Assembly: GCF_024168645.1 (NCBI RefSeq)
Contig: NZ_JALJWF010000001.1
Location: 5,149,501-5,213,500 of the forward strand
Length of the DNA stretch: 64,000 nucleotides
Direction: 5' to 3'
DNA from: Pseudomonas sp. GGS8
Lineage (GTDB): Bacteria; Pseudomonadota; Gammaproteobacteria; Pseudomonadales; Pseudomonadaceae
This document shows, in pieces, positions 1 to 64,000 of this stretch (position 1 is its first letter; each line of letters starts with the position of its first letter). The translations under genes were made by a program, and so were the position numbers. The notes beneath the pieces are model-generated. The model had not been told where the DNA came from and did not search any database. It saw only the letters and a list, made by a program, of their open reading frames with translations.

Positions 1-231
1 ATGCGCGGGGACCTCGCGGGTGCCGTCGACCAGTGTCTGACCATTGAGCGCAAGGCTGCCCGAGTCCGGGAATTCGAAACCGGCGATCATTCGTAGCAAA
101 GTGGTCTTACCCGAACCGGAGGGGCCGACGATAACCGTACGGCTTCCCGTCGGCACCGACAGGCTGATGTTCTCCAGGGCTCGGTGAGAACCGTAGGACT
201 TGCAGATCGAGTGGAGTTCAAGAGCGTTCAT
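1..231 (-). CDS. fbpC: Ferric iron ABC transporter, ATP-binding subunit (5' part only)
   Basis: Only the first 77 codons are present; the gene runs off the left edge of the window. The translation opens [20 protein letters not shown] and has a clear Walker A motif GPSGSGKTT, so this is the nucleotide-binding subunit of an ABC importer. Its ATG overlaps the stop of the upstream permease by 4 bases (ATGA), which points to translational coupling in an FbpA-FbpB-FbpC order. The iron role is inferred from the neighbouring FutA/FbpA-type binding protein and the Fur box, not from this fragment. Confidence 0.85.
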
Positions 232-1829
232 CGGCCAGCCGTGCGTTTGGATTGGTGATAAAGAAGTCCGGTTAACGGAAGCGACAGCAGAATCATGAGC
301 AAGGCATAGGGCGCAGCGGCGGCATAGTCGATTTCACTGGTCATTGCCCAGAAACCGGTGGCCAGGGTGCGCGTGCCATTGGGGGCGAGCAGCAGGGTCG
401 CGGTCAACTCATTGCTGACCGCCAGAAACACCAGCGCAGCGCCAGCAGCCGCACCGGGTGCGGCCAGACGTAGAGTGATCAGCCACAACGCACGACCGGG
501 CGAACGGCCGAGGCTGCGGGCCATGTTCTCCAGCTCCACCGGCGCCTGGGCGATGCCTGCGCGCAAGCTCACCAGGGCGCGGGGCAAAAACATCAGTAGA
601 TAAGCCAGCAGCACGGTGACGGTGGTCTGGTAAATCGGCCGGGCGAAATGAATCGTCAGGGTCACCAATGCCAGCGCAACGACAATCCCCGGCAACGCGC
701 TGGTAATGTAGTTGCAGCTTTCCAGCACACGCTGCAACGGGCCAGGCGAGCGAATCGACAGCCAGGCAATCGGGATGGCCGCGCAGGTGGTAATGAGCGC
801 GCCGGCGGCCCCGAGCATCAGGGTTTGTTCCAGCGCCGGCAGCAGTTCACTCAGGTGCCAGACCTGCGCACCACCGGCGGTCAGCCACTTGCCAAGGGTG
901 ATCAACGGTACACCGAGTGCCAGGGCACAGGTGATGCCTTGGAGCATGAGCGCGAGCAGGGTGGTGTGCAGATTCAAGCGCACGATCCTTTGTTCGCGCG
1001 CGCTTCCCGAGCCGACCCGTGCGTAACGCGCCGTGCCGCGAGCAGCCGACTCGGCCGTCAGCATGGCCAGGCAGCAGAGCGCGAGGACGCCGGCGAGCAT
1101 ATTGGCGGCAGGTCCGTTGAAGGTGGACTTGAACTGATCGAAGATGGCCGTGGTGAAGGTGTCGAAGCGTATCATCGCGTACAGACCGTACTCGGCCAGC
1201 AGGTGCAGCCCCACCAGCAGGGCGCCGCCGCAGATGGCCAGACGCAATTGCGGCAGCACCACACGAAAGAACACCGCCCAGGGCTTGAGCCCCAATGACT
1301 CGGAGACATCTTCGATGGCCGGATCCAGCCGGCGCAAAGTTGCTGCTATCGGCAGGTAAAGAAACGGGAAATAGGCGATGACCGAAACCAGAACGCCGGC
1401 AAACAGCCCATGAATCGGCGGCACCAGACTGACCCAGGCATAGCTGTGCACGAATGCCGGCACTGCCAGCGGCGCCGTCGCCAACAGCGACCACCAGCGC
1501 CGCCCCGGCAAGTTGGTGCGTTCCGTCAACCAAGCCAGAGCCAGCCCTAGTGCGATGCACAAGGGAATGGTGAGCAATACCAGCAGCACGGTGTTGATCA
1601 GCAACTCGCCGACGCGTGGGCGCCATACCAGCGTGACAAGCGTCGCCCAGCCTGTCTGCACCGACACGCCGATGACGAAGGCAATCGGCAGTAATGCCAG
1701 CAACGACACCAGCACCGACAAACCAATCACCCATGCGCCACCGCGGCCCGCGAAGACGCCGCGAGAGCGTGCGCGCAAGTGTGCAGAGGGCGCCGCAACG
1801 ACCTCTGCCGGTAAAGTTTCAGGAAACAA
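228..1829 (-). CDS. fbpB: Ferric iron ABC transporter permease
   Basis: A 533-residue inner-membrane protein built as two halves, each with about six membrane segments and an EAA-type loop (for example [20 protein letters not shown] in the first half and [20 protein letters not shown] in the second). This duplicated-permease layout is typical of FbpB/AfuB ferric iron importers. The open frame begins with TTG immediately after the stop of the binding-protein gene and no Shine-Dalgarno is visible, so translation may be coupled or may begin at a downstream TTG or GTG. Its 3' end overlaps fbpC by 4 bases. Function follows from family and operon context. Confidence 0.88.
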
Positions 1830-2846
1830 TTAGAGCAACCCAGCCTGTGTCATCAGCTCTACAGCCTTTCTGCTGTCGAGTTTCGAAACGTCGACAGTCG
1901 GGGCGTCGAGTTGCTGCAACGGCACCAGTTTCGGGTTGGACTCTGCGTTCTTGCCCACGGCGTATTCAAACGAGTTGCCGGTCTTGAGGATCGCCTGGCC
2001 GTCCTTGCCGGTTATCCATTTCAGGAATGCCTGGGCCTGTTCCTTGTGTTGGCTGGAAGCCAGGACGCCACCGCCGGACAGGCTGACAAAGGCACCTGGA
2101 TCCTTGTGTTTGAAGTAGTTCAGCGAGGTGTTCTTGCTGTTCTCGCCAGTCTTGGACTGATCGACGAAGCTGTAATAGTGATAGATCACGCCACTGTCGA
2201 TCTGCCCGGCATTGACGGCCTTGAGCACGGCGCTGTTGCCCCGGTAGGCGGTGAAGTTGGTTTTCATGGCTTTCAGCCAGTCAAGAGTGGCGGCTTCACC
2301 CTTGAGCTCCAGCACGGCAGCGACAATGGCCTGGAAGTCGGCACCGGCCGGCGAAGCGGCCCAGCGGCCTTTCCAGCTCGGTGCGGCGAGGTCCATCAGT
2401 GATTTTGGCAAATCGGCTTCGGCCAGCTTGCTCGGGTTGTAGACGAACACCGTGGAGCGTGCGGCGATCCCGACCCATTTGCCATGTGCCGGACGATAGG
2501 CCGCGCCCACTTGTTCCAGCGTGCTCGGCGCAACCGGTGCAAACAGCCCCGCGTTGTCGACCAGCACCATGGCCGGGGAGTTTTCGGTCAGGAACACGTC
2601 GGCCGGGGAGGATGCACCTTCTTGCACAAGCTGATTGCCCATCTCGGTGTCGTCGCCATTGCGCACGGTCACTTTGATGCCGGTTTCCTTGGTGAAGCCT
2701 TCAACCCAGGATTTGGTCAGACTTTCGTGTTGAGCGTTGTAGACCACGATACCGTCAGCCTGCTCAGCGGCATACACGTGACCGGCACTGAGGAAAGCAG
2801 TGGTCAGCAATGCTTTTTTAAGGAACGAGGGGATGCGGGAAATCAT
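1830..2846 (-). CDS. fbpA: Ferric iron ABC transporter, periplasmic binding protein
   Basis: A 338-residue secreted binding protein of the FbpA/FutA class. I chose the ATG at 2846 because it gives a proper signal peptide (MISRIPSFLKKALLTTAFLS, then AGHVYAAEQ) and has an AGGAG 11 bases upstream; the open frame extends 40 codons further without support. The mature part starts GIVVYNAQHESLTKSWVEGF, a typical opening of class II iron-binding proteins, and contains VIYHYYSFVDQS, which fits the twin-Tyr iron site. First gene of an fbpABC operon, with a Fur-like operator about 50 bases upstream of the start. Confidence 0.88.
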   Translation of the reverse strand: MISRIPSFLKKALLTTAFLSAGHVYAAEQADGIVVYNAQHESLTKSWVEGFTKETGIKVTVRNGDDTEMGNQLVQEGASSPADVFLTENSPAMVLVDNAGLFAPVAPSTLEQVGAAYRPAHGKWVGIAARSTVFVYNPSKLAEADLPKSLMDLAAPSWKGRWAASPAGADFQAIVAAVLELKGEAATLDWLKAMKTNFTAYRGNSAVLKAVNAGQIDSGVIYHYYSFVDQSKTGENSKNTSLNYFKHKDPGAFVSLSGGGVLASSQHKEQAQAFLKWITGKDGQAILKTGNSFEYAVGKNAESNPKLVPLQQLDAPTVDVSKLDSRKAVELMTQAGLL

Positions 2847-2897
2847 TCTGTCGACGGCTCCTGTTTTTTTAGTCAACACGCGTGGATTCATTAGCGG

Positions 2898-2916
2898 AAC
2901 AATGCGAATCATTTGC
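2898..2916 (-). promoter_or_regulatory. Fur-box-like operator for fbpABC
   Basis: The 19 bases AACAATGCGAATCATTTGC match the classical Fur box GATAATGATAATCATTATC at 13 of 19 positions by eye and contain the AATCATT core. The site is about 50-70 bases upstream of fbpA, where a Fur repressor site for an iron importer is expected. An AT-rich promoter-like stretch lies just upstream (2945-2990). Confidence 0.6.
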
Positions 2917-3108
2917 ATGTTTGAGTCGCCGCGAATGTAGAGAGCCAAATGAGAAAAAAATGTCAAAAAAACCGTAAATAGTTGTCATTTACTGTCGACG
3001 GATAACCCGAGCCGACGCTGCGGTGAGCAACTCTCAAACAATATTGTCGATCAGAGTGTGGTTAGGCACCGCGGCTCAACGTTGGCCTGGTCTGACGTGA
3101 CACCGGGC

Positions 3109-4524
3109 TCAAGACTTATAACGCATAATGGCAATGGTGACACGAGTCCCTGTCTGCGGCGTACTTTGAACCGTCAGATGTCCACCCAGTCTTTCGACAA
3201 TCCGCTTGCAGTGGGCAAACCCAAGCCCGAACGACGATGGTTGCGAGCGTGCGGCGTCGGCCCGAAAAAACACTTGCCCCAACTGCCAGACCTCTTGCGT
3301 GGACATGCCTGCACCGCTATCGCTGATCCGGATGATCAAACCGTTGCCCGGTTGTTCGTCCAGGGTGACCTCGACAGTGCCGCCGGCCGGGGTGTACTTG
3401 ATGGCGTTGTCCAGCAGGTTGCCAAACACCACTTCCCACTGTTCCGGACCTCCAGCGACTTGAGCCTGATGATCCTCCAGCAGATGCAGGGAGAGACTGA
3501 GGCCCTTGAGTTCGGCGGCCTTGCGCCAACGCTCGACGGCATTGAGCGCATTGTCATTCAACCCGCTCGCCTGCCCGGCAATGTCGTCGGTGCCCTCCAG
3601 TTGCGCAAGGCTCAACAGGCCGAGAGACAGACGCTTGAGCACTTGCATTTCGGCCAGAACATCACGACAGGTCTGGGCGTAATCTTCTGCATGCCGTGGC
3701 CGCGTCAGAATGACCTCCAGCGCAGAGGTCACGGCAGCAATCGGCGTCTTCAGTTCATGGGAGGCGTTGGCGATAAACAGCCGTTGATGTTCCAGCACCT
3801 CCTGAACCGCCGCTTCCATTTGCGCGTAGCTGTCGAACAGCAGTTTTTCTTCCGCCGAATGCGCCTCGAACACCACCCGGCGGGTGAATTCCGGCGGCTT
3901 CAATGTGCGCAGCTGTCGAGCGAAATGGCGAAGGTTGCGGGTGGAGAGCGACACCACGATAAAACTGCCAAGCGTCGTCAACAGCAATATCCCTATCGCG
4001 GCCAGCGCCACCACACGTTTGAAGGCGGCGACCGCATTGAGTACCGGTTGCGCGTTGGTGGCGACCAGCAGCCTGGCTTTCAGCGGACCTTCGGGGCTGG
4101 CGCGCTCAAGGACGCCCATCTGCGCGATCCATTTTTCGTAACCGACATCGAACAGGAACGTCTCTTCGTCGTCAGCGCGAACCTGATTCATGGCCTCGCG
4201 AAGTGCTTTGCGCATTAGCGGCGCCGGCCCCCAGGAATCTTGCAACAGTTCGCCCGAAAGCGATGACAAGTCAAAATACAGGTCGCGATCGTGATCCAGC
4301 TCCGAGGCGAATTCACCCTGGCGCTGATAGACCAACTGCGCATTTTCGACGCTGATCAGCGACTCGATGACGTCCGACTGGGTATCAAGATGGTGCCGCA
4401 GTTCATCGAGCCGGGTGGTTTGCACCCAATGACTCAGCCACACATAGCCGATGAGCAGCACACACGCCTGAACCACGAACAGTGTGAGTGCGATTTTGAT
4501 ATTCAGCGCCAGGTTACGCCACAC
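3109..4524 (-). CDS. Two-component sensor histidine kinase (EnvZ/QseC-like)
   Basis: A 471-residue membrane sensor. Segments at about 10-31 and 170-192 flank a periplasmic sensor of roughly 140 residues. A HisKA dimerisation domain follows with the phospho-acceptor at H256 (ASHELKTP), then an HATPase_c domain with the N-box NLLDNAIKYTP and the G-box SDSGAGMS. Its start overlaps the response regulator's 3' end by 11 bases, so the two are co-translated. The neighbouring SecDF and ArnT-like genes suggest an envelope-stress or lipid-modification role, but the ligand cannot be read from the sequence. Confidence 0.9.
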   Translation of the reverse strand: MWRNLALNIKIALTLFVVQACVLLIGYVWLSHWVQTTRLDELRHHLDTQSDVIESLISVENAQLVYQRQGEFASELDHDRDLYFDLSSLSGELLQDSWGPAPLMRKALREAMNQVRADDEETFLFDVGYEKWIAQMGVLERASPEGPLKARLLVATNAQPVLNAVAAFKRVVALAAIGILLLTTLGSFIVVSLSTRNLRHFARQLRTLKPPEFTRRVVFEAHSAEEKLLFDSYAQMEAAVQEVLEHQRLFIANASHELKTPIAAVTSALEVILTRPRHAEDYAQTCRDVLAEMQVLKRLSLGLLSLAQLEGTDDIAGQASGLNDNALNAVERWRKAAELKGLSLSLHLLEDHQAQVAGGPEQWEVVFGNLLDNAIKYTPAGGTVEVTLDEQPGNGLIIRISDSGAGMSTQEVWQLGQVFFRADAARSQPSSFGLGFAHCKRIVERLGGHLTVQSTPQTGTRVTIAIMRYKS

Positions 4525-5179
4525 GAAGGATCAACCCTTTGCCGCGAATGGTTTCAATCTCGACGTCGGCCCCGGCCAACTTGCGTCGCAGGCGATTGAG
4601 CAACACGTCCAGGCTGTTGCTGTCCGGCTCGCTGTCGAAAGGGTAGAGCAGCCCCAGCAACACCGCGCGGGTCTGCAATTGATTAGCTTTGCCGGCCAGC
4701 GCCACCAGCAGGTCGTATTCCATGCCCGTGAGCTCCAACGGACGGTCGCCGATGCTGACCCGCAAGGTGTCGAGCTCGATGCTCAGATTGCCCAGTGTCA
4801 GTGATTTAGAGCCACGGGCGATCGAGCGTCGATAGAGGGCATTGAGCCGCGACACCAACTCGATCATTTCGAAAGGTTTGCTCAGATAGTCGTCGGCGCC
4901 GCGATCCAGCCCCTGTACTCGATCCACCACCTCGCTTCTGGCGGTGACCATGATCACCGGCACGTCGTTGCCCTTGCCGCGCAGCACATTGAGTACATCC
5001 AGACCAGACATTTGCGGCAGCATCCAGTCCAGCACCAACACGTCGTATTCACTCGCATCGGCGTAGTACAAGGCCTCTTTGCCATCCCTGGCCAGATCCA
5101 CTACCCAGCCTTCTTCCTCAAGTCCGCGCTTGATGCTGTTACCCAGCAGGGCATTATCTTCGGCCACCAGAACCTTCAT
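4514..5179 (-). CDS. OmpR-family response regulator
   Basis: A 221-residue regulator with a receiver domain (MKVLVAEDNALLG, acidic pocket E7/D8, phosphorylation site D51 in VLDWMLP) and a C-terminal winged-helix domain ending in NRLRRKLAGADVEIETIRG. I start it at the ATG at 5179 because that gives the canonical receiver N-terminus and has a purine-rich AGAGCGAG upstream; the open frame continues upstream without family support. It is the cognate partner of the overlapping kinase. The divergent secDF-like gene starts 187 bases away and may be a target. Confidence 0.92.
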   Translation of the reverse strand: MKVLVAEDNALLGNSIKRGLEEEGWVVDLARDGKEALYYADASEYDVLVLDWMLPQMSGLDVLNVLRGKGNDVPVIMVTARSEVVDRVQGLDRGADDYLSKPFEMIELVSRLNALYRRSIARGSKSLTLGNLSIELDTLRVSIGDRPLELTGMEYDLLVALAGKANQLQTRAVLLGLLYPFDSEPDSNSLDVLLNRLRRKLAGADVEIETIRGKGLILRVA

Positions 5180-5366
5180 CACTCGCTCTCTGAACAGGCA
5201 TGCAGGCGTGCATTCATTGCATGTCCGGCACGCGCTGGCAAGCCGTCGCGCAGCCATATGACTTCGTTAACAAACGATTCATTTTCGCTTCTTTAGACTG
5301 CCCGCCAGTGGTGAACGAGCCCTTCGGCCTCGATTCGCTTTTCAGTCCCTTATCTGGATTTCTTCC

Positions 5367-7931
5367 ATGAGCCTTTCCAGTCGACGCCTGTCGTTCATCC
5401 TCCTGACGGGGTTTCTAGCCTGTCTGGTGGCCGCGACATTTTCCAGCCTGGCCACTCATGTGCGCTTCGGGCTGGAATTTCGCGGTGGTTACGAGATTTA
5501 TTACGTTGTGAACCCGGCACCGGGCAAAACCCTGCTCGCCAAGGATGACCTGTTGCAGACGGTCGCAATCCTGAGTAAACGTGCAGACAGCATTGGTATT
5601 ACCGAGCCGGACATCCGTGTCGAGGGCGCCAACCATATTCGGGTGAAACTGGCAGGCCTGACGTCCGCCGAAGAGTCACGCTCGCTGCTCGGAAGTTCGC
5701 AGGGGTTGCCCACGCAGCTGACCGAGAAATACACCCAGACCGTTGGCAGCGTGCTGGGCAAAACCGCGCTGGCGGAAACCGTTCAGGCTGGTTTGATCGG
5801 CATCGCCTGTATTTTCCTGTTGTTGGTGGGGCTGTACCGCACCGCCGGTTTGATCGCCGCGTTTTGTACGCTGGTCTACCTGTGGCTATTGCTGATTGTG
5901 TTCACCGCCTCCGGTGCCACTTTGTCGCTGTCGGCGGTGGTCGCGTTTGTGCTGGGCATTGGTATGGCGGCGGATGCGAGCATCATTTGCCTGGAACGTA
6001 TGCGCGAGGAAATCGACCTCGGCCGGTCTCTGCGCGAAGCCGTGGAAAACGGCTTTAAAGGCTCGCTGCCGACGATACGTGATGCAAACCTGGTGACCGC
6101 ACTGGCGATGATTGCCTTGTTCGCGGCCGGCATCGGGCCGATTCAAGGATTTGCGCTGACCATGTTGGTGAGCATCGTGATCAGTGTCGCCACTAACTTC
6201 TTTCTGATTCGCCGGCTGATGCTGTGGCTGGTCGATACCCAGTGGGTCAGCCAGCGCGGGTTGATCGGCAAGGGCAAGTCGCGCACCACCAAGGCCCGCC
6301 GTTTCAACTTCGTGGGACGGGGTAAAACGGCGATTGTGGTGTCGTTGCTGACCATCGTTTCCGGCTCGCTGTACTACCGCGCTCACGGCTTGAACCTGGA
6401 CATCGACTTTACCGCCGGTACCGCACTGGACATCGACGTCGACCGTGCAATCACTCAGGAAACCGCCACGCAAATCATGACCGGGGCGGGCACCATCCCG
6501 GCCACCGTGGCCGTGGGCGGCGCACAGAACCAGCACATCGCCGTGCGCTTCGATGAAGTGCTCAAACCGGCTGATCTGAAGCAGATCATTGCTGCGTTCA
6601 AGGGCAAGTATCAGACCGTGGAGTACGAGGAAAACACCGCAGACCCTGGTGTTGCACGGGATTTTGCCACTCGGGCTATTTATGCGGTGATTGCGGCATT
6701 CGCCAGCATTGCGATCTATATCGGTCTGCGTTTCTCCTGGGCCATCGCCTTGGCAACCTTGCTGCCAATTATTCAGGATATTCTCATCGTTTCGGCGATC
6801 TTCTCGCTGTTCAAGTTGGAGATCGACGTCACTTACATCGCTGCATTGCTGACGATCATCGGCTATTCACTTAACGATAAGATTGTGATCTTCGGACGCA
6901 TTGTCGAAAACGTGAAAAAGTCCCCGCCGATGGATGCGCTGGCCTTGTGGGGTTTGATCAATCTGAGCATCAGCCAGACGCTGGGGCGTTCGCTGTACAC
7001 CGTGCTGACAGTGGTGATGGCGTCTACCTGCCTGTATCTATTTGCCTGCGAACCATTGCAGATGTTCTCGCTGGCTCTGGTGCTGGGCCTGATCTCCGGC
7101 GCCGTGTCGTCGATTTTCATGTCCAGCGCTATCTGGCTGACGCTGTCCCGGCGAAAACTTCAAGTGGCGAAGGTTGGCTCGATGTTGAAAGTCAGCCCCA
7201 AACGCATCCCGCATCTGGCGTCCACGCCGTTCCTGGGTGCACTGCTGGTCGTCTGCATGGTTGGAGTCGGTGGATGGTTCTGGGTGCCGGCCCAGGCAAC
7301 GTCCGGCAAAACGGCGGTTAGCGCCTCGACTTCACTCGGCGATTTGTCGAGTTTCCGGACGATTACCGTAGACACTGCCCGTTTAGTGGACACCGGCGAC
7401 CTGAAGGCGGCCAAGGCCCGCATCACCGATCTGGAAACAGCCTGGGATCAGGCCGAAGAAACCCTGCGGCCGAAGTCGCCGGCATCCTGGACGTCGGTCG
7501 ACAAATCGATCGACCGTGCGCTGTCCCAATTGCGTTCTGGCAAACCGGACCCGAAAGCCTGTGCCGACGCCCTGAAAACCCTGCTGGCCAAGCTTGATAG
7601 CCAGCAGGTCGGTACCGTCACCGCCGTGGCAGCACCTTCTGCGGGGGCGATGGGCGACTTGTCCTACCTGACGGTCATCATTACCGACACCGAAAAACTG
7701 CTCGGCATTGGCGACATGAAAGGCGCACGCGCCAGGATCACCGACCTGGAAAGCACCTGGGACCAAAATGAGGAAAAGCTGCGGGCGATTGATCCTGAAG
7801 GCTGGACCTCCATCGACAAGTCCCTGGACCGGGCGTTGAAGCAAGTCAGAACCGGGTCGCCGGATCTGACTGCGTGTACTGAGGCGCTGAAAACCCTGGC
7901 GACGAAGATCGACAGCAAGCGCCTGCACTGA
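5367..7931 (+). CDS. Fused SecD-SecF-like protein with repeat-bearing C-terminus
   Basis: An 854-residue membrane protein of the RND/SecDF family. Residues 1-300 match a shortened SecD (GLEFRGGYEIYY near TM1; SIGITEPDIRVEG of the P1 base; GIGMAADASIICLERMREE in TM4). Residues 300-600 match SecF (NLDIDFTAGTALDIDV; LTIIGYSLNDKIVIFGRI). The TM4 motif of ordinary SecD, VDANVLIFERIREE, appears as ADASIICLERMREE, so the proton-path Asp is kept but its neighbours differ. After a last TM comes a tail of about 200 residues with two homologous repeats (ITDLETAWDQAEETLRP and ITDLESTWDQNEEKLRA, about 657-745 and 766-851). Pseudomonads normally carry separate secD and secF, so this is probably an accessory paralogue. 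Confidence 0.85.
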   Translation: MSLSSRRLSFILLTGFLACLVAATFSSLATHVRFGLEFRGGYEIYYVVNPAPGKTLLAKDDLLQTVAILSKRADSIGITEPDIRVEGANHIRVKLAGLTSAEESRSLLGSSQGLPTQLTEKYTQTVGSVLGKTALAETVQAGLIGIACIFLLLVGLYRTAGLIAAFCTLVYLWLLLIVFTASGATLSLSAVVAFVLGIGMAADASIICLERMREEIDLGRSLREAVENGFKGSLPTIRDANLVTALAMIALFAAGIGPIQGFALTMLVSIVISVATNFFLIRRLMLWLVDTQWVSQRGLIGKGKSRTTKARRFNFVGRGKTAIVVSLLTIVSGSLYYRAHGLNLDIDFTAGTALDIDVDRAITQETATQIMTGAGTIPATVAVGGAQNQHIAVRFDEVLKPADLKQIIAAFKGKYQTVEYEENTADPGVARDFATRAIYAVIAAFASIAIYIGLRFSWAIALATLLPIIQDILIVSAIFSLFKLEIDVTYIAALLTIIGYSLNDKIVIFGRIVENVKKSPPMDALALWGLINLSISQTLGRSLYTVLTVVMASTCLYLFACEPLQMFSLALVLGLISGAVSSIFMSSAIWLTLSRRKLQVAKVGSMLKVSPKRIPHLASTPFLGALLVVCMVGVGGWFWVPAQATSGKTAVSASTSLGDLSSFRTITVDTARLVDTGDLKAAKARITDLETAWDQAEETLRPKSPASWTSVDKSIDRALSQLRSGKPDPKACADALKTLLAKLDSQQVGTVTAVAAPSAGAMGDLSYLTVIITDTEKLLGIGDMKGARARITDLESTWDQNEEKLRAIDPEGWTSIDKSLDRALKQVRTGSPDLTACTEALKTLATKIDSKRLH

Positions 7932-7934
7932 CAC

Positions 7935-9464
7935 CTATTCGGTCCGGGGAATATACGCCACGCTCTGGTCTTCACGGCCGTGGAATATTCGCTCGCCGTT
8001 GGTGGGCGTGGTGGTGATGACCTGATGGTCGGCACTCAGGTAGTCCAGCGGTAATGCATCACCGTTGCGGTACTGGGCGACAATGATGGTGCGCTGCGGA
8101 TTCCAGTGCTGGCCGCTGGTGTTGTCCAGCCAGGTCATCAGTGCAGCGGTATCGCCGGTGCGAGGAAAGTCCTGGGTTTGCTGCACGTAATAGAAAGGCG
8201 CGCCGTCAGTTTGCAAGTACATCGGTACTTTGTTGTCCACTTCGATCATCACCATGCGCCATGTATTGAGCGGTGCGCGTTTGCTGGCCTCAAGCCTGAC
8301 CGTCTCACCGAACTGAACCACGCCGCCACCGCCGTTGGTCCAGGGATAGAGCACACCAAGTATCGCCATCAACAACGCGGCGGTCAGGCCGAAACCGATT
8401 TTCAATCGACGACTACCGAACCTGCCTGTTGCGTTGCGCTGGGCCATTCGCCGGGTGATCCACCAGGCGCCCAGCAACTGGGCGAAGGGCACCAGGGGCA
8501 ACACGTAGTAACTGCGTCGGCTGCCGCTGGCCGTGAAGAACAGCATCAACAGACCCAACCCCCAAACCAGCCAGCGCGTATTGGGTTCGACGCTGCGCCA
8601 GTGGCGCAGCGCATACCACAACGCCAGCAGCCAGCAGGGTGCCCACGGCAGGGTGTAGACCGGGAGGTAAAGCAGATAGGTGTAGATCGGTCCGATGTTG
8701 TCGAAGGGCTGGAAAAATCGCACGACGTTTTCCCGTAACACCAGACCCAGGCCGCTTTCGCCATAAGTCGGCGCGCCATAGAGGTGCGACAACATAAAGG
8801 GTGTCATGTAAAACGCCCCGGCGATGACCAGGGCTGCACACAGCCGCAGATTGAGGTGGCATTTCCAGCGGCCGTCCTGCACCACATGCGGTAACAGCAA
8901 CAAGCCCGGCAGAATGAAGCCGATCAGGCCTTTGAACAATGAGGTCAGGGACAACAGCAGGAAAAACACCAGGTAACGGCTGAAACGCGTGTCTTGCGGC
9001 CCGCGCCAATACCACCATACCGCCGCCAGCACACCACAAACAGTCAGAATGTCGGCTGTGGCGACCCGTGCCCAGAACGCGAAATAGAAGGTGGTCGCCA
9101 GCATCCAGCCCGCAATCAACCCGGTGCCTTTGCGCATCAGCTGCTCGCCGATCAAGTACACCAACCAGACGCTCAACCAGGCAGCAATCACCGAAGACAA
9201 GCGTAATGACCAGTGTCCCAAACCGCCGGTCAGCCAGGCCGTGGCCGTGATTAGCCAGTAGGAGGGCAGCGGTTTGTCGTAATACGGCTCGCCCTTGAGG
9301 TAAGGATCGAAATAGTCACCGCTCTGCAGCATTTGCAACGCGATGTTGGCCCAGCGGGTTTCCGCGCCCCATAACTCCCGCGACCCCAGGCCCAACAACA
9401 AAATCAGCGCAGTCGCGCCGAGCAGGAGCGCCAACGCGCCCCTGTCACTTTCCCAAAACTTCAT
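7935..9464 (-). CDS. ArnT-like GT-C glycosyltransferase (family 39 type)
   Basis: A 509-residue polytopic protein with the ArnT/PMT architecture: a first periplasmic loop carrying the acidic motif (WGAETRWANIALQMLQSGDY), then DPYLKGEPYYDKPLPSYWLI, about ten further membrane segments and a soluble C-terminal part. Family members transfer sugars from polyprenyl phosphate to lipid A or other acceptors on the periplasmic side. The ATG has an AGGA upstream. It lies 27 bases downstream of a second ArnT-like gene and ends 3 bases from the convergent secDF-like gene. The donor sugar and acceptor are not identifiable here. Confidence 0.85.
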   Translation of the reverse strand: MKFWESDRGALALLLGATALILLLGLGSRELWGAETRWANIALQMLQSGDYFDPYLKGEPYYDKPLPSYWLITATAWLTGGLGHWSLRLSSVIAAWLSVWLVYLIGEQLMRKGTGLIAGWMLATTFYFAFWARVATADILTVCGVLAAVWWYWRGPQDTRFSRYLVFFLLLSLTSLFKGLIGFILPGLLLLPHVVQDGRWKCHLNLRLCAALVIAGAFYMTPFMLSHLYGAPTYGESGLGLVLRENVVRFFQPFDNIGPIYTYLLYLPVYTLPWAPCWLLALWYALRHWRSVEPNTRWLVWGLGLLMLFFTASGSRRSYYVLPLVPFAQLLGAWWITRRMAQRNATGRFGSRRLKIGFGLTAALLMAILGVLYPWTNGGGGVVQFGETVRLEASKRAPLNTWRMVMIEVDNKVPMYLQTDGAPFYYVQQTQDFPRTGDTAALMTWLDNTSGQHWNPQRTIIVAQYRNGDALPLDYLSADHQVITTTPTNGERIFHGREDQSVAYIPRTE

Positions 9465-9491
9465 GTCGGGTTTCCTGCAGGACGGACAGCG

Positions 9492-11213
9492 TCAGGGTTG
9501 GCTCTGCGGGAATATCAGAATCTCCAGGTGGCCGCGCTGATAGCGCTTGCCATCAATGGGTAACATTTCGACCTCCTGCATTTCCGCGACACTGTTAACC
9601 TGCATCACCACACCGACTGCGCCTTTTTTGCGGGCCTCGGTCATCCATTGCCCGACGTTGTCCATGGTGACTTTACGTGACGCCATGGCGGGATCGTCGA
9701 GGCCATATTTCAGCTCGCCGACAGTGTTGAAAAGATCGACCTGAGGCCGCTTCAGTCGCCACGACAAGGCTGACGCCGCACCCAGATCGTTGCTGAGCAA
9801 CGATGTCGTCTGACTCAAGGCATCCAGATGCTCGGCGATAAACTGGTCAGGCATTTGGCTATTGACGATCTGTGACGGCATCGCTGCCGGCAACAACGCT
9901 ACCAGCAGCCAGATGCCGATTGCCGGCATGGCCCAGAACACCAATGGACGCAGCACCTGCAAGGCGTTGGAAATGATCCAGCCGAGCAACACGATGAACG
10001 CCAGGGACAGGGTGAACATCTCGGTGTTTTCGTAGACTTCTTTGGTGGCTTGCAGATACAGCAGGGCGATCAGGGCGCAGGTGGCGATGACGACGTTGAG
10101 CACGCCGTTGATGCGAATGATCCGGCCTCGTCCCTGATCCAACAGCGCCATCACTGCGTGCCCCATCAGCAACGCCAGAGGCAACAGACACGGCATGATG
10201 TAGGTCGGCAGTTTGCCGCTACTCAGGCTGAAGAACGCCAGCGGCAACAGCATCCAGAGCAACAGAAAACCGATCACGGGCTGGCGCTTTTGCTGCCAGG
10301 CCTGGACGAGTGTCGTTGGCAACAAGGCAGCCCACGGCAGGCTCGAGGCGGCCAGCAGCGGCAAATAGAACCACCACGGGCGCGCGTGTTGCGCATCTTC
10401 GCCAGCGAAGCGGCGGATGTGTTCGTGCCAGAAGAAAAACCGCCAGAAGTCCGGTTCCTGATGATGAATGGCAAGCACCCACGGCAGACAGACCACCGTC
10501 GCCACGACCACCGCCAGCGGCCCGTAGCGCAACAGCTCTCCCAGGCGTCGCTGCCAGATCATGTAGGGCAGGGCGATCAACACCGGCAACAACCAGGCGA
10601 GAAACCCTTTGGTCATGAAACCCATGCCGCAGGCAAAGCCCAACAGCGCCCAGCCGCCGAGTTTGCCGCGAGAGGAATGACTATCGATGGCAAACCACAA
10701 TGCGACCAGGCTCAAGTTCACCCAGAGCGTGAATTGCGGATCGAGGTTGGCGTATCCGGCTTGCCCGGCGATCAGGCCGAAGCTCATGTAGAGCAAGGTG
10801 CAGATGAAGCTTTTGCGCGGATCATTCCAGAATCGGCGGGCAATCAGGTACGTCAACCAGACACTCAGCCCGGTGCTCAGTGCCGAAGCGATACGCACAC
10901 CAAACAGGTTGTCGCCAAACACCGCTTGACCGATGGCGATCATCCAGTAACCGGCGATGGGTTTTTCGAAGTAGCGGATACCCATGAAATGTGGGGCCAC
11001 CCAGTTACCGCTCAGCAGCATTTCCTGACTGATCTGGCCATAACGGGTTTCATCGGGAATCCATAGACCATGGGTGACTAGCGGCAGCAGATAGAAAACC
11101 ACGTACGCCAGCAGCAGGCTGGGTACGATCCAGCGTTCAGTGATGGGCAGCGCACGCGCGGTGCCACGCAATAAAGAGCCGTCGGGGTGGGGCAACAAGT
11201 TATTGGACGTCAT
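9492..11213 (-). CDS. ArnT-like GT-C glycosyltransferase (family 39 type)
   Basis: A 573-residue paralogue of the preceding gene. It has the canonical first-loop motif ([20 protein letters not shown], then [20 protein letters not shown]), a string of hydrophobic segments to about residue 450 and a soluble tail. The [17 protein letters not shown] stretch also resembles ArnT-type proteins. It is first in a two-gene operon with the gene at 7935-9464. The arn biosynthesis genes (arnBCAD) are absent from the window, so the substrate may not be aminoarabinose. Confidence 0.85.
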
Positions 11214-11408
11214 GACTCGACCTTGGCGCAGAAGGATGTTGTTCCGCTCGGTGCATGCTTGCTTGAGCGGAACGTCTTACATAGAGCAACGCAATAGCGA
11301 TTGGGATTACAGAAGTTGCGTCAGCCATCTAATGATTACGGACTAGTTATAGCTTGTCCGAACAAAAACGCTCTCTTGGCATCGACGTTTTTTATCACGA
11401 TTAGTGTT

Positions 11409-12122
11409 TCAAGGCTTTACGTGCAACAGCGTCTGCCAGTCATTGGCATTCACAATGCCGAGCACCAGAGGCTGCCCATCGGCGGCAATTTGCACGAACA
11501 AGGCACTGCCATACTCACTGGTCGTCGCGTGCTCGAAACCGGTCTGGGCTTCGAAATCACTGATGCAACCGCTGTGCGTGACCAGCACCAGATTTCGATG
11601 GGCTTGCTTGTGCGCCACCACATCGTTACGCAGGGTTTTGCCACAGCTGGCCAGCCATTCCTGAGTCATCGCGTCTTTGCCGAACATGTAGTGCGAGGTT
11701 TGCGCCGTGCGAGTCGCCGGGCTACTCAACACATCGGTCTGCGCCATGCCCAACTGGATAAAGCCTTGACCCACGGCGGTTGCGGCAGCGCTGCCGATTC
11801 GGGTGATGCCGTCGGCGGGACCAAGGCACGGATTGCTTGAGCGGTCGCAACGCTCGGCATGACGAACCAGCGCCACGACTTCGCCGGCTTGCCAGCGACT
11901 GACCAGACTGCTGGTCACCTCGGATTCGGCAGATGCCAGATTGACCGGAGATCTGGGCCACCAGACAAACCCCATGACGAGCGCAGCGATAACCAGCGCA
12001 GCTGTTGCCGCGATCAGTTTGCCGAGCCGCGATGTGATGATTCGTGCCGTTGGCAGCTTGCGTGATACATAATTAACCACGTTTTGTTTACCCGTCGGTG
12101 CGCAATAGAGAATAACTTTCAA
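11409..12122 (-). CDS. Membrane-anchored histidine phosphatase (PGM-like superfamily)
   Basis: About 237 residues: an N-terminal anchor (LIAATAALVIAALVMGFVWW) followed by a compact histidine-phosphatase domain with the RHG-type motif ALVRHAERCDRSS and the second catalytic His in VLVTHSGCISDF. Ais/PmrG heptose-phosphate phosphatases of lipopolysaccharide have this layout, and the adjacent ArnT-like genes fit a surface-glycolipid role. The open frame starts with TTG at 12122; an alternative GTG start lies at 12080, and neither has a strong ribosome site. Confidence 0.75.
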   Translation of the reverse strand: MKVILYCAPTGKQNVVNYVSRKLPTARIITSRLGKLIAATAALVIAALVMGFVWWPRSPVNLASAESEVTSSLVSRWQAGEVVALVRHAERCDRSSNPCLGPADGITRIGSAAATAVGQGFIQLGMAQTDVLSSPATRTAQTSHYMFGKDAMTQEWLASCGKTLRNDVVAHKQAHRNLVLVTHSGCISDFEAQTGFEHATTSEYGSALFVQIAADGQPLVLGIVNANDWQTLLHVKP

Positions 12123-12261
12123 ATACGACCCTGCGTAACAACGCTTGAAGGGCTATGGAAAAACACTAGTTCAAGGCAGGTGTCGGAGTAGTGAAAGGGA
12201 TGTGAAAATTTTGCATAGAAATATTTCACTGCTTATTTAGCTGGTTGTTGCAACGCTTGTC

Positions 12262-12278
12262 CTGTACACCACGTACAG
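12262..12278 (+). promoter_or_regulatory. Palindromic candidate operator upstream of the broken kinase
   Basis: CTGTAC and GTACAG are separated by 5 bases, a perfect 6+6 inverted repeat about 100 bases upstream of the kinase start. A second, looser inverted repeat (GTGAAA with TTTCAC) spans about 12200-12229. Both are candidate binding sites; no regulator can be assigned. Confidence 0.3.
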
Positions 12279-12379
12279 TGGTCTATGGTCTATCTTTGGT
12301 TCGCGCATCTCGGCTCAGCGGCATCGTCCCGATTCAGCAGATGGCGCGGTTTGAACCGGCAGCGGAGCCAAGCAACAGA

Positions 12380-13650
12380 ATGGATTTCAAGCAGAGCCTG
12401 AATAAACGGATTGTCATTGTATTTGCCTTGATGAGCACCTTGGTCGCGGGCGTATTTGCGATGGGCATCGTCGCGACCGTGCATGTGGTGGAGCGAAATC
12501 TCACGGCTTCCCGCCTGGTGGGGGGGCTGCGCCGCTTGCTGTTGATGGAAAACAGCGCCGGGTGGAGCCATCGGCCGGAGAAAGACGAACTGTTTTTCAT
12601 CCAGGACGGTCCGGGGACGATGGCGTTGGACACGGAGCTGGCGGCGCTTGCACCGGGTTTTCAGGAAATCCTCTACGCGGGTTCGAAGTACTACGCCATG
12701 GTGAACCTGGTGGGAGGGCGCAAATACGTTCTGTTGCGAGATCGGCGAAGCGTCGAACAGCGTGAACAGGTGTTGTTCTCGGTGGTGGTCGTCGGGTTCG
12801 TCTTGAGCATCTTGCTCGCGGTTTTGTTGGGCCGGTTGCTGGCCAGGCGTGTGATGGCGCCGGTCATTCGCCTGGCGCGTCAGGTCCGTCATCGCGATCA
12901 GTTGCTGGAACTGGCCCCTGCGCTTCATCCTGACTACGCGGCCGACGAAGTAGGAGAGCTGGCGCTTTCCTTCGTCAGACCCTGGGCCGATTACGTGAGG
13001 CACTGGGCCGGGAAAAACTCTTTACCAGCGATGTCAGCCACGAACTGCGCACGCCGTTGATGGTATTGGGCAGTTCCTGCGAATTGCTGCTAGCCAATCC
13101 CTCGCTTGACCGGCGCTCCGTGGCTCAAGTCAGTCGAATCGCCCGCGCGAGCGACGAAATGCGGCAATTGGTCGATACGTTTCTGATGCTGGCTCGCGAC
13201 CGGGAAGACTCCGATACCGCAGCGAGCGCGACGTTGAAAGAGGTTGCCGATGCGCTCGTGGATATCTGGGCGCCGCTGATCCGGGAAAAGGGCATCGAGT
13301 TTATCTACAACGATGAACAGGTTTCGTCGGATCGCCATAACCTGACGTTCCTGCGATCGGTCATGGGTAATTTGCTGCGCAATGCCTGGCATTACACCGA
13401 TCACGGCTACATCCGCCTGACCCTGCGGACGCGCGGTTTCAGCGTCGAAGACAGCGGCATAGGCATTTCGGAAGAAAAACGTTATGCGATGTTTCAACCG
13501 TTCGTTCGCGGTGACGAGCGCCGGGGAGAAGGCCTGGGACTGGGCCTTTCACTGGTCCAACGGATTTGTACCCATCAGAATTGGCGAGTGGAACTCAGTA
13601 GCCTTCAGCCCAACGGCTGTTGTTTCACCATTAAGCTGGAAGACGCCTGA
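12380..13650 (+). pseudogene. Sensor histidine kinase split by a one-base frameshift
   Basis: The first frame (12380 to about 12973) encodes MDFKQSLNKRIVIVFALMST, two membrane segments and a HAMP-like stretch ending ADEVGELALSF. The continuation FTSDVSHELRTPLMVLGSSC, the N-box NLLRNAWHYTDHG and G-boxes lie in another frame (12973-13650). The frames join at TTCCTTCGTCAG near 12971: adding one C restores SFRQTLGRLREALGREKLF, giving an uninterrupted kinase of about 423 residues. This is therefore a one-base deletion or a sequencing error. There is no adjacent response regulator. The start at 12380 is preceded by GGAG. Confidence 0.8.
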
Positions 13651-13659
13651 TGACTGTTC

Positions 13660-16127
<2,468 letters not shown>

Positions 16128-17486
16128 TCAGACGCTAAGCAACAAAAATTCCCGCTCCCAGGAGCTGATCACGCGCTTGAAGTTCTCGTGTTCGGCGCGC
16201 TTGACCGCGACATACCCCCGGACGAACTTGCTGCCCAGATAACGCTCGATGGTTTCGCACTCTTCCATGCGCGTGAGTGCATCCTCGATGGTGATCGGCA
16301 GACGCAAGTTGCGTCGCTCGTAGGCACGGCCCTGCACCGCGGCGCTCGGTTCGACCTGTTCGACCATGCCCAGGTAGCCGCACAACAGGCTCGCGGCGAT
16401 CGCCAGGTAAGGGTTGGCGTCGGCGCCCGGCAAGCGGTTTTCCACGCGCATGGCGTCGGGGCTTGAGGTCGGCACGCGCAGGCCGACGGTGCGGTTTTCT
16501 TCGCCCCATTCGACGTTGACCGGTGCCGAGGTGTCAGGCAGGAAGCGGCGGAACGAATTGACGTTGGGCGCGAACATCGGCAGCACGTTGGGGATGTACT
16601 TTTGCAGGCCGCCGATGTGGTGCCGGAACAGTTCGCTCATCTGCCCGTCGGCATCGGCGAAGATCGGCTGGCCAGTGGCGATGTCGACCACGCTTTGATG
16701 GATATGCATGGCACTGCCGGGCTCGTCACCAATGGGCTTGGCCATGAAGGTTGCGGTGACGTTGTGCTTGAGTGCCGCTTCGCGCAGGGTGCGTTTGAAC
16801 ACGGTGATCTGGTCTGCCAGGTCCAGCGCATCGCCATGACGGAAGTTGATTTCCATCTGCGCCGGGCCGTCTTCGTGGATCAGCGTGTCGAGGTCCAGTC
16901 CCTGGAGTTCGCACCAGTCGTAGACGTCTTCAAACAGCGGATCGAACTCGTTGGCGGCGTCGATGGAAAACGACTGACGACCGCTTTCCGCGCGCCCAGA
17001 ACGCCCCAGCGGTGCCTTGAGCGGCAAGTCCGGGTCTTCGCAGCGCTGGGTCAGGTAAAACTCCATTTCCGGCGCGACAATCGGCTGCCAGCCTTTGTCG
17101 GTATAGAGCTGCAGCACTTTCTTCAGCACGTTGCGCGGCGACAGTTCGATGGGGTTGCCGAATTTGTCGAAGGTGTCGTGGATCACGATGGCGGTGGGCT
17201 CGATGGCCCACGGCACCACGTAAACTGCGTCGGCGACGGGCTTGCAGACCATGTCGATGTCGGCCGGGTCGAGCAGGTCGTAGTAGATGTCGTCGTCGAC
17301 AAAGTCCCCGGTTACCGTTTGCAACAGCACACTTTCCGGCAGGCGCATGCCTCGCTCATGCAGGAACTTGTTGGTGGGTGCAATCTTGCCGCGAGCAATG
17401 CCGGTCAAGTCGCTGACCACACACTCGACCTCGGTAATCTTGTGATCTTTCAGCCACGTGAACAGCTGATCGAAAGGGACATTCAT
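16128..17486 (-). CDS. puuA: Gamma-glutamylputrescine synthetase (glutamine synthetase family)
   Basis: 452 residues of the glutamine synthetase superfamily, matching the PuuA/SpuI length. The ATG at 17486 is chosen for its GAGGT and the family-like start MNVPFDQLFTWLKDHKITEV; the frame extends 36 codons upstream without support. Motifs include the N-terminal beta-grasp (DLTGIARGKIAPTNKFL), EMEFYLTQRC, the ATP-site AMHIHQSVVD and the active-site stretch ENRTVGLRVP. It joins glutamate to putrescine, the first step of the Puu pathway, and is the first gene of the cluster with potF and puuB. A divergent AraC gene lies 162 bases away. Confidence 0.87.
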   Translation of the reverse strand: MNVPFDQLFTWLKDHKITEVECVVSDLTGIARGKIAPTNKFLHERGMRLPESVLLQTVTGDFVDDDIYYDLLDPADIDMVCKPVADAVYVVPWAIEPTAIVIHDTFDKFGNPIELSPRNVLKKVLQLYTDKGWQPIVAPEMEFYLTQRCEDPDLPLKAPLGRSGRAESGRQSFSIDAANEFDPLFEDVYDWCELQGLDLDTLIHEDGPAQMEINFRHGDALDLADQITVFKRTLREAALKHNVTATFMAKPIGDEPGSAMHIHQSVVDIATGQPIFADADGQMSELFRHHIGGLQKYIPNVLPMFAPNVNSFRRFLPDTSAPVNVEWGEENRTVGLRVPTSSPDAMRVENRLPGADANPYLAIAASLLCGYLGMVEQVEPSAAVQGRAYERRNLRLPITIEDALTRMEECETIERYLGSKFVRGYVAVKRAEHENFKRVISSWEREFLLLSV

Positions 17487-17648
17487 AAAGACCTCATTGT
17501 GGGTTTGATTAACGCCGGGGAGGGCGGCCTCATCCACCAGACACTTCCCCTGTGGCGCGTTGACGACTATCTTGGGTGAGCCTCGGCGTTCCATCTATCC
17601 ACTTTCAGCAGCACCAAAACGCACCAAACGAGTGCGTAAGGTCATCCC

Positions 17649-18575
17649 ATGACAGCGTGCAATCCGTTACAGGTTCGAGCCTTCAACACCGCCGACGTGG
17701 CCGAGCAGATCCGCGCCACACCGGGTTGGGTGCAGCACTATCAGCAGATGTCACCGGGGCATTTCGCCGGGCGGGTGCGCTATCTGGACTTGCAAGGCGT
17801 GGAGATTTACGAAGAACAGATGAACACCCGGGTCGAGCAGAATTTCAGCGCTCCGGAAGGCTCGCTGGCGTTCTGTTTCGATCGCAATGACAACTCGCTG
17901 TACATGTTGAACGGCGAGAGCCGCAACATCTGGATCACCCCGGAGAACTACCAGGAAATCGCCGTGGTGTTCGGGCCGCAATTCGTTCAACGGCATGGCC
18001 TGGACGTGGCGCGGCTCGAAGGCTTGTTCATGTCGCCGCTCAATTGCGGGCAGAACGCGCTGTTCAGCCGCTGGTTGAGCGGCACCCTGACGCGACTGGA
18101 GCAGACGCTGGATCCGCCGAGCAAAGAGGCATTGACCCAGCAGTTGCTGGAGGACTGTTTGTTCATCCTCGATAACGCCTGTGTGTGCCTGGATCGCGCA
18201 GGCTTGCAGCGCCGGGCCGAAGAGCGAACGATCATGAAGCGCGTCGCTGAATGGGCCGCCGATACCCCGGAAGAAACCCTCAATTTGCTGGAACTGTCCC
18301 AGGTGGCCGGGGTTTCGTTGCGTCAGTTGCAGCAGGCGTTCAAGGCGTACACCGGGATGACACCCACGCATTGGTTGCGCTTGCGTCGGCTCAACAGCGC
18401 GCGCCGTGAATTGCTCAGCCGAACTGACAAGGAAACGACGGTCGCGCAAGTGGCGATGCACTGGTCATTCTGGCATTTGGGGCGGTTTTCCAGCAGTTAT
18501 CGAGCGTTGTTCCAGGAGTTTCCCAGCCAGACGCTCGCCCGCCAACACAGTGGACCTTGTCGGAGGTCATCATGA
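17649..18575 (+). CDS. AraC-family transcriptional regulator
   Basis: 308 residues: an N-terminal ligand/oligomerisation domain and a C-terminal double helix-turn-helix (LNLLELSQVAGVSLRQLQQA, then FKAYTGMTPTHWLRLRRLNS and the WSFWHLGRFSSSYRALFQEF segment, a variant of the family signature). Its divergent position next to puuA suggests it regulates polyamine use, but FeaR/EutR-like regulators of other amines look similar. The 3' end overlaps the next small gene by ATGA. Confidence 0.85.
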   Translation: MTACNPLQVRAFNTADVAEQIRATPGWVQHYQQMSPGHFAGRVRYLDLQGVEIYEEQMNTRVEQNFSAPEGSLAFCFDRNDNSLYMLNGESRNIWITPENYQEIAVVFGPQFVQRHGLDVARLEGLFMSPLNCGQNALFSRWLSGTLTRLEQTLDPPSKEALTQQLLEDCLFILDNACVCLDRAGLQRRAEERTIMKRVAEWAADTPEETLNLLELSQVAGVSLRQLQQAFKAYTGMTPTHWLRLRRLNSARRELLSRTDKETTVAQVAMHWSFWHLGRFSSSYRALFQEFPSQTLARQHSGPCRRSS

Positions 18576-18883
18576 GTCGGTTATCGTCTTTTAGCCTGTG
18601 TGTTGTCATGTCGATGGCCTGTACGCAGGTTCAGGCCGAAACGGTCGTGCCCTTGAAAGGGCAGAGTTCGCAACAGATCCAGCGGGACATCAACGATTGT
18701 CGCAATGTCGCGGCCAGTCAGAGCAGCTCAAACCTGTCGCCTTCGGAGGGCGCTGCTGACGGGGCGACGAGTGCTGAGGTACGAGGACGTCAGCATGACG
18801 AGTTTTATGAGGGCGCCGAGGACAAGGTGAAACAGGACGATCCCGGTTGCCTGCAAGGGCGGGGTTATCAGGTCACACCCTGA
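18572..18883 (+). CDS. Small secreted protein of unknown function
   Basis: 103 residues with a Sec signal peptide (MSRLSSFSLCVVMSMACTQV, cleavage probably after QAE or QVQA) and a polar, glutamine- and serine-rich mature part containing two cysteines (INDCRNVAASQ and DDPGCLQGRGYQV) that could form a disulphide. The ATG overlaps the AraC stop and CGGAGG sits 9 bases upstream, so translation is coupled. I do not recognise the family; short periplasmic proteins with an INDCRN-like segment are common in Pseudomonas. Confidence 0.65.
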   Translation: MSRLSSFSLCVVMSMACTQVQAETVVPLKGQSSQQIQRDINDCRNVAASQSSSNLSPSEGAADGATSAEVRGRQHDEFYEGAEDKVKQDDPGCLQGRGYQVTP

Positions 18884-19079
18884 GCGCCCACTTCCTGCGC
18901 CGGTATAGCGTTGGCAGCGGGTGGGGAAGGCGCATTGGCCGGTCGACCAGCGGAAGGCACGGCTCGCCATAGAATTGGCCTGGTGATGTTTTGCCTGCCA
19001 CTGATCTTGTTGATCCGCACGACGCGTGTCTGAATACGAGTGCGGTTTGAATCGTAAACACACCAGGAGCAGCTTCGGG

Positions 19080-19631
19080 ATGACAGAAGAGGGACTCAAT
19101 ACCAATAGGCCTGATGCTCAAGCAGTTATCGCCGCACTCCATCTCGAACCTCACCTGGAGGGTGGTTTCTACCGCAGAACCTTTCAGGCGGATCACCGCG
19201 CCATGGTTGAGACCGAAGGAGGCCGGCGTTACTTGCTGACCTCCATCTATTACCTCTTGACCCAGGATTCGCCGATTGGCCATTTCCATCTGAATCAGTC
19301 CGATATCGTGCATTACTACCATCTGGGCGACCCGATTCAGTACAGCCTGATTTTCGCGGACGGTTCATTGAAAACCGTGGTGATGGGCAGCGACGTGATT
19401 GCGGGTCAGTGCCTGCAGCTGCACGTGCCGGGCGGCGTCTGGAAGGCTTCGCAACTGATGAATGGAACGGCGGGCTATGGCTTGATCAGTGAAGCCGTTG
19501 CACCGGGGTTTGATTATGCGGATATGCAGTTGGGGACCCGGCGCAAGCTCAGCGAGATGTTTCCCGAGCATTCGGAGTTATTTGAAAAGCTGACAGCGGA
19601 TCAGGGATTGGAGCCAGAAATGATTCCGTGA
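19080..19631 (+). CDS. Cupin family protein (DUF985 type)
   Basis: 183 residues of the DUF985 cupin fold: LHLEPHLEGGFYRRTFQADH, YYLLTQDSPIGHFHLNQSDI, VHYYHLGDPIQYSLIFADGS, VPGGVWKASQLM and a C-terminal VAPGFDYADMQLG. The repeated HFH and HYYHLG motifs make the usual cupin metal/ligand pocket. The start at 19080 follows GGAG in CACCAGGAGCAG; an earlier start at 19026 lacks support. The enzymatic activity of the family is poorly defined. Its last 31 bases overlap the convergent response-regulator gene. Confidence 0.82.
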   Translation: MTEEGLNTNRPDAQAVIAALHLEPHLEGGFYRRTFQADHRAMVETEGGRRYLLTSIYYLLTQDSPIGHFHLNQSDIVHYYHLGDPIQYSLIFADGSLKTVVMGSDVIAGQCLQLHVPGGVWKASQLMNGTAGYGLISEAVAPGFDYADMQLGTRRKLSEMFPEHSELFEKLTADQGLEPEMIP

Positions 19632-20251
19632 TCGATCGCGTATTTTACGAGGGCGGCGGGTTTGTCGATGTTGAGCTTGCGGCGGATGCTCAGGCGATGG
19701 GTTTCTACCGTCCTGACGCTGATGTCCAGCTCGCGAGCCATTTCCTTGTTGTTCAACCCTTGAGCCATTTTGTACAGCACCTGGCTCTCGCGCGGAGTCA
19801 GTTCATTGTCGGTACTTTTATCGGCGATAAGCCTCTGGGCGATTTCGGCACTGTAGAACGTCCCGCCGCTGACAATGGCTTCGATGGCCGCAATGATTTC
19901 CCGTGAAGGCGCGTTCTTCAGCACATAGCCGCTGGCGCCCGAACGAACCGATTCACTGACGTATTCGTAGTTGTCGTACATGCTCAGCACCAGCACCTTG
20001 AGCGATGGGTACTGGCTGCGTAACAGCCGGGTCAGCTCGAGCCCGTTGATGTCCTTCAGGCTGATGTCGACCAACAACAGATCTGGTTGGCAGCGCCCGA
20101 CCATCTCGATGGCATCGGCGCCATTCTCGGCTTCGCCCACCACTTCCAGCGGAACCATGACCGCCAACAGCGATTTGATGCCATCGCGGACCAGGGAGTG
20201 ATCGTCGACCAGGGCAACGCGGATCGGGTAGGGCAGGTTCATTGCAGGCAT
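19601..20251 (-). CDS. NarL/LuxR-type response regulator
   Basis: 216 residues: receiver domain (RVALVDDHSLVRDGIKSLLA, phosphorylation at D62 in LLLVDISLKD) and a LuxR HTH (LTPRESQVLYKMAQGLNNKE, then DISVRTVETHRLSIRRKLN). It lies 24 bases downstream of the cache-domain kinase and forms a two-component pair with it. The pair faces away from cstA, whose upstream region carries an array of TACGTA palindromes, so cstA is the obvious candidate target (inference). Confidence 0.9.
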   Translation of the reverse strand: MPAMNLPYPIRVALVDDHSLVRDGIKSLLAVMVPLEVVGEAENGADAIEMVGRCQPDLLLVDISLKDINGLELTRLLRSQYPSLKVLVLSMYDNYEYVSESVRSGASGYVLKNAPSREIIAAIEAIVSGGTFYSAEIAQRLIADKSTDNELTPRESQVLYKMAQGLNNKEMARELDISVRTVETHRLSIRRKLNIDKPAALVKYAIDHGIISGSNP

Positions 20252-20275
20252 TCACTCTAATTGTTAGGGGTTGAG

Positions 20276-21637
20276 TCAGCGTTCTGCAGCAGGTGGTTTC
20301 ATCGGTAGCAGCACGTCCAGCTCACTTTTTCCCGGCATCGAGGTCAGGTCGAACCGACCGCCGAAATGCTCGACTCGTTCTCGGATATTACGCAGGCCAA
20401 TGCCAGCCTGGCGACGTTCGACCTGGGCAACATTGAAGCCTATGCCATCATCGATCACCGTCAACCGTACGGACTTTTCGCAACCGTGCAGGGTAATGAT
20501 GACGTGTTTTGCCTGGGCGTGGCGTTCGATGTTGGTCAGGCCTTCTTGCACAATGCGAAACAACGAGGCGGCGGCGCCATCAGCCAAGTGACAGTCGAAT
20601 TCGTTATCGTTGAAGGTTACAACAAGACCGCTGCGTTGCTCGAACTCGGCGGCGAGTTGACCGATCGCCGCCGGCAGGCCAAGGGTGTCGAGCAGCGACG
20701 AGCGCAGGTCGTGGGAAAGGCTGCGAACCTCGCCAATCGCTTCCCCCAGGCGCTCGGTGGCGTCTCTTAAAATGCTTAAGCCCTTGTCTTGTCCATTCTC
20801 CAACACATGGCTGGCCAGTTCGAATTGAAACTTGATAGAGACCAGCAGCTGGCTGATGCCGTCGTGCAGCTCTCGGGAAACCCGCGAACGCTCTTCCTCC
20901 TGCAAGCTGACGATGCGTTGGGTGAGGCGCTGCAGTTTTTTGTCGGCCAGGCGATGTTCGCTGACGTTCAGCGTCATGCCGCTGGCGAACACAAACAGCA
21001 CTGCCACAAGCGCCACTGCGGCAATCGCCAGCATGGTTGTGCGGATGCCCTGAGCCACCTCGGCACGCGCTTGCTGGGTGGCGCGTTCAACGTCTTCAAG
21101 GTAGATACCGGTGCCGAGCATCCAGCCCCAACGATCGAGCATCACTACGTAGGCGAGCTTGTCGGTCACTTGGCCGGAAGAGGGTTTGTTCCAGGCGTAA
21201 CGTTGAAAGCCTTCGCCGGATGCCGCGCTTTTGAGCAACGCCTGGATTACGGGCAGGCCGTGAGGGTCTTTCATGTCCCACAGGTATTGGCCCACCAGCT
21301 CTGACTGGCGTGCGTGCATCAGGCTGCGGCCCTCGCGGTCGTAGACGAAGAAGTAGCCATTGATGCCAAAGCTGAGTTTGCGCAGTTCTTCCAGCACTTG
21401 TTGCTGTGCGTGTTCATCACCGCGACCGTTGTCGTACAGCGGCGCGATCAGGCTTTGCGCCATTTCCACGTAGTTTTTCAGTTCTGCGCGCTTGCTGGCC
21501 AGAATGCTGTCTTCGATCAGTTGCGCCTGTTGATCACCCAGTTGACGGTTCAGGGAAATCACCAGCGCGCAGATGACCGCGATCGCCAACACCAGCGGCA
21601 GAATCCCGAGCGCGACGATTTTGTGTTTGAGCTGCAT
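20276..21637 (-). CDS. Cache-domain sensor histidine kinase (HisKA_3 type)
   Basis: 453 residues. The ATG at 21637 has CAGGAG upstream and yields an immediate TM (HKIVALGILPLVLAIAVICA). The periplasmic single-Cache sensor has FGINGYFFVYDREGRSLMHA and WGWMLGTGIYLEDVE, followed by TM2, a linker helix and a HisKA_3 domain with ERSRVSRELHDGISQLLVSI (His in ELHDG). The ATPase part includes HVIITLHGCEKSVRLTVIDD and RRQAGIGLRNIRERVEHFGG. Single-Cache kinases of this type commonly sense small carboxylates, which would suit control of the divergent pyruvate-type transporter. Confidence 0.9.
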   Translation of the reverse strand: MQLKHKIVALGILPLVLAIAVICALVISLNRQLGDQQAQLIEDSILASKRAELKNYVEMAQSLIAPLYDNGRGDEHAQQQVLEELRKLSFGINGYFFVYDREGRSLMHARQSELVGQYLWDMKDPHGLPVIQALLKSAASGEGFQRYAWNKPSSGQVTDKLAYVVMLDRWGWMLGTGIYLEDVERATQQARAEVAQGIRTTMLAIAAVALVAVLFVFASGMTLNVSEHRLADKKLQRLTQRIVSLQEEERSRVSRELHDGISQLLVSIKFQFELASHVLENGQDKGLSILRDATERLGEAIGEVRSLSHDLRSSLLDTLGLPAAIGQLAAEFEQRSGLVVTFNDNEFDCHLADGAAASLFRIVQEGLTNIERHAQAKHVIITLHGCEKSVRLTVIDDGIGFNVAQVERRQAGIGLRNIRERVEHFGGRFDLTSMPGKSELDVLLPMKPPAAER

Positions 21638-21723
21638 CTCTACTCCTGGCCAGACCGAGGGAGGGCGAAGGCCCGGCATCATATGCCAAAGATACGCGCC
21701 TGCGGCTGTGATGAAACACAAAA

Positions 21724-21872
21724 CCTGTGGGAGCGGGCTGTGGCGAGGGGGCTTGCCCCCGTTGGGCAGCGAAGCAGCCTCAAAAAAAAAATCTCTGATG
21801 TACCAAAGATTTTGTGAGTGCTACGCACTCAAACGGGGGCAAGCCCCCTCGCCACAGCCCGCTCCCACAGGG
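21724..21872. repeat. REPIN (inverted REP doublet)
   Basis: Two REP-like arms of about 40 bases in opposite orientation (21724-21762 and 21832-21872) begin and end with CCTGTGGGAGCGGGCTGTGG and its complement; each also contains a GGGGGCTTGCCCCC palindrome. The spacer includes a 10-A run. This is the usual Pseudomonas REPIN layout, mobilised in trans by a RAYT transposase. It lies between the kinase promoter and the cstA control region. Confidence 0.85.
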
Positions 21873-21903
21873 AGTTGCGTTTCAACTGACAGATCAGTGG
21901 CAT

Positions 21904-21936
21904 CTACGTAGAACTACGTAGGCGTCACGTACGTAG
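21904..21936. promoter_or_regulatory. Array of TACGTA palindromes upstream of cstA
   Basis: CTACGTAG occurs at 21904-21911 and again at 21914-21921, one helical turn apart; a third TACGTA lies at 21930-21935 inside ACGTACGT. Three copies of a 6-bp palindrome within 33 bases, 112-145 bases before the cstA start and between it and the divergent two-component system, make a strong candidate operator. The adjacent NarL-type regulator is the natural candidate binder (inference). Confidence 0.5.
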
Positions 21937-22048
21937 TAACGCGGATTTATTTGTCGACAGCATGGGTGGATATTGGGCCCGCTCCGCAAAGCGGACACAA
22001 TTATAATAATTACCGCCGCAGTCACTGGCTGTCGGCAGGAGACACGCT

Positions 22049-24106
22049 ATGCCCCGTCTGGCTAAACACCTCGCCTGGTTTGCCGTGGCTGTCTTGGGAG
22101 CGTTTGCGCTAAGTGTCGTGGCCCTGCGCCGCGGCGAAGCCATCAACGCCCTCTGGATCGTAGTCGCAGCCGTCGCTATTTATCTCGTCGCATACCGCTA
22201 TTACAGCCTGTTCATCGCCACCAAGGTGATGCAACTCGACCCCAATCGAGCCACTCCCGCCGTAATCAACAACGATGGTCTGGACTATGTGCCGACCAAC
22301 AAACATGTGCTCTTCGGTCACCACTTCGCAGCCATTGCCGGCGCGGGGCCACTGGTCGGTCCGGTGTTGGCGGCGCAGATGGGCTACCTGCCCGGCACGC
22401 TGTGGCTGATTGCCGGGGTGGTGCTGGCCGGTGCGGTTCAGGACTTCATGGTCCTGTTCATGTCCACCCGCCGCAACGGTCGTTCTCTGGGCGATATGGT
22501 CCGTGAAGAAATGGGCCGCATCCCCGGGACCATCGCGCTGTTCGGCTGCTTCCTGATCATGATCATCATCCTCGCGGTGCTGGCGCTGATCGTGGTCAAG
22601 GCCCTGGCCGAAAGCCCGTGGGGCATCTTTACCGTGATGGCGACCATCCCGATCGCGATGTTCATGGGCGTCTACATGCGCTACATCCGCCCGGGCCGCA
22701 TCGGTGAAATCTCGGTGATCGGCGTGGCGTTGCTGCTGGGTTCGATCTGGCTGGGCGGGCAGATTGCCGCTGACCCGGTGTGGGCCAAAGCCTTTACCTT
22801 CACCGGCCTGCAGATCACCTGGATGCTGATCGGCTACGGTTTCGTGGCGGCGGTGTTGCCGGTGTGGCTGATTCTGGCGCCGCGCGATTACCTGTCGACT
22901 TTCCTCAAGATCGGCACCATCGTTGCGCTGGCAATCGGCATTCTGATCACCATGCCCGAGCTGAAAATGCCAGCATTGACCCAGTTCATCGACGGCACCG
23001 GACCGGTGTGGAAGGGTGGGTTGTTCCCGTTCCTGTTCATCACCATCGCCTGTGGTGCAGTCTCCGGTTTCCACGCACTGATTGCTTCCGGCACCACGCC
23101 GAAGCTGCTTGCCAGCGAAGGCCATGCCCGTTACATCGGTTACGGCGGCATGCTGATGGAATCCTTCGTGGCGATCATGGCGATGGTTGCCGCTTCGGTG
23201 ATCGAGCCGGGCGTCTATTTCGCCATGAACAGCCCGGCAGCACTGGTCGGTGCTGATGCTGTTTCGGTTGCGCAGACAGTCAGCAGTTGGGGTTTCGCGA
23301 TTACCCCGGAGGCCCTGCAAGCGGTGGCCAAGGACATCGGTGAAACCACCGTCCTGGCACGTGCCGGCGGTGCGCCGACCCTGGCGGTGGGTATCGCGCA
23401 GATCCTGCACCACGTGCTGCCGGGTGAAAACACCATGGCGTTCTGGTACCACTTCGCGATTCTGTTTGAAGCGCTGTTCATCCTCACTGCGGTCGATGCC
23501 GGTACTCGTGCCGGACGTTTCATGCTGCAGGACTTGCTCGGCTCCTTCGTGCCGGCGCTGAAACGCACCGAGTCCTGGACCGCCAACCTGATTGCCACGG
23601 CTGGTTGCGTGGCAATGTGGGGCTACCTGCTGTACCAAGGCGTGATAGACCCATTGGGCGGGATCAACACCTTGTGGCCATTGTTCGGTATCTCCAACCA
23701 GATGCTGGCCGGAATCGCATTGATGCTGGCGACCGTCGTGCTGATCAAAATGAAACGCCAACGCTATGTGTGGGTGACCATGCTGCCAGCGGTATGGCTG
23801 TTGATTTGCACCACCACCGCAGGCTTCATCAAGCTGTTCGACGCGAACCCGGCGATTGGTTTCCTCGCCCTGGCGAAGAAATACAGCGATGCCTTGGCCA
23901 ACGGCCAGGTGCTGGCGCCGGCCAAGAGCATCGAGCAGATGCAGCACGTGATCTACAACGCCTACACCAACGCGACGCTGACGGTGTTGTTCCTGCTCGT
24001 GGTGTTCAGCATCCTGTTCTTTGCGCTCAAGGTCGGTATCGCCGCCTGGGGCACCAAAGAACGCACGGATAAAGAAGCGCCATTCCAGGCTCTGCCGGAT
24101 GCTTGA
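22049..24106 (+). CDS. cstA: CstA-family pyruvate/peptide transporter
   Basis: 685 residues with about 16-18 membrane segments. Family-specific motifs include [57 protein letters not shown] and [20 protein letters not shown]. CstA and its relative BtsT import pyruvate under carbon limitation in enterobacteria; peptide uptake has also been proposed. CAGGAG precedes the ATG. A YbdD/YjiX-type partner follows 14 bases downstream. The divergent cache-kinase/NarL pair and the TACGTA array suggest nutrient-responsive control. Confidence 0.93.
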
Positions 24107-24120
24107 TGGAGGAGGGCAGC

Positions 24121-24318
24121 ATGTTCAATGACCTGAGTCGCCTTGGTAAATACCTGGGTCAGGCAGCACGCTTGATGGTTGGTATGCCTGACTACGACAC
24201 TTACGTTGAGCATATGCAAACCAAACACCCGGACAAACCGGTGATGAGCTACGAGGTGTTCTTTCGCGAACGTCAGGAGGCTCGTTACGGCGGCAAGGCA
24301 GGGCCGAAGTGTTGCTGA
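24121..24318 (+). CDS. ybdD: YbdD/YjiX family small protein
   Basis: 65 residues with the family core [54 protein letters not shown] and a C-terminal CC. These small proteins accompany CstA/BtsT and are needed for their transport function in E. coli. The ATG at 24121 follows GGAGGAGGGC; an upstream in-frame ATG at 24103 overlaps cstA but lacks a better ribosome site. Confidence 0.9.
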
Positions 24319-24346
24319 CCCGCTGATGTGATGTGGAAGTGGTTTT

Positions 24347-24437
24347 TGTGGGAGCGAGCCTGCTCGCGATAGCGGTCTGACAGTCAACTGCAACGTTGAA
24401 TGTTAAGCCGTCATCGCGAGCAGGCTCATTCCCACAT
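24347..24437. repeat. REPIN (inverted REP doublet)
   Basis: Left arm 24347-24374 (TGTGGGAGCGAGCCTGCTCG...) and right arm 24408-24437 are imperfect inverted copies of the common Pseudomonas REP sequence, with the GAGCCTGCTC hairpin core in each. The doublet sits between the convergent ends of ybdD and the LysR gene and may also act as a bidirectional transcription stop. Confidence 0.85.
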
Positions 24438-24447
24438 GGATTGTGCT

Positions 24448-25347
24448 TTAACTGACTGGCATCAGTTCGTCGATCACCCCCGTGAAGGCCTCGACCAGCA
24501 GGCTGCGCCCTTGGGCTCGCGTCAGTATCAGCAGTTGCGCGCGAGCTTCGGAGTCAGCCAGCGGGCGGTAGGTCACGCCCTTTTTTACCAACGTCTGGGT
24601 GCACTGGGGCACCAGCGCAACGCCTTGCCCGGCGGCCACCAGCGCGATGATCGAGGTGATTTGCCGTCCGGATGGACCCGGGCGCAGGGGCAACCCGTTG
24701 CGTCGGTACAGTTGTTGAATGGATTCGTTGAGCCCCGAGCCATAATCGACCGGAAACAAAATCAACGGGTACGCGCTGAGCTGGGCGAGGGTGACCTCGG
24801 CCTGGCCGGCCAACGGGTTGTCACTGGAAAGGGCCGCCATTAAGGGTTCTTCACCCAGGGACAGTACCCGGACCTCGGTTTGCCCGTTTTGAGGCAGCAA
24901 CCGACTCATACCAATATCGATACGACCATCGGCGACCTGTGACCATAGACTGCTGGACGCACCTTCCACCAGAGTCAGTTGAACCTCTGGAAAGCGTTGG
25001 GCAAAAGCTTGAATGGCCTGGCTGAACATATCTGACAGGGCAATCGAGCTGGCGTAGCCCAACACGAGTTGCCCGGTCGAGCCAGCGGCCAGCTTGCCGG
25101 CGATGATTTCGGTCAGGTCGGCCTGCTCCAGCATGGCGCGCGCATAAGGCAGAAAATGCCGGCCTTGGGCCGTGAGCGACACTGTGCGGCTGGTGCGGTC
25201 AAACAGACGAAACCCCAGCTCGGCCTCCAGAGCGGAAATCTGCCGGGTCAACGGCGGCTGGGCGAGGTGCAGACGCAGTGCCGCGCGACCAAAGTGCAGC
25301 TCTTCGGCGACCGTCAAAAAGTAACGTAACTTGCGCAGATCCAGCAT
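24448..25347 (-). CDS. LysR-family transcriptional regulator
   Basis: 299 residues: N-terminal winged HTH (MLDLRKLRYFLTVAEELHFG, then RAALRLHLAQPPLTRQISAL) and a periplasmic-binding-protein-like effector domain (GQLVLGYASSIALSDMFSQA; YPLILFPVDYGSGL). The sequence resembles the CatM/BenM branch of the family. It is divergent from the MFS gene at 25650, which is its likely target. The inducer is unknown. Confidence 0.9.
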   Translation of the reverse strand: MLDLRKLRYFLTVAEELHFGRAALRLHLAQPPLTRQISALEAELGFRLFDRTSRTVSLTAQGRHFLPYARAMLEQADLTEIIAGKLAAGSTGQLVLGYASSIALSDMFSQAIQAFAQRFPEVQLTLVEGASSSLWSQVADGRIDIGMSRLLPQNGQTEVRVLSLGEEPLMAALSSDNPLAGQAEVTLAQLSAYPLILFPVDYGSGLNESIQQLYRRNGLPLRPGPSGRQITSIIALVAAGQGVALVPQCTQTLVKKGVTYRPLADSEARAQLLILTRAQGRSLLVEAFTGVIDELMPVS

Positions 25348-25649
25348 CCTGTTCCTTGGGTATTGATCGGTCCGAATTCGGTATTGGTCTTCGGCAGCCC
25401 GCGTATTCTATAAAGGCCTCCTGTCATAAAACGAGAGGCCTCATGAATTCGCGCCTGCAGAGTGCTCGCATCGCCTTGTTTCTGTGTGGTTGCGCGGCCT
25501 TCCCGTGCAAGTCGTACGTTAAAACCTTCAGGCGTAATCCTGAAATCACCTGGTGCTGGAAATCGCCTGAGAGATTTTCGCTGAGTATCTGCATCGCACA
25601 TCCGGCGTGATGAAAGATTGTGCGCAACTGTTGCGGTAATGGCGGAACC
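25348..25649. other. Divergent control region between the lysR and MFS genes
   Basis: A 302-base gap. TATTGATCGGTCCGAATTCG at 25361-25380 lies just upstream of lysR and contains T-N11-A type half-sites, which could be the LysR operator. A 55-codon reading frame at 25443-25610 is possible, but it lacks a ribosome site and family resemblance, so I do not call it. Confidence 0.4.
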
Positions 25650-26897
25650 ATGAACGATTTGAAAGACGAAGTCTCTCCTTTGCGGGGGCCGCAATCGACC
25701 GATGCCTCTGTACGTCGCCGATCTCTGGTGGCTGGCTGCTGCGCACACGCTGTGCATGATGGCCTGACCGACGTTATCTATGTGCTGTTGCCGATCTGGC
25801 AGGCGCAGTTCGCCTTGAGCTACGCCCAAATCGGCCTGTTGCGTGGCGCCTACTCCGGGATGATGGCCGGTTTCCAGCTGTTGGCAAGCCGGGCTGCGAG
25901 GCGATGGGGGCGAGAGCACTTGCTGGTGGGTGGGACCGCGCTCGCGGGGTTCGCTTACTTGCTGGCAGGGCAGGCTGGTGGCTTGACGGTGTTGTTGTTG
26001 GCGCTGTTGTTGGGCGGATTGGGCGCTAGCACCCAACACCCACTGGCGTCTTCGTTTATCACCGATACACACGAGGAGGGCGGGGGAGTCAAACAAGCAT
26101 TGTCGCAGTACAACTTCTCCGGAGACATCGGCAAAACGTTGATACCGGGGTTGGTCGGCCTGTTACTGACGGTCATCAGCTGGCGCGCGAGTGTCACGCT
26201 GATAGGCCTGCTCGGTCTGGCCGCCGCCGGTCTGCTGTGGTGGCTGATTCCGGCGCGCGTGGTGACTTCATCCGGTCAGGGCAGGGCCTCCAAGGCAATC
26301 ACGGGAAACGGCTCCGCCAGTGGGCTGCGGGCGCTCATCGTGACCGGCACACTGGACAGTGCGGTACGGATGGGTTTTCTCACCTTCTTGCCGTTCCTGC
26401 TGAAAGAGAAGGGGGCCGGGACGGCAGGCATAGGTCTGGCGCTGACAATGTTGTTTGTGGGCGGTGCATTCGGCAAGTTGCTGTGCGGCTATCTGGGCGC
26501 GCGCATCGGCATGATGAAAACCGTATGGCTGACCGAGTTCACCACCGCGGTGTTGATCATCACGTCGGTGTACCTGCCGCTGTTCGGCCTGATGGCGGTG
26601 TTGCCGCTGCTGGGGCTGGCGTTGAACGGAACATCGTCGGTGCTGTATGGCGCCGTGCCGGACCTGGCAGGCCCAGGCAAACGAGAGCACGCCTTCGCCG
26701 TGTTCTACACCGGCACCATCGGTGGCGGGGCGCTGGCACCGGTATTGTTTGGCAGCCTGGGCGACATCACAGGTATTGCTGCTGCTGTGATCATGTTGGC
26801 CGCCATTCTGCTGTTGACACTGCCCTTGTCGTGGTATGTGCAACGAGGCCTGGACGCTGATTCTCAGCGCGCCAGGAACATCGAGCATGCGCAGTAA
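25650..26897 (+). CDS. MFS transporter, Fsr-like efflux family
   Basis: 415 residues with 12 predicted membrane segments. The start is placed at the ATG at 25650 (GGCGGAACC upstream). The opening HAVHDGLTDVIYVLLPIWQA is typical of fosmidomycin-resistance (Fsr)-like transporters, where the HxxxD in TM1 is conserved; GASTQHPLASSFITDTHEEG and SGDIGKTLIPGLVGLLLTVI also fit. It probably exports a small molecule by proton antiport and is likely controlled by the divergent LysR protein. The substrate cannot be read. Confidence 0.87.
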   Translation: MNDLKDEVSPLRGPQSTDASVRRRSLVAGCCAHAVHDGLTDVIYVLLPIWQAQFALSYAQIGLLRGAYSGMMAGFQLLASRAARRWGREHLLVGGTALAGFAYLLAGQAGGLTVLLLALLLGGLGASTQHPLASSFITDTHEEGGGVKQALSQYNFSGDIGKTLIPGLVGLLLTVISWRASVTLIGLLGLAAAGLLWWLIPARVVTSSGQGRASKAITGNGSASGLRALIVTGTLDSAVRMGFLTFLPFLLKEKGAGTAGIGLALTMLFVGGAFGKLLCGYLGARIGMMKTVWLTEFTTAVLIITSVYLPLFGLMAVLPLLGLALNGTSSVLYGAVPDLAGPGKREHAFAVFYTGTIGGGALAPVLFGSLGDITGIAAAVIMLAAILLLTLPLSWYVQRGLDADSQRARNIEHAQ

Positions 26898-27085
26898 AGC
26901 GAATGCCTTGAAAGAAAGCGCTATCAAAGTGATTAACTTTGCAGCCGGCGGGTTATCGTTCGACGCCTGCCAGGAGTGAAGGCGGGCGCTATCGCAGCAA
27001 TAGAAGGGGCGCGAAATCGTTCAACGAGTCACAAGACGACAGGGGCTTTTTCAGACCTGTTGAGTGACTGTGCGGAGTTGATGAT

Positions 27086-28390
27086 ATGAAATTGTTCAGG
27101 CCGTTACTTCAGCGGCCCGTAGCCTTGTTGTGGGGAGGGTTGGCGCTCTCCTCAATGGGTGACGAACTCTTCGCGATTGCCATTGCCTGGATGGCAGTGC
27201 AGATCGCCGGTACCGATGCGAGCTGGCTCAGTGCTTTACGAGGTGCTGCTGCGTTGGCAGGCGCATTACTGGGTGGAATATGGGCGGAGCGTTGGGACCA
27301 CCGTCGTACGATGATCGGCGCCGATCTGACGCGGGCCGGGCTTGCCTTGATTCCTGTGATCGCCTGGGGGCTTGGCATCATGAATCTCTGGATGCTGGCG
27401 GTGCCGCTCATGCTCATGATGATCGTCAACTCGCTCTTCGAACCAGCGCTGCGGGCCAGTCTGCCGCGCATTGTTGCGGCACCGGATCAACTGCAATCGG
27501 TCAACGCGCTGTTCGATGCCATCATCCGGGTTGCCCGGGTGATCGGGCCGATTCTGGCAGCGGCGATTACGTTGCTGATTCCGATCGAGCATCTTTTTAC
27601 CCTCAACGGCATCACATTCCTGATCTCCGCCTGGGCGGTCATGAAGCTGGGTAAAGCGTTGCCGCGCCAACCTGTCAGGGCGACCAGCCGACGTGCCGGT
27701 TTTACTGCCGGCTGGCGAAGCCTTGTGGGGCGCAGGCAAATGCAGGCGGTGTATGTGTGTGCGGGATTGGGCAATGTTGCCTGGAGCGTGGGTATCTCGA
27801 TCGGCATGGCGCTGGCCGTCGTCAAATACAATATCCAGGGTTTCGATGTACAGGGTTTTGCTGCCTATGGCCTGATCATGGGCGCCTATGGAGCCGGGAA
27901 CCTGATCTCTATTTTTGTTGTGGGCAATCTGCAAATCCGCCGCTTGTATCACGGGTTTACCTTCGGTTCCGTGGTCAACGGCTTGGGCATCGCCGCCATC
28001 GGTGCAGCCGCGATGTATCTACCACCGGAGCATGTTCTGGCGGGGATGATGATCGGCGCAGGTATTGCGGCGCTCGGTGGGCCACTGATCGACATCTCAT
28101 TCATTTTGCTCATTCAAACCAAGTTCAAGCACAGCGAGATCGCGGGGCTGGCAAGGCTGCGCTTTGCCGCGCTGGGGGCGTCGATTCTGATCGCCGGTGC
28201 CTGCGGCGCTGCGCTGTATGCCCACTTTGAAACCGGCTTGATTATTGTCGGTGCCGGGATTTTCGAAGTGATCGTGGGAGCGATTGTGCTGCTTGTCCCC
28301 AAGGATAACGAAGCCGTAGAGGCGAATAAGGAAGAAGTCACTTCGTTGTCGTCATCATCCTTGGCCGATGGCCGCGAAGTGGCCAGATGA
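27086..28390 (+). CDS. MFS exporter (MFS_3 / EntS-like)
   Basis: 434 residues, 12 membrane segments: LLWGGLALSSMGDELFAIAI in TM1, the loop motif GGIWAERWDHRRTMIGADLT between TM2 and TM3, and PALRASLPRIVAAPDQLQSV, all typical of EntS-like siderophore or secondary-metabolite exporters. GGAG precedes the ATG. The stop overlaps a tiny reading frame that looks like the start of an NRPS module, which suggests the transporter once exported a nonribosomal peptide made by a now-deleted synthetase. Confidence 0.87.
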   Translation: MKLFRPLLQRPVALLWGGLALSSMGDELFAIAIAWMAVQIAGTDASWLSALRGAAALAGALLGGIWAERWDHRRTMIGADLTRAGLALIPVIAWGLGIMNLWMLAVPLMLMMIVNSLFEPALRASLPRIVAAPDQLQSVNALFDAIIRVARVIGPILAAAITLLIPIEHLFTLNGITFLISAWAVMKLGKALPRQPVRATSRRAGFTAGWRSLVGRRQMQAVYVCAGLGNVAWSVGISIGMALAVVKYNIQGFDVQGFAAYGLIMGAYGAGNLISIFVVGNLQIRRLYHGFTFGSVVNGLGIAAIGAAAMYLPPEHVLAGMMIGAGIAALGGPLIDISFILLIQTKFKHSEIAGLARLRFAALGASILIAGACGAALYAHFETGLIIVGAGIFEVIVGAIVLLVPKDNEAVEANKEEVTSLSSSSLADGREVAR

Positions 28391-28473
28391 AACAGTTCCA
28401 TGACGATGTAAAAGCCCATGCCGAGCGAACGCCGGACAACATTGCACTGATGCCCCGACAATGCCGTCAGTAA
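28387..28473 (+). pseudogene. 28-codon relic of an NRPS adenylation module
   Basis: The ATG overlaps the MFS stop (ATGA) and encodes MKQFHDDVKAHAERTPDNIA followed by LMPRQCRQ and a stop. FHDDVKAHAERTPDNIAL closely matches the very conserved entry of NRPS adenylation domains (FEAQVARTPDAIAL-type). The rest of the module is missing, so this is the 5' scar of a deleted synthetase gene co-translated with the transporter. Confidence 0.55.
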
Positions 28474-28525
28474 CCCTGACCCAGAAATTCCTCGAATAAT
28501 CCGCAGTTTGTCTATTCCTCTACAC

Positions 28526-28555
28526 GGACGGCAAGATCTCATGGGCTGGCCGTCC
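28526..28555 (+). terminator. Weak hairpin downstream of the MFS gene
   Basis: GGACGGC and GCCGTCC form a 7-bp stem with a 16-base loop followed by TCTCTTGC. It may terminate the MFS transcript, but the short stem and imperfect T-tract keep this tentative. Confidence 0.35.
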
Positions 28556-28986
28556 TCTCTTGCATTGCTTTTTTGCATTAGTACTTGGCATTTTCGTTTC
28601 GAGTGTCATTTTTTGGTGCCTTTTTATGAGTATTAGTAGTGCGCTGCTATTAATTAGCGCTCCGCACTGGACGCCCTGTATTACAAGGGCAATAAAAACA
28701 GTGAGTAGAAATTTCCCGCTTACAGTGCATAAAACTCACTTGAGTTGCCATTTGCACCATTTTCGCACGATCCACAGTTGTGCAAGTTACACGCGGGGAA
28801 AGTGTCTCAGCAGCCCCATCAATAACCGTCTCAAAAATGAAACAAAACGTCGCCACGGCGTCTTTTCAAAGGCTTTTTCAGTTTTTTATTAACAATTGCA
28901 ATACTTGGGCACAGCCCTTGCAAAAGTACTTTCAAACCACCGAAAGTGTGGTTTTCAACGAAAAAAATAATGGGGGAACGTTATAA

Positions 28987-29094
28987 ATGGGGCGCCAGAA
29001 ATCAAACCGGAAAGGCCAAGTCTCTGGCGTCGGAACGCGTCAAGAGATTGCCGAAATCACGCGGAATTTGTTTCCAAATGAGACAGGAAGTTAA
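28987..29094 (+). CDS. Possible 35-residue basic peptide
   Basis: ATG preceded by GGGGGAACGTTATAA encodes MGRQKSNRKGQVSGVGTRQE, then IAEITRNLFPNETGS. It is basic and hydrophilic with no membrane segment. The start context is reasonable and the composition differs from the AT-rich flank. I do not recognise it; it could be chance. Confidence 0.25.
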   Translation: MGRQKSNRKGQVSGVGTRQEIAEITRNLFPNETGS

Positions 29095-29212
29095 CGACGC
29101 ACACTGAGGTGCTCAGCAGAAACAGTACTCACTAAAACAACGTAAGGCCTGATTTTATTGAAATAGCGAAGTTATAAGAAAATGCCGTCTGTATCGCGGC
29201 AAGGAGTAGGGT

Positions 29213-30622
29213 ATGCCCCGAGCTTTTTTTAACGAAATGTATGATGCGAGTGGTGGCTGCCGCCCACATTACCAGGAGTTCGCACGTTGGTTGGCGGACA
29301 CACCTCTGGAGTTACTGGATCAACGTCGTCGCGAAGCCGACCTGTTGTTCCACAGAGCCGGCATCACCTTCACCTTATACGGGGACGAGCAGGGCACCGA
29401 GCGGTTGATTCCGTTCGACATCATTCCGCGCAGCATCAAGGCCAGCGAATGGCAAATGGTCGAGCGGGGCTGCATTCAGCGGGTCCAGGCGTTGAACATG
29501 TTCCTGGACGACATCTACCACGGGCAACGTATTCTCAAGGAGGGCATTATTCCGGCCGAACAGGTGTTGGCCAACGAGGGTTATCAGGTCGCCATGCAGG
29601 GCCTGAATCTGCACCGCGGCATCTACGCTCACATCGCCGGGGTCGATCTGGTCCGCGACGGCGATGGCAGCTACTACGTACTGGAAGACAATCTGCGAAC
29701 GCCCAGCGGCGTCAGCTACATGCTTGAAGACCGCAAGATGATGATGCGTTTGTTCCCCGAACTCTTCGCCGCCCAGCGTGTGGCGCCCATTGATCACTAC
29801 CCGAACCTGCTGCTGGACACCCTGAGAAGCTCCAGTCCGCTGGACAATCCCACCGCCGTGGTGCTGACCCCGGGCCGCTTCAACAGTGCCTACTTCGAAC
29901 ATGCGTTCCTGGCCCGTGAAATGGGCGTGGAACTGGTTGAAGGCGCCGATCTGTTTGTCCGCGATGATCGCGTCTATATGCGCACCACCGCAGGCCCCAG
30001 ACAGGTGGATGTCATTTACCGCCGTCTCGACGATGCGTATCTCGATCCTCTGTCGTTCAACCCGGACTCCATGCTCGGCGTGCCCGGCCTGATTGCCGCT
30101 TACCGCTCAGGCAATGTGGTGCTGGCGAACGCCGTCGGCACCGGGGTGGCGGACGACAAGTCGATCTATCCCTATGTCGGCGACATGATCCGCTTCTACC
30201 TCGCCGAGGAACCGATCCTCAAGAACGTGCCTACCTGGCAATGCCGCAAGCCGGAAGAATTGTCCCATGTGTTGGCGAATCTGCCTGAGCTGGTGGTCAA
30301 GGAAACCCAGGGTTCCGGCGGCTATGGCATGCTGGTCGGCCCGGCGGCCACGGCGGCGGAAATCGAAGACTTCCGCGCCCGCCTCAAGGCTCGCCCTGAA
30401 GCCTATATCGCCCAACCCACCCTGTGCCTGTCGACGTGCCCGACCTTTGTCGAAAACGGCATCGCCCCACGCCACATTGACCTGCGCCCGTTTGTGCTGT
30501 CGGGCAGAGAAACCCGTCTGGTGCCCGGTGGCCTGACCCGCGTGGCATTGCGCGAAGGCTCGCTGGTGGTGAACTCGTCTCAGGGCGGCGGCACCAAAGA
30601 CACTTGGGTAGTGGAGGACTAA
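29213..30622 (+). CDS. Circularly permuted ATP-grasp protein of the Anbu operon
   Basis: 469 residues of the type-2 circularly permuted ATP-grasp family. Motifs: YQVAMQGLNLHRGIYAHIAG, YYVLEDNLRTPSGVSYMLED, IDVIYRRLDD-type YRRLDDAYLDPLSFN, VVKETQGSGGYGMLVGP (glycine-rich ATP loop) and LVVNSSQGGGTKDTWVVED at the C-terminus. It is cotranscribed with the alpha-E, transglutaminase and Anbu genes, the standard Anbu operon. ATP-grasp members usually ligate an amine to a carboxylate, suggesting synthesis of a peptide-like product; the substrate is unknown. AAGGAGTAGGGT precedes the ATG. Confidence 0.92.
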   Translation: MPRAFFNEMYDASGGCRPHYQEFARWLADTPLELLDQRRREADLLFHRAGITFTLYGDEQGTERLIPFDIIPRSIKASEWQMVERGCIQRVQALNMFLDDIYHGQRILKEGIIPAEQVLANEGYQVAMQGLNLHRGIYAHIAGVDLVRDGDGSYYVLEDNLRTPSGVSYMLEDRKMMMRLFPELFAAQRVAPIDHYPNLLLDTLRSSSPLDNPTAVVLTPGRFNSAYFEHAFLAREMGVELVEGADLFVRDDRVYMRTTAGPRQVDVIYRRLDDAYLDPLSFNPDSMLGVPGLIAAYRSGNVVLANAVGTGVADDKSIYPYVGDMIRFYLAEEPILKNVPTWQCRKPEELSHVLANLPELVVKETQGSGGYGMLVGPAATAAEIEDFRARLKARPEAYIAQPTLCLSTCPTFVENGIAPRHIDLRPFVLSGRETRLVPGGLTRVALREGSLVVNSSQGGGTKDTWVVED

Positions 30623-30625
30623 GAC

Positions 30626-31576
30626 ATGCTTTCAAGAACCGCTTCGGACCTCTACTGGATGTCCCGTTACCTGGAGCGCGCCGAAAACCTGGCGCGCATG
30701 CTCGAAGTCAGTTACTCGTTGTCGTTGATGCCTCAGGCGGGGCGCACCGATGGCCGCGCCGAACTGGCAATGTCGCTACTGGCCGCCGGCACGCTGGACG
30801 ATTACAACGAGCGTTATGGCGAGCTCAACACTGAGCGCATGTTGCACTTCTTCGCGCTGGATGAAACCAACCCCGGGAGTATCTATTGCTGTTTGCAAGC
30901 CGCGCGGGCCAACGCTCACGCCGTGCGCGGACGCATCACTGCCGACATGTGGGAGAACATCAACGCCACGTGGCTGGAGATGCGCAACATCGCCAGCAAT
31001 GGTCTGGCGCGCTATGGCATCAGCCATTTCTGCGAGTGGGTCAAGGAGCGTTCGCACCTGTTCCGCGGCGCGACTTCGGGCACCATCATGCGCAACGATG
31101 CCTACTGCTTCATTCGCCTGGGGACTTTCCTTGAGCGGGCGGACAACACGCTGCGCCTGCTGGATGCACGCTACGAAATGTTCGGCGAGGAGTCGGAGGA
31201 GGTGAGTGACAACTCCGCGCGCGGCTACTACCAGTGGAGTGCCTTGCTGCGGGCTTTGTCGTCCTTCGAGGCGTTCAACGAGATCTACCGCAATGCGCCG
31301 GGCGCCGAGCAGGTCTCCGAAATGCTGTTATTGCGCGGCGACGTCCCGCGTTCGCTGCACGCCTGCATCGAGGAACTGGACCAAATCCTCGCCAGCCTGC
31401 CGGGCAGTAACGGACGGGCGGCCCAGCGGTTGGCCGCCGAGTTGAATGCTCGGCTGCGCTACACCGGTATCGACGAGATTCTCGGCCTCGGTCTGCACCT
31501 CTGGCTGACTGACTTCATCTCCCAGGTTCGCCATCTCGGCCAGACCGTTCACGAGTCCTATCTGGAGGCCGTATGA
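30626..31576 (+). CDS. Alpha-E domain protein of the Anbu operon
   Basis: 316 residues, all-helical alpha-E (DUF403) family: MLSRTASDLYWMSRYLERAE, NLARMLEVSYSLSLMP, WLEMRNIASNGLARYGISHF and DAYCFIRLGTFLERADNTLR. It starts 3 bases after the ATP-grasp stop and overlaps the transglutaminase by 4 bases. The protein normally accompanies the ATP-grasp enzyme as a structural or catalytic partner; its own activity is not established. Confidence 0.92.
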   Translation: MLSRTASDLYWMSRYLERAENLARMLEVSYSLSLMPQAGRTDGRAELAMSLLAAGTLDDYNERYGELNTERMLHFFALDETNPGSIYCCLQAARANAHAVRGRITADMWENINATWLEMRNIASNGLARYGISHFCEWVKERSHLFRGATSGTIMRNDAYCFIRLGTFLERADNTLRLLDARYEMFGEESEEVSDNSARGYYQWSALLRALSSFEAFNEIYRNAPGAEQVSEMLLLRGDVPRSLHACIEELDQILASLPGSNGRAAQRLAAELNARLRYTGIDEILGLGLHLWLTDFISQVRHLGQTVHESYLEAV

Positions 31577-32370
31577 AACTGTCCATACGTCACGACACCA
31601 CCTACAGCTATGCCGATGAAGTCTGCACCAGCATTCAGTTCTTGCGTCTGACGCCGCAGAACAGTGAACGCCAGCGCATCCTGGAATGGCACCTGGAACT
31701 GCCGCGCCTGGTGCGCAGCCAGTTCGATCCTTACGGCAACATCCTGCATGTGTTGACGATGGACGAACCCCATGGGGCCTTGGTACTGACGGCTTATGGT
31801 CAGGTAGAGATCGATTCGGACCGTGACCTGGAGCGCGACAGCCAATCGCCTTTGCCGTTTTTGCGCAGCAGTAAGCTGACGATAGCGGACGATGCCCTGA
31901 ATGCCTTCGCCGTGCAGCACTGCGGTATACGGCGTGATCGAACGGCGCTGACCGACCTGATGCATGGCCTGGCCGACCATATCGTCTACAACCCTGGCGC
32001 AACCACGGTGGACACGACGGCAGCCGAAGCGTTTGCGGGTGGAGGAGGGGTCTGTCAGGACCACACTCACGCCTTCCTGGCCTGTGCCCGCAGCTTGGGG
32101 ATTGCTGCGCGTTATGTCTCCGGCTATCTGTGCACTGAAGATGAAAACCACTTGGCCAGCCACGCCTGGGCCGAGGCCTGGCTCGACGATGGTTGGTACA
32201 GCTTCGACGTCACCAACCGACTGACCCGGCCCGAACGCCATCTGAAACTGGCGGTGGGCCTGGACTACCTTGACGCCTGCCCGGTACGCGGCATGCGTCG
32301 TGGTGGCGGGGCCGAGTCGATGCTGGCACGAGTGCAGGTAACGTCGCTGTTTCAGGTTCAGCACCAATAA
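31573..32370 (+). CDS. Transglutaminase-like cysteine protease of the Anbu operon
   Basis: 265 residues: N-terminal beta domain (MKLSIRHDTTYSYADEVCTS) and a transglutaminase core with catalytic Cys in GGGVCQDHTHAFLACARSLG, His in ASHAWAEAWLDDGWYSFD and Asp in FDVTNRL. Such proteins act as peptidases or amidases. Translationally coupled to the alpha-E gene by ATGA and third in the four-gene Anbu operon. Confidence 0.92.
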   Translation: MKLSIRHDTTYSYADEVCTSIQFLRLTPQNSERQRILEWHLELPRLVRSQFDPYGNILHVLTMDEPHGALVLTAYGQVEIDSDRDLERDSQSPLPFLRSSKLTIADDALNAFAVQHCGIRRDRTALTDLMHGLADHIVYNPGATTVDTTAAEAFAGGGGVCQDHTHAFLACARSLGIAARYVSGYLCTEDENHLASHAWAEAWLDDGWYSFDVTNRLTRPERHLKLAVGLDYLDACPVRGMRRGGGAESMLARVQVTSLFQVQHQ

Positions 32371-32392
32371 GCCTGAAACGTTCACAGTAATT

Positions 32393-32421
32393 GGCCATAC
32401 CGTCAGAGAGGCGGTATGGCC
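32393..32421 (+). terminator. Hairpin before the Anbu gene
   Basis: GGCCATACCG and CGGTATGGCC form a perfect 10-bp stem with a 9-base loop, followed by TTTC. It lies in the 80-base gap between the transglutaminase and Anbu genes and could partly terminate or process the transcript, lowering Anbu expression relative to the first three genes. Confidence 0.6.
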
Positions 32422-32450
32422 TTTCATCCAGAATTCACGGGTTAGCGCAA

Positions 32451-33200
32451 ATGACTTATTGCGTCGCTATGCACTTGGCCGACGGGCTGGTGTTCATCTC
32501 CGACTCACGAACCAATGCCGGTATCGACCAGATTTCAACGTTTCGTAAGTTGTTTATTTTCAGCACGCCGGGTGAGCGGCTGATTGTGTTGCAGACTGCG
32601 GGCAATCTGGCCACCTCGCAATCAGTGGTGAACTTGCTCAAGCAACGTTGCAGTGGACCTGGCCCGCACCTGTTAAATGTCCGCACACTCTATGACGCCA
32701 CCGTGCTGGTGGCCGAAACCGTTCGCGAAGTCGTCACCCGGGACCGTACAAAGTTGGCAGGCAAGACTGACTTGAGTTGCTCTTTTTTGGTGGGCGGACA
32801 AATCGCAGAGGGGCCGATGGATGTGTACAGCATTTACCCGCAAGGCAACTTCATTCAGGCGACGGAGGACACGCCATTCCTGCAATTGGGTGAAAGCAAA
32901 TACGGCAGGCCGATACTTGATCGCAACCTCACGTACCGCACATCACTCGAAGAGAGCCTGCGTTGTGGGTTGATCTCATTCGACTCGACCATGCGCAGCA
33001 ACCTGTCGGTGGGTATGCCGCTGGACCTGCTGGTGTACAGGAAAGACAGTTTTGCCGGCGCGAAAAGTTATCGCATCACGGCTGACGACTCGTATTTCAT
33101 GTGTATCCGTATGCAGTGGGCTGCCGGACTGCAGGACATGCTTGCCGCATTGCCGGAGCCGCCTGACGCTTACATGTCGGGGGCCGCCAACAAAAACTAG
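32451..33200 (+). CDS. anbu: Anbu, proteasome-ancestor peptidase
   Basis: 249 residues of the Ntn-hydrolase fold. The start at 32451 gives MTYCVAMHLADGLVFISDSR, with the catalytic Thr directly after the initiator Met as in Anbu proteins; an upstream frame would bury it. Further motifs are TNAGIDQISTFRKLFIF, TAGNLATSQSVVNLLKQR and LGESKYGRPILDR. Anbu assembles into ring or helical oligomers related to HslV and the 20S proteasome; its substrate is unknown. Confidence 0.92.
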   Translation: MTYCVAMHLADGLVFISDSRTNAGIDQISTFRKLFIFSTPGERLIVLQTAGNLATSQSVVNLLKQRCSGPGPHLLNVRTLYDATVLVAETVREVVTRDRTKLAGKTDLSCSFLVGGQIAEGPMDVYSIYPQGNFIQATEDTPFLQLGESKYGRPILDRNLTYRTSLEESLRCGLISFDSTMRSNLSVGMPLDLLVYRKDSFAGAKSYRITADDSYFMCIRMQWAAGLQDMLAALPEPPDAYMSGAANKN

Positions 33201-33235
33201 CTTGTTACTCGAGCAAATTCATTGTTCCAAGAAAA

Positions 33236-33261
33236 CCCCAGCGGCAGGCAGATCGCTGGGG
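33236..33261 (+). terminator. Rho-independent terminator of the Anbu operon
   Basis: CCCCAGCG and CGCTGGGG form an 8-bp GC-rich stem with a 10-base loop, preceded by AAAA and followed by GGCTTTC, 35 bases after the Anbu stop. Confidence 0.7.
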
Positions 33262-33505
33262 GGCTTTCAGAATGCTGTCCATAGCATCAAAAGCTGCGCA
33301 CAGCCCGGCCAATCCTGAAACATAATGTTACGTGTAATATTGATGACGTTATGGTAGCTATGCCGTCGTAATCGACGAATTTAGCGCCGGGATAATAGCG
33401 AAGCCCCGGCGCTGAATTTATCCATAACGTCCATTATGCGATGCCGTTGACAGTGCAGTCTGTCTGGGGGAGCCTTCATCATCAGCCCACTCAAGAGTGA
33501 ATGGT

Positions 33506-33937
33506 ATGTCTCTGAGCTATAACGGATTGGAGTTTGAAACCGAGCTGCTGGCCCAATGGGCAGCGTTTTTCGATCTTGCTGGTTGGGAATGGGACAGGGG
33601 CATTTCAGCCGTTGGAAACTGGAAGCCTGATTACAGAGTTTGCTTCCCCTGCGGACATTCTGAGTGTTCTGGCAGCCACACGATTCTTGTATCGGTCTTG
33701 CCAGTCAACGCTATCGAGGACGTCAAAGGACATCCTGCGATAGAGATGGGCTGGGGTGTTCAGAACTCTCTTGGCCAGTGGCTTGCTGATGCCGGTGCGC
33801 TGTTTGGAAACACACCGAAAGCGACGGAATGGGTCATGTCGCATGGGGCTGGTGGTGGGACGGAAAACGTCTACAACTGGGTTGATAACGCTAACCTGTT
33901 GTGGAACCAAGCTCGTAGCCTTGTGCTGAAAAGCTAG
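33506..33937 (+). CDS. Phage/island-type protein with a possible PD-(D/E)XK-like core
   Basis: 143 residues from ATG 33506 (GTG at 33497 is an alternative). The opening LEFETELLAQWAAFFDLAGW, then WKPDYRVCFPC, follows a pattern seen in many phage and island proteins: an E-rich helix, ARWAxFFDxLGW, and a PD strand, which I associate with PD-(D/E)XK-like nuclease folds. Two Cys (CFPCGHSEC) could bind metal. It lies between the Anbu terminator and the prophage, is lower in GC than the Anbu operon and probably arrived with mobile DNA. The function is not established. Confidence 0.5.
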   Translation: MSLSYNGLEFETELLAQWAAFFDLAGWEWDRGISAVGNWKPDYRVCFPCGHSECSGSHTILVSVLPVNAIEDVKGHPAIEMGWGVQNSLGQWLADAGALFGNTPKATEWVMSHGAGGGTENVYNWVDNANLLWNQARSLVLKS

Positions 33938-33945
33938 GTATTGCT

Positions 33946-34056
33946 GATAACTGCAGTTATCGGAAATACGCCTGAAAGCCAAGATTTTGACGATTACTCC
34001 CTAAAATGTATCTTTTGGGGAGTAATAACCGGTAATACGTATTATCGGATATTACT
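33946..34056. repeat. Cluster of palindromes at the chromosome/prophage boundary
   Basis: Three nested palindromic signals: GATAACTGCAGTTATC, a perfect 16-bp palindrome (33946-33961); ATTACTCCC paired with GGGAGTAAT around a 15-17 base loop (about 33992-34026); and 34021-34056, a 36-bp near-perfect palindrome with only two mismatched base pairs, centred on TAATACGTATTA. TTATCGGA recurs at 33957 and 34042. Such symmetry is typical of recombinase, replication-origin or packaging sites; the left end of the prophage should be near here. Confidence 0.6.
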
Positions 34057-34166
34057 CAGACACCCTCGACCTGCCCGAAGGGCATTAGGCGCCACTCGTT
34101 CGACAGCCTGGCACTGAAACATCCGCGCCGATACCCGGCAACGCCGGCCCGATCTACAGCCCAAAG

Positions 34167-34202
34167 AAAAACCCCAGCGATCACCAAATCACTGGGGTTT
34201 TT
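34167..34202. terminator. Bidirectional terminator
   Basis: AAAAACCCCAG and CTGGGGTTTTT bracket a 14-base spacer, giving a stem with T-runs on both strands. It separates the boundary region from the leftward prophage transcripts (repressor and 34348-34563). Confidence 0.75.
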
Positions 34203-34347
34203 CTTCGCGTGCGAAACGCTTTCTGTCACCTCGATGTCACTTCGCGCCCTGATTTGCCCAAGGCGTTGTTCCGGATCTGTCGCGTAGCCTGCGCGGTCCC
34301 GTGACATCCAGCACCATCGCAGGACAGGTCCCGGCAGGTCCGATTCT

Positions 34348-34563
34348 CTAGCGACTTTCGACCGGATGGCCGATGAGGCGTCTTTCGGTGTCGTCGATGG
34401 CGGTGGCTCTGACGTAGCAGGCGCCGGTCGCCTTGTGGCCTTCAATTCGCTGGACCATCAGCATCTTTGCCATGCCTTCCTTGCACTGTGCTTCTGAATC
34501 GCTTGAAAAGGCCTCTACGTCCTTCCCGTCGACCATCAGGATGAAAATCCACATTTTCAGCAT
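34348..34563 (-). CDS. Small hypothetical protein at the prophage left end
   Basis: 71 residues beginning MLKMWIFILMVDGKDVEAFS, with GGAGGCG directly upstream of the ATG. It looks like a short soluble domain with one hydrophobic strand and two cysteines (EAQCKEG, GACYVRA). It lies downstream of the repressor on the same strand and may be cotranscribed with it. I do not recognise the family. Confidence 0.55.
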   Translation of the reverse strand: MLKMWIFILMVDGKDVEAFSSDSEAQCKEGMAKMLMVQRIEGHKATGACYVRATAIDDTERRLIGHPVESR

Positions 34564-34593
34564 GACGCCTCCTTGGCTTTGGGAGCGAAGCGG

Positions 34594-34617
34594 GTGGGGG
34601 TGTTGTTACACCCCCAC
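34594..34617. repeat. Perfect hairpin at the start of the triplicated unit
   Basis: GTGGGGGTG, loop TTGTTA, CACCCCCAC: a 9-bp perfect stem. The first 884-bp repeat starts inside the loop (about 34607), so only the right arm CACCCCCAC is copied at the second and third units. This is a likely replication, packaging or recombination signal of the phage. Confidence 0.6.
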
Positions 34618-34653
34618 TTTAGTACGGAGTCCCGTATTTTCAGCATCGTGAAA

Positions 34654-34833
34654 TCAGCTTTTGTTTCTGACCATCTTCTCGAAATCCGCCTCGGTGATCT
34701 CTTCCAACCCCTTAAGAATCAACCACCTAAGCATCTCGGTTTCCTTGATCGATCTTTTGGTGGCAATCGTAGCCTTGACCGCTTCCTTCTCGACCTTTCG
34801 CCACGTCTCGTCATCGATGTGCTTTGTAGGCAT
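34654..34833 (-). CDS. Ribbon-helix-helix-type phage repressor, copy 1
   Basis: 59 residues from the ATG at 34833 (AGGAAAG upstream; an earlier TTG at 34863 is possible). MPTKHIDDETWRKVEKEAVK, then ATIATKRSIKETEMLRWLI, fits a small MetJ/Arc-like DNA-binding protein. It is divergent from the replication initiator with an 87-117 base gap rich in TTTCTTAG/CTAAGAAA repeats, as expected for the inovirus immunity repressor. The gene is present three times in identical form, which would raise repressor dosage. Confidence 0.65.
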   Translation of the reverse strand: MPTKHIDDETWRKVEKEAVKATIATKRSIKETEMLRWLILKGLEEITEADFEKMVRNKS

Positions 34834-34863
34834 TTGCGCGCTTTCCTGAATGAATCTGGCCAA

Positions 34864-34950
34864 ATACTAGGCTGATTTTCTAAGTATCTTGACAATTAGA
34901 ATCTAAGAAACTAAGTTTTCATTCAAATCTAATTTCTTAGAAACTCAGAA
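34864..34950. promoter_or_regulatory. Repressor/initiator divergent operator region, copy 1
   Basis: AT-rich, with several copies of the half-site TTTCTTAG or CTAAGAAA (TTTTCTAAG at about 34877, CTAAGAAA at 34903, TTTCTTAGAAA at 34933, the last palindromic) and a TTGACA at 34889 suited to the rightward promoter. Copies recur 884 and 1768 bases to the right. Confidence 0.6.
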
Positions 34951-35535
34951 ATGTTCATTGACTGGCTCAAGACTTCGCAGGAACACGACTTTGACCTCCC
35001 GGTCGTGTGCGACATCGTCACCAAAACCATCGACACCATCACGGGTGAGGTGCTGAGCAGTCGTCAGCCGAGTTTTCGCCACGAAGGTAGCCACAGTTCA
35101 CGCGTTCAGATTCACATCCAGGGTCGAAAAATCACTGTCGATGGAAACCCGTCTCGGCTGAATCGTCACGACAACCTTTGGGGATTCGAAACGGTTGAAC
35201 AGTGCATTGCTGTCTACAACGATTTGTTATCGCAGTACGGTTTGCCGCCGTTCACCAAATGCACCCGGTTTGAGATCCGTCAGGGTGAATCGGGGGCAAA
35301 AAGCTCTCAGCTCTGGGCCGACGGCTGCTGCATTCACCGCATCGACTTGACCACAAATATTGCGGTAGGGAAGGGTAATGAGACCGCCTACCTGCGCGGA
35401 CTTGCAACGCAGCGGATTGGCCACTCCATCGGCCGGCTGTTCCCGAACGGAAAATCCGTGGACTGGACAACATCAGGAAGCGGGAAGGGTTACACCCCCA
35501 CTTTAGTACGGAGTCCCGTATTTTCAGCATCGTGA
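34951..35535 (+). pseudogene. Truncated replication initiator, copy 1
   Basis: The first 180 residues (MFIDWLKTSQEHDFDLPVVC ... TTSGSGKG) are identical to the intact gene at 36719. The frame then enters the next repeat unit and ends after 14 unrelated residues (YTPTLVRSPVFSAS). The C-terminal half of the rolling-circle initiator is missing, so replication activity is unlikely; dominant-negative effects are possible. Confidence 0.85.
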
Positions 35536-36374
35536 AATCAGCTTTTGTTTCTGACCATCTTCTCGAAATCCGCCTCGGTGATCTCTTCCAACCCCTTAAG
35601 AATCAACCACCTAAGCATCTCGGTTTCCTTGATCGATCTTTTGGTGGCAATCGTAGCCTTGACCGCTTCCTTCTCGACCTTTCGCCACGTCTCGTCATCG
35701 ATGTGCTTTGTAGGCATTTGCGCGCTTTCCTGAATGAATCTGGCCAAATACTAGGCTGATTTTCTAAGTATCTTGACAATTAGAATCTAAGAAACTAAGT
35801 TTTCATTCAAATCTAATTTCTTAGAAACTCAGAAATGTTCATTGACTGGCTCAAGACTTCGCAGGAACACGACTTTGACCTCCCGGTCGTGTGCGACATC
35901 GTCACCAAAACCATCGACACCATCACGGGTGAGGTGCTGAGCAGTCGTCAGCCGAGTTTTCGCCACGAAGGTAGCCACAGTTCACGCGTTCAGATTCACA
36001 TCCAGGGTCGAAAAATCACTGTCGATGGAAACCCGTCTCGGCTGAATCGTCACGACAACCTTTGGGGATTCGAAACGGTTGAACAGTGCATTGCTGTCTA
36101 CAACGATTTGTTATCGCAGTACGGTTTGCCGCCGTTCACCAAATGCACCCGGTTTGAGATCCGTCAGGGTGAATCGGGGGCAAAAAGCTCTCAGCTCTGG
36201 GCCGACGGCTGCTGCATTCACCGCATCGACTTGACCACAAATATTGCGGTAGGGAAGGGTAATGAGACCGCCTACCTGCGCGGACTTGCAACGCAGCGGA
36301 TTGGCCACTCCATCGGCCGGCTGTTCCCGAACGGAAAATCCGTGGACTGGACAACATCAGGAAGCGGGAAGGGT
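35491..36374 (+). repeat. Tandem 884-bp repeat, unit 2
   Basis: Identical to unit 1 as far as I can read. It begins where the unit-1 initiator frame (ending GSGKG) is joined to TTACACCCCCAC, so unit 1's initiator is truncated into the start of unit 2. Confidence 0.9.
35538..35717 (-). CDS. Ribbon-helix-helix-type phage repressor, copy 2
   Basis: Identical 59-residue protein to the copy at 34654-34833, shifted by 884 bases, with the same AGGAAAG ribosome site and operator. Its stop lies 3 bases from the end of the truncated initiator of the preceding unit, so the two are convergent. Confidence 0.65.
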   Translation of the reverse strand: MPTKHIDDETWRKVEKEAVKATIATKRSIKETEMLRWLILKGLEEITEADFEKMVRNKS

Positions 36375-36419
36375 TACACCCCCACTTTAGTACGGAGTCC
36401 CGTATTTTCAGCATCGTGA
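35835..36419 (+). pseudogene. Truncated replication initiator, copy 2
   Basis: Exact copy of the 194-codon truncated frame at 34951-35535, ending in the same 14-residue junction tail. Preceded by the same operator region (35748-35834). Confidence 0.85.
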
Positions 36420-37258
36420 AATCAGCTTTTGTTTCTGACCATCTTCTCGAAATCCGCCTCGGTGATCTCTTCCAACCCCTTAAGAATCAACCACCTAAGC
36501 ATCTCGGTTTCCTTGATCGATCTTTTGGTGGCAATCGTAGCCTTGACCGCTTCCTTCTCGACCTTTCGCCACGTCTCGTCATCGATGTGCTTTGTAGGCA
36601 TTTGCGCGCTTTCCTGAATGAATCTGGCCAAATACTAGGCTGATTTTCTAAGTATCTTGACAATTAGAATCTAAGAAACTAAGTTTTCATTCAAATCTAA
36701 TTTCTTAGAAACTCAGAAATGTTCATTGACTGGCTCAAGACTTCGCAGGAACACGACTTTGACCTCCCGGTCGTGTGCGACATCGTCACCAAAACCATCG
36801 ACACCATCACGGGTGAGGTGCTGAGCAGTCGTCAGCCGAGTTTTCGCCACGAAGGTAGCCACAGTTCACGCGTTCAGATTCACATCCAGGGTCGAAAAAT
36901 CACTGTCGATGGAAACCCGTCTCGGCTGAATCGTCACGACAACCTTTGGGGATTCGAAACGGTTGAACAGTGCATTGCTGTCTACAACGATTTGTTATCG
37001 CAGTACGGTTTGCCGCCGTTCACCAAATGCACCCGGTTTGAGATCCGTCAGGGTGAATCGGGGGCAAAAAGCTCTCAGCTCTGGGCCGACGGCTGCTGCA
37101 TTCACCGCATCGACTTGACCACAAATATTGCGGTAGGGAAGGGTAATGAGACCGCCTACCTGCGCGGACTTGCAACGCAGCGGATTGGCCACTCCATCGG
37201 CCGGCTGTTCCCGAACGGAAAATCCGTGGACTGGACAACATCAGGAAGCGGGAAGGGT
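36375..37258 (+). repeat. Tandem 884-bp repeat, unit 3 (continues into the intact gene)
   Basis: Third copy. At its right edge GGGAAGGGT is followed by ACCCGACTGCAATACCGG rather than the TACACCCCC joint, and the initiator frame continues to full length. This copy therefore holds the native right junction, while the left hairpin at 34594 marks the native left junction. Confidence 0.9.
36422..36601 (-). CDS. Ribbon-helix-helix-type phage repressor, copy 3
   Basis: Third identical copy, divergent from the intact initiator. In the native, unamplified phage this would be the only repressor gene, reading towards the 34348-34563 gene; here it reads into the unit-2 junction instead. Confidence 0.65.
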   Translation of the reverse strand: MPTKHIDDETWRKVEKEAVKATIATKRSIKETEMLRWLILKGLEEITEADFEKMVRNKS

Positions 37259-37852
37259 ACCCGACTGCAATACCGGAAGGCCTACGACAAATCTTTTGAA
37301 ATCCTTGATAAGCACCTGCCGAAAGTAAAGCGTGTCTTTGGCGAAAACTCCGCCGAATTTAAATACGCTCAGGACATTTATAATTATGCCTTTGAAACAG
37401 GCGTTGTCCGCTTAGAGCAAGAGTTGAAAAGTGAATATTTAAGCCGTGAAAAGCTATGTTTTTGGGGCCTCTTCGATGAAGGCAAATATCTTGCTCTGCA
37501 TAAAGAGTTTTTAAGCGTTGACGAACGCCTAAAGGTGACAAAGATGGATTACGCCAGTATTGCTCAGCAATTAATTTTAGAGAAAGTGGTTGACTCGACC
37601 TTGGCGGCAAACACTACAGCGATGTACGCCCAGCTATGGATGACGGGCCAGCAACTTGACTTCAATAAAAATCAAGTCCGTGTACACGCCGCGAGACTTA
37701 ATAAAATTGGAATCAATATTCGTAATAGCTGCGACATCTCTAACTTTAGCAATGTGTTTATTCGCGAGATGAAAGAGATTAATCCAGTAAAAGGCATTGC
37801 ACCGCCGAGCTGGTACAAGCGGCCTAACCACCTGCAACCGGTTGCAGCATGA
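36719..37852 (+). CDS. Filamentous phage replication initiation protein (intact)
   Basis: 377 residues resembling the gene II/CRI-type initiators of Pf1-like phages. The N-terminal half (SSRVQIHIQGRKITVDGNPS, FTKCTRFEIRQGESG, WADGCCIHRIDLTTNIAVGK) is shared with the two truncated copies; the unique second half (KAYDKSFEILDKHLPKVKRV, VRLEQELKSEYLSREKLCFW) includes the YRKAYDKSFE segment expected near the nicking site. It nicks the plus strand for rolling-circle replication. Overlaps the next gene by 4 bases. Confidence 0.82.
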   Translation: MFIDWLKTSQEHDFDLPVVCDIVTKTIDTITGEVLSSRQPSFRHEGSHSSRVQIHIQGRKITVDGNPSRLNRHDNLWGFETVEQCIAVYNDLLSQYGLPPFTKCTRFEIRQGESGAKSSQLWADGCCIHRIDLTTNIAVGKGNETAYLRGLATQRIGHSIGRLFPNGKSVDWTTSGSGKGTRLQYRKAYDKSFEILDKHLPKVKRVFGENSAEFKYAQDIYNYAFETGVVRLEQELKSEYLSREKLCFWGLFDEGKYLALHKEFLSVDERLKVTKMDYASIAQQLILEKVVDSTLAANTTAMYAQLWMTGQQLDFNKNQVRVHAARLNKIGINIRNSCDISNFSNVFIREMKEINPVKGIAPPSWYKRPNHLQPVAA

Positions 37853-38079
37853 TAGTCAGTTTTCAGGGGGCACAGCTGTCTCCAAGTCAACGCAGACAGC
37901 TTGAGTTTCAACGCAAGGCACAAACTGCATTTCTGCGCCCTGTTTTAGCAGGCCAAGTCTCTGAAGCGATTAAGGCAGTCGAACTGCGAAAAGAGCAAGG
38001 GGTCAAGCCTGAACAGGTTTGGTTTGTTGAACGTCAAGAAGTGGGTACTTCTTGCTTAGCTGAATGGATGGGGTTTTGA
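37849..38079 (+). CDS. Small phage protein of unknown function
   Basis: 76 residues (MIVSFQGAQLSPSQRRQLEF ... SCLAEWMGF), overlapping the initiator stop by ATGA and the next gene by TGATG, so translation is coupled throughout. Charged and probably soluble. Its position matches short early-region proteins of Pf phages. Confidence 0.7.
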   Translation: MIVSFQGAQLSPSQRRQLEFQRKAQTAFLRPVLAGQVSEAIKAVELRKEQGVKPEQVWFVERQEVGTSCLAEWMGF

Positions 38080-38336
38080 TGGAGCGTAGAGACTATCTAA
38101 ATTTGCGGTTCGCAGTAGAGCAGGAAATATCTAATAGCGCAGTAGATACTGATGCTCTTGTGAACAATCTAATGAGACTGTTTTTACAGTCGATCTCGAA
38201 TGCAGAGATGAAGCGTCAAGCCATTGCACAGCAATTCCGTAGCTTTAAACGCAACGCCAATACAACCGCGCCCAGTTGGGCTTATAAAAATCCGGGCTTG
38301 AGTGACCGGATTCCGACAATGAAAGAGGCTAAATAA
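38079..38336 (+). CDS. Small phage protein of unknown function
   Basis: 85 residues from the ATG at 38079 (MERRDYLNLRFAVEQEISNS ... GLSDRIPTMKEAK), mainly helical and charged. The start is chosen because it overlaps the upstream stop as TGATG. Coupled to the ssDNA-binding protein gene, whose ATG shares the last base of its stop. Confidence 0.7.
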   Translation: MERRDYLNLRFAVEQEISNSAVDTDALVNNLMRLFLQSISNAEMKRQAIAQQFRSFKRNANTTAPSWAYKNPGLSDRIPTMKEAK

Positions 38337-38635
38337 TGACATTTCCTACAATTCTCGTTGAGGTAACAGGTGTTTCCCGTTCTGGCACGGCAACAAAGAG
38401 CGGCAGACCATATTGCATGTATGAAGCATTCTGCCATTTGCCCAATATTCCATACCCGCAGAAAGCATCTTTTTATGCAGAGCTTCCTAATCAGGTTCCA
38501 CAGCCTGGGACTTATGAGTGCGATATTGTCGCGGATGTTCGTGATGGGCGGTTGGACTTCACTGTTGATCCACGTCAAGGCCGCCGCAAGAATATTCCGC
38601 CGCTTTCTGCCGCGCAGAAAGTTTCCGGAGCTTAA
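38336..38635 (+). CDS. Phage single-stranded DNA-binding protein (gene V-like)
   Basis: 99 residues: MTFPTILVEVTGVSRSGTAT, SGRPYCMYEAFCHLPN, YPQKASFYAELPNQVPQPGT and a basic C-terminus (DPRQGRRKNIPP). Size, position and beta-rich composition fit the inovirus protein that coats progeny ssDNA and switches replication to strand production. Confidence 0.75.
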   Translation: MTFPTILVEVTGVSRSGTATKSGRPYCMYEAFCHLPNIPYPQKASFYAELPNQVPQPGTYECDIVADVRDGRLDFTVDPRQGRRKNIPPLSAAQKVSGA

Positions 38636-38637
38636 AC

Positions 38638-38862
38638 ATGTCTCTCCAGTATGTGCAGGTTTGTACCAAACTGGTTTTAAGCGAATCATCAAAAACTTAT
38701 TCGTGTACGGAACAGGGTTGGGTGCAAGCTGACTTAGATCTATCGAGCGAAGCGGCATCTTGGGCAACTGGAGAGCAGACAAACGGAATGATCGGGGATG
38801 CATTATTTATCTGTGCAATCATTTTTGTTTACTCGCAGATAAAAAAGGCTATAGAGACGTAA
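38638..38862 (+). CDS. Minor coat-like small membrane protein
   Basis: 74 residues with a polar N-terminal half containing two cysteines and one C-terminal membrane segment (GMIGDALFICAIIFVYSQIK). In Pf-like phages a protein of this layout precedes the major coat gene and is a minor virion component. Confidence 0.65.
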   Translation: MSLQYVQVCTKLVLSESSKTYSCTEQGWVQADLDLSSEAASWATGEQTNGMIGDALFICAIIFVYSQIKKAIET

Positions 38863-38911
38863 CACCGCAGCACTCACCGGCAATTATGCCAATAACCTAA
38901 GAGGGTTAACT

Positions 38912-39142
38912 ATGCAAAACAACGTAATGGAATACACAATGAAGTTCAAAGCACAGGTGATGAACGTTATGCTCGGTTCTGGCCTGCTAGTTGTATCTGG
39001 CTTGTCTCATGCAGGCCCCGACGTAACCCCGGTAACGACTGCGCTCAGCGAGGGAGCCACTACAGTGGGTACCGTCTGCGCTGCGGCGCTTGGCGTGGTC
39101 GTTGTGGTCAAGGTATTCAAGTACATCCGCTCTGCGCTGTAA
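38912..39142 (+). CDS. coaB: Major coat protein (CoaB/pVIII-like)
   Basis: 76-residue precursor with a long signal peptide (MKFKAQVMNVMLGSGLLVVS ... SHA) and a mature 42-residue coat protein: acidic start GPDVTPVTTALSEGA, hydrophobic core VGTVCAAALGVVVVVKVF and basic tail KYIRSAL, the classical inovirus coat design. AGAGG precedes the ATG at 38912; an internal ATG at 38939 lacks a ribosome site. A strong terminator follows, as usual for this gene. Confidence 0.85.
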   Translation: MQNNVMEYTMKFKAQVMNVMLGSGLLVVSGLSHAGPDVTPVTTALSEGATTVGTVCAAALGVVVVVKVFKYIRSAL

Positions 39143-39170
39143 GGGCTTCGGTACATTCATTGAAGTAAAT

Positions 39171-39197
39171 AGCCCTGGCATCTGCCGGGGCTTTTTT
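39171..39197 (+). terminator. Rho-independent terminator after the major coat gene
   Basis: AGCCCTGGC pairs with GCCGGGGCT (one G-T wobble) around a 4-base loop and is followed by six T. This is the central terminator that sets high coat-protein expression relative to downstream genes. Confidence 0.85.
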
Positions 39198-39279
39198 CAA
39201 AAGAGAGGGCAAGTCAAGGCAATGCCGAGGCACGAGGCATGCCGTTTGCCCGTTTTTTACTTTCAGCGGGTAAATCATT

Positions 39280-40908
39280 TTGAGCCTTTTATATCGCATA
39301 AAAGCCGTCGCCTTGTTCGGCTGCCTGTTGTTCAGTTCTCGTAGTTTTGCACTAGATTACTTTTGGTCTAATGGTGTCGGTGCTAATGGCCCAAATCCGA
39401 GTATTGCATGTGCTGCCGATGGCCAGCAAGTTTATGCTAAAAATCCTAATCAGGCGTTCGCAAAGTCCGAAGTAGAGACGCTTGAAGGCCTCAGCGCTTA
39501 TTGCCGGCATTACTATACAAACACCCCTGCATCGGGTGCTGACGACACAACCAAAGCATATAAAGGCGCAAGCAGCATCATTACCCGTCGCGGGGATAGC
39601 TGCCCAACTAGAACTGGTCCATATGACCCAGTCACCGGGATTTGCAAACCACAGCAACAACCACAATATGAGCCAGGCGAAAAGTGTAAAGATCAAGGCA
39701 CTGCTAATCCGTCTAATCCGAAGATCTGGGATGATACCGTTAATGCTTGTGTGAATTTTACGGAGGCAAAAGGAGATGCTCCATGTACTTATATTGCGAA
39801 CGCCGGTAGCTTAGGTACTGCTTATACTGTTTCTGGAAACCTGGATAAAGTTGGTAACGCGGTTGCGCCACCCACATTTATTGATGAAATACTTTCCTGC
39901 CAGGTTCGAACCATTTCCAGTTCGGAGTGCACTATTAATGTGAAAGGGGCTATCAGTTGCAATGTAATTGGTAAGCTTACTGGCAAGGCAAACCCTGCAG
40001 GCGATGTAAATGCCGCCGACGCACTGTGTCCGAACGGTAAGTGCCCAGTTAAAGAGCCAGAGACTCAGACAAAAGAAGAGGACTGTAACTTGGTGAGCGA
40101 CGGTGCAGGCGGATCCTCCTGCACTGAGTCAAAGAAGACTGAAACCCTAGGTTCGCAAAATTGCGGTTTGGTTAACGGTGAATATAAGTGTGTGACTCGT
40201 TTTCCCCGGTCGAATGGCATTGGTATAAAAACCAATACTAGCAAACAGAATTTACCTGACGGCTCCGTCCAGGTAACCACCGTTAAAAACTCTACGCACA
40301 CTGTTTGTAGCGATGTGAACACTTGTACGGAAAAGACCTCAACAACAATGACCAAAGCTATTACATCCCCTTCAGGCACAACAAAAACCGAAGCAAGTTG
40401 CAAAGGTACTTGTACACCTGATGGGAATGGCCTTGAGAGTAATCCGAATGCCGGTACAGGCAACGGTAAAGGCAACGGGGAGGAGGGTGGTGCAGGGACT
40501 GCGTCAACGACCGATGACTGCACGGTTCCGCCACCCTGTGACGGCGATCCTTTTTTGTGTGCAGTTCTGAAACAGCAGCACATCGATACATGCAAGTTGA
40601 TGGCCGGACCAACCGACCAAGAACGCTCGGAAATGCAAGGCCGGATTGATGTGCAGAAGTCCGCCATGCAGGCCAATCAAGAGGCCATGGATTCAAAAGT
40701 GAATGATTTGCTCGGCGGCTTTAAGTCGGCAAGTACTGGAGTCGGTAGCGGCGGTGGCAAGTGTTTGCCTGACATTAAATTTAGTGTTCTTGGTCATAGC
40801 CTGACGCTGGCCTTTTCTAAAACGTGTGATGCCCTCAGTTTTCTTCGTTATGCGGTACTTGCGGCGGCGTACTTGTTCGCTGCGCGTGTTGTTATTCGGG
40901 AGGTATAA
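39280..40908 (+). CDS. coaA: Adsorption protein (CoaA/pIII/TspB-like)
   Basis: 542 residues. It starts with TTG (MSLLYRIKAVALFGCLLFSS), giving a signal peptide. A long, cysteine-rich, low-complexity middle (GTGNGKGNGEEGGAGTAST) and a C-terminal membrane anchor (FLRYAVLAAAYLFAARVVIR) after KCLPDIKFSVLGHSLTLAFS match the TspB/pIII-like tip proteins that bind the host receptor and TolA and close the virion. GC content is lower than in the host genes. Confidence 0.82.
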   Translation: MSLLYRIKAVALFGCLLFSSRSFALDYFWSNGVGANGPNPSIACAADGQQVYAKNPNQAFAKSEVETLEGLSAYCRHYYTNTPASGADDTTKAYKGASSIITRRGDSCPTRTGPYDPVTGICKPQQQPQYEPGEKCKDQGTANPSNPKIWDDTVNACVNFTEAKGDAPCTYIANAGSLGTAYTVSGNLDKVGNAVAPPTFIDEILSCQVRTISSSECTINVKGAISCNVIGKLTGKANPAGDVNAADALCPNGKCPVKEPETQTKEEDCNLVSDGAGGSSCTESKKTETLGSQNCGLVNGEYKCVTRFPRSNGIGIKTNTSKQNLPDGSVQVTTVKNSTHTVCSDVNTCTEKTSTTMTKAITSPSGTTKTEASCKGTCTPDGNGLESNPNAGTGNGKGNGEEGGAGTASTTDDCTVPPPCDGDPFLCAVLKQQHIDTCKLMAGPTDQERSEMQGRIDVQKSAMQANQEAMDSKVNDLLGGFKSASTGVGSGGGKCLPDIKFSVLGHSLTLAFSKTCDALSFLRYAVLAAAYLFAARVVIREV

Positions 40909-40910
40909 CC

Positions 40911-41207
40911 ATGTTTCAAGTTCTTGTTACGGCGGGCATGTTCGTTCTTGACTGGATATTGCCACGTCTTTTATCGGTAGCTGGCACCGTTGCGGTATCG
41001 GCGTACGCCATTAATCCGATCTTCGAATTTCTCCAAGGCCAGGTGCTGCAAAAGCTGAATGGCCTGTCTGCTGATGCGGTTCGTTTTCTTCAATTCGCCG
41101 GCGTTTTTGAAGCCGTGTCGGTGGTTTTTTCCGCGTATGCACTGGCTATCGGGCTGAAAGCTGCGAAGGCCGCATTCGCCAAAAACGGAGCAAAAGGCAA
41201 TGTTTAA
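40911..41207 (+). CDS. Minor coat protein, DUF2523 family
   Basis: 98 residues with membrane segments at about 5-35 and 65-87 (LQFAGVFEAVSVVFSAYALA). GGAGGTATAACC precedes the ATG. DUF2523 proteins sit between the adsorption protein and Zot in Pf-like phages. Overlaps zot by 8 bases. Confidence 0.8.
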   Translation: MFQVLVTAGMFVLDWILPRLLSVAGTVAVSAYAINPIFEFLQGQVLQKLNGLSADAVRFLQFAGVFEAVSVVFSAYALAIGLKAAKAAFAKNGAKGNV

Positions 41208-42285
41208 GCTAGTGACAGGTTCACCTGGTGACGGCAAAACGTCCAATGAACTGTGGGACTTTTTGCATTCTGACCAGTACAAGGGACGTCCAAAATACTG
41301 CACGCCGATCAAGGGTTTCGACGCGAAGAAACACGGCGTGACCCAGATCGATCACATCCAGGACTGGCAGCAACTGCCCGAAGGTGCCGCGATTTTCTGT
41401 GATGAAGTGCAGGACTATTGCGGGACGGATCTGGGCCGAGAACCGCCGGAATGGGTCAAGCAACTGGCTCGCCATCGGCACGACGGCTACGACTTCATCT
41501 GCACCACGCAGAGCCCGATGTTCCTGCATCCATTTGCTCGAAAACTGGCCAAGCCGCATGTGCATTACATCCGGCCTTGGAACATGAAAGGCTTTCGTTA
41601 CACCTGGGATTCAGTGCAAAGCGACCCGACAACACGGTCAGCAAAAGCCATTGGCCAGCGTGCAATGGTGACGCCCAATCCCGAAGTTTTCACGCTGTAC
41701 ACCTCGACGGTGCTGGACACTCATAAAGCCCGACCGCCTTATAAAACGTTGCTGATATTGGCCGGTGCACTGGCGGTGGTTATCGGTGGAGCTGCGTTGT
41801 CCTACGTGCGGATGCATTCGATGGCCACCAAGGCACCAGAGCCCGTTGCCGTCGTTCAGCCTGAGCAGATCCCGGCCGCAAACAAGCCGGCGAGCATCGT
41901 GTTCGGTTCGCCGGCCGAAGGCTCCAAGCCGGTGTGGACCGAGGACACCATCAAGCCGCGGATGCCTGGCAATCTGTACTCGGCACCGGTTTATGATGCA
42001 CTGACGGCACCGACTGACTTTCCCAGGGTAGCCGCGTGCATGAGTTCTGAGGCGCGAGGAACCTGCACCTGTTACACGCAACAAGCCACACCAGTCGACG
42101 TGCCTCGCGGCCCGTGCGAAGTGTTCGTGAAGGCCGGTGCGTTTGATCCGTGGTTTACTGGTCGTCAGCAGCTGGAGTCAAAGCAAAACAACGAAGCTTC
42201 TGCAGTAGCGTCTGCGACGCCACAGCAGAACCAATCAGGGATGCCGTTTACAGCGGTGCCAGATACAAGCCGCACGGTGAAGTAA
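41200..42285 (+). CDS. zot: Zot-like phage assembly ATPase (pI)
   Basis: 361 residues: N-terminal P-loop (LVTGSPGDGKTSNELWDFL, Walker A at about 7-14), Walker B-like AAIFCDEVQDYCG, a TM (LLILAGALAVVIGGAALSYV) and a periplasmic C-terminal part with CTCYTQQATPV. Zot/pI drives virion extrusion through the inner membrane. Last prophage gene; dif begins 36 bases downstream. Confidence 0.9.
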   Translation: MFKLVTGSPGDGKTSNELWDFLHSDQYKGRPKYCTPIKGFDAKKHGVTQIDHIQDWQQLPEGAAIFCDEVQDYCGTDLGREPPEWVKQLARHRHDGYDFICTTQSPMFLHPFARKLAKPHVHYIRPWNMKGFRYTWDSVQSDPTTRSAKAIGQRAMVTPNPEVFTLYTSTVLDTHKARPPYKTLLILAGALAVVIGGAALSYVRMHSMATKAPEPVAVVQPEQIPAANKPASIVFGSPAEGSKPVWTEDTIKPRMPGNLYSAPVYDALTAPTDFPRVAACMSSEARGTCTCYTQQATPVDVPRGPCEVFVKAGAFDPWFTGRQQLESKQNNEASAVASATPQQNQSGMPFTAVPDTSRTVK

Positions 42286-42321
42286 TTTCAGCAGGATACA
42301 CATCCACGCTTCCTATCTGAT

Positions 42322-42349
42322 GCTTCGCATAATGTATATTATGTTAAAC
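42322..42349 (+). other. dif: dif/attR site (XerCD recombination site)
   Basis: GCTTCGCATAA-TGTATA-TTATGTTAAAC. The central 6 bases and the XerD arm are almost identical to the Pseudomonas dif consensus (XerC arm ending TTCGCATAA; XerD arm TTATGTTAAAT). It directly follows the prophage and precedes the ginABCD operon, so it is the right attachment site of the filamentous phage. Whether this is the chromosome's own dif or a mobile dif-like copy cannot be decided here. Confidence 0.85.
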
Positions 42350-42382
42350 GACAGGTCATGTCATAGATGTTCATGAGCTGTC
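42350..42382. repeat. Inverted repeat adjoining dif, candidate GInt end
   Basis: GACAGGTCATG and CATGAGCTGTC (10 of 11 complementary) flank an 11-base spacer, directly abutting the last base of dif and 52 bases before the first recombinase frame. The layout resembles paired core sites of a tyrosine recombinase, or an operator for the gin operon. Confidence 0.45.
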
Positions 42383-42434
42383 TAAGCCACTGATTCGACA
42401 AATCCGTTTCTGACGTCCACTCTCTCAACGGGCC

Positions 42435-43847
42435 ATGTCCTTCGTGTTCATGGCGAGTCATTCAATGTGGTGGCTGCCGATGAAGCTGATTCAGTGCCGT
42501 TTCTCTTCAGGTCAGCGTGTTCCGCTGCTCGTGCACGCTGGTAACGCGGAGCCGTTGCCCATACTCGTTCCGTTCATCTACGTCCAACTCAGACTCAGGC
42601 ACCGGGCTTACAATACGGCGGCGGCACATCTGCGCGCGATCCAGGCTTTCTATATCTATGCTAAAAGCCGTGACCTCAATATTGATGACGCCATCTTGGC
42701 CTGCCAATTCGAATCGATTTTGGCTTTACTGGACGGTTACGCCATTTGGCTCCAAAGCGGCCGTCAAGCCGACAACCTGGTCGCCCGAATCGGCAAAGCT
42801 GAAACGGCACCTTTTCCGTATATCGATCCGCGTACTCGTGACCAGTACCTGCGTTTGCTGAAGCTATACCTGTCCTGGTGTGTCACCCGATACATCCCGC
42901 GCGCTCGTCAAAATTCAACCACCCTGGCTAACATCGAGGTTGTATTTGCAGATGTCGCCGACGTCATTGAGCGGCGCTTTGAGAGCCATATCATCAACGT
43001 TCGGCAGGACCGCGCTCGTTACCGCAGCCTGACGGATACGCAACTCCAGATCATTCGCACATTGATTCGCCCCGGCGCTACGGAGAATCCGTTCCCGGAA
43101 AGGCTGCAGCTGCGCAATTGGCTAATGATTGAATTACTACTGGAGACCGGTATGCGCCGAGGGGAGCTTCTGAAGCTCTACACCACCGATGTCAATGAGG
43201 GTTCTCAGCATGCCTATGTCAGCATCAATGACCGCGAACATGATCCCGGCGACCCGCGCGCTGAAGAGCCTGCGCTGAAAACACACGGACGGACAGTAGG
43301 TATCTCCGCGCAGTTGTATGAGGTCTACGAGCGTTATATCCAGGGCGAGCGACGCCCCCTGCGTAATGGCAAACCAATGAAATTGCTGTACCGCTATTTG
43401 TTCATCTCTGACCGAGGTCGCCCGCTGTCGATCCGCGCGTTGTCTAACGTCCTTGATCGGCTGTTTCTGACCATTGAACTGGCTCATCCGGGGTTGTTGC
43501 CTACACTTTCCGCGCATGACTTTCGCCACACCTTTGCCGATCGGTTTTTGGCTTACCTTGTCGAGAAGCGTGGGTATGACCTCGAGCGGGCCACGGACGA
43601 ACTCCGGCGAGTCTGCGGTTGGTCCGACACTTCGACGATGCCACGCCGTTATGCAAGTCGTTATCTAGCCGAGTCGGCAACCTCCACAACGCCCAGCGTG
43701 CTTCGGCAGCCTGGAGCCGACTTGACAGTTAAGGAGGTTCGCCGTGACCAAATCAGCCGATCAAGAACACGCTTCACCCTCCTCCTCTTTTCCGACCTAC
43801 GCGTTCGAGGGCCCGGCTCAGGTTGCGATTCGAACTCGCACCACTGA
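42435..43847 (+). CDS. ginA: GInt tyrosine recombinase A
   Basis: 470 residues. SAM-like core-binding domain to about residue 190, then a catalytic domain with box I Arg in LLLETGMRRGELLKL, box II HDFRHTFADRFLAYL (HxxR) and nucleophile Tyr in MPRRYASRYLAES. Start uncertain: 42435, 42450 and 42480 (MKLIQCRFSSGQRVPLLV) are possible and none has a good ribosome site. The frame overlaps ginB by 104 bases; in another frame a TGA sits exactly at the ginB GTG, hinting that an old 4-base overlap was lost by an indel near the 3' end. Confidence 0.82.
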   Translation: MSFVFMASHSMWWLPMKLIQCRFSSGQRVPLLVHAGNAEPLPILVPFIYVQLRLRHRAYNTAAAHLRAIQAFYIYAKSRDLNIDDAILACQFESILALLDGYAIWLQSGRQADNLVARIGKAETAPFPYIDPRTRDQYLRLLKLYLSWCVTRYIPRARQNSTTLANIEVVFADVADVIERRFESHIINVRQDRARYRSLTDTQLQIIRTLIRPGATENPFPERLQLRNWLMIELLLETGMRRGELLKLYTTDVNEGSQHAYVSINDREHDPGDPRAEEPALKTHGRTVGISAQLYEVYERYIQGERRPLRNGKPMKLLYRYLFISDRGRPLSIRALSNVLDRLFLTIELAHPGLLPTLSAHDFRHTFADRFLAYLVEKRGYDLERATDELRRVCGWSDTSTMPRRYASRYLAESATSTTPSVLRQPGADLTVKEVRRDQISRSRTRFTLLLFSDLRVRGPGSGCDSNSHH

Positions 43848-45264
43848 CCAGCCACGATACGTCGATACCCGGCTGCCGGTGTGGACGTGGTACGACGGTG
43901 GACTCGCGATGAAAATGGATTGGGCTGCACTCCAATTGAATTCGGAGCTAATAGAAATAGGCAAAGGTTTTATGGCCTATGCACTTGAGAAATATGCTCC
44001 TCGAACCGCGGTAATGTTCGCAGATACCCTACGCTTTTTATCTAGTACAAATCTCGCGACCGGACTTCCTTGGGACACCCATCAACTGGTCACTGCTCTC
44101 GAGGAACTCAAAAAAACGAGGGCAGTACTTATAGGATTTCGAAGGCTTTACCGATGGGCAATGGATAGAGGAATCAATGGCTTCGATCCAATCACCTACT
44201 TAAAAATCAAGGATGTGAAATCAGATCGAGTTGACCCGTATGCGCGAATTTTTCTCTCGCAGTCTGGTTTAGACCTCGATGAGGAAGTTCGATTGCTCAA
44301 ACGCATTGAACGAGAGGTTTCACCTATCTCTTGGGAGGAGGCCCAGTTCAATATAGTGCTTCACTTAGGTTTCGAACTCGCACCACGCTCGATTCAATTC
44401 CACTCGCTTGACATCGCGGATTTTGAGTTCATTGAAAGCGCTGATCATGAGAGGTACTACACCCTGTGGCTACCCATGGCCAAAAAGGTCGGCCAGCGCA
44501 GGCCTGAGCGACGGCCCCGCAAAGTCACCTCCCGACTGGGTGAAAAAATCTCACGCCACATCTCGGAAATTCAACGCCAATTTGGCAGCGACTGCGGACC
44601 ATTATTTGTCAGTCCTAATGGAAAACGTCTGTCAGTTAACGAAATCGGTATAGGCCTTAAACATGAACTGCGTGAAGCAGGGATAGACAAGCCTAACCAG
44701 GTAACTATCTTGTTGCGTCATCACCTCGGGCAAGGTTTGGCTGACCAGGGAACACCGGCAGACATGATTGCCGAACTGCTTGGCCACAACAGCACAGTAG
44801 CGGCGCGCGCTTACGTCACGGCAACTCCCAACATTGCCCGGATCAAAGAAAAAGCACTCGGCAAGAGTCCCGCCTATCAACGCATTATGCGCAGTCTCTT
44901 GACCGGGGAAGTCGTGCAACGCCGCGATACTGTTGCCGAAAGAGCGATCCGTGGCGTGATCGACACACAGTACATTGGGGACATCGGTGCATGCGCCCTC
45001 CCGGTTCATACGCACTGCCCCTACAATCCCGTCTACGCCTGCTACACCTGCAAGAAGTTTCACCCCTTTGCTGACGGCCGCCATGAGCAGGTAAAAGAGG
45101 CGCTGCAACGAGAAGCGCAACGGTTCATAGACGTGGCAGAACAAGCCGGAGATCTCATTCACAACCGGCCCCTCGCCCAGCATCAGACAACCATCCTGGC
45201 GGTAAGCGCTACGATCGAGCGCTGCCGGAAACACACGGAGGATGCCGCAGATGACGCAGTCTAG
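43744..45264 (+). CDS. ginB: GInt tyrosine recombinase B
   Basis: 506 residues starting with GTG 7 bases after a perfect AAGGAGG. Box I Arg lies in LGFELAPRSIQFHSLDI; box II reads ILLRHHLGQGLADQG instead of HxxRH, keeping Arg but replacing the first His with Ile; GHNSTVAARAYVTATPN provides GH and the Tyr. A C-terminal Cys/His cluster (HTHCPYNPVYACYTCKKFHP) may bind zinc, as in other integrases of multi-recombinase elements. Ends inside ginC. Confidence 0.82.
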   Translation: MTKSADQEHASPSSSFPTYAFEGPAQVAIRTRTTDQPRYVDTRLPVWTWYDGGLAMKMDWAALQLNSELIEIGKGFMAYALEKYAPRTAVMFADTLRFLSSTNLATGLPWDTHQLVTALEELKKTRAVLIGFRRLYRWAMDRGINGFDPITYLKIKDVKSDRVDPYARIFLSQSGLDLDEEVRLLKRIEREVSPISWEEAQFNIVLHLGFELAPRSIQFHSLDIADFEFIESADHERYYTLWLPMAKKVGQRRPERRPRKVTSRLGEKISRHISEIQRQFGSDCGPLFVSPNGKRLSVNEIGIGLKHELREAGIDKPNQVTILLRHHLGQGLADQGTPADMIAELLGHNSTVAARAYVTATPNIARIKEKALGKSPAYQRIMRSLLTGEVVQRRDTVAERAIRGVIDTQYIGDIGACALPVHTHCPYNPVYACYTCKKFHPFADGRHEQVKEALQREAQRFIDVAEQAGDLIHNRPLAQHQTTILAVSATIERCRKHTEDAADDAV

Positions 45265-47344
45265 GGCAAGGCAGAGTCTCGAAGGCTTCATTAAACAGGA
45301 ACAAGTGGTTTTTCGGTCATTACCGATTACAACGCCGTGGGCATCAACATTGTGGTCGGTCGAGCGTTGGTTGCCGCAACGGCTAAAGCAACAGACCATA
45401 ACCTTTGAAACACATCGACAATCGCTTGAAAGGTATGGCTATTCTGTTCCTCCTAAAACTGCCCTCCCCTTGGGTTTCCAGGATTTTTGCAAGGCACTAA
45501 TCGTATATCTGCAGCGCACCCGGAGTCTGAAGTTTTCTATGGTCGCTGCATACAATATTGCCGTCCGGCGGCTGTACAACCCGTTATTTGAACGCGGCGT
45601 ATCCGACCCCACAGAGTTGACTCGGGACGATTTTGACCGCGTCGTAGGATTTCTCCGCGAGAGTGGCTACAAGAATCTTTACGATGCGGTCTCTCACCTT
45701 CAGGTAATAGCGGATACGATTGATAAAATGCAATTAACCGAGATCGCCATCCACTTTGAGCATGATGCCAAACCAGAAAACCGTCGCCACGACTACATTT
45801 CATTGCACGATCCTGATCGTGCGGTAAAACAGCGTAAATCTGATGATAAATTGCCTTCTCGCGAGGCGATGGAAGCTTACGCTCTGTGTTCGAACAAGCC
45901 GCTCAGTGACGGCGAAGAAGTATTGTTACGAGTAATCGATTTATTGATCGCGACAGGGCAACGAGGCAATGAGGTAGCAGTAGTCCCCTATGACTGTTGG
46001 GTCGAAAGGCCGATCAAAGGGGCGACAGGTGAGGTGGTTGTAGATGCCTACGGCAGGCCTCTGGTCGAATGCGGGATCAGGTATTTTGCGGAAAAGCAAT
46101 TTCAATCTCGTGTGCATTGGCTCGCAGAAAGCGACATTCCTTTGGCGAGGCGTGCTATCGAGCGGTTAAAAATTTTAACTATCGAGCAGCGTAAGATAGC
46201 GCAATGGCAAGAAAAAAATCCAGGCCGTATTTGGGAGCACTTGCCGAATACAATTTTGCCAGAGAATGAAGTCATCAAGTGGTTAGGCTTTAGCAACTTC
46301 AGAAACCTGGGTCTTTATTTAGATCGCAACGGCGTGCATCCCGTTGGCTGGTCGGATGAAGGTGATGAAGAATATCGCTGTTACTCTGCCGGAGAGATTG
46401 AGACTCTCATCGCACCTAAAGTCGGTGACCATGTAACCCTGGCAGAAGCTCATTCCAGCGGGCTTCAAGTAATACTTAGAACTAGCGAAACATTGGCCAT
46501 TGCCTTCGACGGTCAATTTCGTTGCGGTGGACGTGAGGAAAATATATTTCGTGCAATACCGCGCCGGGTGACCTTGCAAGATATCAATCGGGCGCTGGGC
46601 GCTGATCCGCGATACCCATCTATTTTTTCCCGCCGGTCGTTCGTTGAAGCCGATGGAAATCCGATTCGGCTAACCAGTCACCAACCTCGACACTGGCGAA
46701 ACACAATTTACCATCTGACCGGCATGAGTGATGTTCAGCAAGCATTGGCCTTAGGTCGAAAACGCCTCGACCAGAATGTCTACTACCAACACACGAGCAT
46801 TGAGGAAAACACTGCTGCGCATCATGAGTTTTTGGCGTTCAATAGCCATCACGAGCGCATCGATTTTCTGCATACAGGCATAAGAGATAAACGCATTCAG
46901 GGCGCGTTGACCGACAGTTACCATGCGTTGCTGTCAGATAAAGGCACGACCACTGCAGAAGCATTCCTCACCGTACACGCCACGGCTCTGCACGTGACCC
47001 CCTTCGGAGGTTGCATTCACGATTTCTCCCAAGCGCCCTGCCCTAAGCATCTTCAATGCTGGAATGGCTGCTCGCATCTCCATCTGATGGGCACTCCATC
47101 GGAGCGGGCCAACCTTGAGAGACAAGCCGAGAATCTGACGACCGCAATTACTATCATGCGCGATGCTGGCGCTGGAGAGGCAGGCAGCGATGTATGGCTG
47201 GCGGACCAGGAAGACAAGCTCAACAATTTAAAATCTGTCCTCGCACGCGATACCAATGGAGGTGTGCAACGCGTGTTTCCCAACGGGCATCCAATGACGG
47301 TTGCGGACACGGACAAACGGCACAGTTCGGTTTCGGATGATTAG
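45251..47344 (+). CDS. ginC: GInt tyrosine recombinase C
   Basis: 697 residues from the ATG at 45251 (GGAG 10 bases upstream; an ATG at 45242 is also in frame). Catalytic motifs: box I LIATGQRGNEVAVVPYD, box II TSHQPRHWRNTIYHL and the Tyr region LGRKRLDQNVYYQHTS. Near the C-terminus, FGGCIHDFSQAPCPKHLQCW with CSHLH looks like a zinc-binding module. Overlaps ginB by 14 bases and is followed 8 bases later by ginD. Confidence 0.85.
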   Translation: MTQSRARQSLEGFIKQEQVVFRSLPITTPWASTLWSVERWLPQRLKQQTITFETHRQSLERYGYSVPPKTALPLGFQDFCKALIVYLQRTRSLKFSMVAAYNIAVRRLYNPLFERGVSDPTELTRDDFDRVVGFLRESGYKNLYDAVSHLQVIADTIDKMQLTEIAIHFEHDAKPENRRHDYISLHDPDRAVKQRKSDDKLPSREAMEAYALCSNKPLSDGEEVLLRVIDLLIATGQRGNEVAVVPYDCWVERPIKGATGEVVVDAYGRPLVECGIRYFAEKQFQSRVHWLAESDIPLARRAIERLKILTIEQRKIAQWQEKNPGRIWEHLPNTILPENEVIKWLGFSNFRNLGLYLDRNGVHPVGWSDEGDEEYRCYSAGEIETLIAPKVGDHVTLAEAHSSGLQVILRTSETLAIAFDGQFRCGGREENIFRAIPRRVTLQDINRALGADPRYPSIFSRRSFVEADGNPIRLTSHQPRHWRNTIYHLTGMSDVQQALALGRKRLDQNVYYQHTSIEENTAAHHEFLAFNSHHERIDFLHTGIRDKRIQGALTDSYHALLSDKGTTTAEAFLTVHATALHVTPFGGCIHDFSQAPCPKHLQCWNGCSHLHLMGTPSERANLERQAENLTTAITIMRDAGAGEAGSDVWLADQEDKLNNLKSVLARDTNGGVQRVFPNGHPMTVADTDKRHSSVSDD

Positions 47345-47352
47345 AGGCGACC

Positions 47353-47748
47353 ATGGCGAAACGACAGATCTTGAGGGGCGGCACCTTGGACGAGGCTATC
47401 GACGCCCTCCTCGCTCAAATGATTAGCTTAGGACTGGAGCTCGCGCCTATTTCACGCCCCGAAGTGCAGCGGCGATTGGGCCTGACTAGCCGAGCTACCT
47501 TAGTGGGGGACCGCGGGAGACGAATCGAGTCCGCCCGTATCGCACAACTCAAGGAGAGTGGCAGAGATCCAGACGGTGCCCGCCGCCGAAGAACCCTCGA
47601 AGAGCGTATTGCTAATCTGCAGGCAGAGAATGCTGACTTGATAAAGCAGCGAGACCAGCTCTATGAAGCACTGTCGGCGATTGCGCATAACTGCCTGCTG
47701 AAAGGGTTGAATGTTGAGAACATACTGAATCCATTACGAAAGCGGTAA
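47353..47748 (+). CDS. ginD: GInt small coiled-coil protein
   Basis: 131 residues: an N-terminal helix-turn-helix-like part (LAPISRPEVQRRLGLTSRAT) and a C-terminal coiled coil (TLEERIANLQAENADLIKQR). Matches the small fourth protein of the GInt operon and, in layout, TnpC of Tn554-type elements. In GInts all four genes are reported as needed for integration and excision. AGGCGACC precedes the ATG. Confidence 0.8.
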   Translation: MAKRQILRGGTLDEAIDALLAQMISLGLELAPISRPEVQRRLGLTSRATLVGDRGRRIESARIAQLKESGRDPDGARRRRTLEERIANLQAENADLIKQRDQLYEALSAIAHNCLLKGLNVENILNPLRKR

Positions 47749-47858
47749 GTGGCATCGCCGTCGGCCGACGCAGCGGGTGGGCGGGTAAGAAAAGTGGCCG
47801 CGAAACCGCTAGCGCATCGGAAGGTGTCGTTAAACGTTCGAGTGTATTGGGCTCACGC

Positions 47859-48302
47859 TCACCGAGATGCTGATGCGGCTGAAAAAATGATACGAGGACG
47901 TTGCAAATTGGACCTGCCAGATCCCAAGTCTTCAGTGTAAATATGCCCTCCCTCCAAGCTATACACGTAGGCCGCCCCCGCACTCATGTCATCCATCGTC
48001 TCGCGCAACTCTAGTAGCCTCTCCATCTTCCACCCATCACTTCCGTTCAGATAAGCCGGGGAAATCAACTGTACATCCAACAGCCAGATGTCTGCTCCTT
48101 GTTCAGTAAGTAACTGCTCAAGCGCTGAAATGCAGGGAAGCATAACCATGCTAGTCAACGCTTCACTGCCTTGTTGTCGACCTACTCTGACGTAAAACCA
48201 GGGACAATGAGTGGTCTGCTCAACGTACTGCCAGTACTGGGTAGAGTCATCACCCAGGTATGCGCCGAGGAAAATTTCTGCTGGTTTGTAAGTGATGAAC
48301 AT
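47859..48302 (-). CDS. Hypothetical island protein
   Basis: 147 residues (MFITYKPAEIFLGAYLGDDS ... RPRIIFSAASASR), with a GGATGG upstream. Mixed alpha/beta with no motif I can name. It is convergent with ginD and divergent from the XRE regulator gene 85 bases away, whose product may repress it. First cargo gene of the island. Confidence 0.6.
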   Translation of the reverse strand: MFITYKPAEIFLGAYLGDDSTQYWQYVEQTTHCPWFYVRVGRQQGSEALTSMVMLPCISALEQLLTEQGADIWLLDVQLISPAYLNGSDGWKMERLLELRETMDDMSAGAAYVYSLEGGHIYTEDLGSGRSNLQRPRIIFSAASASR

Positions 48303-48387
48303 AGCGCCATCCCAAAAGTGAACACTATAGATTGTAGCCCTATAGAGCTCGCGAAGGCTTCATCGTTCCTTTTGCGAGGTCGGCAAT

Positions 48388-48669
48388 ATGGAACTGAAAC
48401 AGGCATTTGGCGCGGCCCTGAAAAAGCTGAGATCGGAGAGGAAGCTTTCCCAGGAAGATTTCTCCGACGTCAGTAGTCGTACCTATCTCAGCACCCTCGA
48501 GCGCGGTCTGAAAAGCCCTACGATCGAGAAGGTAGACGAGCTGGCAACTGTAATGAACGTTCATCCGCTGACCATACTCGTAGGCTGTTATCTGCTTCAG
48601 GACAATCCGAAATCCCTCGACGAGCTGTTTTCTCGAATTCGAACGGAACTGCCAAGCGGGATGAAATGA
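48388..48669 (+). CDS. XRE-family DNA-binding protein
   Basis: 93 residues, mostly a single HTH_3 domain: MELKQAFGAALKKLRSERKL, SQEDFSDVSSRTYLSTLERG, LKSPTIEKVDELATVMNVHP, the standard Cro/CI five-helix pattern. GAGGT precedes the ATG. Probably a local regulator of the island or of the divergent gene; it could also be the antitoxin-like half of a module, but no toxin is evident. Confidence 0.85.
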   Translation: MELKQAFGAALKKLRSERKLSQEDFSDVSSRTYLSTLERGLKSPTIEKVDELATVMNVHPLTILVGCYLLQDNPKSLDELFSRIRTELPSGMK

Positions 48670-48774
48670 ACATCTGACGGATTACGTTCCATAAGCAAAG
48701 GGGATCAACGGAGACTGTGGGTTGTAAGGCTTGTGCTAGCATCCAATTTGATCCAAAGATCGAGGTCAGCAGCG

Positions 48775-48975
48775 ATGAAGCATCCAATTCAGCCGGAAAA
48801 TGGCCTCTCTGAAATTTTGGAAGGTAAACGGAAACGCCGTGACGCGTTAATGCTTGCGATTAGCCTTGCGTCGCCGTCCGAGCTTGAAGAATCTGCCCAA
48901 CGTTTGAAAGAAGCGATGAAAAAGTCAGATGGATCACGTCGTAGCCGCATTCTCCCTCCCGAGTTTTCCCGATAG
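48775..48975 (+). CDS. Small hypothetical basic protein
   Basis: 66 residues from ATG 48775 (GAGGTCAGC upstream): MKHPIQPENGLSEILEGKRK, RRDALMLAISLASPSELEES, then a basic tail (KKSDGSRRSRILPPEFSR). Helical and charged, no membrane segment. No family recognised. Confidence 0.5.
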   Translation: MKHPIQPENGLSEILEGKRKRRDALMLAISLASPSELEESAQRLKEAMKKSDGSRRSRILPPEFSR

Positions 48976-49013
48976 GCAAACATTACCCCTGCGTGGGTAG
49001 AGTTATGGAAGGC

Positions 49014-52000
49014 TCAACGGGTGAGCTGAAAGGGATCAGCTTTTGTCAGGCGCAAGTCATCCAAGCACTCGAGTAAGTTTATGCCGAAGGCGGGCAATCG
49101 ATAGATGTCCCATTTCTTATCGCCAGTAGCGCTTTCCACCGCCAGCAGTACCTGCTGACCTGAGCCTACGGCGTGAAATTCCCCGTAACCTGGTATCAAC
49201 GATACTTCGGCCAGGGTCATAGCGTCGTGCAAGGCGACGCCCTCACTCGTTTGCACAAGGATGAGACCTTGCTCGCTGAGGTCGACAATCTGACTGGCGC
49301 CAGGACGCAAAGGGGCCTGCTGCAAAAGCGTATTGCCATCGGCAGACATCTGTAACAATCGGTTGTCGCGAGTAGCTACCAGCCAGCCTTGCGTCTGGAA
49401 AACCGCAGATTTTATTGCGAGATCCCGAGTCGCCGGGTTAACAATTGGTTGTAGTTGGTGCGCGTTAATGAGCGCCCATCGACCTTTGGTATTGAACACC
49501 AACGTGGTGTGGCCATCTGTGGAGAATATGAGACCGGACTGCGACCGGTCTCGAACGCCATACCAAGGGGATTCGCCAGGGTCTACGGCAAAATATGCCG
49601 AGCTGCCTTCAATCTCTATAGCGCTTCGGGCTTCAGCCGGCAGGTAGGTCAATAAGTGTCTATCCAGGGAACTGCGAGTCCACACCTCGCCGGTCGAATC
49701 GTTGAACAGATGTTCCCCGGCTGGTGCGGGTAATACCTGCAATTGGTCGGACTTTAGATTGATACGTGTCAGCACATCGTACGTCTGACCGTAGATGTCG
49801 CCTTTCCAGGGATTATCAAGGATCGGGGTGTGCCACGAAATGCCGTTTTGTCTCAGACTCTGAGCCAACAACCGACTCATTCCGTCATCGGTCGACGGCG
49901 AGCGCTCATTGAACGACACACGGCTGAGAACATTGTTAATTGTTGCTTCATTTAACGATGGGCTCAGCTCACGCAAAACCTCACCATTCTGGTTCAGAAG
50001 CTGATAAGCCTCACCACTATAGGATCGGACCCAATGCTGATCCGGTGCGATGTCAGTACCAAGACTAATCGTGCGTATGCCATCAGATGAAGCAAATAAC
50101 ATTGAGGTCTTTCCAGAGGCCGTGTATTTCCCTTTCAGCGTCTCTGCAAAGAACCGGCCTTGAGGCCAAACCTTAAGCACCTTTTCGTTGTGAACCGCGT
50201 ACCCGTCGCCGTTGGGCGTCATGGCAGCATGCGAATAAGGCACCTGAGCGATCCGCTCGAATCCTTCATCGGTGACCTTGACCCACTCACTGTCATTGCC
50301 CTGCGAGAGGACCAACTGCCGTGCTTCTGGTATGTAATCGAACCATGTTGCGGCACTGGCATAGGTGCCCACGAGGGTACAACCTTGATTTTCGCGACGA
50401 TATAACCATAGCAGGGCAGGAGACTCGGTTTGCACCAGCAACTGTTTTGCAGAGATGGGGTCCGCCTGAATCACTTTTCCCGCTGCAATCTGACAATGCC
50501 ATAAGGGCTTGAGCTTTTCGGTCTCTAGCGTCACCACTGACGTGCCCGCTGCGGAAATGTCGGCAATGCTCAACAAACTGCGACGCGATCCCATGACAAA
50601 ATTGCGATTCGCATTGATGCTCTGTCGAACTTTCATCTGAGCATCTCGATAGCGCTCGATAGCCTGCCCCTGGTCATTCAGATACACATCACCGGTTTGA
50701 TCGTCCCAGTCAGCGACGCTACGGCCGCTAATCACTTTCCATTCCCCGGCGGGACGCCGGAAGGCAACGTACTTGGATTCTCGACCGAACTCGACAATCA
50801 ACTGCCCGCCCACCCAGTAAATTTCGAAGTCTGTTCGTTGATTGTGTGGAATACCCGAAAAGTCACGTACCTGAGTAAGGTCCAGTAAATCCTGAAATTT
50901 CCCGCTATCCATATCGAAGGTAAATAGCTGATTTCTGATCAGCAGGTATAACTTGCGACCCTCCGTGTCGGCTTCGGCACTTTGTCCCTGTAGTGCCAGT
51001 GGCAGGTCTGAGGTACTCAGTCCTTGCTGAAGAAAATGCTCAATAACTGGCGTCATGTCTATGTAACTCAGCACACTTAAGTCGGCGCTGTTGATCAGTG
51101 CTGCACGTGATCCTTCTAAAGAAGCCAACAGCAGTGAGCCCTGCGCAAGACTTTGCAAATCGTCTTTTATCGTCATTGCGCTAATTGGCAAACTGACCCG
51201 CTTATTCAGCAGTGTCCGGTAGATGACTGCCAATTGCTCCGATGAGGGCCCCTGCCCCAGCGCTTGGCGCACCTTGATCGAGTCTTGCAAATACTCACTA
51301 CCGCCGTCGTAATCAAGGCGACGAAAACGCGCGTCGGCAATAGACAGCAGTTCAACCGAATGACGTGCGGCATTGGCCTTCCTGCTTTTTTCTCGCTCAT
51401 AAAGGCTCCAGACAAGTAACATAACCGCCGTGAAGATCAATGCCGAGATAGCTATCAGCCTCTTTCGCTTACGTTCACGGTCGCGCTGTTTTAACGTGTC
51501 AAAACGCAGCTGCAAAATGCTTGATATGATCTTGAGCAATACATCCTGGCGACTATGACCACCGCGTTCACGCATATCGGCGGCGACAGGCTCCTCCCTA
51601 AGGCTTGTATCAAGCTCGCCGTCTTCCCCCAATGGATGACACAATGCCGGACAAAAGTAATCTTCACCTGCCGCCGGCACACGATTCCTGCTCTTTGGAT
51701 AGCTATCGACTATTACGGTAAAAATCCGGTCGGCTCGTCCAGTACGTTTGAAATGCAGAACCTCTTCGTTTACCCATTTAGATGCTGCTGATTCAGGTGA
51801 ACAAAACACGATCAAAGCATAGGATTCGTCCAGCGCTTGAATGAGTGAATGCCCAAGATTGGGGGAGCTTGAAAGCTCCTTGCTGTCGAGAAACACTGGG
51901 GAGAGACGATGTATATTTCCCATTTGCCGCTGAACCATTTCACGAATATCTGTTGGTAGCGTCCAAGCCTCCAGGGCACCATGAAACCATTTTGCTGTCT

Positions 52001-52076
52001 TGCTATCAGCATGGGAATAGCTGATGAACGCCGAATACTTTCGATCATTGATGGGGTAGCTGCGTACTTCGTCCAT
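49014..52076 (-). CDS. TIR domain protein with membrane anchor and propeller-like sensor
   Basis: 1020 residues. An N-terminal TIR domain (about 10-190) has KYSAFISYSHADSKTAKWFH and the catalytic Glu region AASKWVNEEVLHFKRTG (E104/E105). A basic stretch and one TM (LIAISALIFTAVMLLVWSLY, about 207-226) follow, then about 780 residues of beta-rich sequence with recurring YxW/xxLxLxxDG-like blades (SADGNTLLQ, STDGHTTLVFNTKGRWALIN), which I read as one or two beta-propellers. TIR domains commonly cleave NAD+ in anti-phage defence; the propeller would be the sensor. Stand-alone gene, divergent from the deazaguanine/TIR operon. Confidence 0.75.
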   Translation of the reverse strand: MDEVRSYPINDRKYSAFISYSHADSKTAKWFHGALEAWTLPTDIREMVQRQMGNIHRLSPVFLDSKELSSSPNLGHSLIQALDESYALIVFCSPESAASKWVNEEVLHFKRTGRADRIFTVIVDSYPKSRNRVPAAGEDYFCPALCHPLGEDGELDTSLREEPVAADMRERGGHSRQDVLLKIISSILQLRFDTLKQRDRERKRKRLIAISALIFTAVMLLVWSLYEREKSRKANAARHSVELLSIADARFRRLDYDGGSEYLQDSIKVRQALGQGPSSEQLAVIYRTLLNKRVSLPISAMTIKDDLQSLAQGSLLLASLEGSRAALINSADLSVLSYIDMTPVIEHFLQQGLSTSDLPLALQGQSAEADTEGRKLYLLIRNQLFTFDMDSGKFQDLLDLTQVRDFSGIPHNQRTDFEIYWVGGQLIVEFGRESKYVAFRRPAGEWKVISGRSVADWDDQTGDVYLNDQGQAIERYRDAQMKVRQSINANRNFVMGSRRSLLSIADISAAGTSVVTLETEKLKPLWHCQIAAGKVIQADPISAKQLLVQTESPALLWLYRRENQGCTLVGTYASAATWFDYIPEARQLVLSQGNDSEWVKVTDEGFERIAQVPYSHAAMTPNGDGYAVHNEKVLKVWPQGRFFAETLKGKYTASGKTSMLFASSDGIRTISLGTDIAPDQHWVRSYSGEAYQLLNQNGEVLRELSPSLNEATINNVLSRVSFNERSPSTDDGMSRLLAQSLRQNGISWHTPILDNPWKGDIYGQTYDVLTRINLKSDQLQVLPAPAGEHLFNDSTGEVWTRSSLDRHLLTYLPAEARSAIEIEGSSAYFAVDPGESPWYGVRDRSQSGLIFSTDGHTTLVFNTKGRWALINAHQLQPIVNPATRDLAIKSAVFQTQGWLVATRDNRLLQMSADGNTLLQQAPLRPGASQIVDLSEQGLILVQTSEGVALHDAMTLAEVSLIPGYGEFHAVGSGQQVLLAVESATGDKKWDIYRLPAFGINLLECLDDLRLTKADPFQLTR

Positions 52077-52650
52077 GGCTTACTCAGATTGTTATAGCGT
52101 CCAGCGGGCACGAAATCCAAACTGAAGTGCCTACTGGTTGTCGCGACATAATTCGATGCAGTGATTTTAATATGGTATTCAGTACTAGGCTATCGTTCAT
52201 ATAGCATATGCCCGAGGTTGCCTCGATATTTGGAAACCGCGACCTTCGTTAGTTTTCAGTCACTTAAATTTATGGTTAGCATCCAATCGTTTCGCGTATT
52301 TCTGAGAATGCCCTTACCCTTGCATACGACCAAGCAGAGTGCTTGTGAGAACTCCTTTATCGAACAGCCAGATAACAGCATTTGAAATTATCTTGCATTC
52401 GAGGAGCGAAGTCACATGTGACTGGCTGGCGATGCGATAGACTCAAATCCTTTGGATTGCGACGCCATTCGATACGAACCTCAAATCAAGGTGCCCAGCT
52501 AAACCATCAAATGAGCCTGCTTGAGCAAATCTTCGGATGGCACCAATATTGATGGCATTTTGTCTTCATCTCGGTAATATCCCTGCGAGGCGCTACGGAC
52601 GAGATCAAAGTTACTGAATATTCTTTCAGCGAGCGGTTAGGAGGCAGGGA
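52077..52650. other. Divergent intergenic region between two TIR loci
   Basis: 574 bases without a supported gene. Lower in GC than the flanking genes. It must contain the promoters of the TIR-propeller gene (left) and of the five-gene operon (right). TTAGGAGGCAGGG just before 52651 is a strong ribosome site. No convincing operator, repeat or RNA is visible. Confidence 0.5.
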
Positions 52651-53820
52651 ATGCACATTGCTGGTGGTCTTTATCGTGAGCTTTGCGACATACCTTTTTG
52701 GGACGCAACCCTTGGCTCCGGGGGACGCGCAGCTGTCGCAATTGCAGGAAAATGCCCGAGTGTTGAACTACACACGTATGCTTCTTCTGCCGATAAGCCG
52801 ACTTTGGTGGCGCTGCGAAGTCAGGGCATAGAACTCAACATCAGTTTACGGTCATCGCCAATCGCTTTCGCCTATTTCCATTCCCTTTCGGTTCCGCACG
52901 TCCAGCCTGTCTATTCCGACATCGAACGACAAGCCTCAATAACCGTTACGGGTGATGCCGTCTTGCGCTTTGGTTTTCTGGAAGGCGATGCGGTTGTGAT
53001 TGCCAACAAGGCGGTATATGACCCCCAGACCTGGCGAGATCCTGCAGCTTTTACAGCCAATGGATCGAAGGCCAATGAATTGGCGCTGGTCTTGAATGAA
53101 CTGGAACTGCAGCATGCTTCAGGCATAACGGAGCTTGAGCAGGCAGCAGAACACTTGATACGTGTGCAAGACGCGGCCGTTGTGGTGGTTAAAAGGGGAA
53201 CACGAGGAGCATCAGTTTACGAACGTTCTGGGCAGGTTTCTCACGTCCCAGCCTATCGCTCCTCGACGGTTTTCAAGATCGGAACAGGAGATGTGTTCAG
53301 CGCTTTGTTCGCGCTACATTGGGCAGAGCGAGGGCTTTGTGCAGCGAAGGCAGCTGATTTGGCCTCACGCAGCGTCTCAATGTATTGCGCCACTCGAACC
53401 TATGATTTTAACAAGCGCGTGATGCTTGAACTACAGCCGGTATCCTCCTCAGTCGGTGCTGTGATTCACCTGGAGGGTTCTGCGCAATCATTGGGCCAAC
53501 GGTTCGCACTGGAGGAAGCCAGATACACGTTGGGTCAACTGGGAATGGAGGTTTACTGCCCTGAGCTGGAAGTTGATTCGAGTGTACGAAGCGCCGATGC
53601 CTTCTTGGTCATTGATGACGACCTGAGAGAAGACGCACTGTCTCGAATTGCCCTCGCCTACACTAGCGCAATTCCTGTTGTGACGCTGCATGAGCGCATC
53701 AGCACTAAGCTTTCTATACCTGAAAGCACCTGGATCACCGACGACTTCACGACGGCTATGTACCTGGCTGCGTGGTCAGCAGGTGACCGACTCGCGGCAG
53801 ACGAGCGTAGAGAACAATAA
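52651..53820 (+). CDS. PfkB-like kinase fused to a nucleoside deoxyribosyltransferase-like domain
   Basis: 389 residues. Residues 1-255 follow the PfkB/ribokinase plan: GG motif (LGSGGRAAVAIAG, 21-33), NxxE-like NGSKANELALVLNE (137-150), VVVVKRGTRGASVYE (177-191) and signature 2 KIGTGDVFSALFALHWAERG with the catalytic base at D214. Residues 268-350 (AVIHLEGSAQSLGQRFALEE, EVYCPELEV, ADAFLVIDDDLRED) resemble the NDT/deoxyribosyltransferase Rossmann-like domain. Probably phosphorylates and/or cleaves a nucleoside-like molecule. First gene of the operon with strong TTAGGAGG. Function inferred from fold and neighbours. Confidence 0.7.
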   Translation: MHIAGGLYRELCDIPFWDATLGSGGRAAVAIAGKCPSVELHTYASSADKPTLVALRSQGIELNISLRSSPIAFAYFHSLSVPHVQPVYSDIERQASITVTGDAVLRFGFLEGDAVVIANKAVYDPQTWRDPAAFTANGSKANELALVLNELELQHASGITELEQAAEHLIRVQDAAVVVVKRGTRGASVYERSGQVSHVPAYRSSTVFKIGTGDVFSALFALHWAERGLCAAKAADLASRSVSMYCATRTYDFNKRVMLELQPVSSSVGAVIHLEGSAQSLGQRFALEEARYTLGQLGMEVYCPELEVDSSVRSADAFLVIDDDLREDALSRIALAYTSAIPVVTLHERISTKLSIPESTWITDDFTTAMYLAAWSAGDRLAADERREQ

Positions 53821-53877
53821 AGGCATCCCCTAGCGGGCCATGCAATGGAATGTAATTAGTCGAGGCCTGATCGCCCC

Positions 53878-55260
53878 ATGTCTGACGTGTATATCGTTTA
53901 CCCAAAAGAAAATCTTGCTACGACTGAAAGACTGCACGAACTCCTCTCTCCACAATGGGAGGTCTGGTGGGATGACAACATCGTCGGCGATTGGCGGCCG
54001 GCCATCGAGGAAAACCTCGCAAATACAAAATGCATTGTCGCGCTAATCTCAGCCTTCTCGGGAAAGGCAACAGTGACCGAAGAGCTCAGAATTGGTCAGC
54101 AGCACACCCCAAACATTATCGCTTTGTCGTTGGATGGTACAGCAGCGCCCTATCCGTTTGGCAGCGTTACAAGTATCGACTTTCGTACTTGGAAAGGTGA
54201 GGCCGATCATCCGGGCTTTCTGCAGTTACAACGAAAAATTGGACGGGTCGCAGCTCCAAGAGCGAAACCAGATCGTCTTCAAGTAACTGCGGCAGGAAGG
54301 CTGCCCATCCCTAACGTATTCATGTCCGTTTCGTCACACGAGACACAGTTCGATCCAGCGGATGCCCTGACGGTACTCAAGGTACACAACACCTCCTCAA
54401 TTCTGGTATCGGCGTACGATCTTGTGAAGTCTCCCGATCGAGAAAACATGATTAAAGAGATCAAGAGCTATCGGGAAAATGGAGGTTTTGTACTCATGGA
54501 CTCGGGCAACTATGAAGCGACCCGTTTGAATGACGAGGATTGGAAGCCCTCTCACTTCAAACAAGCTTTAGCTGAAGCTCTCCATGACTGGGCATTCATT
54601 TTCGACACCAAGCCCAGCAAAGATACACAGGTCGCCATTAGGAAGATCATCAGAGCCGTAAAAAGGGATTCGAAACACTCAACTGTGCCTGTAATCCCGA
54701 TTGTTCATGTCGAACAGAATGAGCGGGGCCTCGCTCAGTTGCCTGAGATCGTCCGGGGCGTCTCCGAGCAGCTCAATCCACCGGTAATTGCTATTGCGGA
54801 AAGGGAATTGGGAGCTGGGATGGCAACACGGGCGAAAACGATGAAGCGAATCAGGGCTGAGCTCAACGAGTTGCCCTACTATCAACCCATCCACCTGCTC
54901 GGAACTGGCAACCCTTGGAGCATCGCAGTGCTTGTCGCTGCCGGGGCGGACACATTCGATGGCCTAGAGTGGTGCCGATTTGCAATTGACCCCGCCCACG
55001 GACGCCTGCACCACTTTCAGCATTTTGATTTTTTCAAAAATAAGGGGGAGCGTACCCCTTTCCTCGACATGGTGGATGCTGATCATGCAATCAAATACGC
55101 GGGAAGAGTCGCGTTTTACAATCTGGAGTACTATGCCGAGTTTGGCCGACTCATGCGCGAAATGATCTCAACAAAAGACGCGGAGCTTTTTGCGACTGGC
55201 ACCATGCGGGGCATAGGCTTCCAAGAGCTGAGAAAGCTGTTCCCGGAGATTTTCCCATGA
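53878..55260 (+). CDS. TIR domain fused to a tRNA-guanine transglycosylase-like domain
   Basis: 460 residues. Residues 1-125 are a TIR domain (MSDVYIVYPKENLATTERLH, WWDDNIVGDWRPAIEENLAN, with TVTEELRIG supplying the candidate catalytic Glu at 68/69). Residues 145-460 match the TGT barrel: LMDSGNYEA (D208, equivalent to the DSGGFQ Asp), VIPIVHVEQ, LLGTGNPWSIAVLVAAGADT and FDGLEWCR (D361, equivalent to the nucleophile Asp of FDCVxPTR). Both catalytic Asp are therefore kept. TGT enzymes exchange guanine for a 7-deazaguanine base; DpdA does this in DNA. Overlaps the glycosylase gene by 4 bases. Confidence 0.8.
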   Translation: MSDVYIVYPKENLATTERLHELLSPQWEVWWDDNIVGDWRPAIEENLANTKCIVALISAFSGKATVTEELRIGQQHTPNIIALSLDGTAAPYPFGSVTSIDFRTWKGEADHPGFLQLQRKIGRVAAPRAKPDRLQVTAAGRLPIPNVFMSVSSHETQFDPADALTVLKVHNTSSILVSAYDLVKSPDRENMIKEIKSYRENGGFVLMDSGNYEATRLNDEDWKPSHFKQALAEALHDWAFIFDTKPSKDTQVAIRKIIRAVKRDSKHSTVPVIPIVHVEQNERGLAQLPEIVRGVSEQLNPPVIAIAERELGAGMATRAKTMKRIRAELNELPYYQPIHLLGTGNPWSIAVLVAAGADTFDGLEWCRFAIDPAHGRLHHFQHFDFFKNKGERTPFLDMVDADHAIKYAGRVAFYNLEYYAEFGRLMREMISTKDAELFATGTMRGIGFQELRKLFPEIFP

Positions 55261-55958
55261 CCCATTACACACCAGAAGCCCTGTCGAGGGCAGTGGCAGC
55301 GGTATGCCCAGACATCCGTTTGCGCATCGATACTGGAACTGTCTCTGATGAGCGACACCTGTGGTGGGAATTGTCATGCTGCATTCTCAGCAGCCAAGTC
55401 CCCTACTCTCTAGCGATGGCCGCCGCTGACGCGATCGACAAACACGGCTGCCTGCACCAGGACGGCCAGGATTCTCAAGGATTGGCTTACCGGCTTTTTG
55501 ACCTACTCAGCGCCCCCTTGGATGTTGAAGGCAAAACACGCCATTACCGATTCCCCAAGGCACGAGCTGGGCACCTGGCCGCAACTTGGACCGCTGTCAC
55601 CACGGCTGCAGGCTCACTCAACTCACTGATTAGTGGTTTGACCGCAAACGATACGCGCACTTGGCTGGTTGCTCACGCGCCAGGTGTTGGACCAAAGCAG
55701 GCCAGTATGTTCTTGCGTAACTGCGGCATAACTTACGACTTGGCGATCCTGGATCGTCACGTGCTCAATTATATGTCCGCCCAAGGTATTTATTCTGGCG
55801 GACAAGCGTCGATATCCGGACTGAAACAGTACGGCAGACACGAGAAAACGCTTAGGGATCATGCGCAAGAGTTGGATTGTCCGGTAGGCCTACTTGATTG
55901 GGCCATTTGGATTGTCATGCGCGTCGCGAACAGAAAGCAGGAGGCTATTTCAATATGA
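55257..55958 (+). CDS. HhH-GPD DNA glycosylase/lyase, OGG-like
   Basis: 233 residues with a helix-hairpin-helix and catalytic region AHAPGVGPKQASMFLRNCG (K147 as the Schiff-base Lys) followed by LAILDRHVLNYM (catalytic D166). These are the Ogg/Agog-type residues of bifunctional 8-oxoguanine glycosylases. In type IV CBASS an OGG-like protein accompanies TGT and QueC; here it has the same neighbours. It may process a modified base in nucleic acid or bind one non-catalytically. Start and stop overlap the flanking genes by 4 bases each. Confidence 0.8.
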   Translation: MTHYTPEALSRAVAAVCPDIRLRIDTGTVSDERHLWWELSCCILSSQVPYSLAMAAADAIDKHGCLHQDGQDSQGLAYRLFDLLSAPLDVEGKTRHYRFPKARAGHLAATWTAVTTAAGSLNSLISGLTANDTRTWLVAHAPGVGPKQASMFLRNCGITYDLAILDRHVLNYMSAQGIYSGGQASISGLKQYGRHEKTLRDHAQELDCPVGLLDWAIWIVMRVANRKQEAISI

Positions 55959-56557
55959 GCATCGTAACACTCGTTTCCGGAGGCCTGGACTCCACATTAG
56001 TTGCCAAACTGGCGCAGGAGGAAGGGCTGCACATTTTTCCGCTTTTTGTCGACTATGGCCAGCGTGCACGCGACCGCGAGCTGGCTGCCTGCCGACTAGC
56101 CATGAAAAAACTGGGACTGCCGGAACCTGAGATCGCAGGTCTGTCGGGATTTGGGCAGTTGATACGTTCGGGCCTGACCGATTCAACTCTGCACGTCGTA
56201 GATGACGCGTTCACCCCCGGTCGAAACATGCTTTTCCTGCTGACAGCGGCTGCGTACGCCTATCAGAAGAAAGCAGATGCGATTTCGATTGGCCTGTTAC
56301 ATGAAAGCACCAGCTTGTTCCCGGATCAGACATCTCGCTTCCTTAGAGAGGCCGAGCGCATGATATCTCTATGCATGGGAAGAACGATCAAAGTGCTTGC
56401 TCCTCTTTCCTCGTTTACCAAACCCGATGTTGTTGCTCTGGCTGTAGAAAAAGGCATTTCCGAAACTTACTCATGCCATAGGGGTGAAAAAGAAGCTTGC
56501 GGAAACTGCATTGCCTGTAACGAATTCAAATTTGAGGTGGCCGAAGATGGGCGGTAG
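55955..56557 (+). CDS. queC: QueC-like 7-cyano-7-deazaguanine synthase (Cap9-like)
   Basis: 200 residues from ATG 55955 (overlaps the upstream stop). N-type PP-loop LVSGGLDSTLVAKLAQEEG, the QueC motif TPGRNMLFLLTAAAYAY, and a C-terminal four-Cys zinc site SCHRGEKEACGNCIACNEF. QueC converts 7-carboxy-7-deazaguanine to the amide and nitrile. It is slightly shorter than housekeeping QueC (about 220-230) and lies in a defence operon without queD, queE or folE, so it probably draws on the host preQ0 pathway. Relatives called Cap9 act in type IV CBASS. Overlaps the TIR gene by 11 bases. Confidence 0.9.
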   Translation: MSIVTLVSGGLDSTLVAKLAQEEGLHIFPLFVDYGQRARDRELAACRLAMKKLGLPEPEIAGLSGFGQLIRSGLTDSTLHVVDDAFTPGRNMLFLLTAAAYAYQKKADAISIGLLHESTSLFPDQTSRFLREAERMISLCMGRTIKVLAPLSSFTKPDVVALAVEKGISETYSCHRGEKEACGNCIACNEFKFEVAEDGR

Positions 56558-57014
56558 CAGCACGGGGGGATGGAGCCGGCTTGGTGATGTCAGATCTTTG
56601 GAACAGAAAGCCAAGGCCGCTCTTCAGGAAGGCAAGCGTAACGTCTTTATCAGCTTCGCCACAGAAGACATGAACGACGTCAACCTGTTGAGAGCCCAGG
56701 CTAAGAACGAAAACAATGACATTGAGTTCAACGATCATTCTGTGCGTGAGGCTTATGACAGCGAACAGGCGGAGTATATACGGCGCAAAATCGCTGAGCG
56801 TATCAATCGCTCGTCAGTCACCGTGGTGTACCTTTCTGATAGCGCTGCAAAAAGTGATTGGGTGCAGTGGGAAGTACAGAAAAGCCTAGATCTGGGCAAG
56901 AAAGTGGTAGCGGTTTACAAAGGTCAGAAGTATTCCGGCACAGTACCCAAATGGGTAGCCGAAAACGGCATCAAAACCGTGGCTTGGTCGAAGCTGTCAG
57001 ACGAACTGAAATAA
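56547..57014 (+). CDS. Small TIR-domain protein with glycine N-terminus
   Basis: 155 residues from ATG 56547 (overlapping QueC). The first 15 residues, MGGSSTGGWSRLGDV, form a flexible Gly-rich tail; after Met removal the N-terminus would be Gly. A TIR domain follows: KRNVFISFATEDMNDVNLLR, YDSEQAEYIRRKIAERINRS, VVYLSDSAAKSDWVQWEVQK (E109 candidate NADase Glu). It resembles ThsB-type (MTH538-like) TIR proteins of Thoeris in size and motifs. Probably the effector or second-messenger producer of the operon. Confidence 0.8.
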   Translation: MGGSSTGGWSRLGDVRSLEQKAKAALQEGKRNVFISFATEDMNDVNLLRAQAKNENNDIEFNDHSVREAYDSEQAEYIRRKIAERINRSSVTVVYLSDSAAKSDWVQWEVQKSLDLGKKVVAVYKGQKYSGTVPKWVAENGIKTVAWSKLSDELK

Positions 57015-57023
57015 TACCTACAA

Positions 57024-57068
57024 GTGGATCAAGGTGCGCCCAGCTCAGAAATCAACACCTTGATCCAC
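57024..57068. terminator. Long hairpin between convergent defence operons
   Basis: GTGGATCAAGGTG and CACCTTGATCCAC form a perfect 13-bp inverted repeat with a 19-base loop, between the TIR stop and the convergent SLATT gene. No long T-run, but length and position support a shared terminator or mRNA-protecting structure. Confidence 0.6.
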
Positions 57069-57121
57069 CCGGGTACAACCTAGCCAAGCCGGTCTAATGT
57101 CAGACCAAACTGCGGAAAATT

Positions 57122-57988
57122 TCAATTGTCTTTACGAGCAACCCACTGGGTGTGTTCACGCGAAAACGCATTCTCGGCATCGCCAACAAACAAAGACAGG
57201 CCATCATCAGAGACAAGCTCATCAGCTTGCTCGCGTATGATCCCGATTTCATGGGCCGTTAGCGCGTACGATGCCGACAACTCAGAAAAGCGCTTGGCTT
57301 GCATCCAAGTCAGCAGACTGGCGGCAAAGGCGATGAGTATGTCCGTTGGAAAATACTGGTATTGCACATTCGCGATCTTGATTAGGGCGCAAATGAACGC
57401 TATCGCATTGATAAAAATCAGGGCAGCAAAAAATCTTTCCGAAGCTTTTTTGTTTAACTTGGCTTTTTTCTCATACCACGCCAACTGATCATTGATTCTG
57501 CATTTTATATAATTATCCCGCCTTGCATCGAAAGAACCGGCCCTGAGCTGAACCATTGTTGCCGAAATCTGTTTTTCCGAGATGTGGCTGGTCAGCTTGC
57601 CCGCCCCCCCCTGGTTCTGACTTATGACCGCCTTAAGTTTTACAAGGAACAGCTTTTTGGCAACAGGATCCGCCTCATGAAAAGGCTCTGCTCTTGAGAC
57701 GTAGCGCCATGTCAGTGTTTTGATGGACTCAGCAACGGCGCGTCCTGAGTACCAAAGGCGCTCGGGCCTTACCAGGGCCAGGTAAACCGAACTTGCTGTT
57801 GCGCCAGCCAGCAACACCGCCTGGATAACCGCCGCCCCCCAATGCGGGTAATTGATAACTGAAACAGCGGCCGCTGAAACCAAAAAAATCAGGTTCAAGA
57901 TCAAGGCGGTGAAGAAGCTTGACTGCGCGCCACCGGAAAGGGTGTCAGCAGACTGATATAGTCCTGGAAAATCTGTCTCTTTCATCAC
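57122..57988 (-). CDS. SLATT-type (DUF4231) membrane effector
   Basis: 288 residues with hydrophobic pairs at about 25-72 (FFTALILNLIFLVSAAAVSV, AVIQAVLLAGATASSVYLAL) and 186-230 (FFAALIFINAIAFICALIKI, DILIAFAASLLTWMQAKRF), separated by a charged helical linker. The C-terminal helix RFSELSASYALTAHEIGIIR is typical of DUF4231. SLATT proteins are predicted pore-forming effectors of nucleotide-dependent conflict systems. Downstream of, and cotranscribed with, the TPR/NDT-like gene (62-base gap). Confidence 0.8.
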   Translation of the reverse strand: MMKETDFPGLYQSADTLSGGAQSSFFTALILNLIFLVSAAAVSVINYPHWGAAVIQAVLLAGATASSVYLALVRPERLWYSGRAVAESIKTLTWRYVSRAEPFHEADPVAKKLFLVKLKAVISQNQGGAGKLTSHISEKQISATMVQLRAGSFDARRDNYIKCRINDQLAWYEKKAKLNKKASERFFAALIFINAIAFICALIKIANVQYQYFPTDILIAFAASLLTWMQAKRFSELSASYALTAHEIGIIREQADELVSDDGLSLFVGDAENAFSREHTQWVARKDN

Positions 57989-58050
57989 TTTCCCTTTATG
58001 TAAACCGATCCTAGGTAGCTGCGATCACCAAACGGTATCTAAAGCAAAAT

Positions 58051-59304
58051 TTATTTAACTTCTGGAGCCAGTGCCGACAACCGTTCTGCACGGATTGCCA
58101 AGAGTTCATCCTTCCCAAAATAATAGGTATCAACTTCCCACTGAGCGGCTGCTGCTCCCAGGAATTTCTGCTCATAAATGAACCCTGTATCAGGTTCTTC
58201 ACAGGCGAAGTGGCAGTTGGCCAACGTCGCATACACCCAGCGTTTATCTGGCCTGTCAAAAAAGTCTGGGGACGCTTCAATCGCCGATAGAGATTTCGCA
58301 ATCGACCGGCGTATTTTTTGGGCGCTCATAAAGTCGTAAACTTTTTCCGCCTGATCAGCATGTTGTTGCGCACGAAATTCGAAGCACAATGCGAAATTCT
58401 CGCCATTGTAGTAATCGCGTCTAACTTCAAACCCTCTCCCATACAACCGTATCGCGACGTCCAATGCCGCGCGATCGCGCTGTATAAGCCAGAGCCGCTT
58501 GTTGATGGCCCCTGCAATCCCAAGAGTCTCAGGATCGTTTGAAAGCGTGGGTTCAAGGGGCGCAAGTACTGACAGGGCTGCGTGGAGCGCCGCAACTTCG
58601 TCGGGCGACTTCGATTTGTAAGTGCTCAGAGCCAGTTTTTGCAAGATGTCGGGCTCTTCGGGCTTCATGTCACGCGCAGCTTGAAAGTGTTCCATGGCGG
58701 CGGAGTGGTCACTCTGCCGCATAAATTTTTCTCCCTCATGCATGTGATGGGACAGTTTCTTCTGCGCCGCCTCTGCCTCATCGATCAGTTCCTTGAACTG
58801 GTCATCCGACATCCTTGGAGAAACTAGCTTAGGCAGGAAGGTGTAGACAGGGCTGTCGACTGTCGGGGCAGTCATGGCCGCTTCAATGAGATCTCCCAGA
58901 GCCTTTGTTGCCCTGATCGCTTCGCGCCCCATGATGTCTTCACCGAAATGCGCGTACCTAAAAGTGCTCACGTGGTTAAGATCAAAATGCAGCTTGCCCT
59001 GATCCTCATTCATGATGATCGTAGAATTCGGACGCAATGCATGCCGAACCCCCAACTCATAAACAGCGTTTACGTTGCCTGTTGAGATGTCTGCGATGAC
59101 CAGGTCTGCACGCAGAAGCATTTCATACATCTGGACATCGATAATGCCCGATTGCTGAATCTCATCCGCTCTCACGCACCGCATGCCCTTGCTAAGAACT
59201 GCGGGCTGAATGATCGTCTCATACGTGGCATTAAGATCCAGAGTGCGACCTGTTTCGTAATCCGTTTTTTTACCAAAGCCCATTACTACAAAACATAGCT
59301 GCAT
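58051..59304 (-). CDS. NDT/TIR-like sensor with TPR (MAP3K-TRAF-binding-like) region
   Basis: 417 residues. The N-terminal 125 residues (CFVVMGFGKKTDYETGRTLD, DVQMYEMLLRADLVIADIST, NVNAVYELGVRHALRPNST) form a Rossmann-like domain of the nucleoside-deoxyribosyltransferase/TIR type, with ELG at the usual catalytic position. The rest is helical with TPR-like repeats (AAMEHFQAARDMKPEEPDIL) and ends in a region resembling TRAF-binding domains often seen beside SLATT genes. Likely the sensor or nucleotide-acting partner of the SLATT effector. Confidence 0.7.
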   Translation of the reverse strand: MQLCFVVMGFGKKTDYETGRTLDLNATYETIIQPAVLSKGMRCVRADEIQQSGIIDVQMYEMLLRADLVIADISTGNVNAVYELGVRHALRPNSTIIMNEDQGKLHFDLNHVSTFRYAHFGEDIMGREAIRATKALGDLIEAAMTAPTVDSPVYTFLPKLVSPRMSDDQFKELIDEAEAAQKKLSHHMHEGEKFMRQSDHSAAMEHFQAARDMKPEEPDILQKLALSTYKSKSPDEVAALHAALSVLAPLEPTLSNDPETLGIAGAINKRLWLIQRDRAALDVAIRLYGRGFEVRRDYYNGENFALCFEFRAQQHADQAEKVYDFMSAQKIRRSIAKSLSAIEASPDFFDRPDKRWVYATLANCHFACEEPDTGFIYEQKFLGAAAAQWEVDTYYFGKDELLAIRAERLSALAPEVK

Positions 59305-59419
59305 CTGTGCACTCCCTTGATAAACTCGACATGATGGATGAGCTTAAGCACTAAGTAGCAGGCCCTATGGAATGACGAAGACGGCGATACTTGTGCGTGA
59401 TCCCGGGGGTTGATCCGTT

Positions 59420-61384
59420 TTATCCCATGAGTGGTTCGATCGCCTTGATGGCCCGGCCATCCATTGGATACCTATGTTCACGAAGCCCGTGCAACCGCTC
59501 GAGCGTATCCAAGCAGGTGCGCAGGTCTACGGAGGCGCCCCGTAGCTCCTCGCGCAACTTGTAAGCATCCAACTCATTGAGCATACATGCGTGCAGGAAG
59601 GCCACCAGGTCGCCGGGGTCTGCCTGGAAATAGCCCAGGTAGTCCCGGATGGTCGGCGCCTGGTGCCCAGCGAACACCGCTACGCGATGTGCAGCGGCAT
59701 AGCTATCGTCCCAGTACACCCGGCGTAGCGCCAGGTGCTGCAATAGCGCCTGCCATTTGTCACGGTTGATGGTGTCGTCCATGTGCAGCGCTTCCATGGC
59801 CGCCGCTGCTAGCGCGCCATGTAGACTGGCCATTTCCTCGGCCAGCCGCTCCGGGGATGTTTCAAGGCGGGCGGCGGCTTGGTCGAAGCAGGCCAAACCC
59901 ATGCAACCTAACAGCAGCAACAAGCGGCTGGCGTCCGCTCGGTCCGAGTAAGTTTTCGTCCCGGCATCCACGGAACCAAACTCGAGTACTTCCCGTAGAT
60001 CATAAGCACTATCCCAGAGCTGCTGCCACCCCGACGCGAAAGCATCCCTCGACGCCATTGGGAACGCCAGCAGGTTGGCGGACATACCCGGAATGTCATC
60101 ACCGGGAATATGGAGGTCGGCCCGCTCCAGTAAGCCACGCCCCTCCGGCCCATGCCAGTTCTCCGGAGTGAGCCGCCATTCACTAGCGAACTCCTCGAAG
60201 GACGGCGTGTCGATGAACCCGTCATGGGCAAAGGAGGACCGCACGCATCGATAGCACCAGGCTTCCCATGGGGCGGCGTCCTCGGGGGCGGCCTGGATCA
60301 GCGGCCACCCACGCATAGCCTTGCCCATCGCTTCTAGCAGGGCATTATCGACGAAGCTATGGGATCGGATATCGCTGAAATCCTTTTCCCTCTGGCGCAG
60401 CACCTGCCGCATCAACCAAGTGCTCCAGCGAGCAAACATCGCCGAGGCATCCTCTCGGCAGGCGAGAACATTCACCACCGCGCGGACCAGCTCGGCGACT
60501 TGCGCAGTGAGCGCGGCGACCTCGGCTTCATCGGCGTCGTAACGGGGAATTTGCCTGCCGGGCTCAATCAGTTCGTTCCGTGCGTGCACCAGCAACAACG
60601 GCAGCAATACTGAACCCGTCCAGCTACCATCTTGGGTGAAAGCCAATGGCGCCGCCCTGGCGCATGCCTCCCACTGGGCGAAGCGTGGGCTGAATGCCCC
60701 CATCCCGGCACTCAGCAGGGCTGTATCGACGAGAAAGGGATTCTTCGAGTCGGTAATCAACTGTTGGAAGTCAGCCGGGGCGATTTCACTCAGAAGGCCG
60801 AAGATCCGCATCTCCTCCTCATAACTCATGAAGTCGGAGCCCCGTAGCCCACCCCAGAGTTCCTCGAGATGGTATTCGGCATCCTGCCAATGCGCCCAAG
60901 CGCCTTCGCGCTCTTCGTTCCTGCGTTTCGACTCTGACTTCAGACCTCCGCTTTCCAACGCCTCGAAAAGGCAAATCGCCAAGTCGACGTAAGCCTTCCG
61001 GGCAACGGCGTCCTTCTCGGCACAGGCTGACATCGCCTCTCTCAACCAGTGTTCGATTTGCCAGGAATTACGCGCGATCATTCTGATCTTCAGCCAGGTT
61101 GCCAGTTGCGGGTTTCTCCCGAGCGCACGTGCGCAAGCCGCCGTTAGCAGCATATCGGCGTCGAACGGGAGTTCCGTCCGTTCCTGAGCAAGCTCCTGCA
61201 ACGATTCGATATCCAGCGGCTCTCCCAGCGCAGTGAGATCCTCCGCCAGCGAAGCGATCAGTCCAGGGGCATCTTTGTCGGCTTGTACCATCAGCTCGAA
61301 GAAGTCCCCCCGAGTTCTAAAATGGTTGTGGCTTTGAAAGTCTTCAATTTCGGCGTTTCGTTCGCGGATCCATTGCATCGTCAT
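59420..61384 (-). CDS. Large helical protein of a three-gene PLD-type operon
   Basis: 654 residues, start at ATG 61384 overlapping the upstream stop (ATGA) with AAGGAAAA before it. Almost entirely helical and acidic, rich in Trp and Ala, with HEAT/TPR-like periodicity (MLLTAACARALGRNPQLATW, QAAARLETSPERLAEEMAS) and no catalytic motif I recognise. GC content is higher than in the neighbouring SLATT genes. As the third gene of an operon with two PLD-like proteins it may be a scaffold or regulator. Confidence 0.6.
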   Translation of the reverse strand: MTMQWIRERNAEIEDFQSHNHFRTRGDFFELMVQADKDAPGLIASLAEDLTALGEPLDIESLQELAQERTELPFDADMLLTAACARALGRNPQLATWLKIRMIARNSWQIEHWLREAMSACAEKDAVARKAYVDLAICLFEALESGGLKSESKRRNEEREGAWAHWQDAEYHLEELWGGLRGSDFMSYEEEMRIFGLLSEIAPADFQQLITDSKNPFLVDTALLSAGMGAFSPRFAQWEACARAAPLAFTQDGSWTGSVLLPLLLVHARNELIEPGRQIPRYDADEAEVAALTAQVAELVRAVVNVLACREDASAMFARWSTWLMRQVLRQREKDFSDIRSHSFVDNALLEAMGKAMRGWPLIQAAPEDAAPWEAWCYRCVRSSFAHDGFIDTPSFEEFASEWRLTPENWHGPEGRGLLERADLHIPGDDIPGMSANLLAFPMASRDAFASGWQQLWDSAYDLREVLEFGSVDAGTKTYSDRADASRLLLLLGCMGLACFDQAAARLETSPERLAEEMASLHGALAAAAMEALHMDDTINRDKWQALLQHLALRRVYWDDSYAAAHRVAVFAGHQAPTIRDYLGYFQADPGDLVAFLHACMLNELDAYKLREELRGASVDLRTCLDTLERLHGLREHRYPMDGRAIKAIEPLMG

Positions 61385-62007
61385 TTTTCCTTGCACTTGT
61401 CCCATGCCAGCTCGAAGAACGCGATGGCGCCCGAGTCCACTGCACACCAACCCCGGCTGGCGGCGTTGACGCTGGCGTGGAAGCCGCCGACCGTCGCCCC
61501 GAAGTGCCAGAGCTCGTCGTCGACTACGGCGAAGCGATCATGGATGTAATCGAAGTCCTGCCTGAGGCGGGTGTTCACCTGAATGCTGCAGCACTTGGCC
61601 CGTCGAGCCTGCCTGGTATTTATTTCTTCCTCCCGCATCTGGAAAAGCTGCAGCATGTCCTCAGGGACCTCGGCATGCATCCGAGTGAGAATTCTGATGT
61701 CGCTGGCGACGAGGCCTGCATGCAGCCAATCAAGTATTGTCAGGATGCGCCCATCGGGCTGCACGCTCGTGTCCGGCTTTAGGAAGTACTCATCCACTAC
61801 CCATATACGGTCCACAGCGCTGCTAACCGCCTTGCTAAAGGCTTCCAAGGGTCTCGGGGCGGGGGAATGTCTGCGCGTATGAATAGTCTCTATATCTCTG
61901 GGGAAGTGATGGCTGCCGCCACTCTCGCATCCCCACATGATCTCTGTCTTCAGGGGAGTTCGTGGTGGCTTCACGGGAAGCCTGAGGCCCGAATCGAACT
62001 TGCTCAT
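61381..62007 (-). CDS. Phospholipase D-like (HKD-variant) protein
   Basis: 208 residues. DRIWVVDEYFLKPDTSVQPD is typical of the strand before a PLD core, and YIHDRFAVVDDELWHFGATV resembles one HKD motif in which the Lys is replaced (HDRFAVVDD). FHASVNAASRGWCAVDSG closes the fold. Only one HKD-like motif is present, as in dimeric PLD nucleases. Overlaps both neighbours by 4 bases, so the three genes are one unit. Confidence 0.7.
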   Translation of the reverse strand: MSKFDSGLRLPVKPPRTPLKTEIMWGCESGGSHHFPRDIETIHTRRHSPAPRPLEAFSKAVSSAVDRIWVVDEYFLKPDTSVQPDGRILTILDWLHAGLVASDIRILTRMHAEVPEDMLQLFQMREEEINTRQARRAKCCSIQVNTRLRQDFDYIHDRFAVVDDELWHFGATVGGFHASVNAASRGWCAVDSGAIAFFELAWDKCKEK

Positions 62008-63602
62008 GCCAGCCCTCGCCCCGTGTCTGCCACGGACAAGCTGCTTATAAAGGCATCCAGGCTCGGAGCCTTACAGCCAAGACCTTGCAGCCGGTCGATA
62101 ACTTCATCCGGGTTGGGCAGCTTGACGATCATTGAGGCTTTTCCACCCAGGCTGTTGAGCGAGTTGCCGACGAACCACACATCGTCGTCCACCACTAGGA
62201 AACGATCGTGCAGCCTGGATGCGGAAATCACCCTAATTTCCGGGGACAGTTGCTGGTGCTTGTTAAGGTCGTCGAGACTGCGCTTGAACTCCTCCAGCAA
62301 GCCCAGTTTGGTTTCCGTAGGCTTGGGCTTGAATGCAAGCTTCGTCGTCAGCAGGGTTACGCTCACCTCGCTGCCATGGATAGCATAGAGGAACTGCCCC
62401 AGTTGTAATGCACCCAGGTAGGGGTCGGCGATCATCACCCTGGAGCGTGCTGCCCGAAGCAGGTCTCGGATAAAGTGCGCCGCCTCGTCTCGCGAGCCTT
62501 CGGCGAACCAGCGCTGACCATAATGTTTGGCATCGGCCAGTCTCTCCCTCCTCCTGGTCTCGGCGGCGACGCGCGCCCCCACACCGGGACTCCGGACCTC
62601 ACCGATAACTGACTTCGATGCCAGTTCCGACCCCATCGCCGCCTGATATTCCATAATGGGAGAGTCAGGAGAAGCGTCCGAAGGGACGCTGACCCTGCGG
62701 CTATTACCCGAGGAGGCACGGATGGAGAGGTTCATCTGACGAAGGAACGGAGCCGTAGGCTGATAGGCGAGGACTCCTTCCCGATCATGGGTCACCACGA
62801 AACCGTACTCGCCGGTACAGCTCCCCTTCTCCACCTCAAGGATGCCGTCGGCGGGAACCTGATGGGTCTCGAAGCTGGTGAGCAGCCAGGCCTCCTTGTC
62901 GAAAGCAGTGACGCGCACTCCCTCCAGGCTCCGGCCAGGGCGCGGAACGATGCGATAGATGATCCGCTCACCTCGCCCATTCTTGGCCGGCACCATGAAA
63001 TGGTCGATCTGCCGGACCACTGGGTCAGGCGTGATATAGACCGCGCTGCCGAGATACTCCTGATAGTCGTACAGGTCGATGTGCATGCGCCGGGCCACGA
63101 ACGCCTGGGCGCCGGCATCCTCAAGGAGCACATCCAGGCCCGCGCGATCACCGAAGCGCCGGTGGATGCGCCCGGGCACACTGCCTATGAAGGGCGCGGG
63201 TTCGATTGTGCCCTGTCCTGGTCGTGAGAAAAGCTCTTCCCTTATGGGCAGACCGAACACAGGCCAAGGCTGGGCGTCCTCCAATCTTGGCACTCGGATT
63301 AGCACGCCATCCAACTTTATTCGGTCTTTCTTTCGGGTAGGCACCGGCGTAGATCTTTCGCCTTCGTCCAGGGACCTATACCAACTTATGGCGTCCTCTC
63401 TTGATAGGAGGGTCCTGCGAAAGAACAGCCTATCTTCGCCCCCCTTGAGAGTGAAGGGATCAACGCCTGGCATGCTTGTCGGCACAGGCCTGCCTTGGGC
63501 CAATTCGGTGACGGTGGTAAACAGTAGCCTGCCCATCTCTCCTTTTTTCTGCACGATTACCAGCCGAACAACGGCCCACTCCTGACGTTCGTTAGCAGCC
63601 AT
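62004..63602 (-). CDS. PLD-like protein with large N-terminal domain (VPA1262-like)
   Basis: 532 residues; ATG 63602 follows AGGAGCAGGGG (a GTG lies one codon upstream). The N-terminal 320 residues are beta-rich (YLGSAVYITPDPVVRQIDHF, CTGEYGFVVTHDREGVLAYQ), similar to what I remember as VPA1262-family proteins. The C-terminal part has SRVMIADPYLGALQLGQFLY and SRLHDRFLVVDDDVWFVGNS, again an HKD-like site (HDRFLVVDD) without Lys. Probably a nucleic-acid- or lipid-binding effector in an island defence operon; family name from memory. Confidence 0.6.
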   Translation of the reverse strand: MAANERQEWAVVRLVIVQKKGEMGRLLFTTVTELAQGRPVPTSMPGVDPFTLKGGEDRLFFRRTLLSREDAISWYRSLDEGERSTPVPTRKKDRIKLDGVLIRVPRLEDAQPWPVFGLPIREELFSRPGQGTIEPAPFIGSVPGRIHRRFGDRAGLDVLLEDAGAQAFVARRMHIDLYDYQEYLGSAVYITPDPVVRQIDHFMVPAKNGRGERIIYRIVPRPGRSLEGVRVTAFDKEAWLLTSFETHQVPADGILEVEKGSCTGEYGFVVTHDREGVLAYQPTAPFLRQMNLSIRASSGNSRRVSVPSDASPDSPIMEYQAAMGSELASKSVIGEVRSPGVGARVAAETRRRERLADAKHYGQRWFAEGSRDEAAHFIRDLLRAARSRVMIADPYLGALQLGQFLYAIHGSEVSVTLLTTKLAFKPKPTETKLGLLEEFKRSLDDLNKHQQLSPEIRVISASRLHDRFLVVDDDVWFVGNSLNSLGGKASMIVKLPNPDEVIDRLQGLGCKAPSLDAFISSLSVADTGRGLA

Positions 63603-63966
63603 CACACCCCTGCTCCTGTACTTCTATCCATTGGCCAGCTACACGGCAAGCGCAGTATGCACCAGTTCCCCTCGCTCTCCCAAGCAACAGCCTGAGTGAT
63701 ATCTGGGGCCGCTCTACGGACTGGCGGGTCATAAACCTCTGCGCCAGTCGGTCAAGCTTGGCGCCGAAGTGGGAAGCCGTATGTAGCCTCCGTGAGAAGC
63801 AGGAATGAGCTCTGGCTTCTACTCTCCGCGCGCTTGCAATCGTGCACTTTACGGTCATTTGGCAACAGGATACTGTTCGTCATGGCATTTTGATACTTAT
63901 GCAAGCTAACGCGGTGCTTTAGCTGACCCGAGGTATTACGAATACGCACTACCTCGACATGGATGG
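63603..63966. other. Upstream region of the PLD-type operon
   Basis: About 360 bases between the PLD-type operon and a possible rightward gene. Reading frames here are short, lack ribosome sites and have no family features. It should contain divergent promoters; nothing specific stands out. Confidence 0.4.
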
Positions 63967-64000
63967 ATGAACGGTATGAACATTCTCGAATATTTGGATT
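63967..64000 (+). CDS. Possible start of a gene running off the window
   Basis: An open frame ATG AAC GGT ATG AAC ATT CTC GAA TAT TTG GAT begins at 63967 (second ATG 63976) and is still open at the edge, reading MNGMNILEYLD. The start context is weak; only 11 codons are visible, so this is tentative. Confidence 0.3.
   Translation, partial: MNGMNILEYLD

What the first reader, a model, noticed from the sequence alone, without database searches (positions are those of the whole stretch)
52651..57014. Five-gene deazaguanine/TIR operon: candidate undescribed immune system
Seen: five tightly coupled genes (most overlapping by 4-11 bases) encoding a PfkB/NDT-like fusion, a TIR-TGT fusion, an OGG-like glycosylase, QueC and a small TIR protein, inside a genomic island and flanked by other TIR and SLATT loci. 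Known: QueC, TGT and OGG homologues are the ancillary set of type IV CBASS; TIR proteins are NAD-cleaving or messenger-making effectors. Here there is no CD-NTase and no CBASS effector; TIR domains take their place. Inference: a TIR-based system that uses a 7-deazaguanine chemistry step for activation or marking.
Basis: partly seen in the sequence, partly recalled or inferred. Interest (0 to 1): 0.95.

Follow-up and report, generated by a model that had tools for sequence, protein, structure and literature searches.

The report
TIR immunity operon with deazaguanine tagging
A five-gene bacterial operon, conserved in the same order in distant bacteria, looks like an anti-virus system in which an enzyme borrowed from modified-base synthesis tags the tip of a small TIR protein and a second TIR protein reads the tag.

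Summary
In detail: five co-directional genes (PfkB/NDT-like, TIR-TGT fusion, OGG-like, QueC-like, small TIR) at 52651-57014. In 38 relatives found through the small TIR, QueC and OGG are present in 38, TIR-TGT in 37 and PfkB in 33, in the same order. No PF18144 CD-NTase match lies in these stretches.

Best reading: QueC caps the small TIR, the TIR-TGT protein binds the capped tail, and the TIR pair acts on NAD+ or makes a signal. SLATT and TPR-S neighbours recur. Function is inferred throughout. Against it: 6 of 38 operon genomes lack a detectable QueE. Nine paper searches found no description. Verdict: new variant of deazaguanylation-based immunity.

The parts
52651..53820 (+). Gene A: PfkB-fold kinase with C-terminal NDT-like domain; role unknown (base/nucleoside handling, or a replaceable effector or regulator)
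53878..55260 (+). Gene B: N-terminal TIR domain fused to Cap10-like TGT domain (proposed reader of the capped N-terminus)
55257..55958 (+). Gene C: OGG/HhH glycosylase-like protein, catalytic-type Lys147 and Asp166 kept
   Evidence: Ogg-HhH 1.6e-23; K147 and D166 26/26; 38 of 38 loci, cut at the contig start in L037
55955..56557 (+). Gene D: Cap9-like QueC-family protein (proposed deazaguanylating ligase)
   Evidence: QueC 8e-41, PADLOC QueC 1e-28; SGGxDS, YGQx5E, RN, FxDQ, CHx6CxxCxxC in 26/26 rows; groups with Cap9, SH-like support 0.90, one Cap9 sequence used; 38 of 38 loci
56547..57014 (+). Gene E: small ThsB-type TIR protein with N-terminal MGGSS tail (proposed substrate)
   Evidence: ThsB_TIR 6e-23 from residue 34; (M/V)GG start in 37 of 37 intact copies; MGG in 119 of the 120 listed homologues
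56547..56573 (+). MGGSSTGGW coding stretch: predicted N-terminal glycine acceptor after Met removal
   Evidence: first four residues equal the CD-NTase MGGS motif described in PMC13279940; G2 28/28, G3 27/28 plus one gap, while residues 4-6 vary
57122..57988 (-). Associated gene: SLATT_3-SLATT_1 membrane protein, likely effector
   Evidence: Pfam 1.6e-41 and 1e-36; homologue within the fetched flank in 20 of 38 loci
58051..59304 (-). Associated gene: TPR-S protein with a TIR/NDT-like N-terminal domain, likely sensor or regulator
   Evidence: TPR-S 5.5e-22; homologue within the fetched flank in 31 of 38 loci at E<=1e-5, 27 of 38 at E<=1e-20; in L013, L017, L030, L031 and L034 it is the next gene after E on the same strand, first possible start 14-27 nt after E

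Best explanation
An anti-phage operon in which protein deazaguanylation controls TIR proteins. Proposed steps: (1) Met is removed from E, exposing Gly2 of its flexible Gly/Ser tail [general knowledge of bacterial Met removal]. (2) D, a Cap9-like QueC, activates 7-carboxy-7-deazaguanine (CDG) with ATP and joins it to Gly2 of E [inferred from Cap9]. (3) The TGT-like domain of B, a Cap10-like fold, binds the capped tail and so brings B's TIR next to E's TIR [inferred from Cap10]. (4) On infection the paired TIR domains cleave NAD+ or make an ADP-ribose-type signal, which stops the cell or opens the SLATT membrane effector next door [inferred from TIR and SLATT literature]. A, C and the TPR-S protein supply base handling, sensing or regulation; their place is open. 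Only gene content, conservation, motifs and folds are shown here. No reaction or defence phenotype was tested.
For: Conserved order A-B-C-D-E: D 38/38, C 38/38, B 37/38, A 33/38, in records from Gamma-, Alpha- and Betaproteobacteria, Desulfuromonadales, Desulfobacteraceae, KSB1 and Bacteroidia. E starts (M/V)GG in 37 of 37 intact copies, although the search patterns lay inside the TIR domain. In 22 of these E does not overlap D, so overlap does not force MGG. None of the other four operon proteins starts MG at the starts placed (33, 34, 37 and 38 genes). CD-NTase MGGS and QatB MGTS are the known or proposed acceptors, and G2D abolishes defence in both systems (PMC13279940, Results read). D keeps the CDG-recognising aromatic and Asp (F122, D124, 26/26) and Cap9's motif spacing, and groups with Cap9. 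B's TGT domain is closest to Cap10 by sequence and fold. Separate TIR and TGT genes in the Bacteroidia locus L041 support joint action of the two B domains.
Against: 6 of 38 operon genomes show no QueE and no full-length QueC other than D itself, though they have canonical TGT, so a CDG source is not evident there; one of the six (L040) has a frameshifted E, five do not. By raw score D is nearer to canonical QueC (70.7 and 55.2 bits) than to Cap9 (49.1), and has Gln where QueC and Cap9 have Cys after the recognition Asp. B keeps the TGT aspartates, so it could be an enzyme rather than a reader. A second TIR gene near 17 of 38 operons lacks the Gly-rich tail, but in 12 of the 14 copies readable it too starts MG (MGLP), so Gly2 alone does not single out E. 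The operon is rare: 1 of 369 genomes, the window's own, in a class survey. A is absent from three loci not cut off there (L038, L039, L041). No phage assay, NAD+ assay or mass spectrum exists here.
Confidence: 0.6

Rival explanations
1. Queuosine or preQ0 supply: D makes preQ0 and B inserts a base into tRNA; the TIR genes are passengers.
For: D scores to QueC (TIGR00364 128.8 bits, under its 150.3 cut-off); B keeps the TGT aspartates. In six genomes D is the only full-length QueC.
Against: The window genome already has two other QueC copies and a QueE. D has His in place of the Tyr189 that E. coli QueC needs (alignment; Y189A inactive, PMC13329287). B lacks CxCxxC in 27/27 rows and matches Cap10 best. 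The six genomes with D as sole QueC lack a detectable QueE, so D could not complete synthesis there. It does not explain MGG.
Confidence: 0.07
2. DNA (or phage nucleic acid) marking: B inserts a deazaguanine into DNA and C excises it, with TIR proteins as the killing arm.
For: TGT-fold proteins can modify DNA (dpd systems, recalled); C keeps glycosylase-type Lys147 and Asp166, 26/26.
Against: B's closest fold is the protein-binding Cap10, though no DpdA structure was among the rows shown. Among the 25 of 71 flank families shown, the only helicase-type entry with more than one member is the conjugation protein TraI, 3 of 140. It leaves the N-terminus of E unexplained.
Confidence: 0.12
3. A type IV CBASS relic or satellite whose CD-NTase lies elsewhere in the genome.
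For: PF18144 genes exist elsewhere in 7 of 38 genomes over cut-off.
Against: 31 of 38 operon genomes have none over the PF18144 cut-off and the window genome has none. E has its own MGGS tail and takes the acceptor's place.
Confidence: 0.04
4. Same deazaguanylation of E, but the cap is an inhibitory or guarded state: infection removes it (by B, C or a phage enzyme) and frees E's TIR.
For: B keeps the TGT nucleophile position D361 and C keeps a glycosylase Lys, so removal enzymes are at hand.
Against: In type IV CBASS the conjugation is needed for defence (abstract of PMC11996544).
Confidence: 0.15

Closest known systems
Type IV CBASS (Cap9 QueC-like, Cap10 TGT-like, OGG-like protein, CD-NTase)
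   Same: QueC-, TGT- and OGG-like proteins; an N-terminal MGGS acceptor; B's TGT domain folds like Cap10; D has Cap9 motif spacing
   Different: No PF18144 CD-NTase; the MGGS protein is a small TIR; the TGT domain is fused to a second TIR; a PfkB/NDT gene is added; SLATT and TPR-S neighbours
qatABCD
   Same: QueC-family enzyme plus a partner with a conserved N-terminal glycine tail (QatB MGTS)
   Different: QatC is larger with a remodelled substrate site; its partner is a helical protein, not a TIR; no TGT or OGG; has a KAP ATPase and TatD
Thoeris (ThsB TIR) and TIR-SLATT modules
   Same: E belongs to the ThsB_TIR Pfam family; SLATT neighbours as in TIR-SLATT pairs (PMC9503650, one passage)
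   Different: The Gly-rich tail and the QueC/TGT/OGG genes have no counterpart there (recalled); no ThsA among the flank families shown, which does not exclude it
QueC 'Cluster 4' with PfkB-NDT neighbour (PMC13329287, section read)
   Same: QueC next to a PfkB/NDT gene; CH at the zinc site
   Different: Reported motifs CH(x)5CxxCxGCxK and YGQ(x)6E differ from ours (CHx6CxxCxxC, YGQx5E); assigned there to purine salvage; membership not settled, supplement not readable here

Membership tests
Type IV CBASS | CD-NTase gene in the locus | tested here: not met
   No PF18144 match in the window genome. In 38 operon genomes 8 have a match at E<=1e-3, 7 over cut-off; all 11 matches lie outside the fetched stretches by their coordinates or contig lengths. 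Other CD-NTase families were not searched by name
Type IV CBASS | Cap9-type QueC | tested here: met
   PADLOC QueC 1e-28; motif spacing and 0.90 grouping with one Cap9; raw score still favours canonical QueC
Type IV CBASS | Cap10-type TGT | tested here: met
Type IV CBASS | N-terminal MGGS acceptor protein | tested here: met
   Present, but on the TIR protein E, not on a CD-NTase
Deazaguanylation systems | 7-deazaguanine attached to Gly2 and needed for defence | not testable with these tools
   Needs mass spectrometry and phage assays
Deazaguanylation systems | Host source of CDG (QueE) | tested here: inconclusive
   QueE found in 32 of 38 operon genomes (31, 1), not in 6 (which had no positive control); the window genome has it
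qatABCD | QatC with Thr/Thr in place of Tyr/Asp and large extensions | tested here: not met
   D has F122 and D124 in 26/26 rows and is 200 aa. QatA/QatD: not among the 25 of 71 Pfam families shown for the flanks, which is inconclusive
Thoeris | ThsB-type TIR | tested here: met
   PF08937 6e-23
Thoeris | ThsA effector gene | tested here: inconclusive
   Not among the 25 families shown (of 107 and 71) for 140 flanking proteins in the PADLOC and Pfam scans
Canonical QueC (preQ0 synthase) | YPDC motif and zinc-site Tyr189 | tested here: not met
   D has FxDQ and His at the Tyr189 position in 26/26 rows

The most novel reading that the evidence does not exclude
N-terminal deazaguanylation is a general switch used by several immune families. 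Here a 7-deazaguanine cap on a TIR protein is read by a TIR-TGT fusion, so a nucleobase tag assembles and activates an NAD+-consuming TIR pair without any CD-NTase or cyclic nucleotide. A sister operon (MGS[ST]GSG-tailed small protein + PfkB/NDT + QueC in 12 of 12 loci seen, with an HhH-glycosylase-like gene in 10 of 12, the other two cut by the contig end) would be a further member of the same principle.
Probability: 0.5. Interest if true: 0.92.

Novelty: new variant of a known kind. Interest (0 to 1): 0.83.

Why it matters
Deazaguanylation was shown in one immune system and proposed for a second. A third setting, with a TIR protein in the CD-NTase's place, would show that the tag is a portable control of unrelated immune proteins rather than a quirk of cyclic-nucleotide signalling, and would give a new way to bring TIR domains together. 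It makes a simple test possible: does a TIR protein carry a nucleobase on its first glycine? It also questions the reading of PfkB/NDT-linked QueC genes as purine salvage.

Tried and rejected
CBASS with a PF18144 CD-NTase in the locus: rejected. MGG as a by-product of the D/E gene overlap: rejected, since 22 of 37 copies have no overlap. The 1020-aa TIR gene at 49014-52076 as a part: related genes in only 2 of 38 loci, so left out. Membership of QueC Cluster 4: motifs do not agree; left open. Phage-borne copies: no D homologue at E<=1e-20 in the phage collection; three TIR relatives in viral contigs, of which L048 (80% identical) was not opened, L049 starts MGG at its contig edge and L050 is a different TIR without the tail. 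E. coli genomes: no DNA match to the Brenneria operon. Papers: nine searches listed no TIR-QueC-TGT system. Of papers opened, I read the Results and Discussion of PMC13279940, three sections of PMC13329287, the abstract of PMC11996544, and passages only of PMC10952713, PMC12948488, PMC7159879 and PMC9503650. Two older conflict-system papers that I recalled as possible prior descriptions are not held, so prior mention cannot be excluded. The structure of E, alone or bound to B or D, was not predicted (cap reached). ThsA, DpdA and other families or folds not listed are not thereby excluded. Tandem Repeats Finder reported nothing for the 884-bp repeat because its longest period is 500. An earlier count said that TPR-S overlaps E by 4 nt in four loci; that was the open frame, not the start codon, and is corrected in this report.
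Full report
WHAT IS THERE. The window holds five genes on the + strand: A 52651-53820, B 53878-55260, C 55257-55958, D 55955-56557 and E 56547-57014. B/C and C/D overlap by 4 nt and D/E by 11 nt; A and B are 57 nt apart. Pfam gives PfkB for A, TIR_2 plus TGT for B, Ogg-HhH for C, QueC for D and ThsB_TIR for E. PADLOC's TGT and QueC models also hit B and D. The window genome (6.72 Mb, one contig) has two further QueC genes and a QueE, but no match to the CD-NTase family PF18144.

CONSERVATION. A search of species genomes with a profile of the small TIR E gave 38 loci. The search patterns lay inside the TIR domain. In these loci the genes present keep the order A-B-C-D-E on one strand: D 38/38, C 38/38, B 37/38, A 33/38. 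These counts include pieces: C of L037 and B of L028 are cut by the contig start, B of L006 is interrupted, and in L041 only the TGT half counts. Of the five loci without A, L028 and L037 are cut off there; L038, L039 and L041 lack it. L038 and L039 carry another gene upstream of B, SLATT-like by eye in L039. In the Bacteroidia locus L041, B's two halves are separate neighbouring genes, a TIR at 6900-7457 and a TGT at 7705-8688. L040 has a frameshifted E. The records range over Pseudomonas and other Gammaproteobacteria, many Alphaproteobacteria, Methylotenera, Desulfuromonadales, Desulfobacteraceae, KSB1 and Bacteroidia. Copies also sit on rhizobial plasmids, one of them a Ti plasmid typed as conjugative; of 13 close plasmid hits I opened 3, and all 3 have the same five genes in order with TRAFs-binding (TPR-S type) and DUF4231 (SLATT type) or TIR genes beside them. 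The operon is rare: 1 of 369 genomes in a survey of the class, namely the window's own.

THE N-TERMINUS OF E. E begins MGGSSTGGW, about 30 residues before the TIR domain. In type IV CBASS the CD-NTase has an N-terminal MGGS motif; after Met removal Cap9, a QueC-like enzyme, joins 7-carboxy-7-deazaguanine to its glycine, and QatB of qatABCD has a similar, essential MGTS motif (PMC13279940, Results and Discussion read; abstract of PMC11996544). Of the 120 best homologues of E listed (876 found), 114 start MGG, 5 have MGG a little after the annotated start and 1 is cut short. Of 38 loci, 37 have an intact E and all 37 start (M/V)GG at a start codon, one of them GTG; even L039 (MGGGGGYSGR) and L041 (MGGGGSDNYD), whose following residues differ, keep it. 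In 22 of 37 the two genes do not overlap, so codon overlap with D does not explain it. In the 28-row alignment G2 is 28/28 and G3 27/28 with one gap, whereas residues 4-6 vary. The other operon proteins never start MG at the starts placed. A second TIR gene found near 17 of 38 operons starts directly at its TIR domain in the 14 copies I could read, without a Gly-rich tail; but 12 of these 14 start MGLP, so they too would expose a glycine, and this is only a partial control.

CD-NTASE. In the 38 operon genomes PF18144 gave 11 matches in 8 genomes, 7 genomes over cut-off. By coordinates or contig length none lies in the fetched stretches. Other CD-NTase families were not searched by name.

EVIDENCE AGAINST. 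QueE, which makes CDG, was found in 32 of 38 operon genomes (31, one more). The other six also fail with a Rhodobacter-type QueE (no positive control in that call). In each of the six the only full-length QueC match coincides with D itself; two have a further partial match. All six have canonical TGT. Three of the six are labelled MAG, one is an unlabelled assembly and two are named strains; one of these two, L040, has the broken E. Either they obtain a suitable base by salvage, or the operon is idle there, or D uses something else. Nothing here shows a reaction, a cap or a defence phenotype.

A SISTER SYSTEM. A QueC hit on a Neotabrizicola plasmid led to a second arrangement: an unannotated small protein starting MGSTGSGSF, then PfkB/NDT (PF05014), QueC and a protein that resembles an HhH glycosylase by eye (no Pfam match). 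Homologues of the small protein lie in line with PfkB/NDT and QueC in 12 of 12 loci seen, the glycosylase-like gene in 10 (two are cut by the contig end); the small protein's start is intact in 11 and reads MGS[ST]GSG (L065 is cut). Nine of the 12 are viral contigs 91-95% identical to the first, so there are about three independent cases. This unrelated protein with the same kind of N-terminus supports a general use of the chemistry.

MEMBERSHIP AND NOVELTY. It works like type IV CBASS at the tagging step but is not type IV CBASS, because the CD-NTase is missing. It is not qatABCD. The nine paper searches gave no account of a TIR system with QueC, TGT and OGG. Most subscription papers are not held, and earlier genome-context work that I recall may have listed such neighbourhoods (not held). 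I therefore file it as a new variant of a known kind, with function inferred.

Noticed in passing
L053:3281-6285; L055:4501-7482; L056:4501-7491; L057-L065: Sister operon: MGS[ST]GSG-tailed small protein (unannotated in L053), PfkB/NDT, QueC and an HhH-glycosylase-like protein, without TIR; candidate second QueC-tagging system, also in viral contigs.
   Followed up: partly
window 34605-37258: Tandem copies with period 884 bp, exact over 1770 bp at that lag, so three copies; the last runs into a filamentous-phage G2P-type replication gene (36719-37852), and a Zot-domain gene follows at 41200-42285. Real triplication or assembly artefact.
   Followed up: partly
window 43744-47748: Phage-integrase-family gene (PF00589) followed by two genes without Pfam match, possibly a three-gene recombinase module that moved the island.
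   Followed up: no
window 49014-52076 (-): 1020-aa protein with an N-terminal TIR domain next to the operon; related genes in only 2 of 38 loci.
   Followed up: partly
L049:1-507 and 1282-3327: Viral contig starting with an MGGGGG-tailed TIR gene; downstream lies a 681-aa protein with an SGGVDS loop that resembles QatC-type QueC proteins by eye.
   Followed up: no
L040 (Mesorhizobium sediminum): E is frameshifted in one of the six operon genomes that also lack a detectable QueE and any QueC other than D: possible joint loss of base supply and acceptor.
   Followed up: no
L038:2664-3668; L039:1864-2286: In these divergent loci another gene, SLATT-like by eye in L039, stands where A (PfkB/NDT) is otherwise found, so A may be replaceable.
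   Followed up: no
L004:11413-11931 (-) and relatives: A second ThsB-type TIR near 17 of 38 operons starts MGLP in 12 of 14 readable copies; whether its Gly2 is also modified is open.
   Followed up: no
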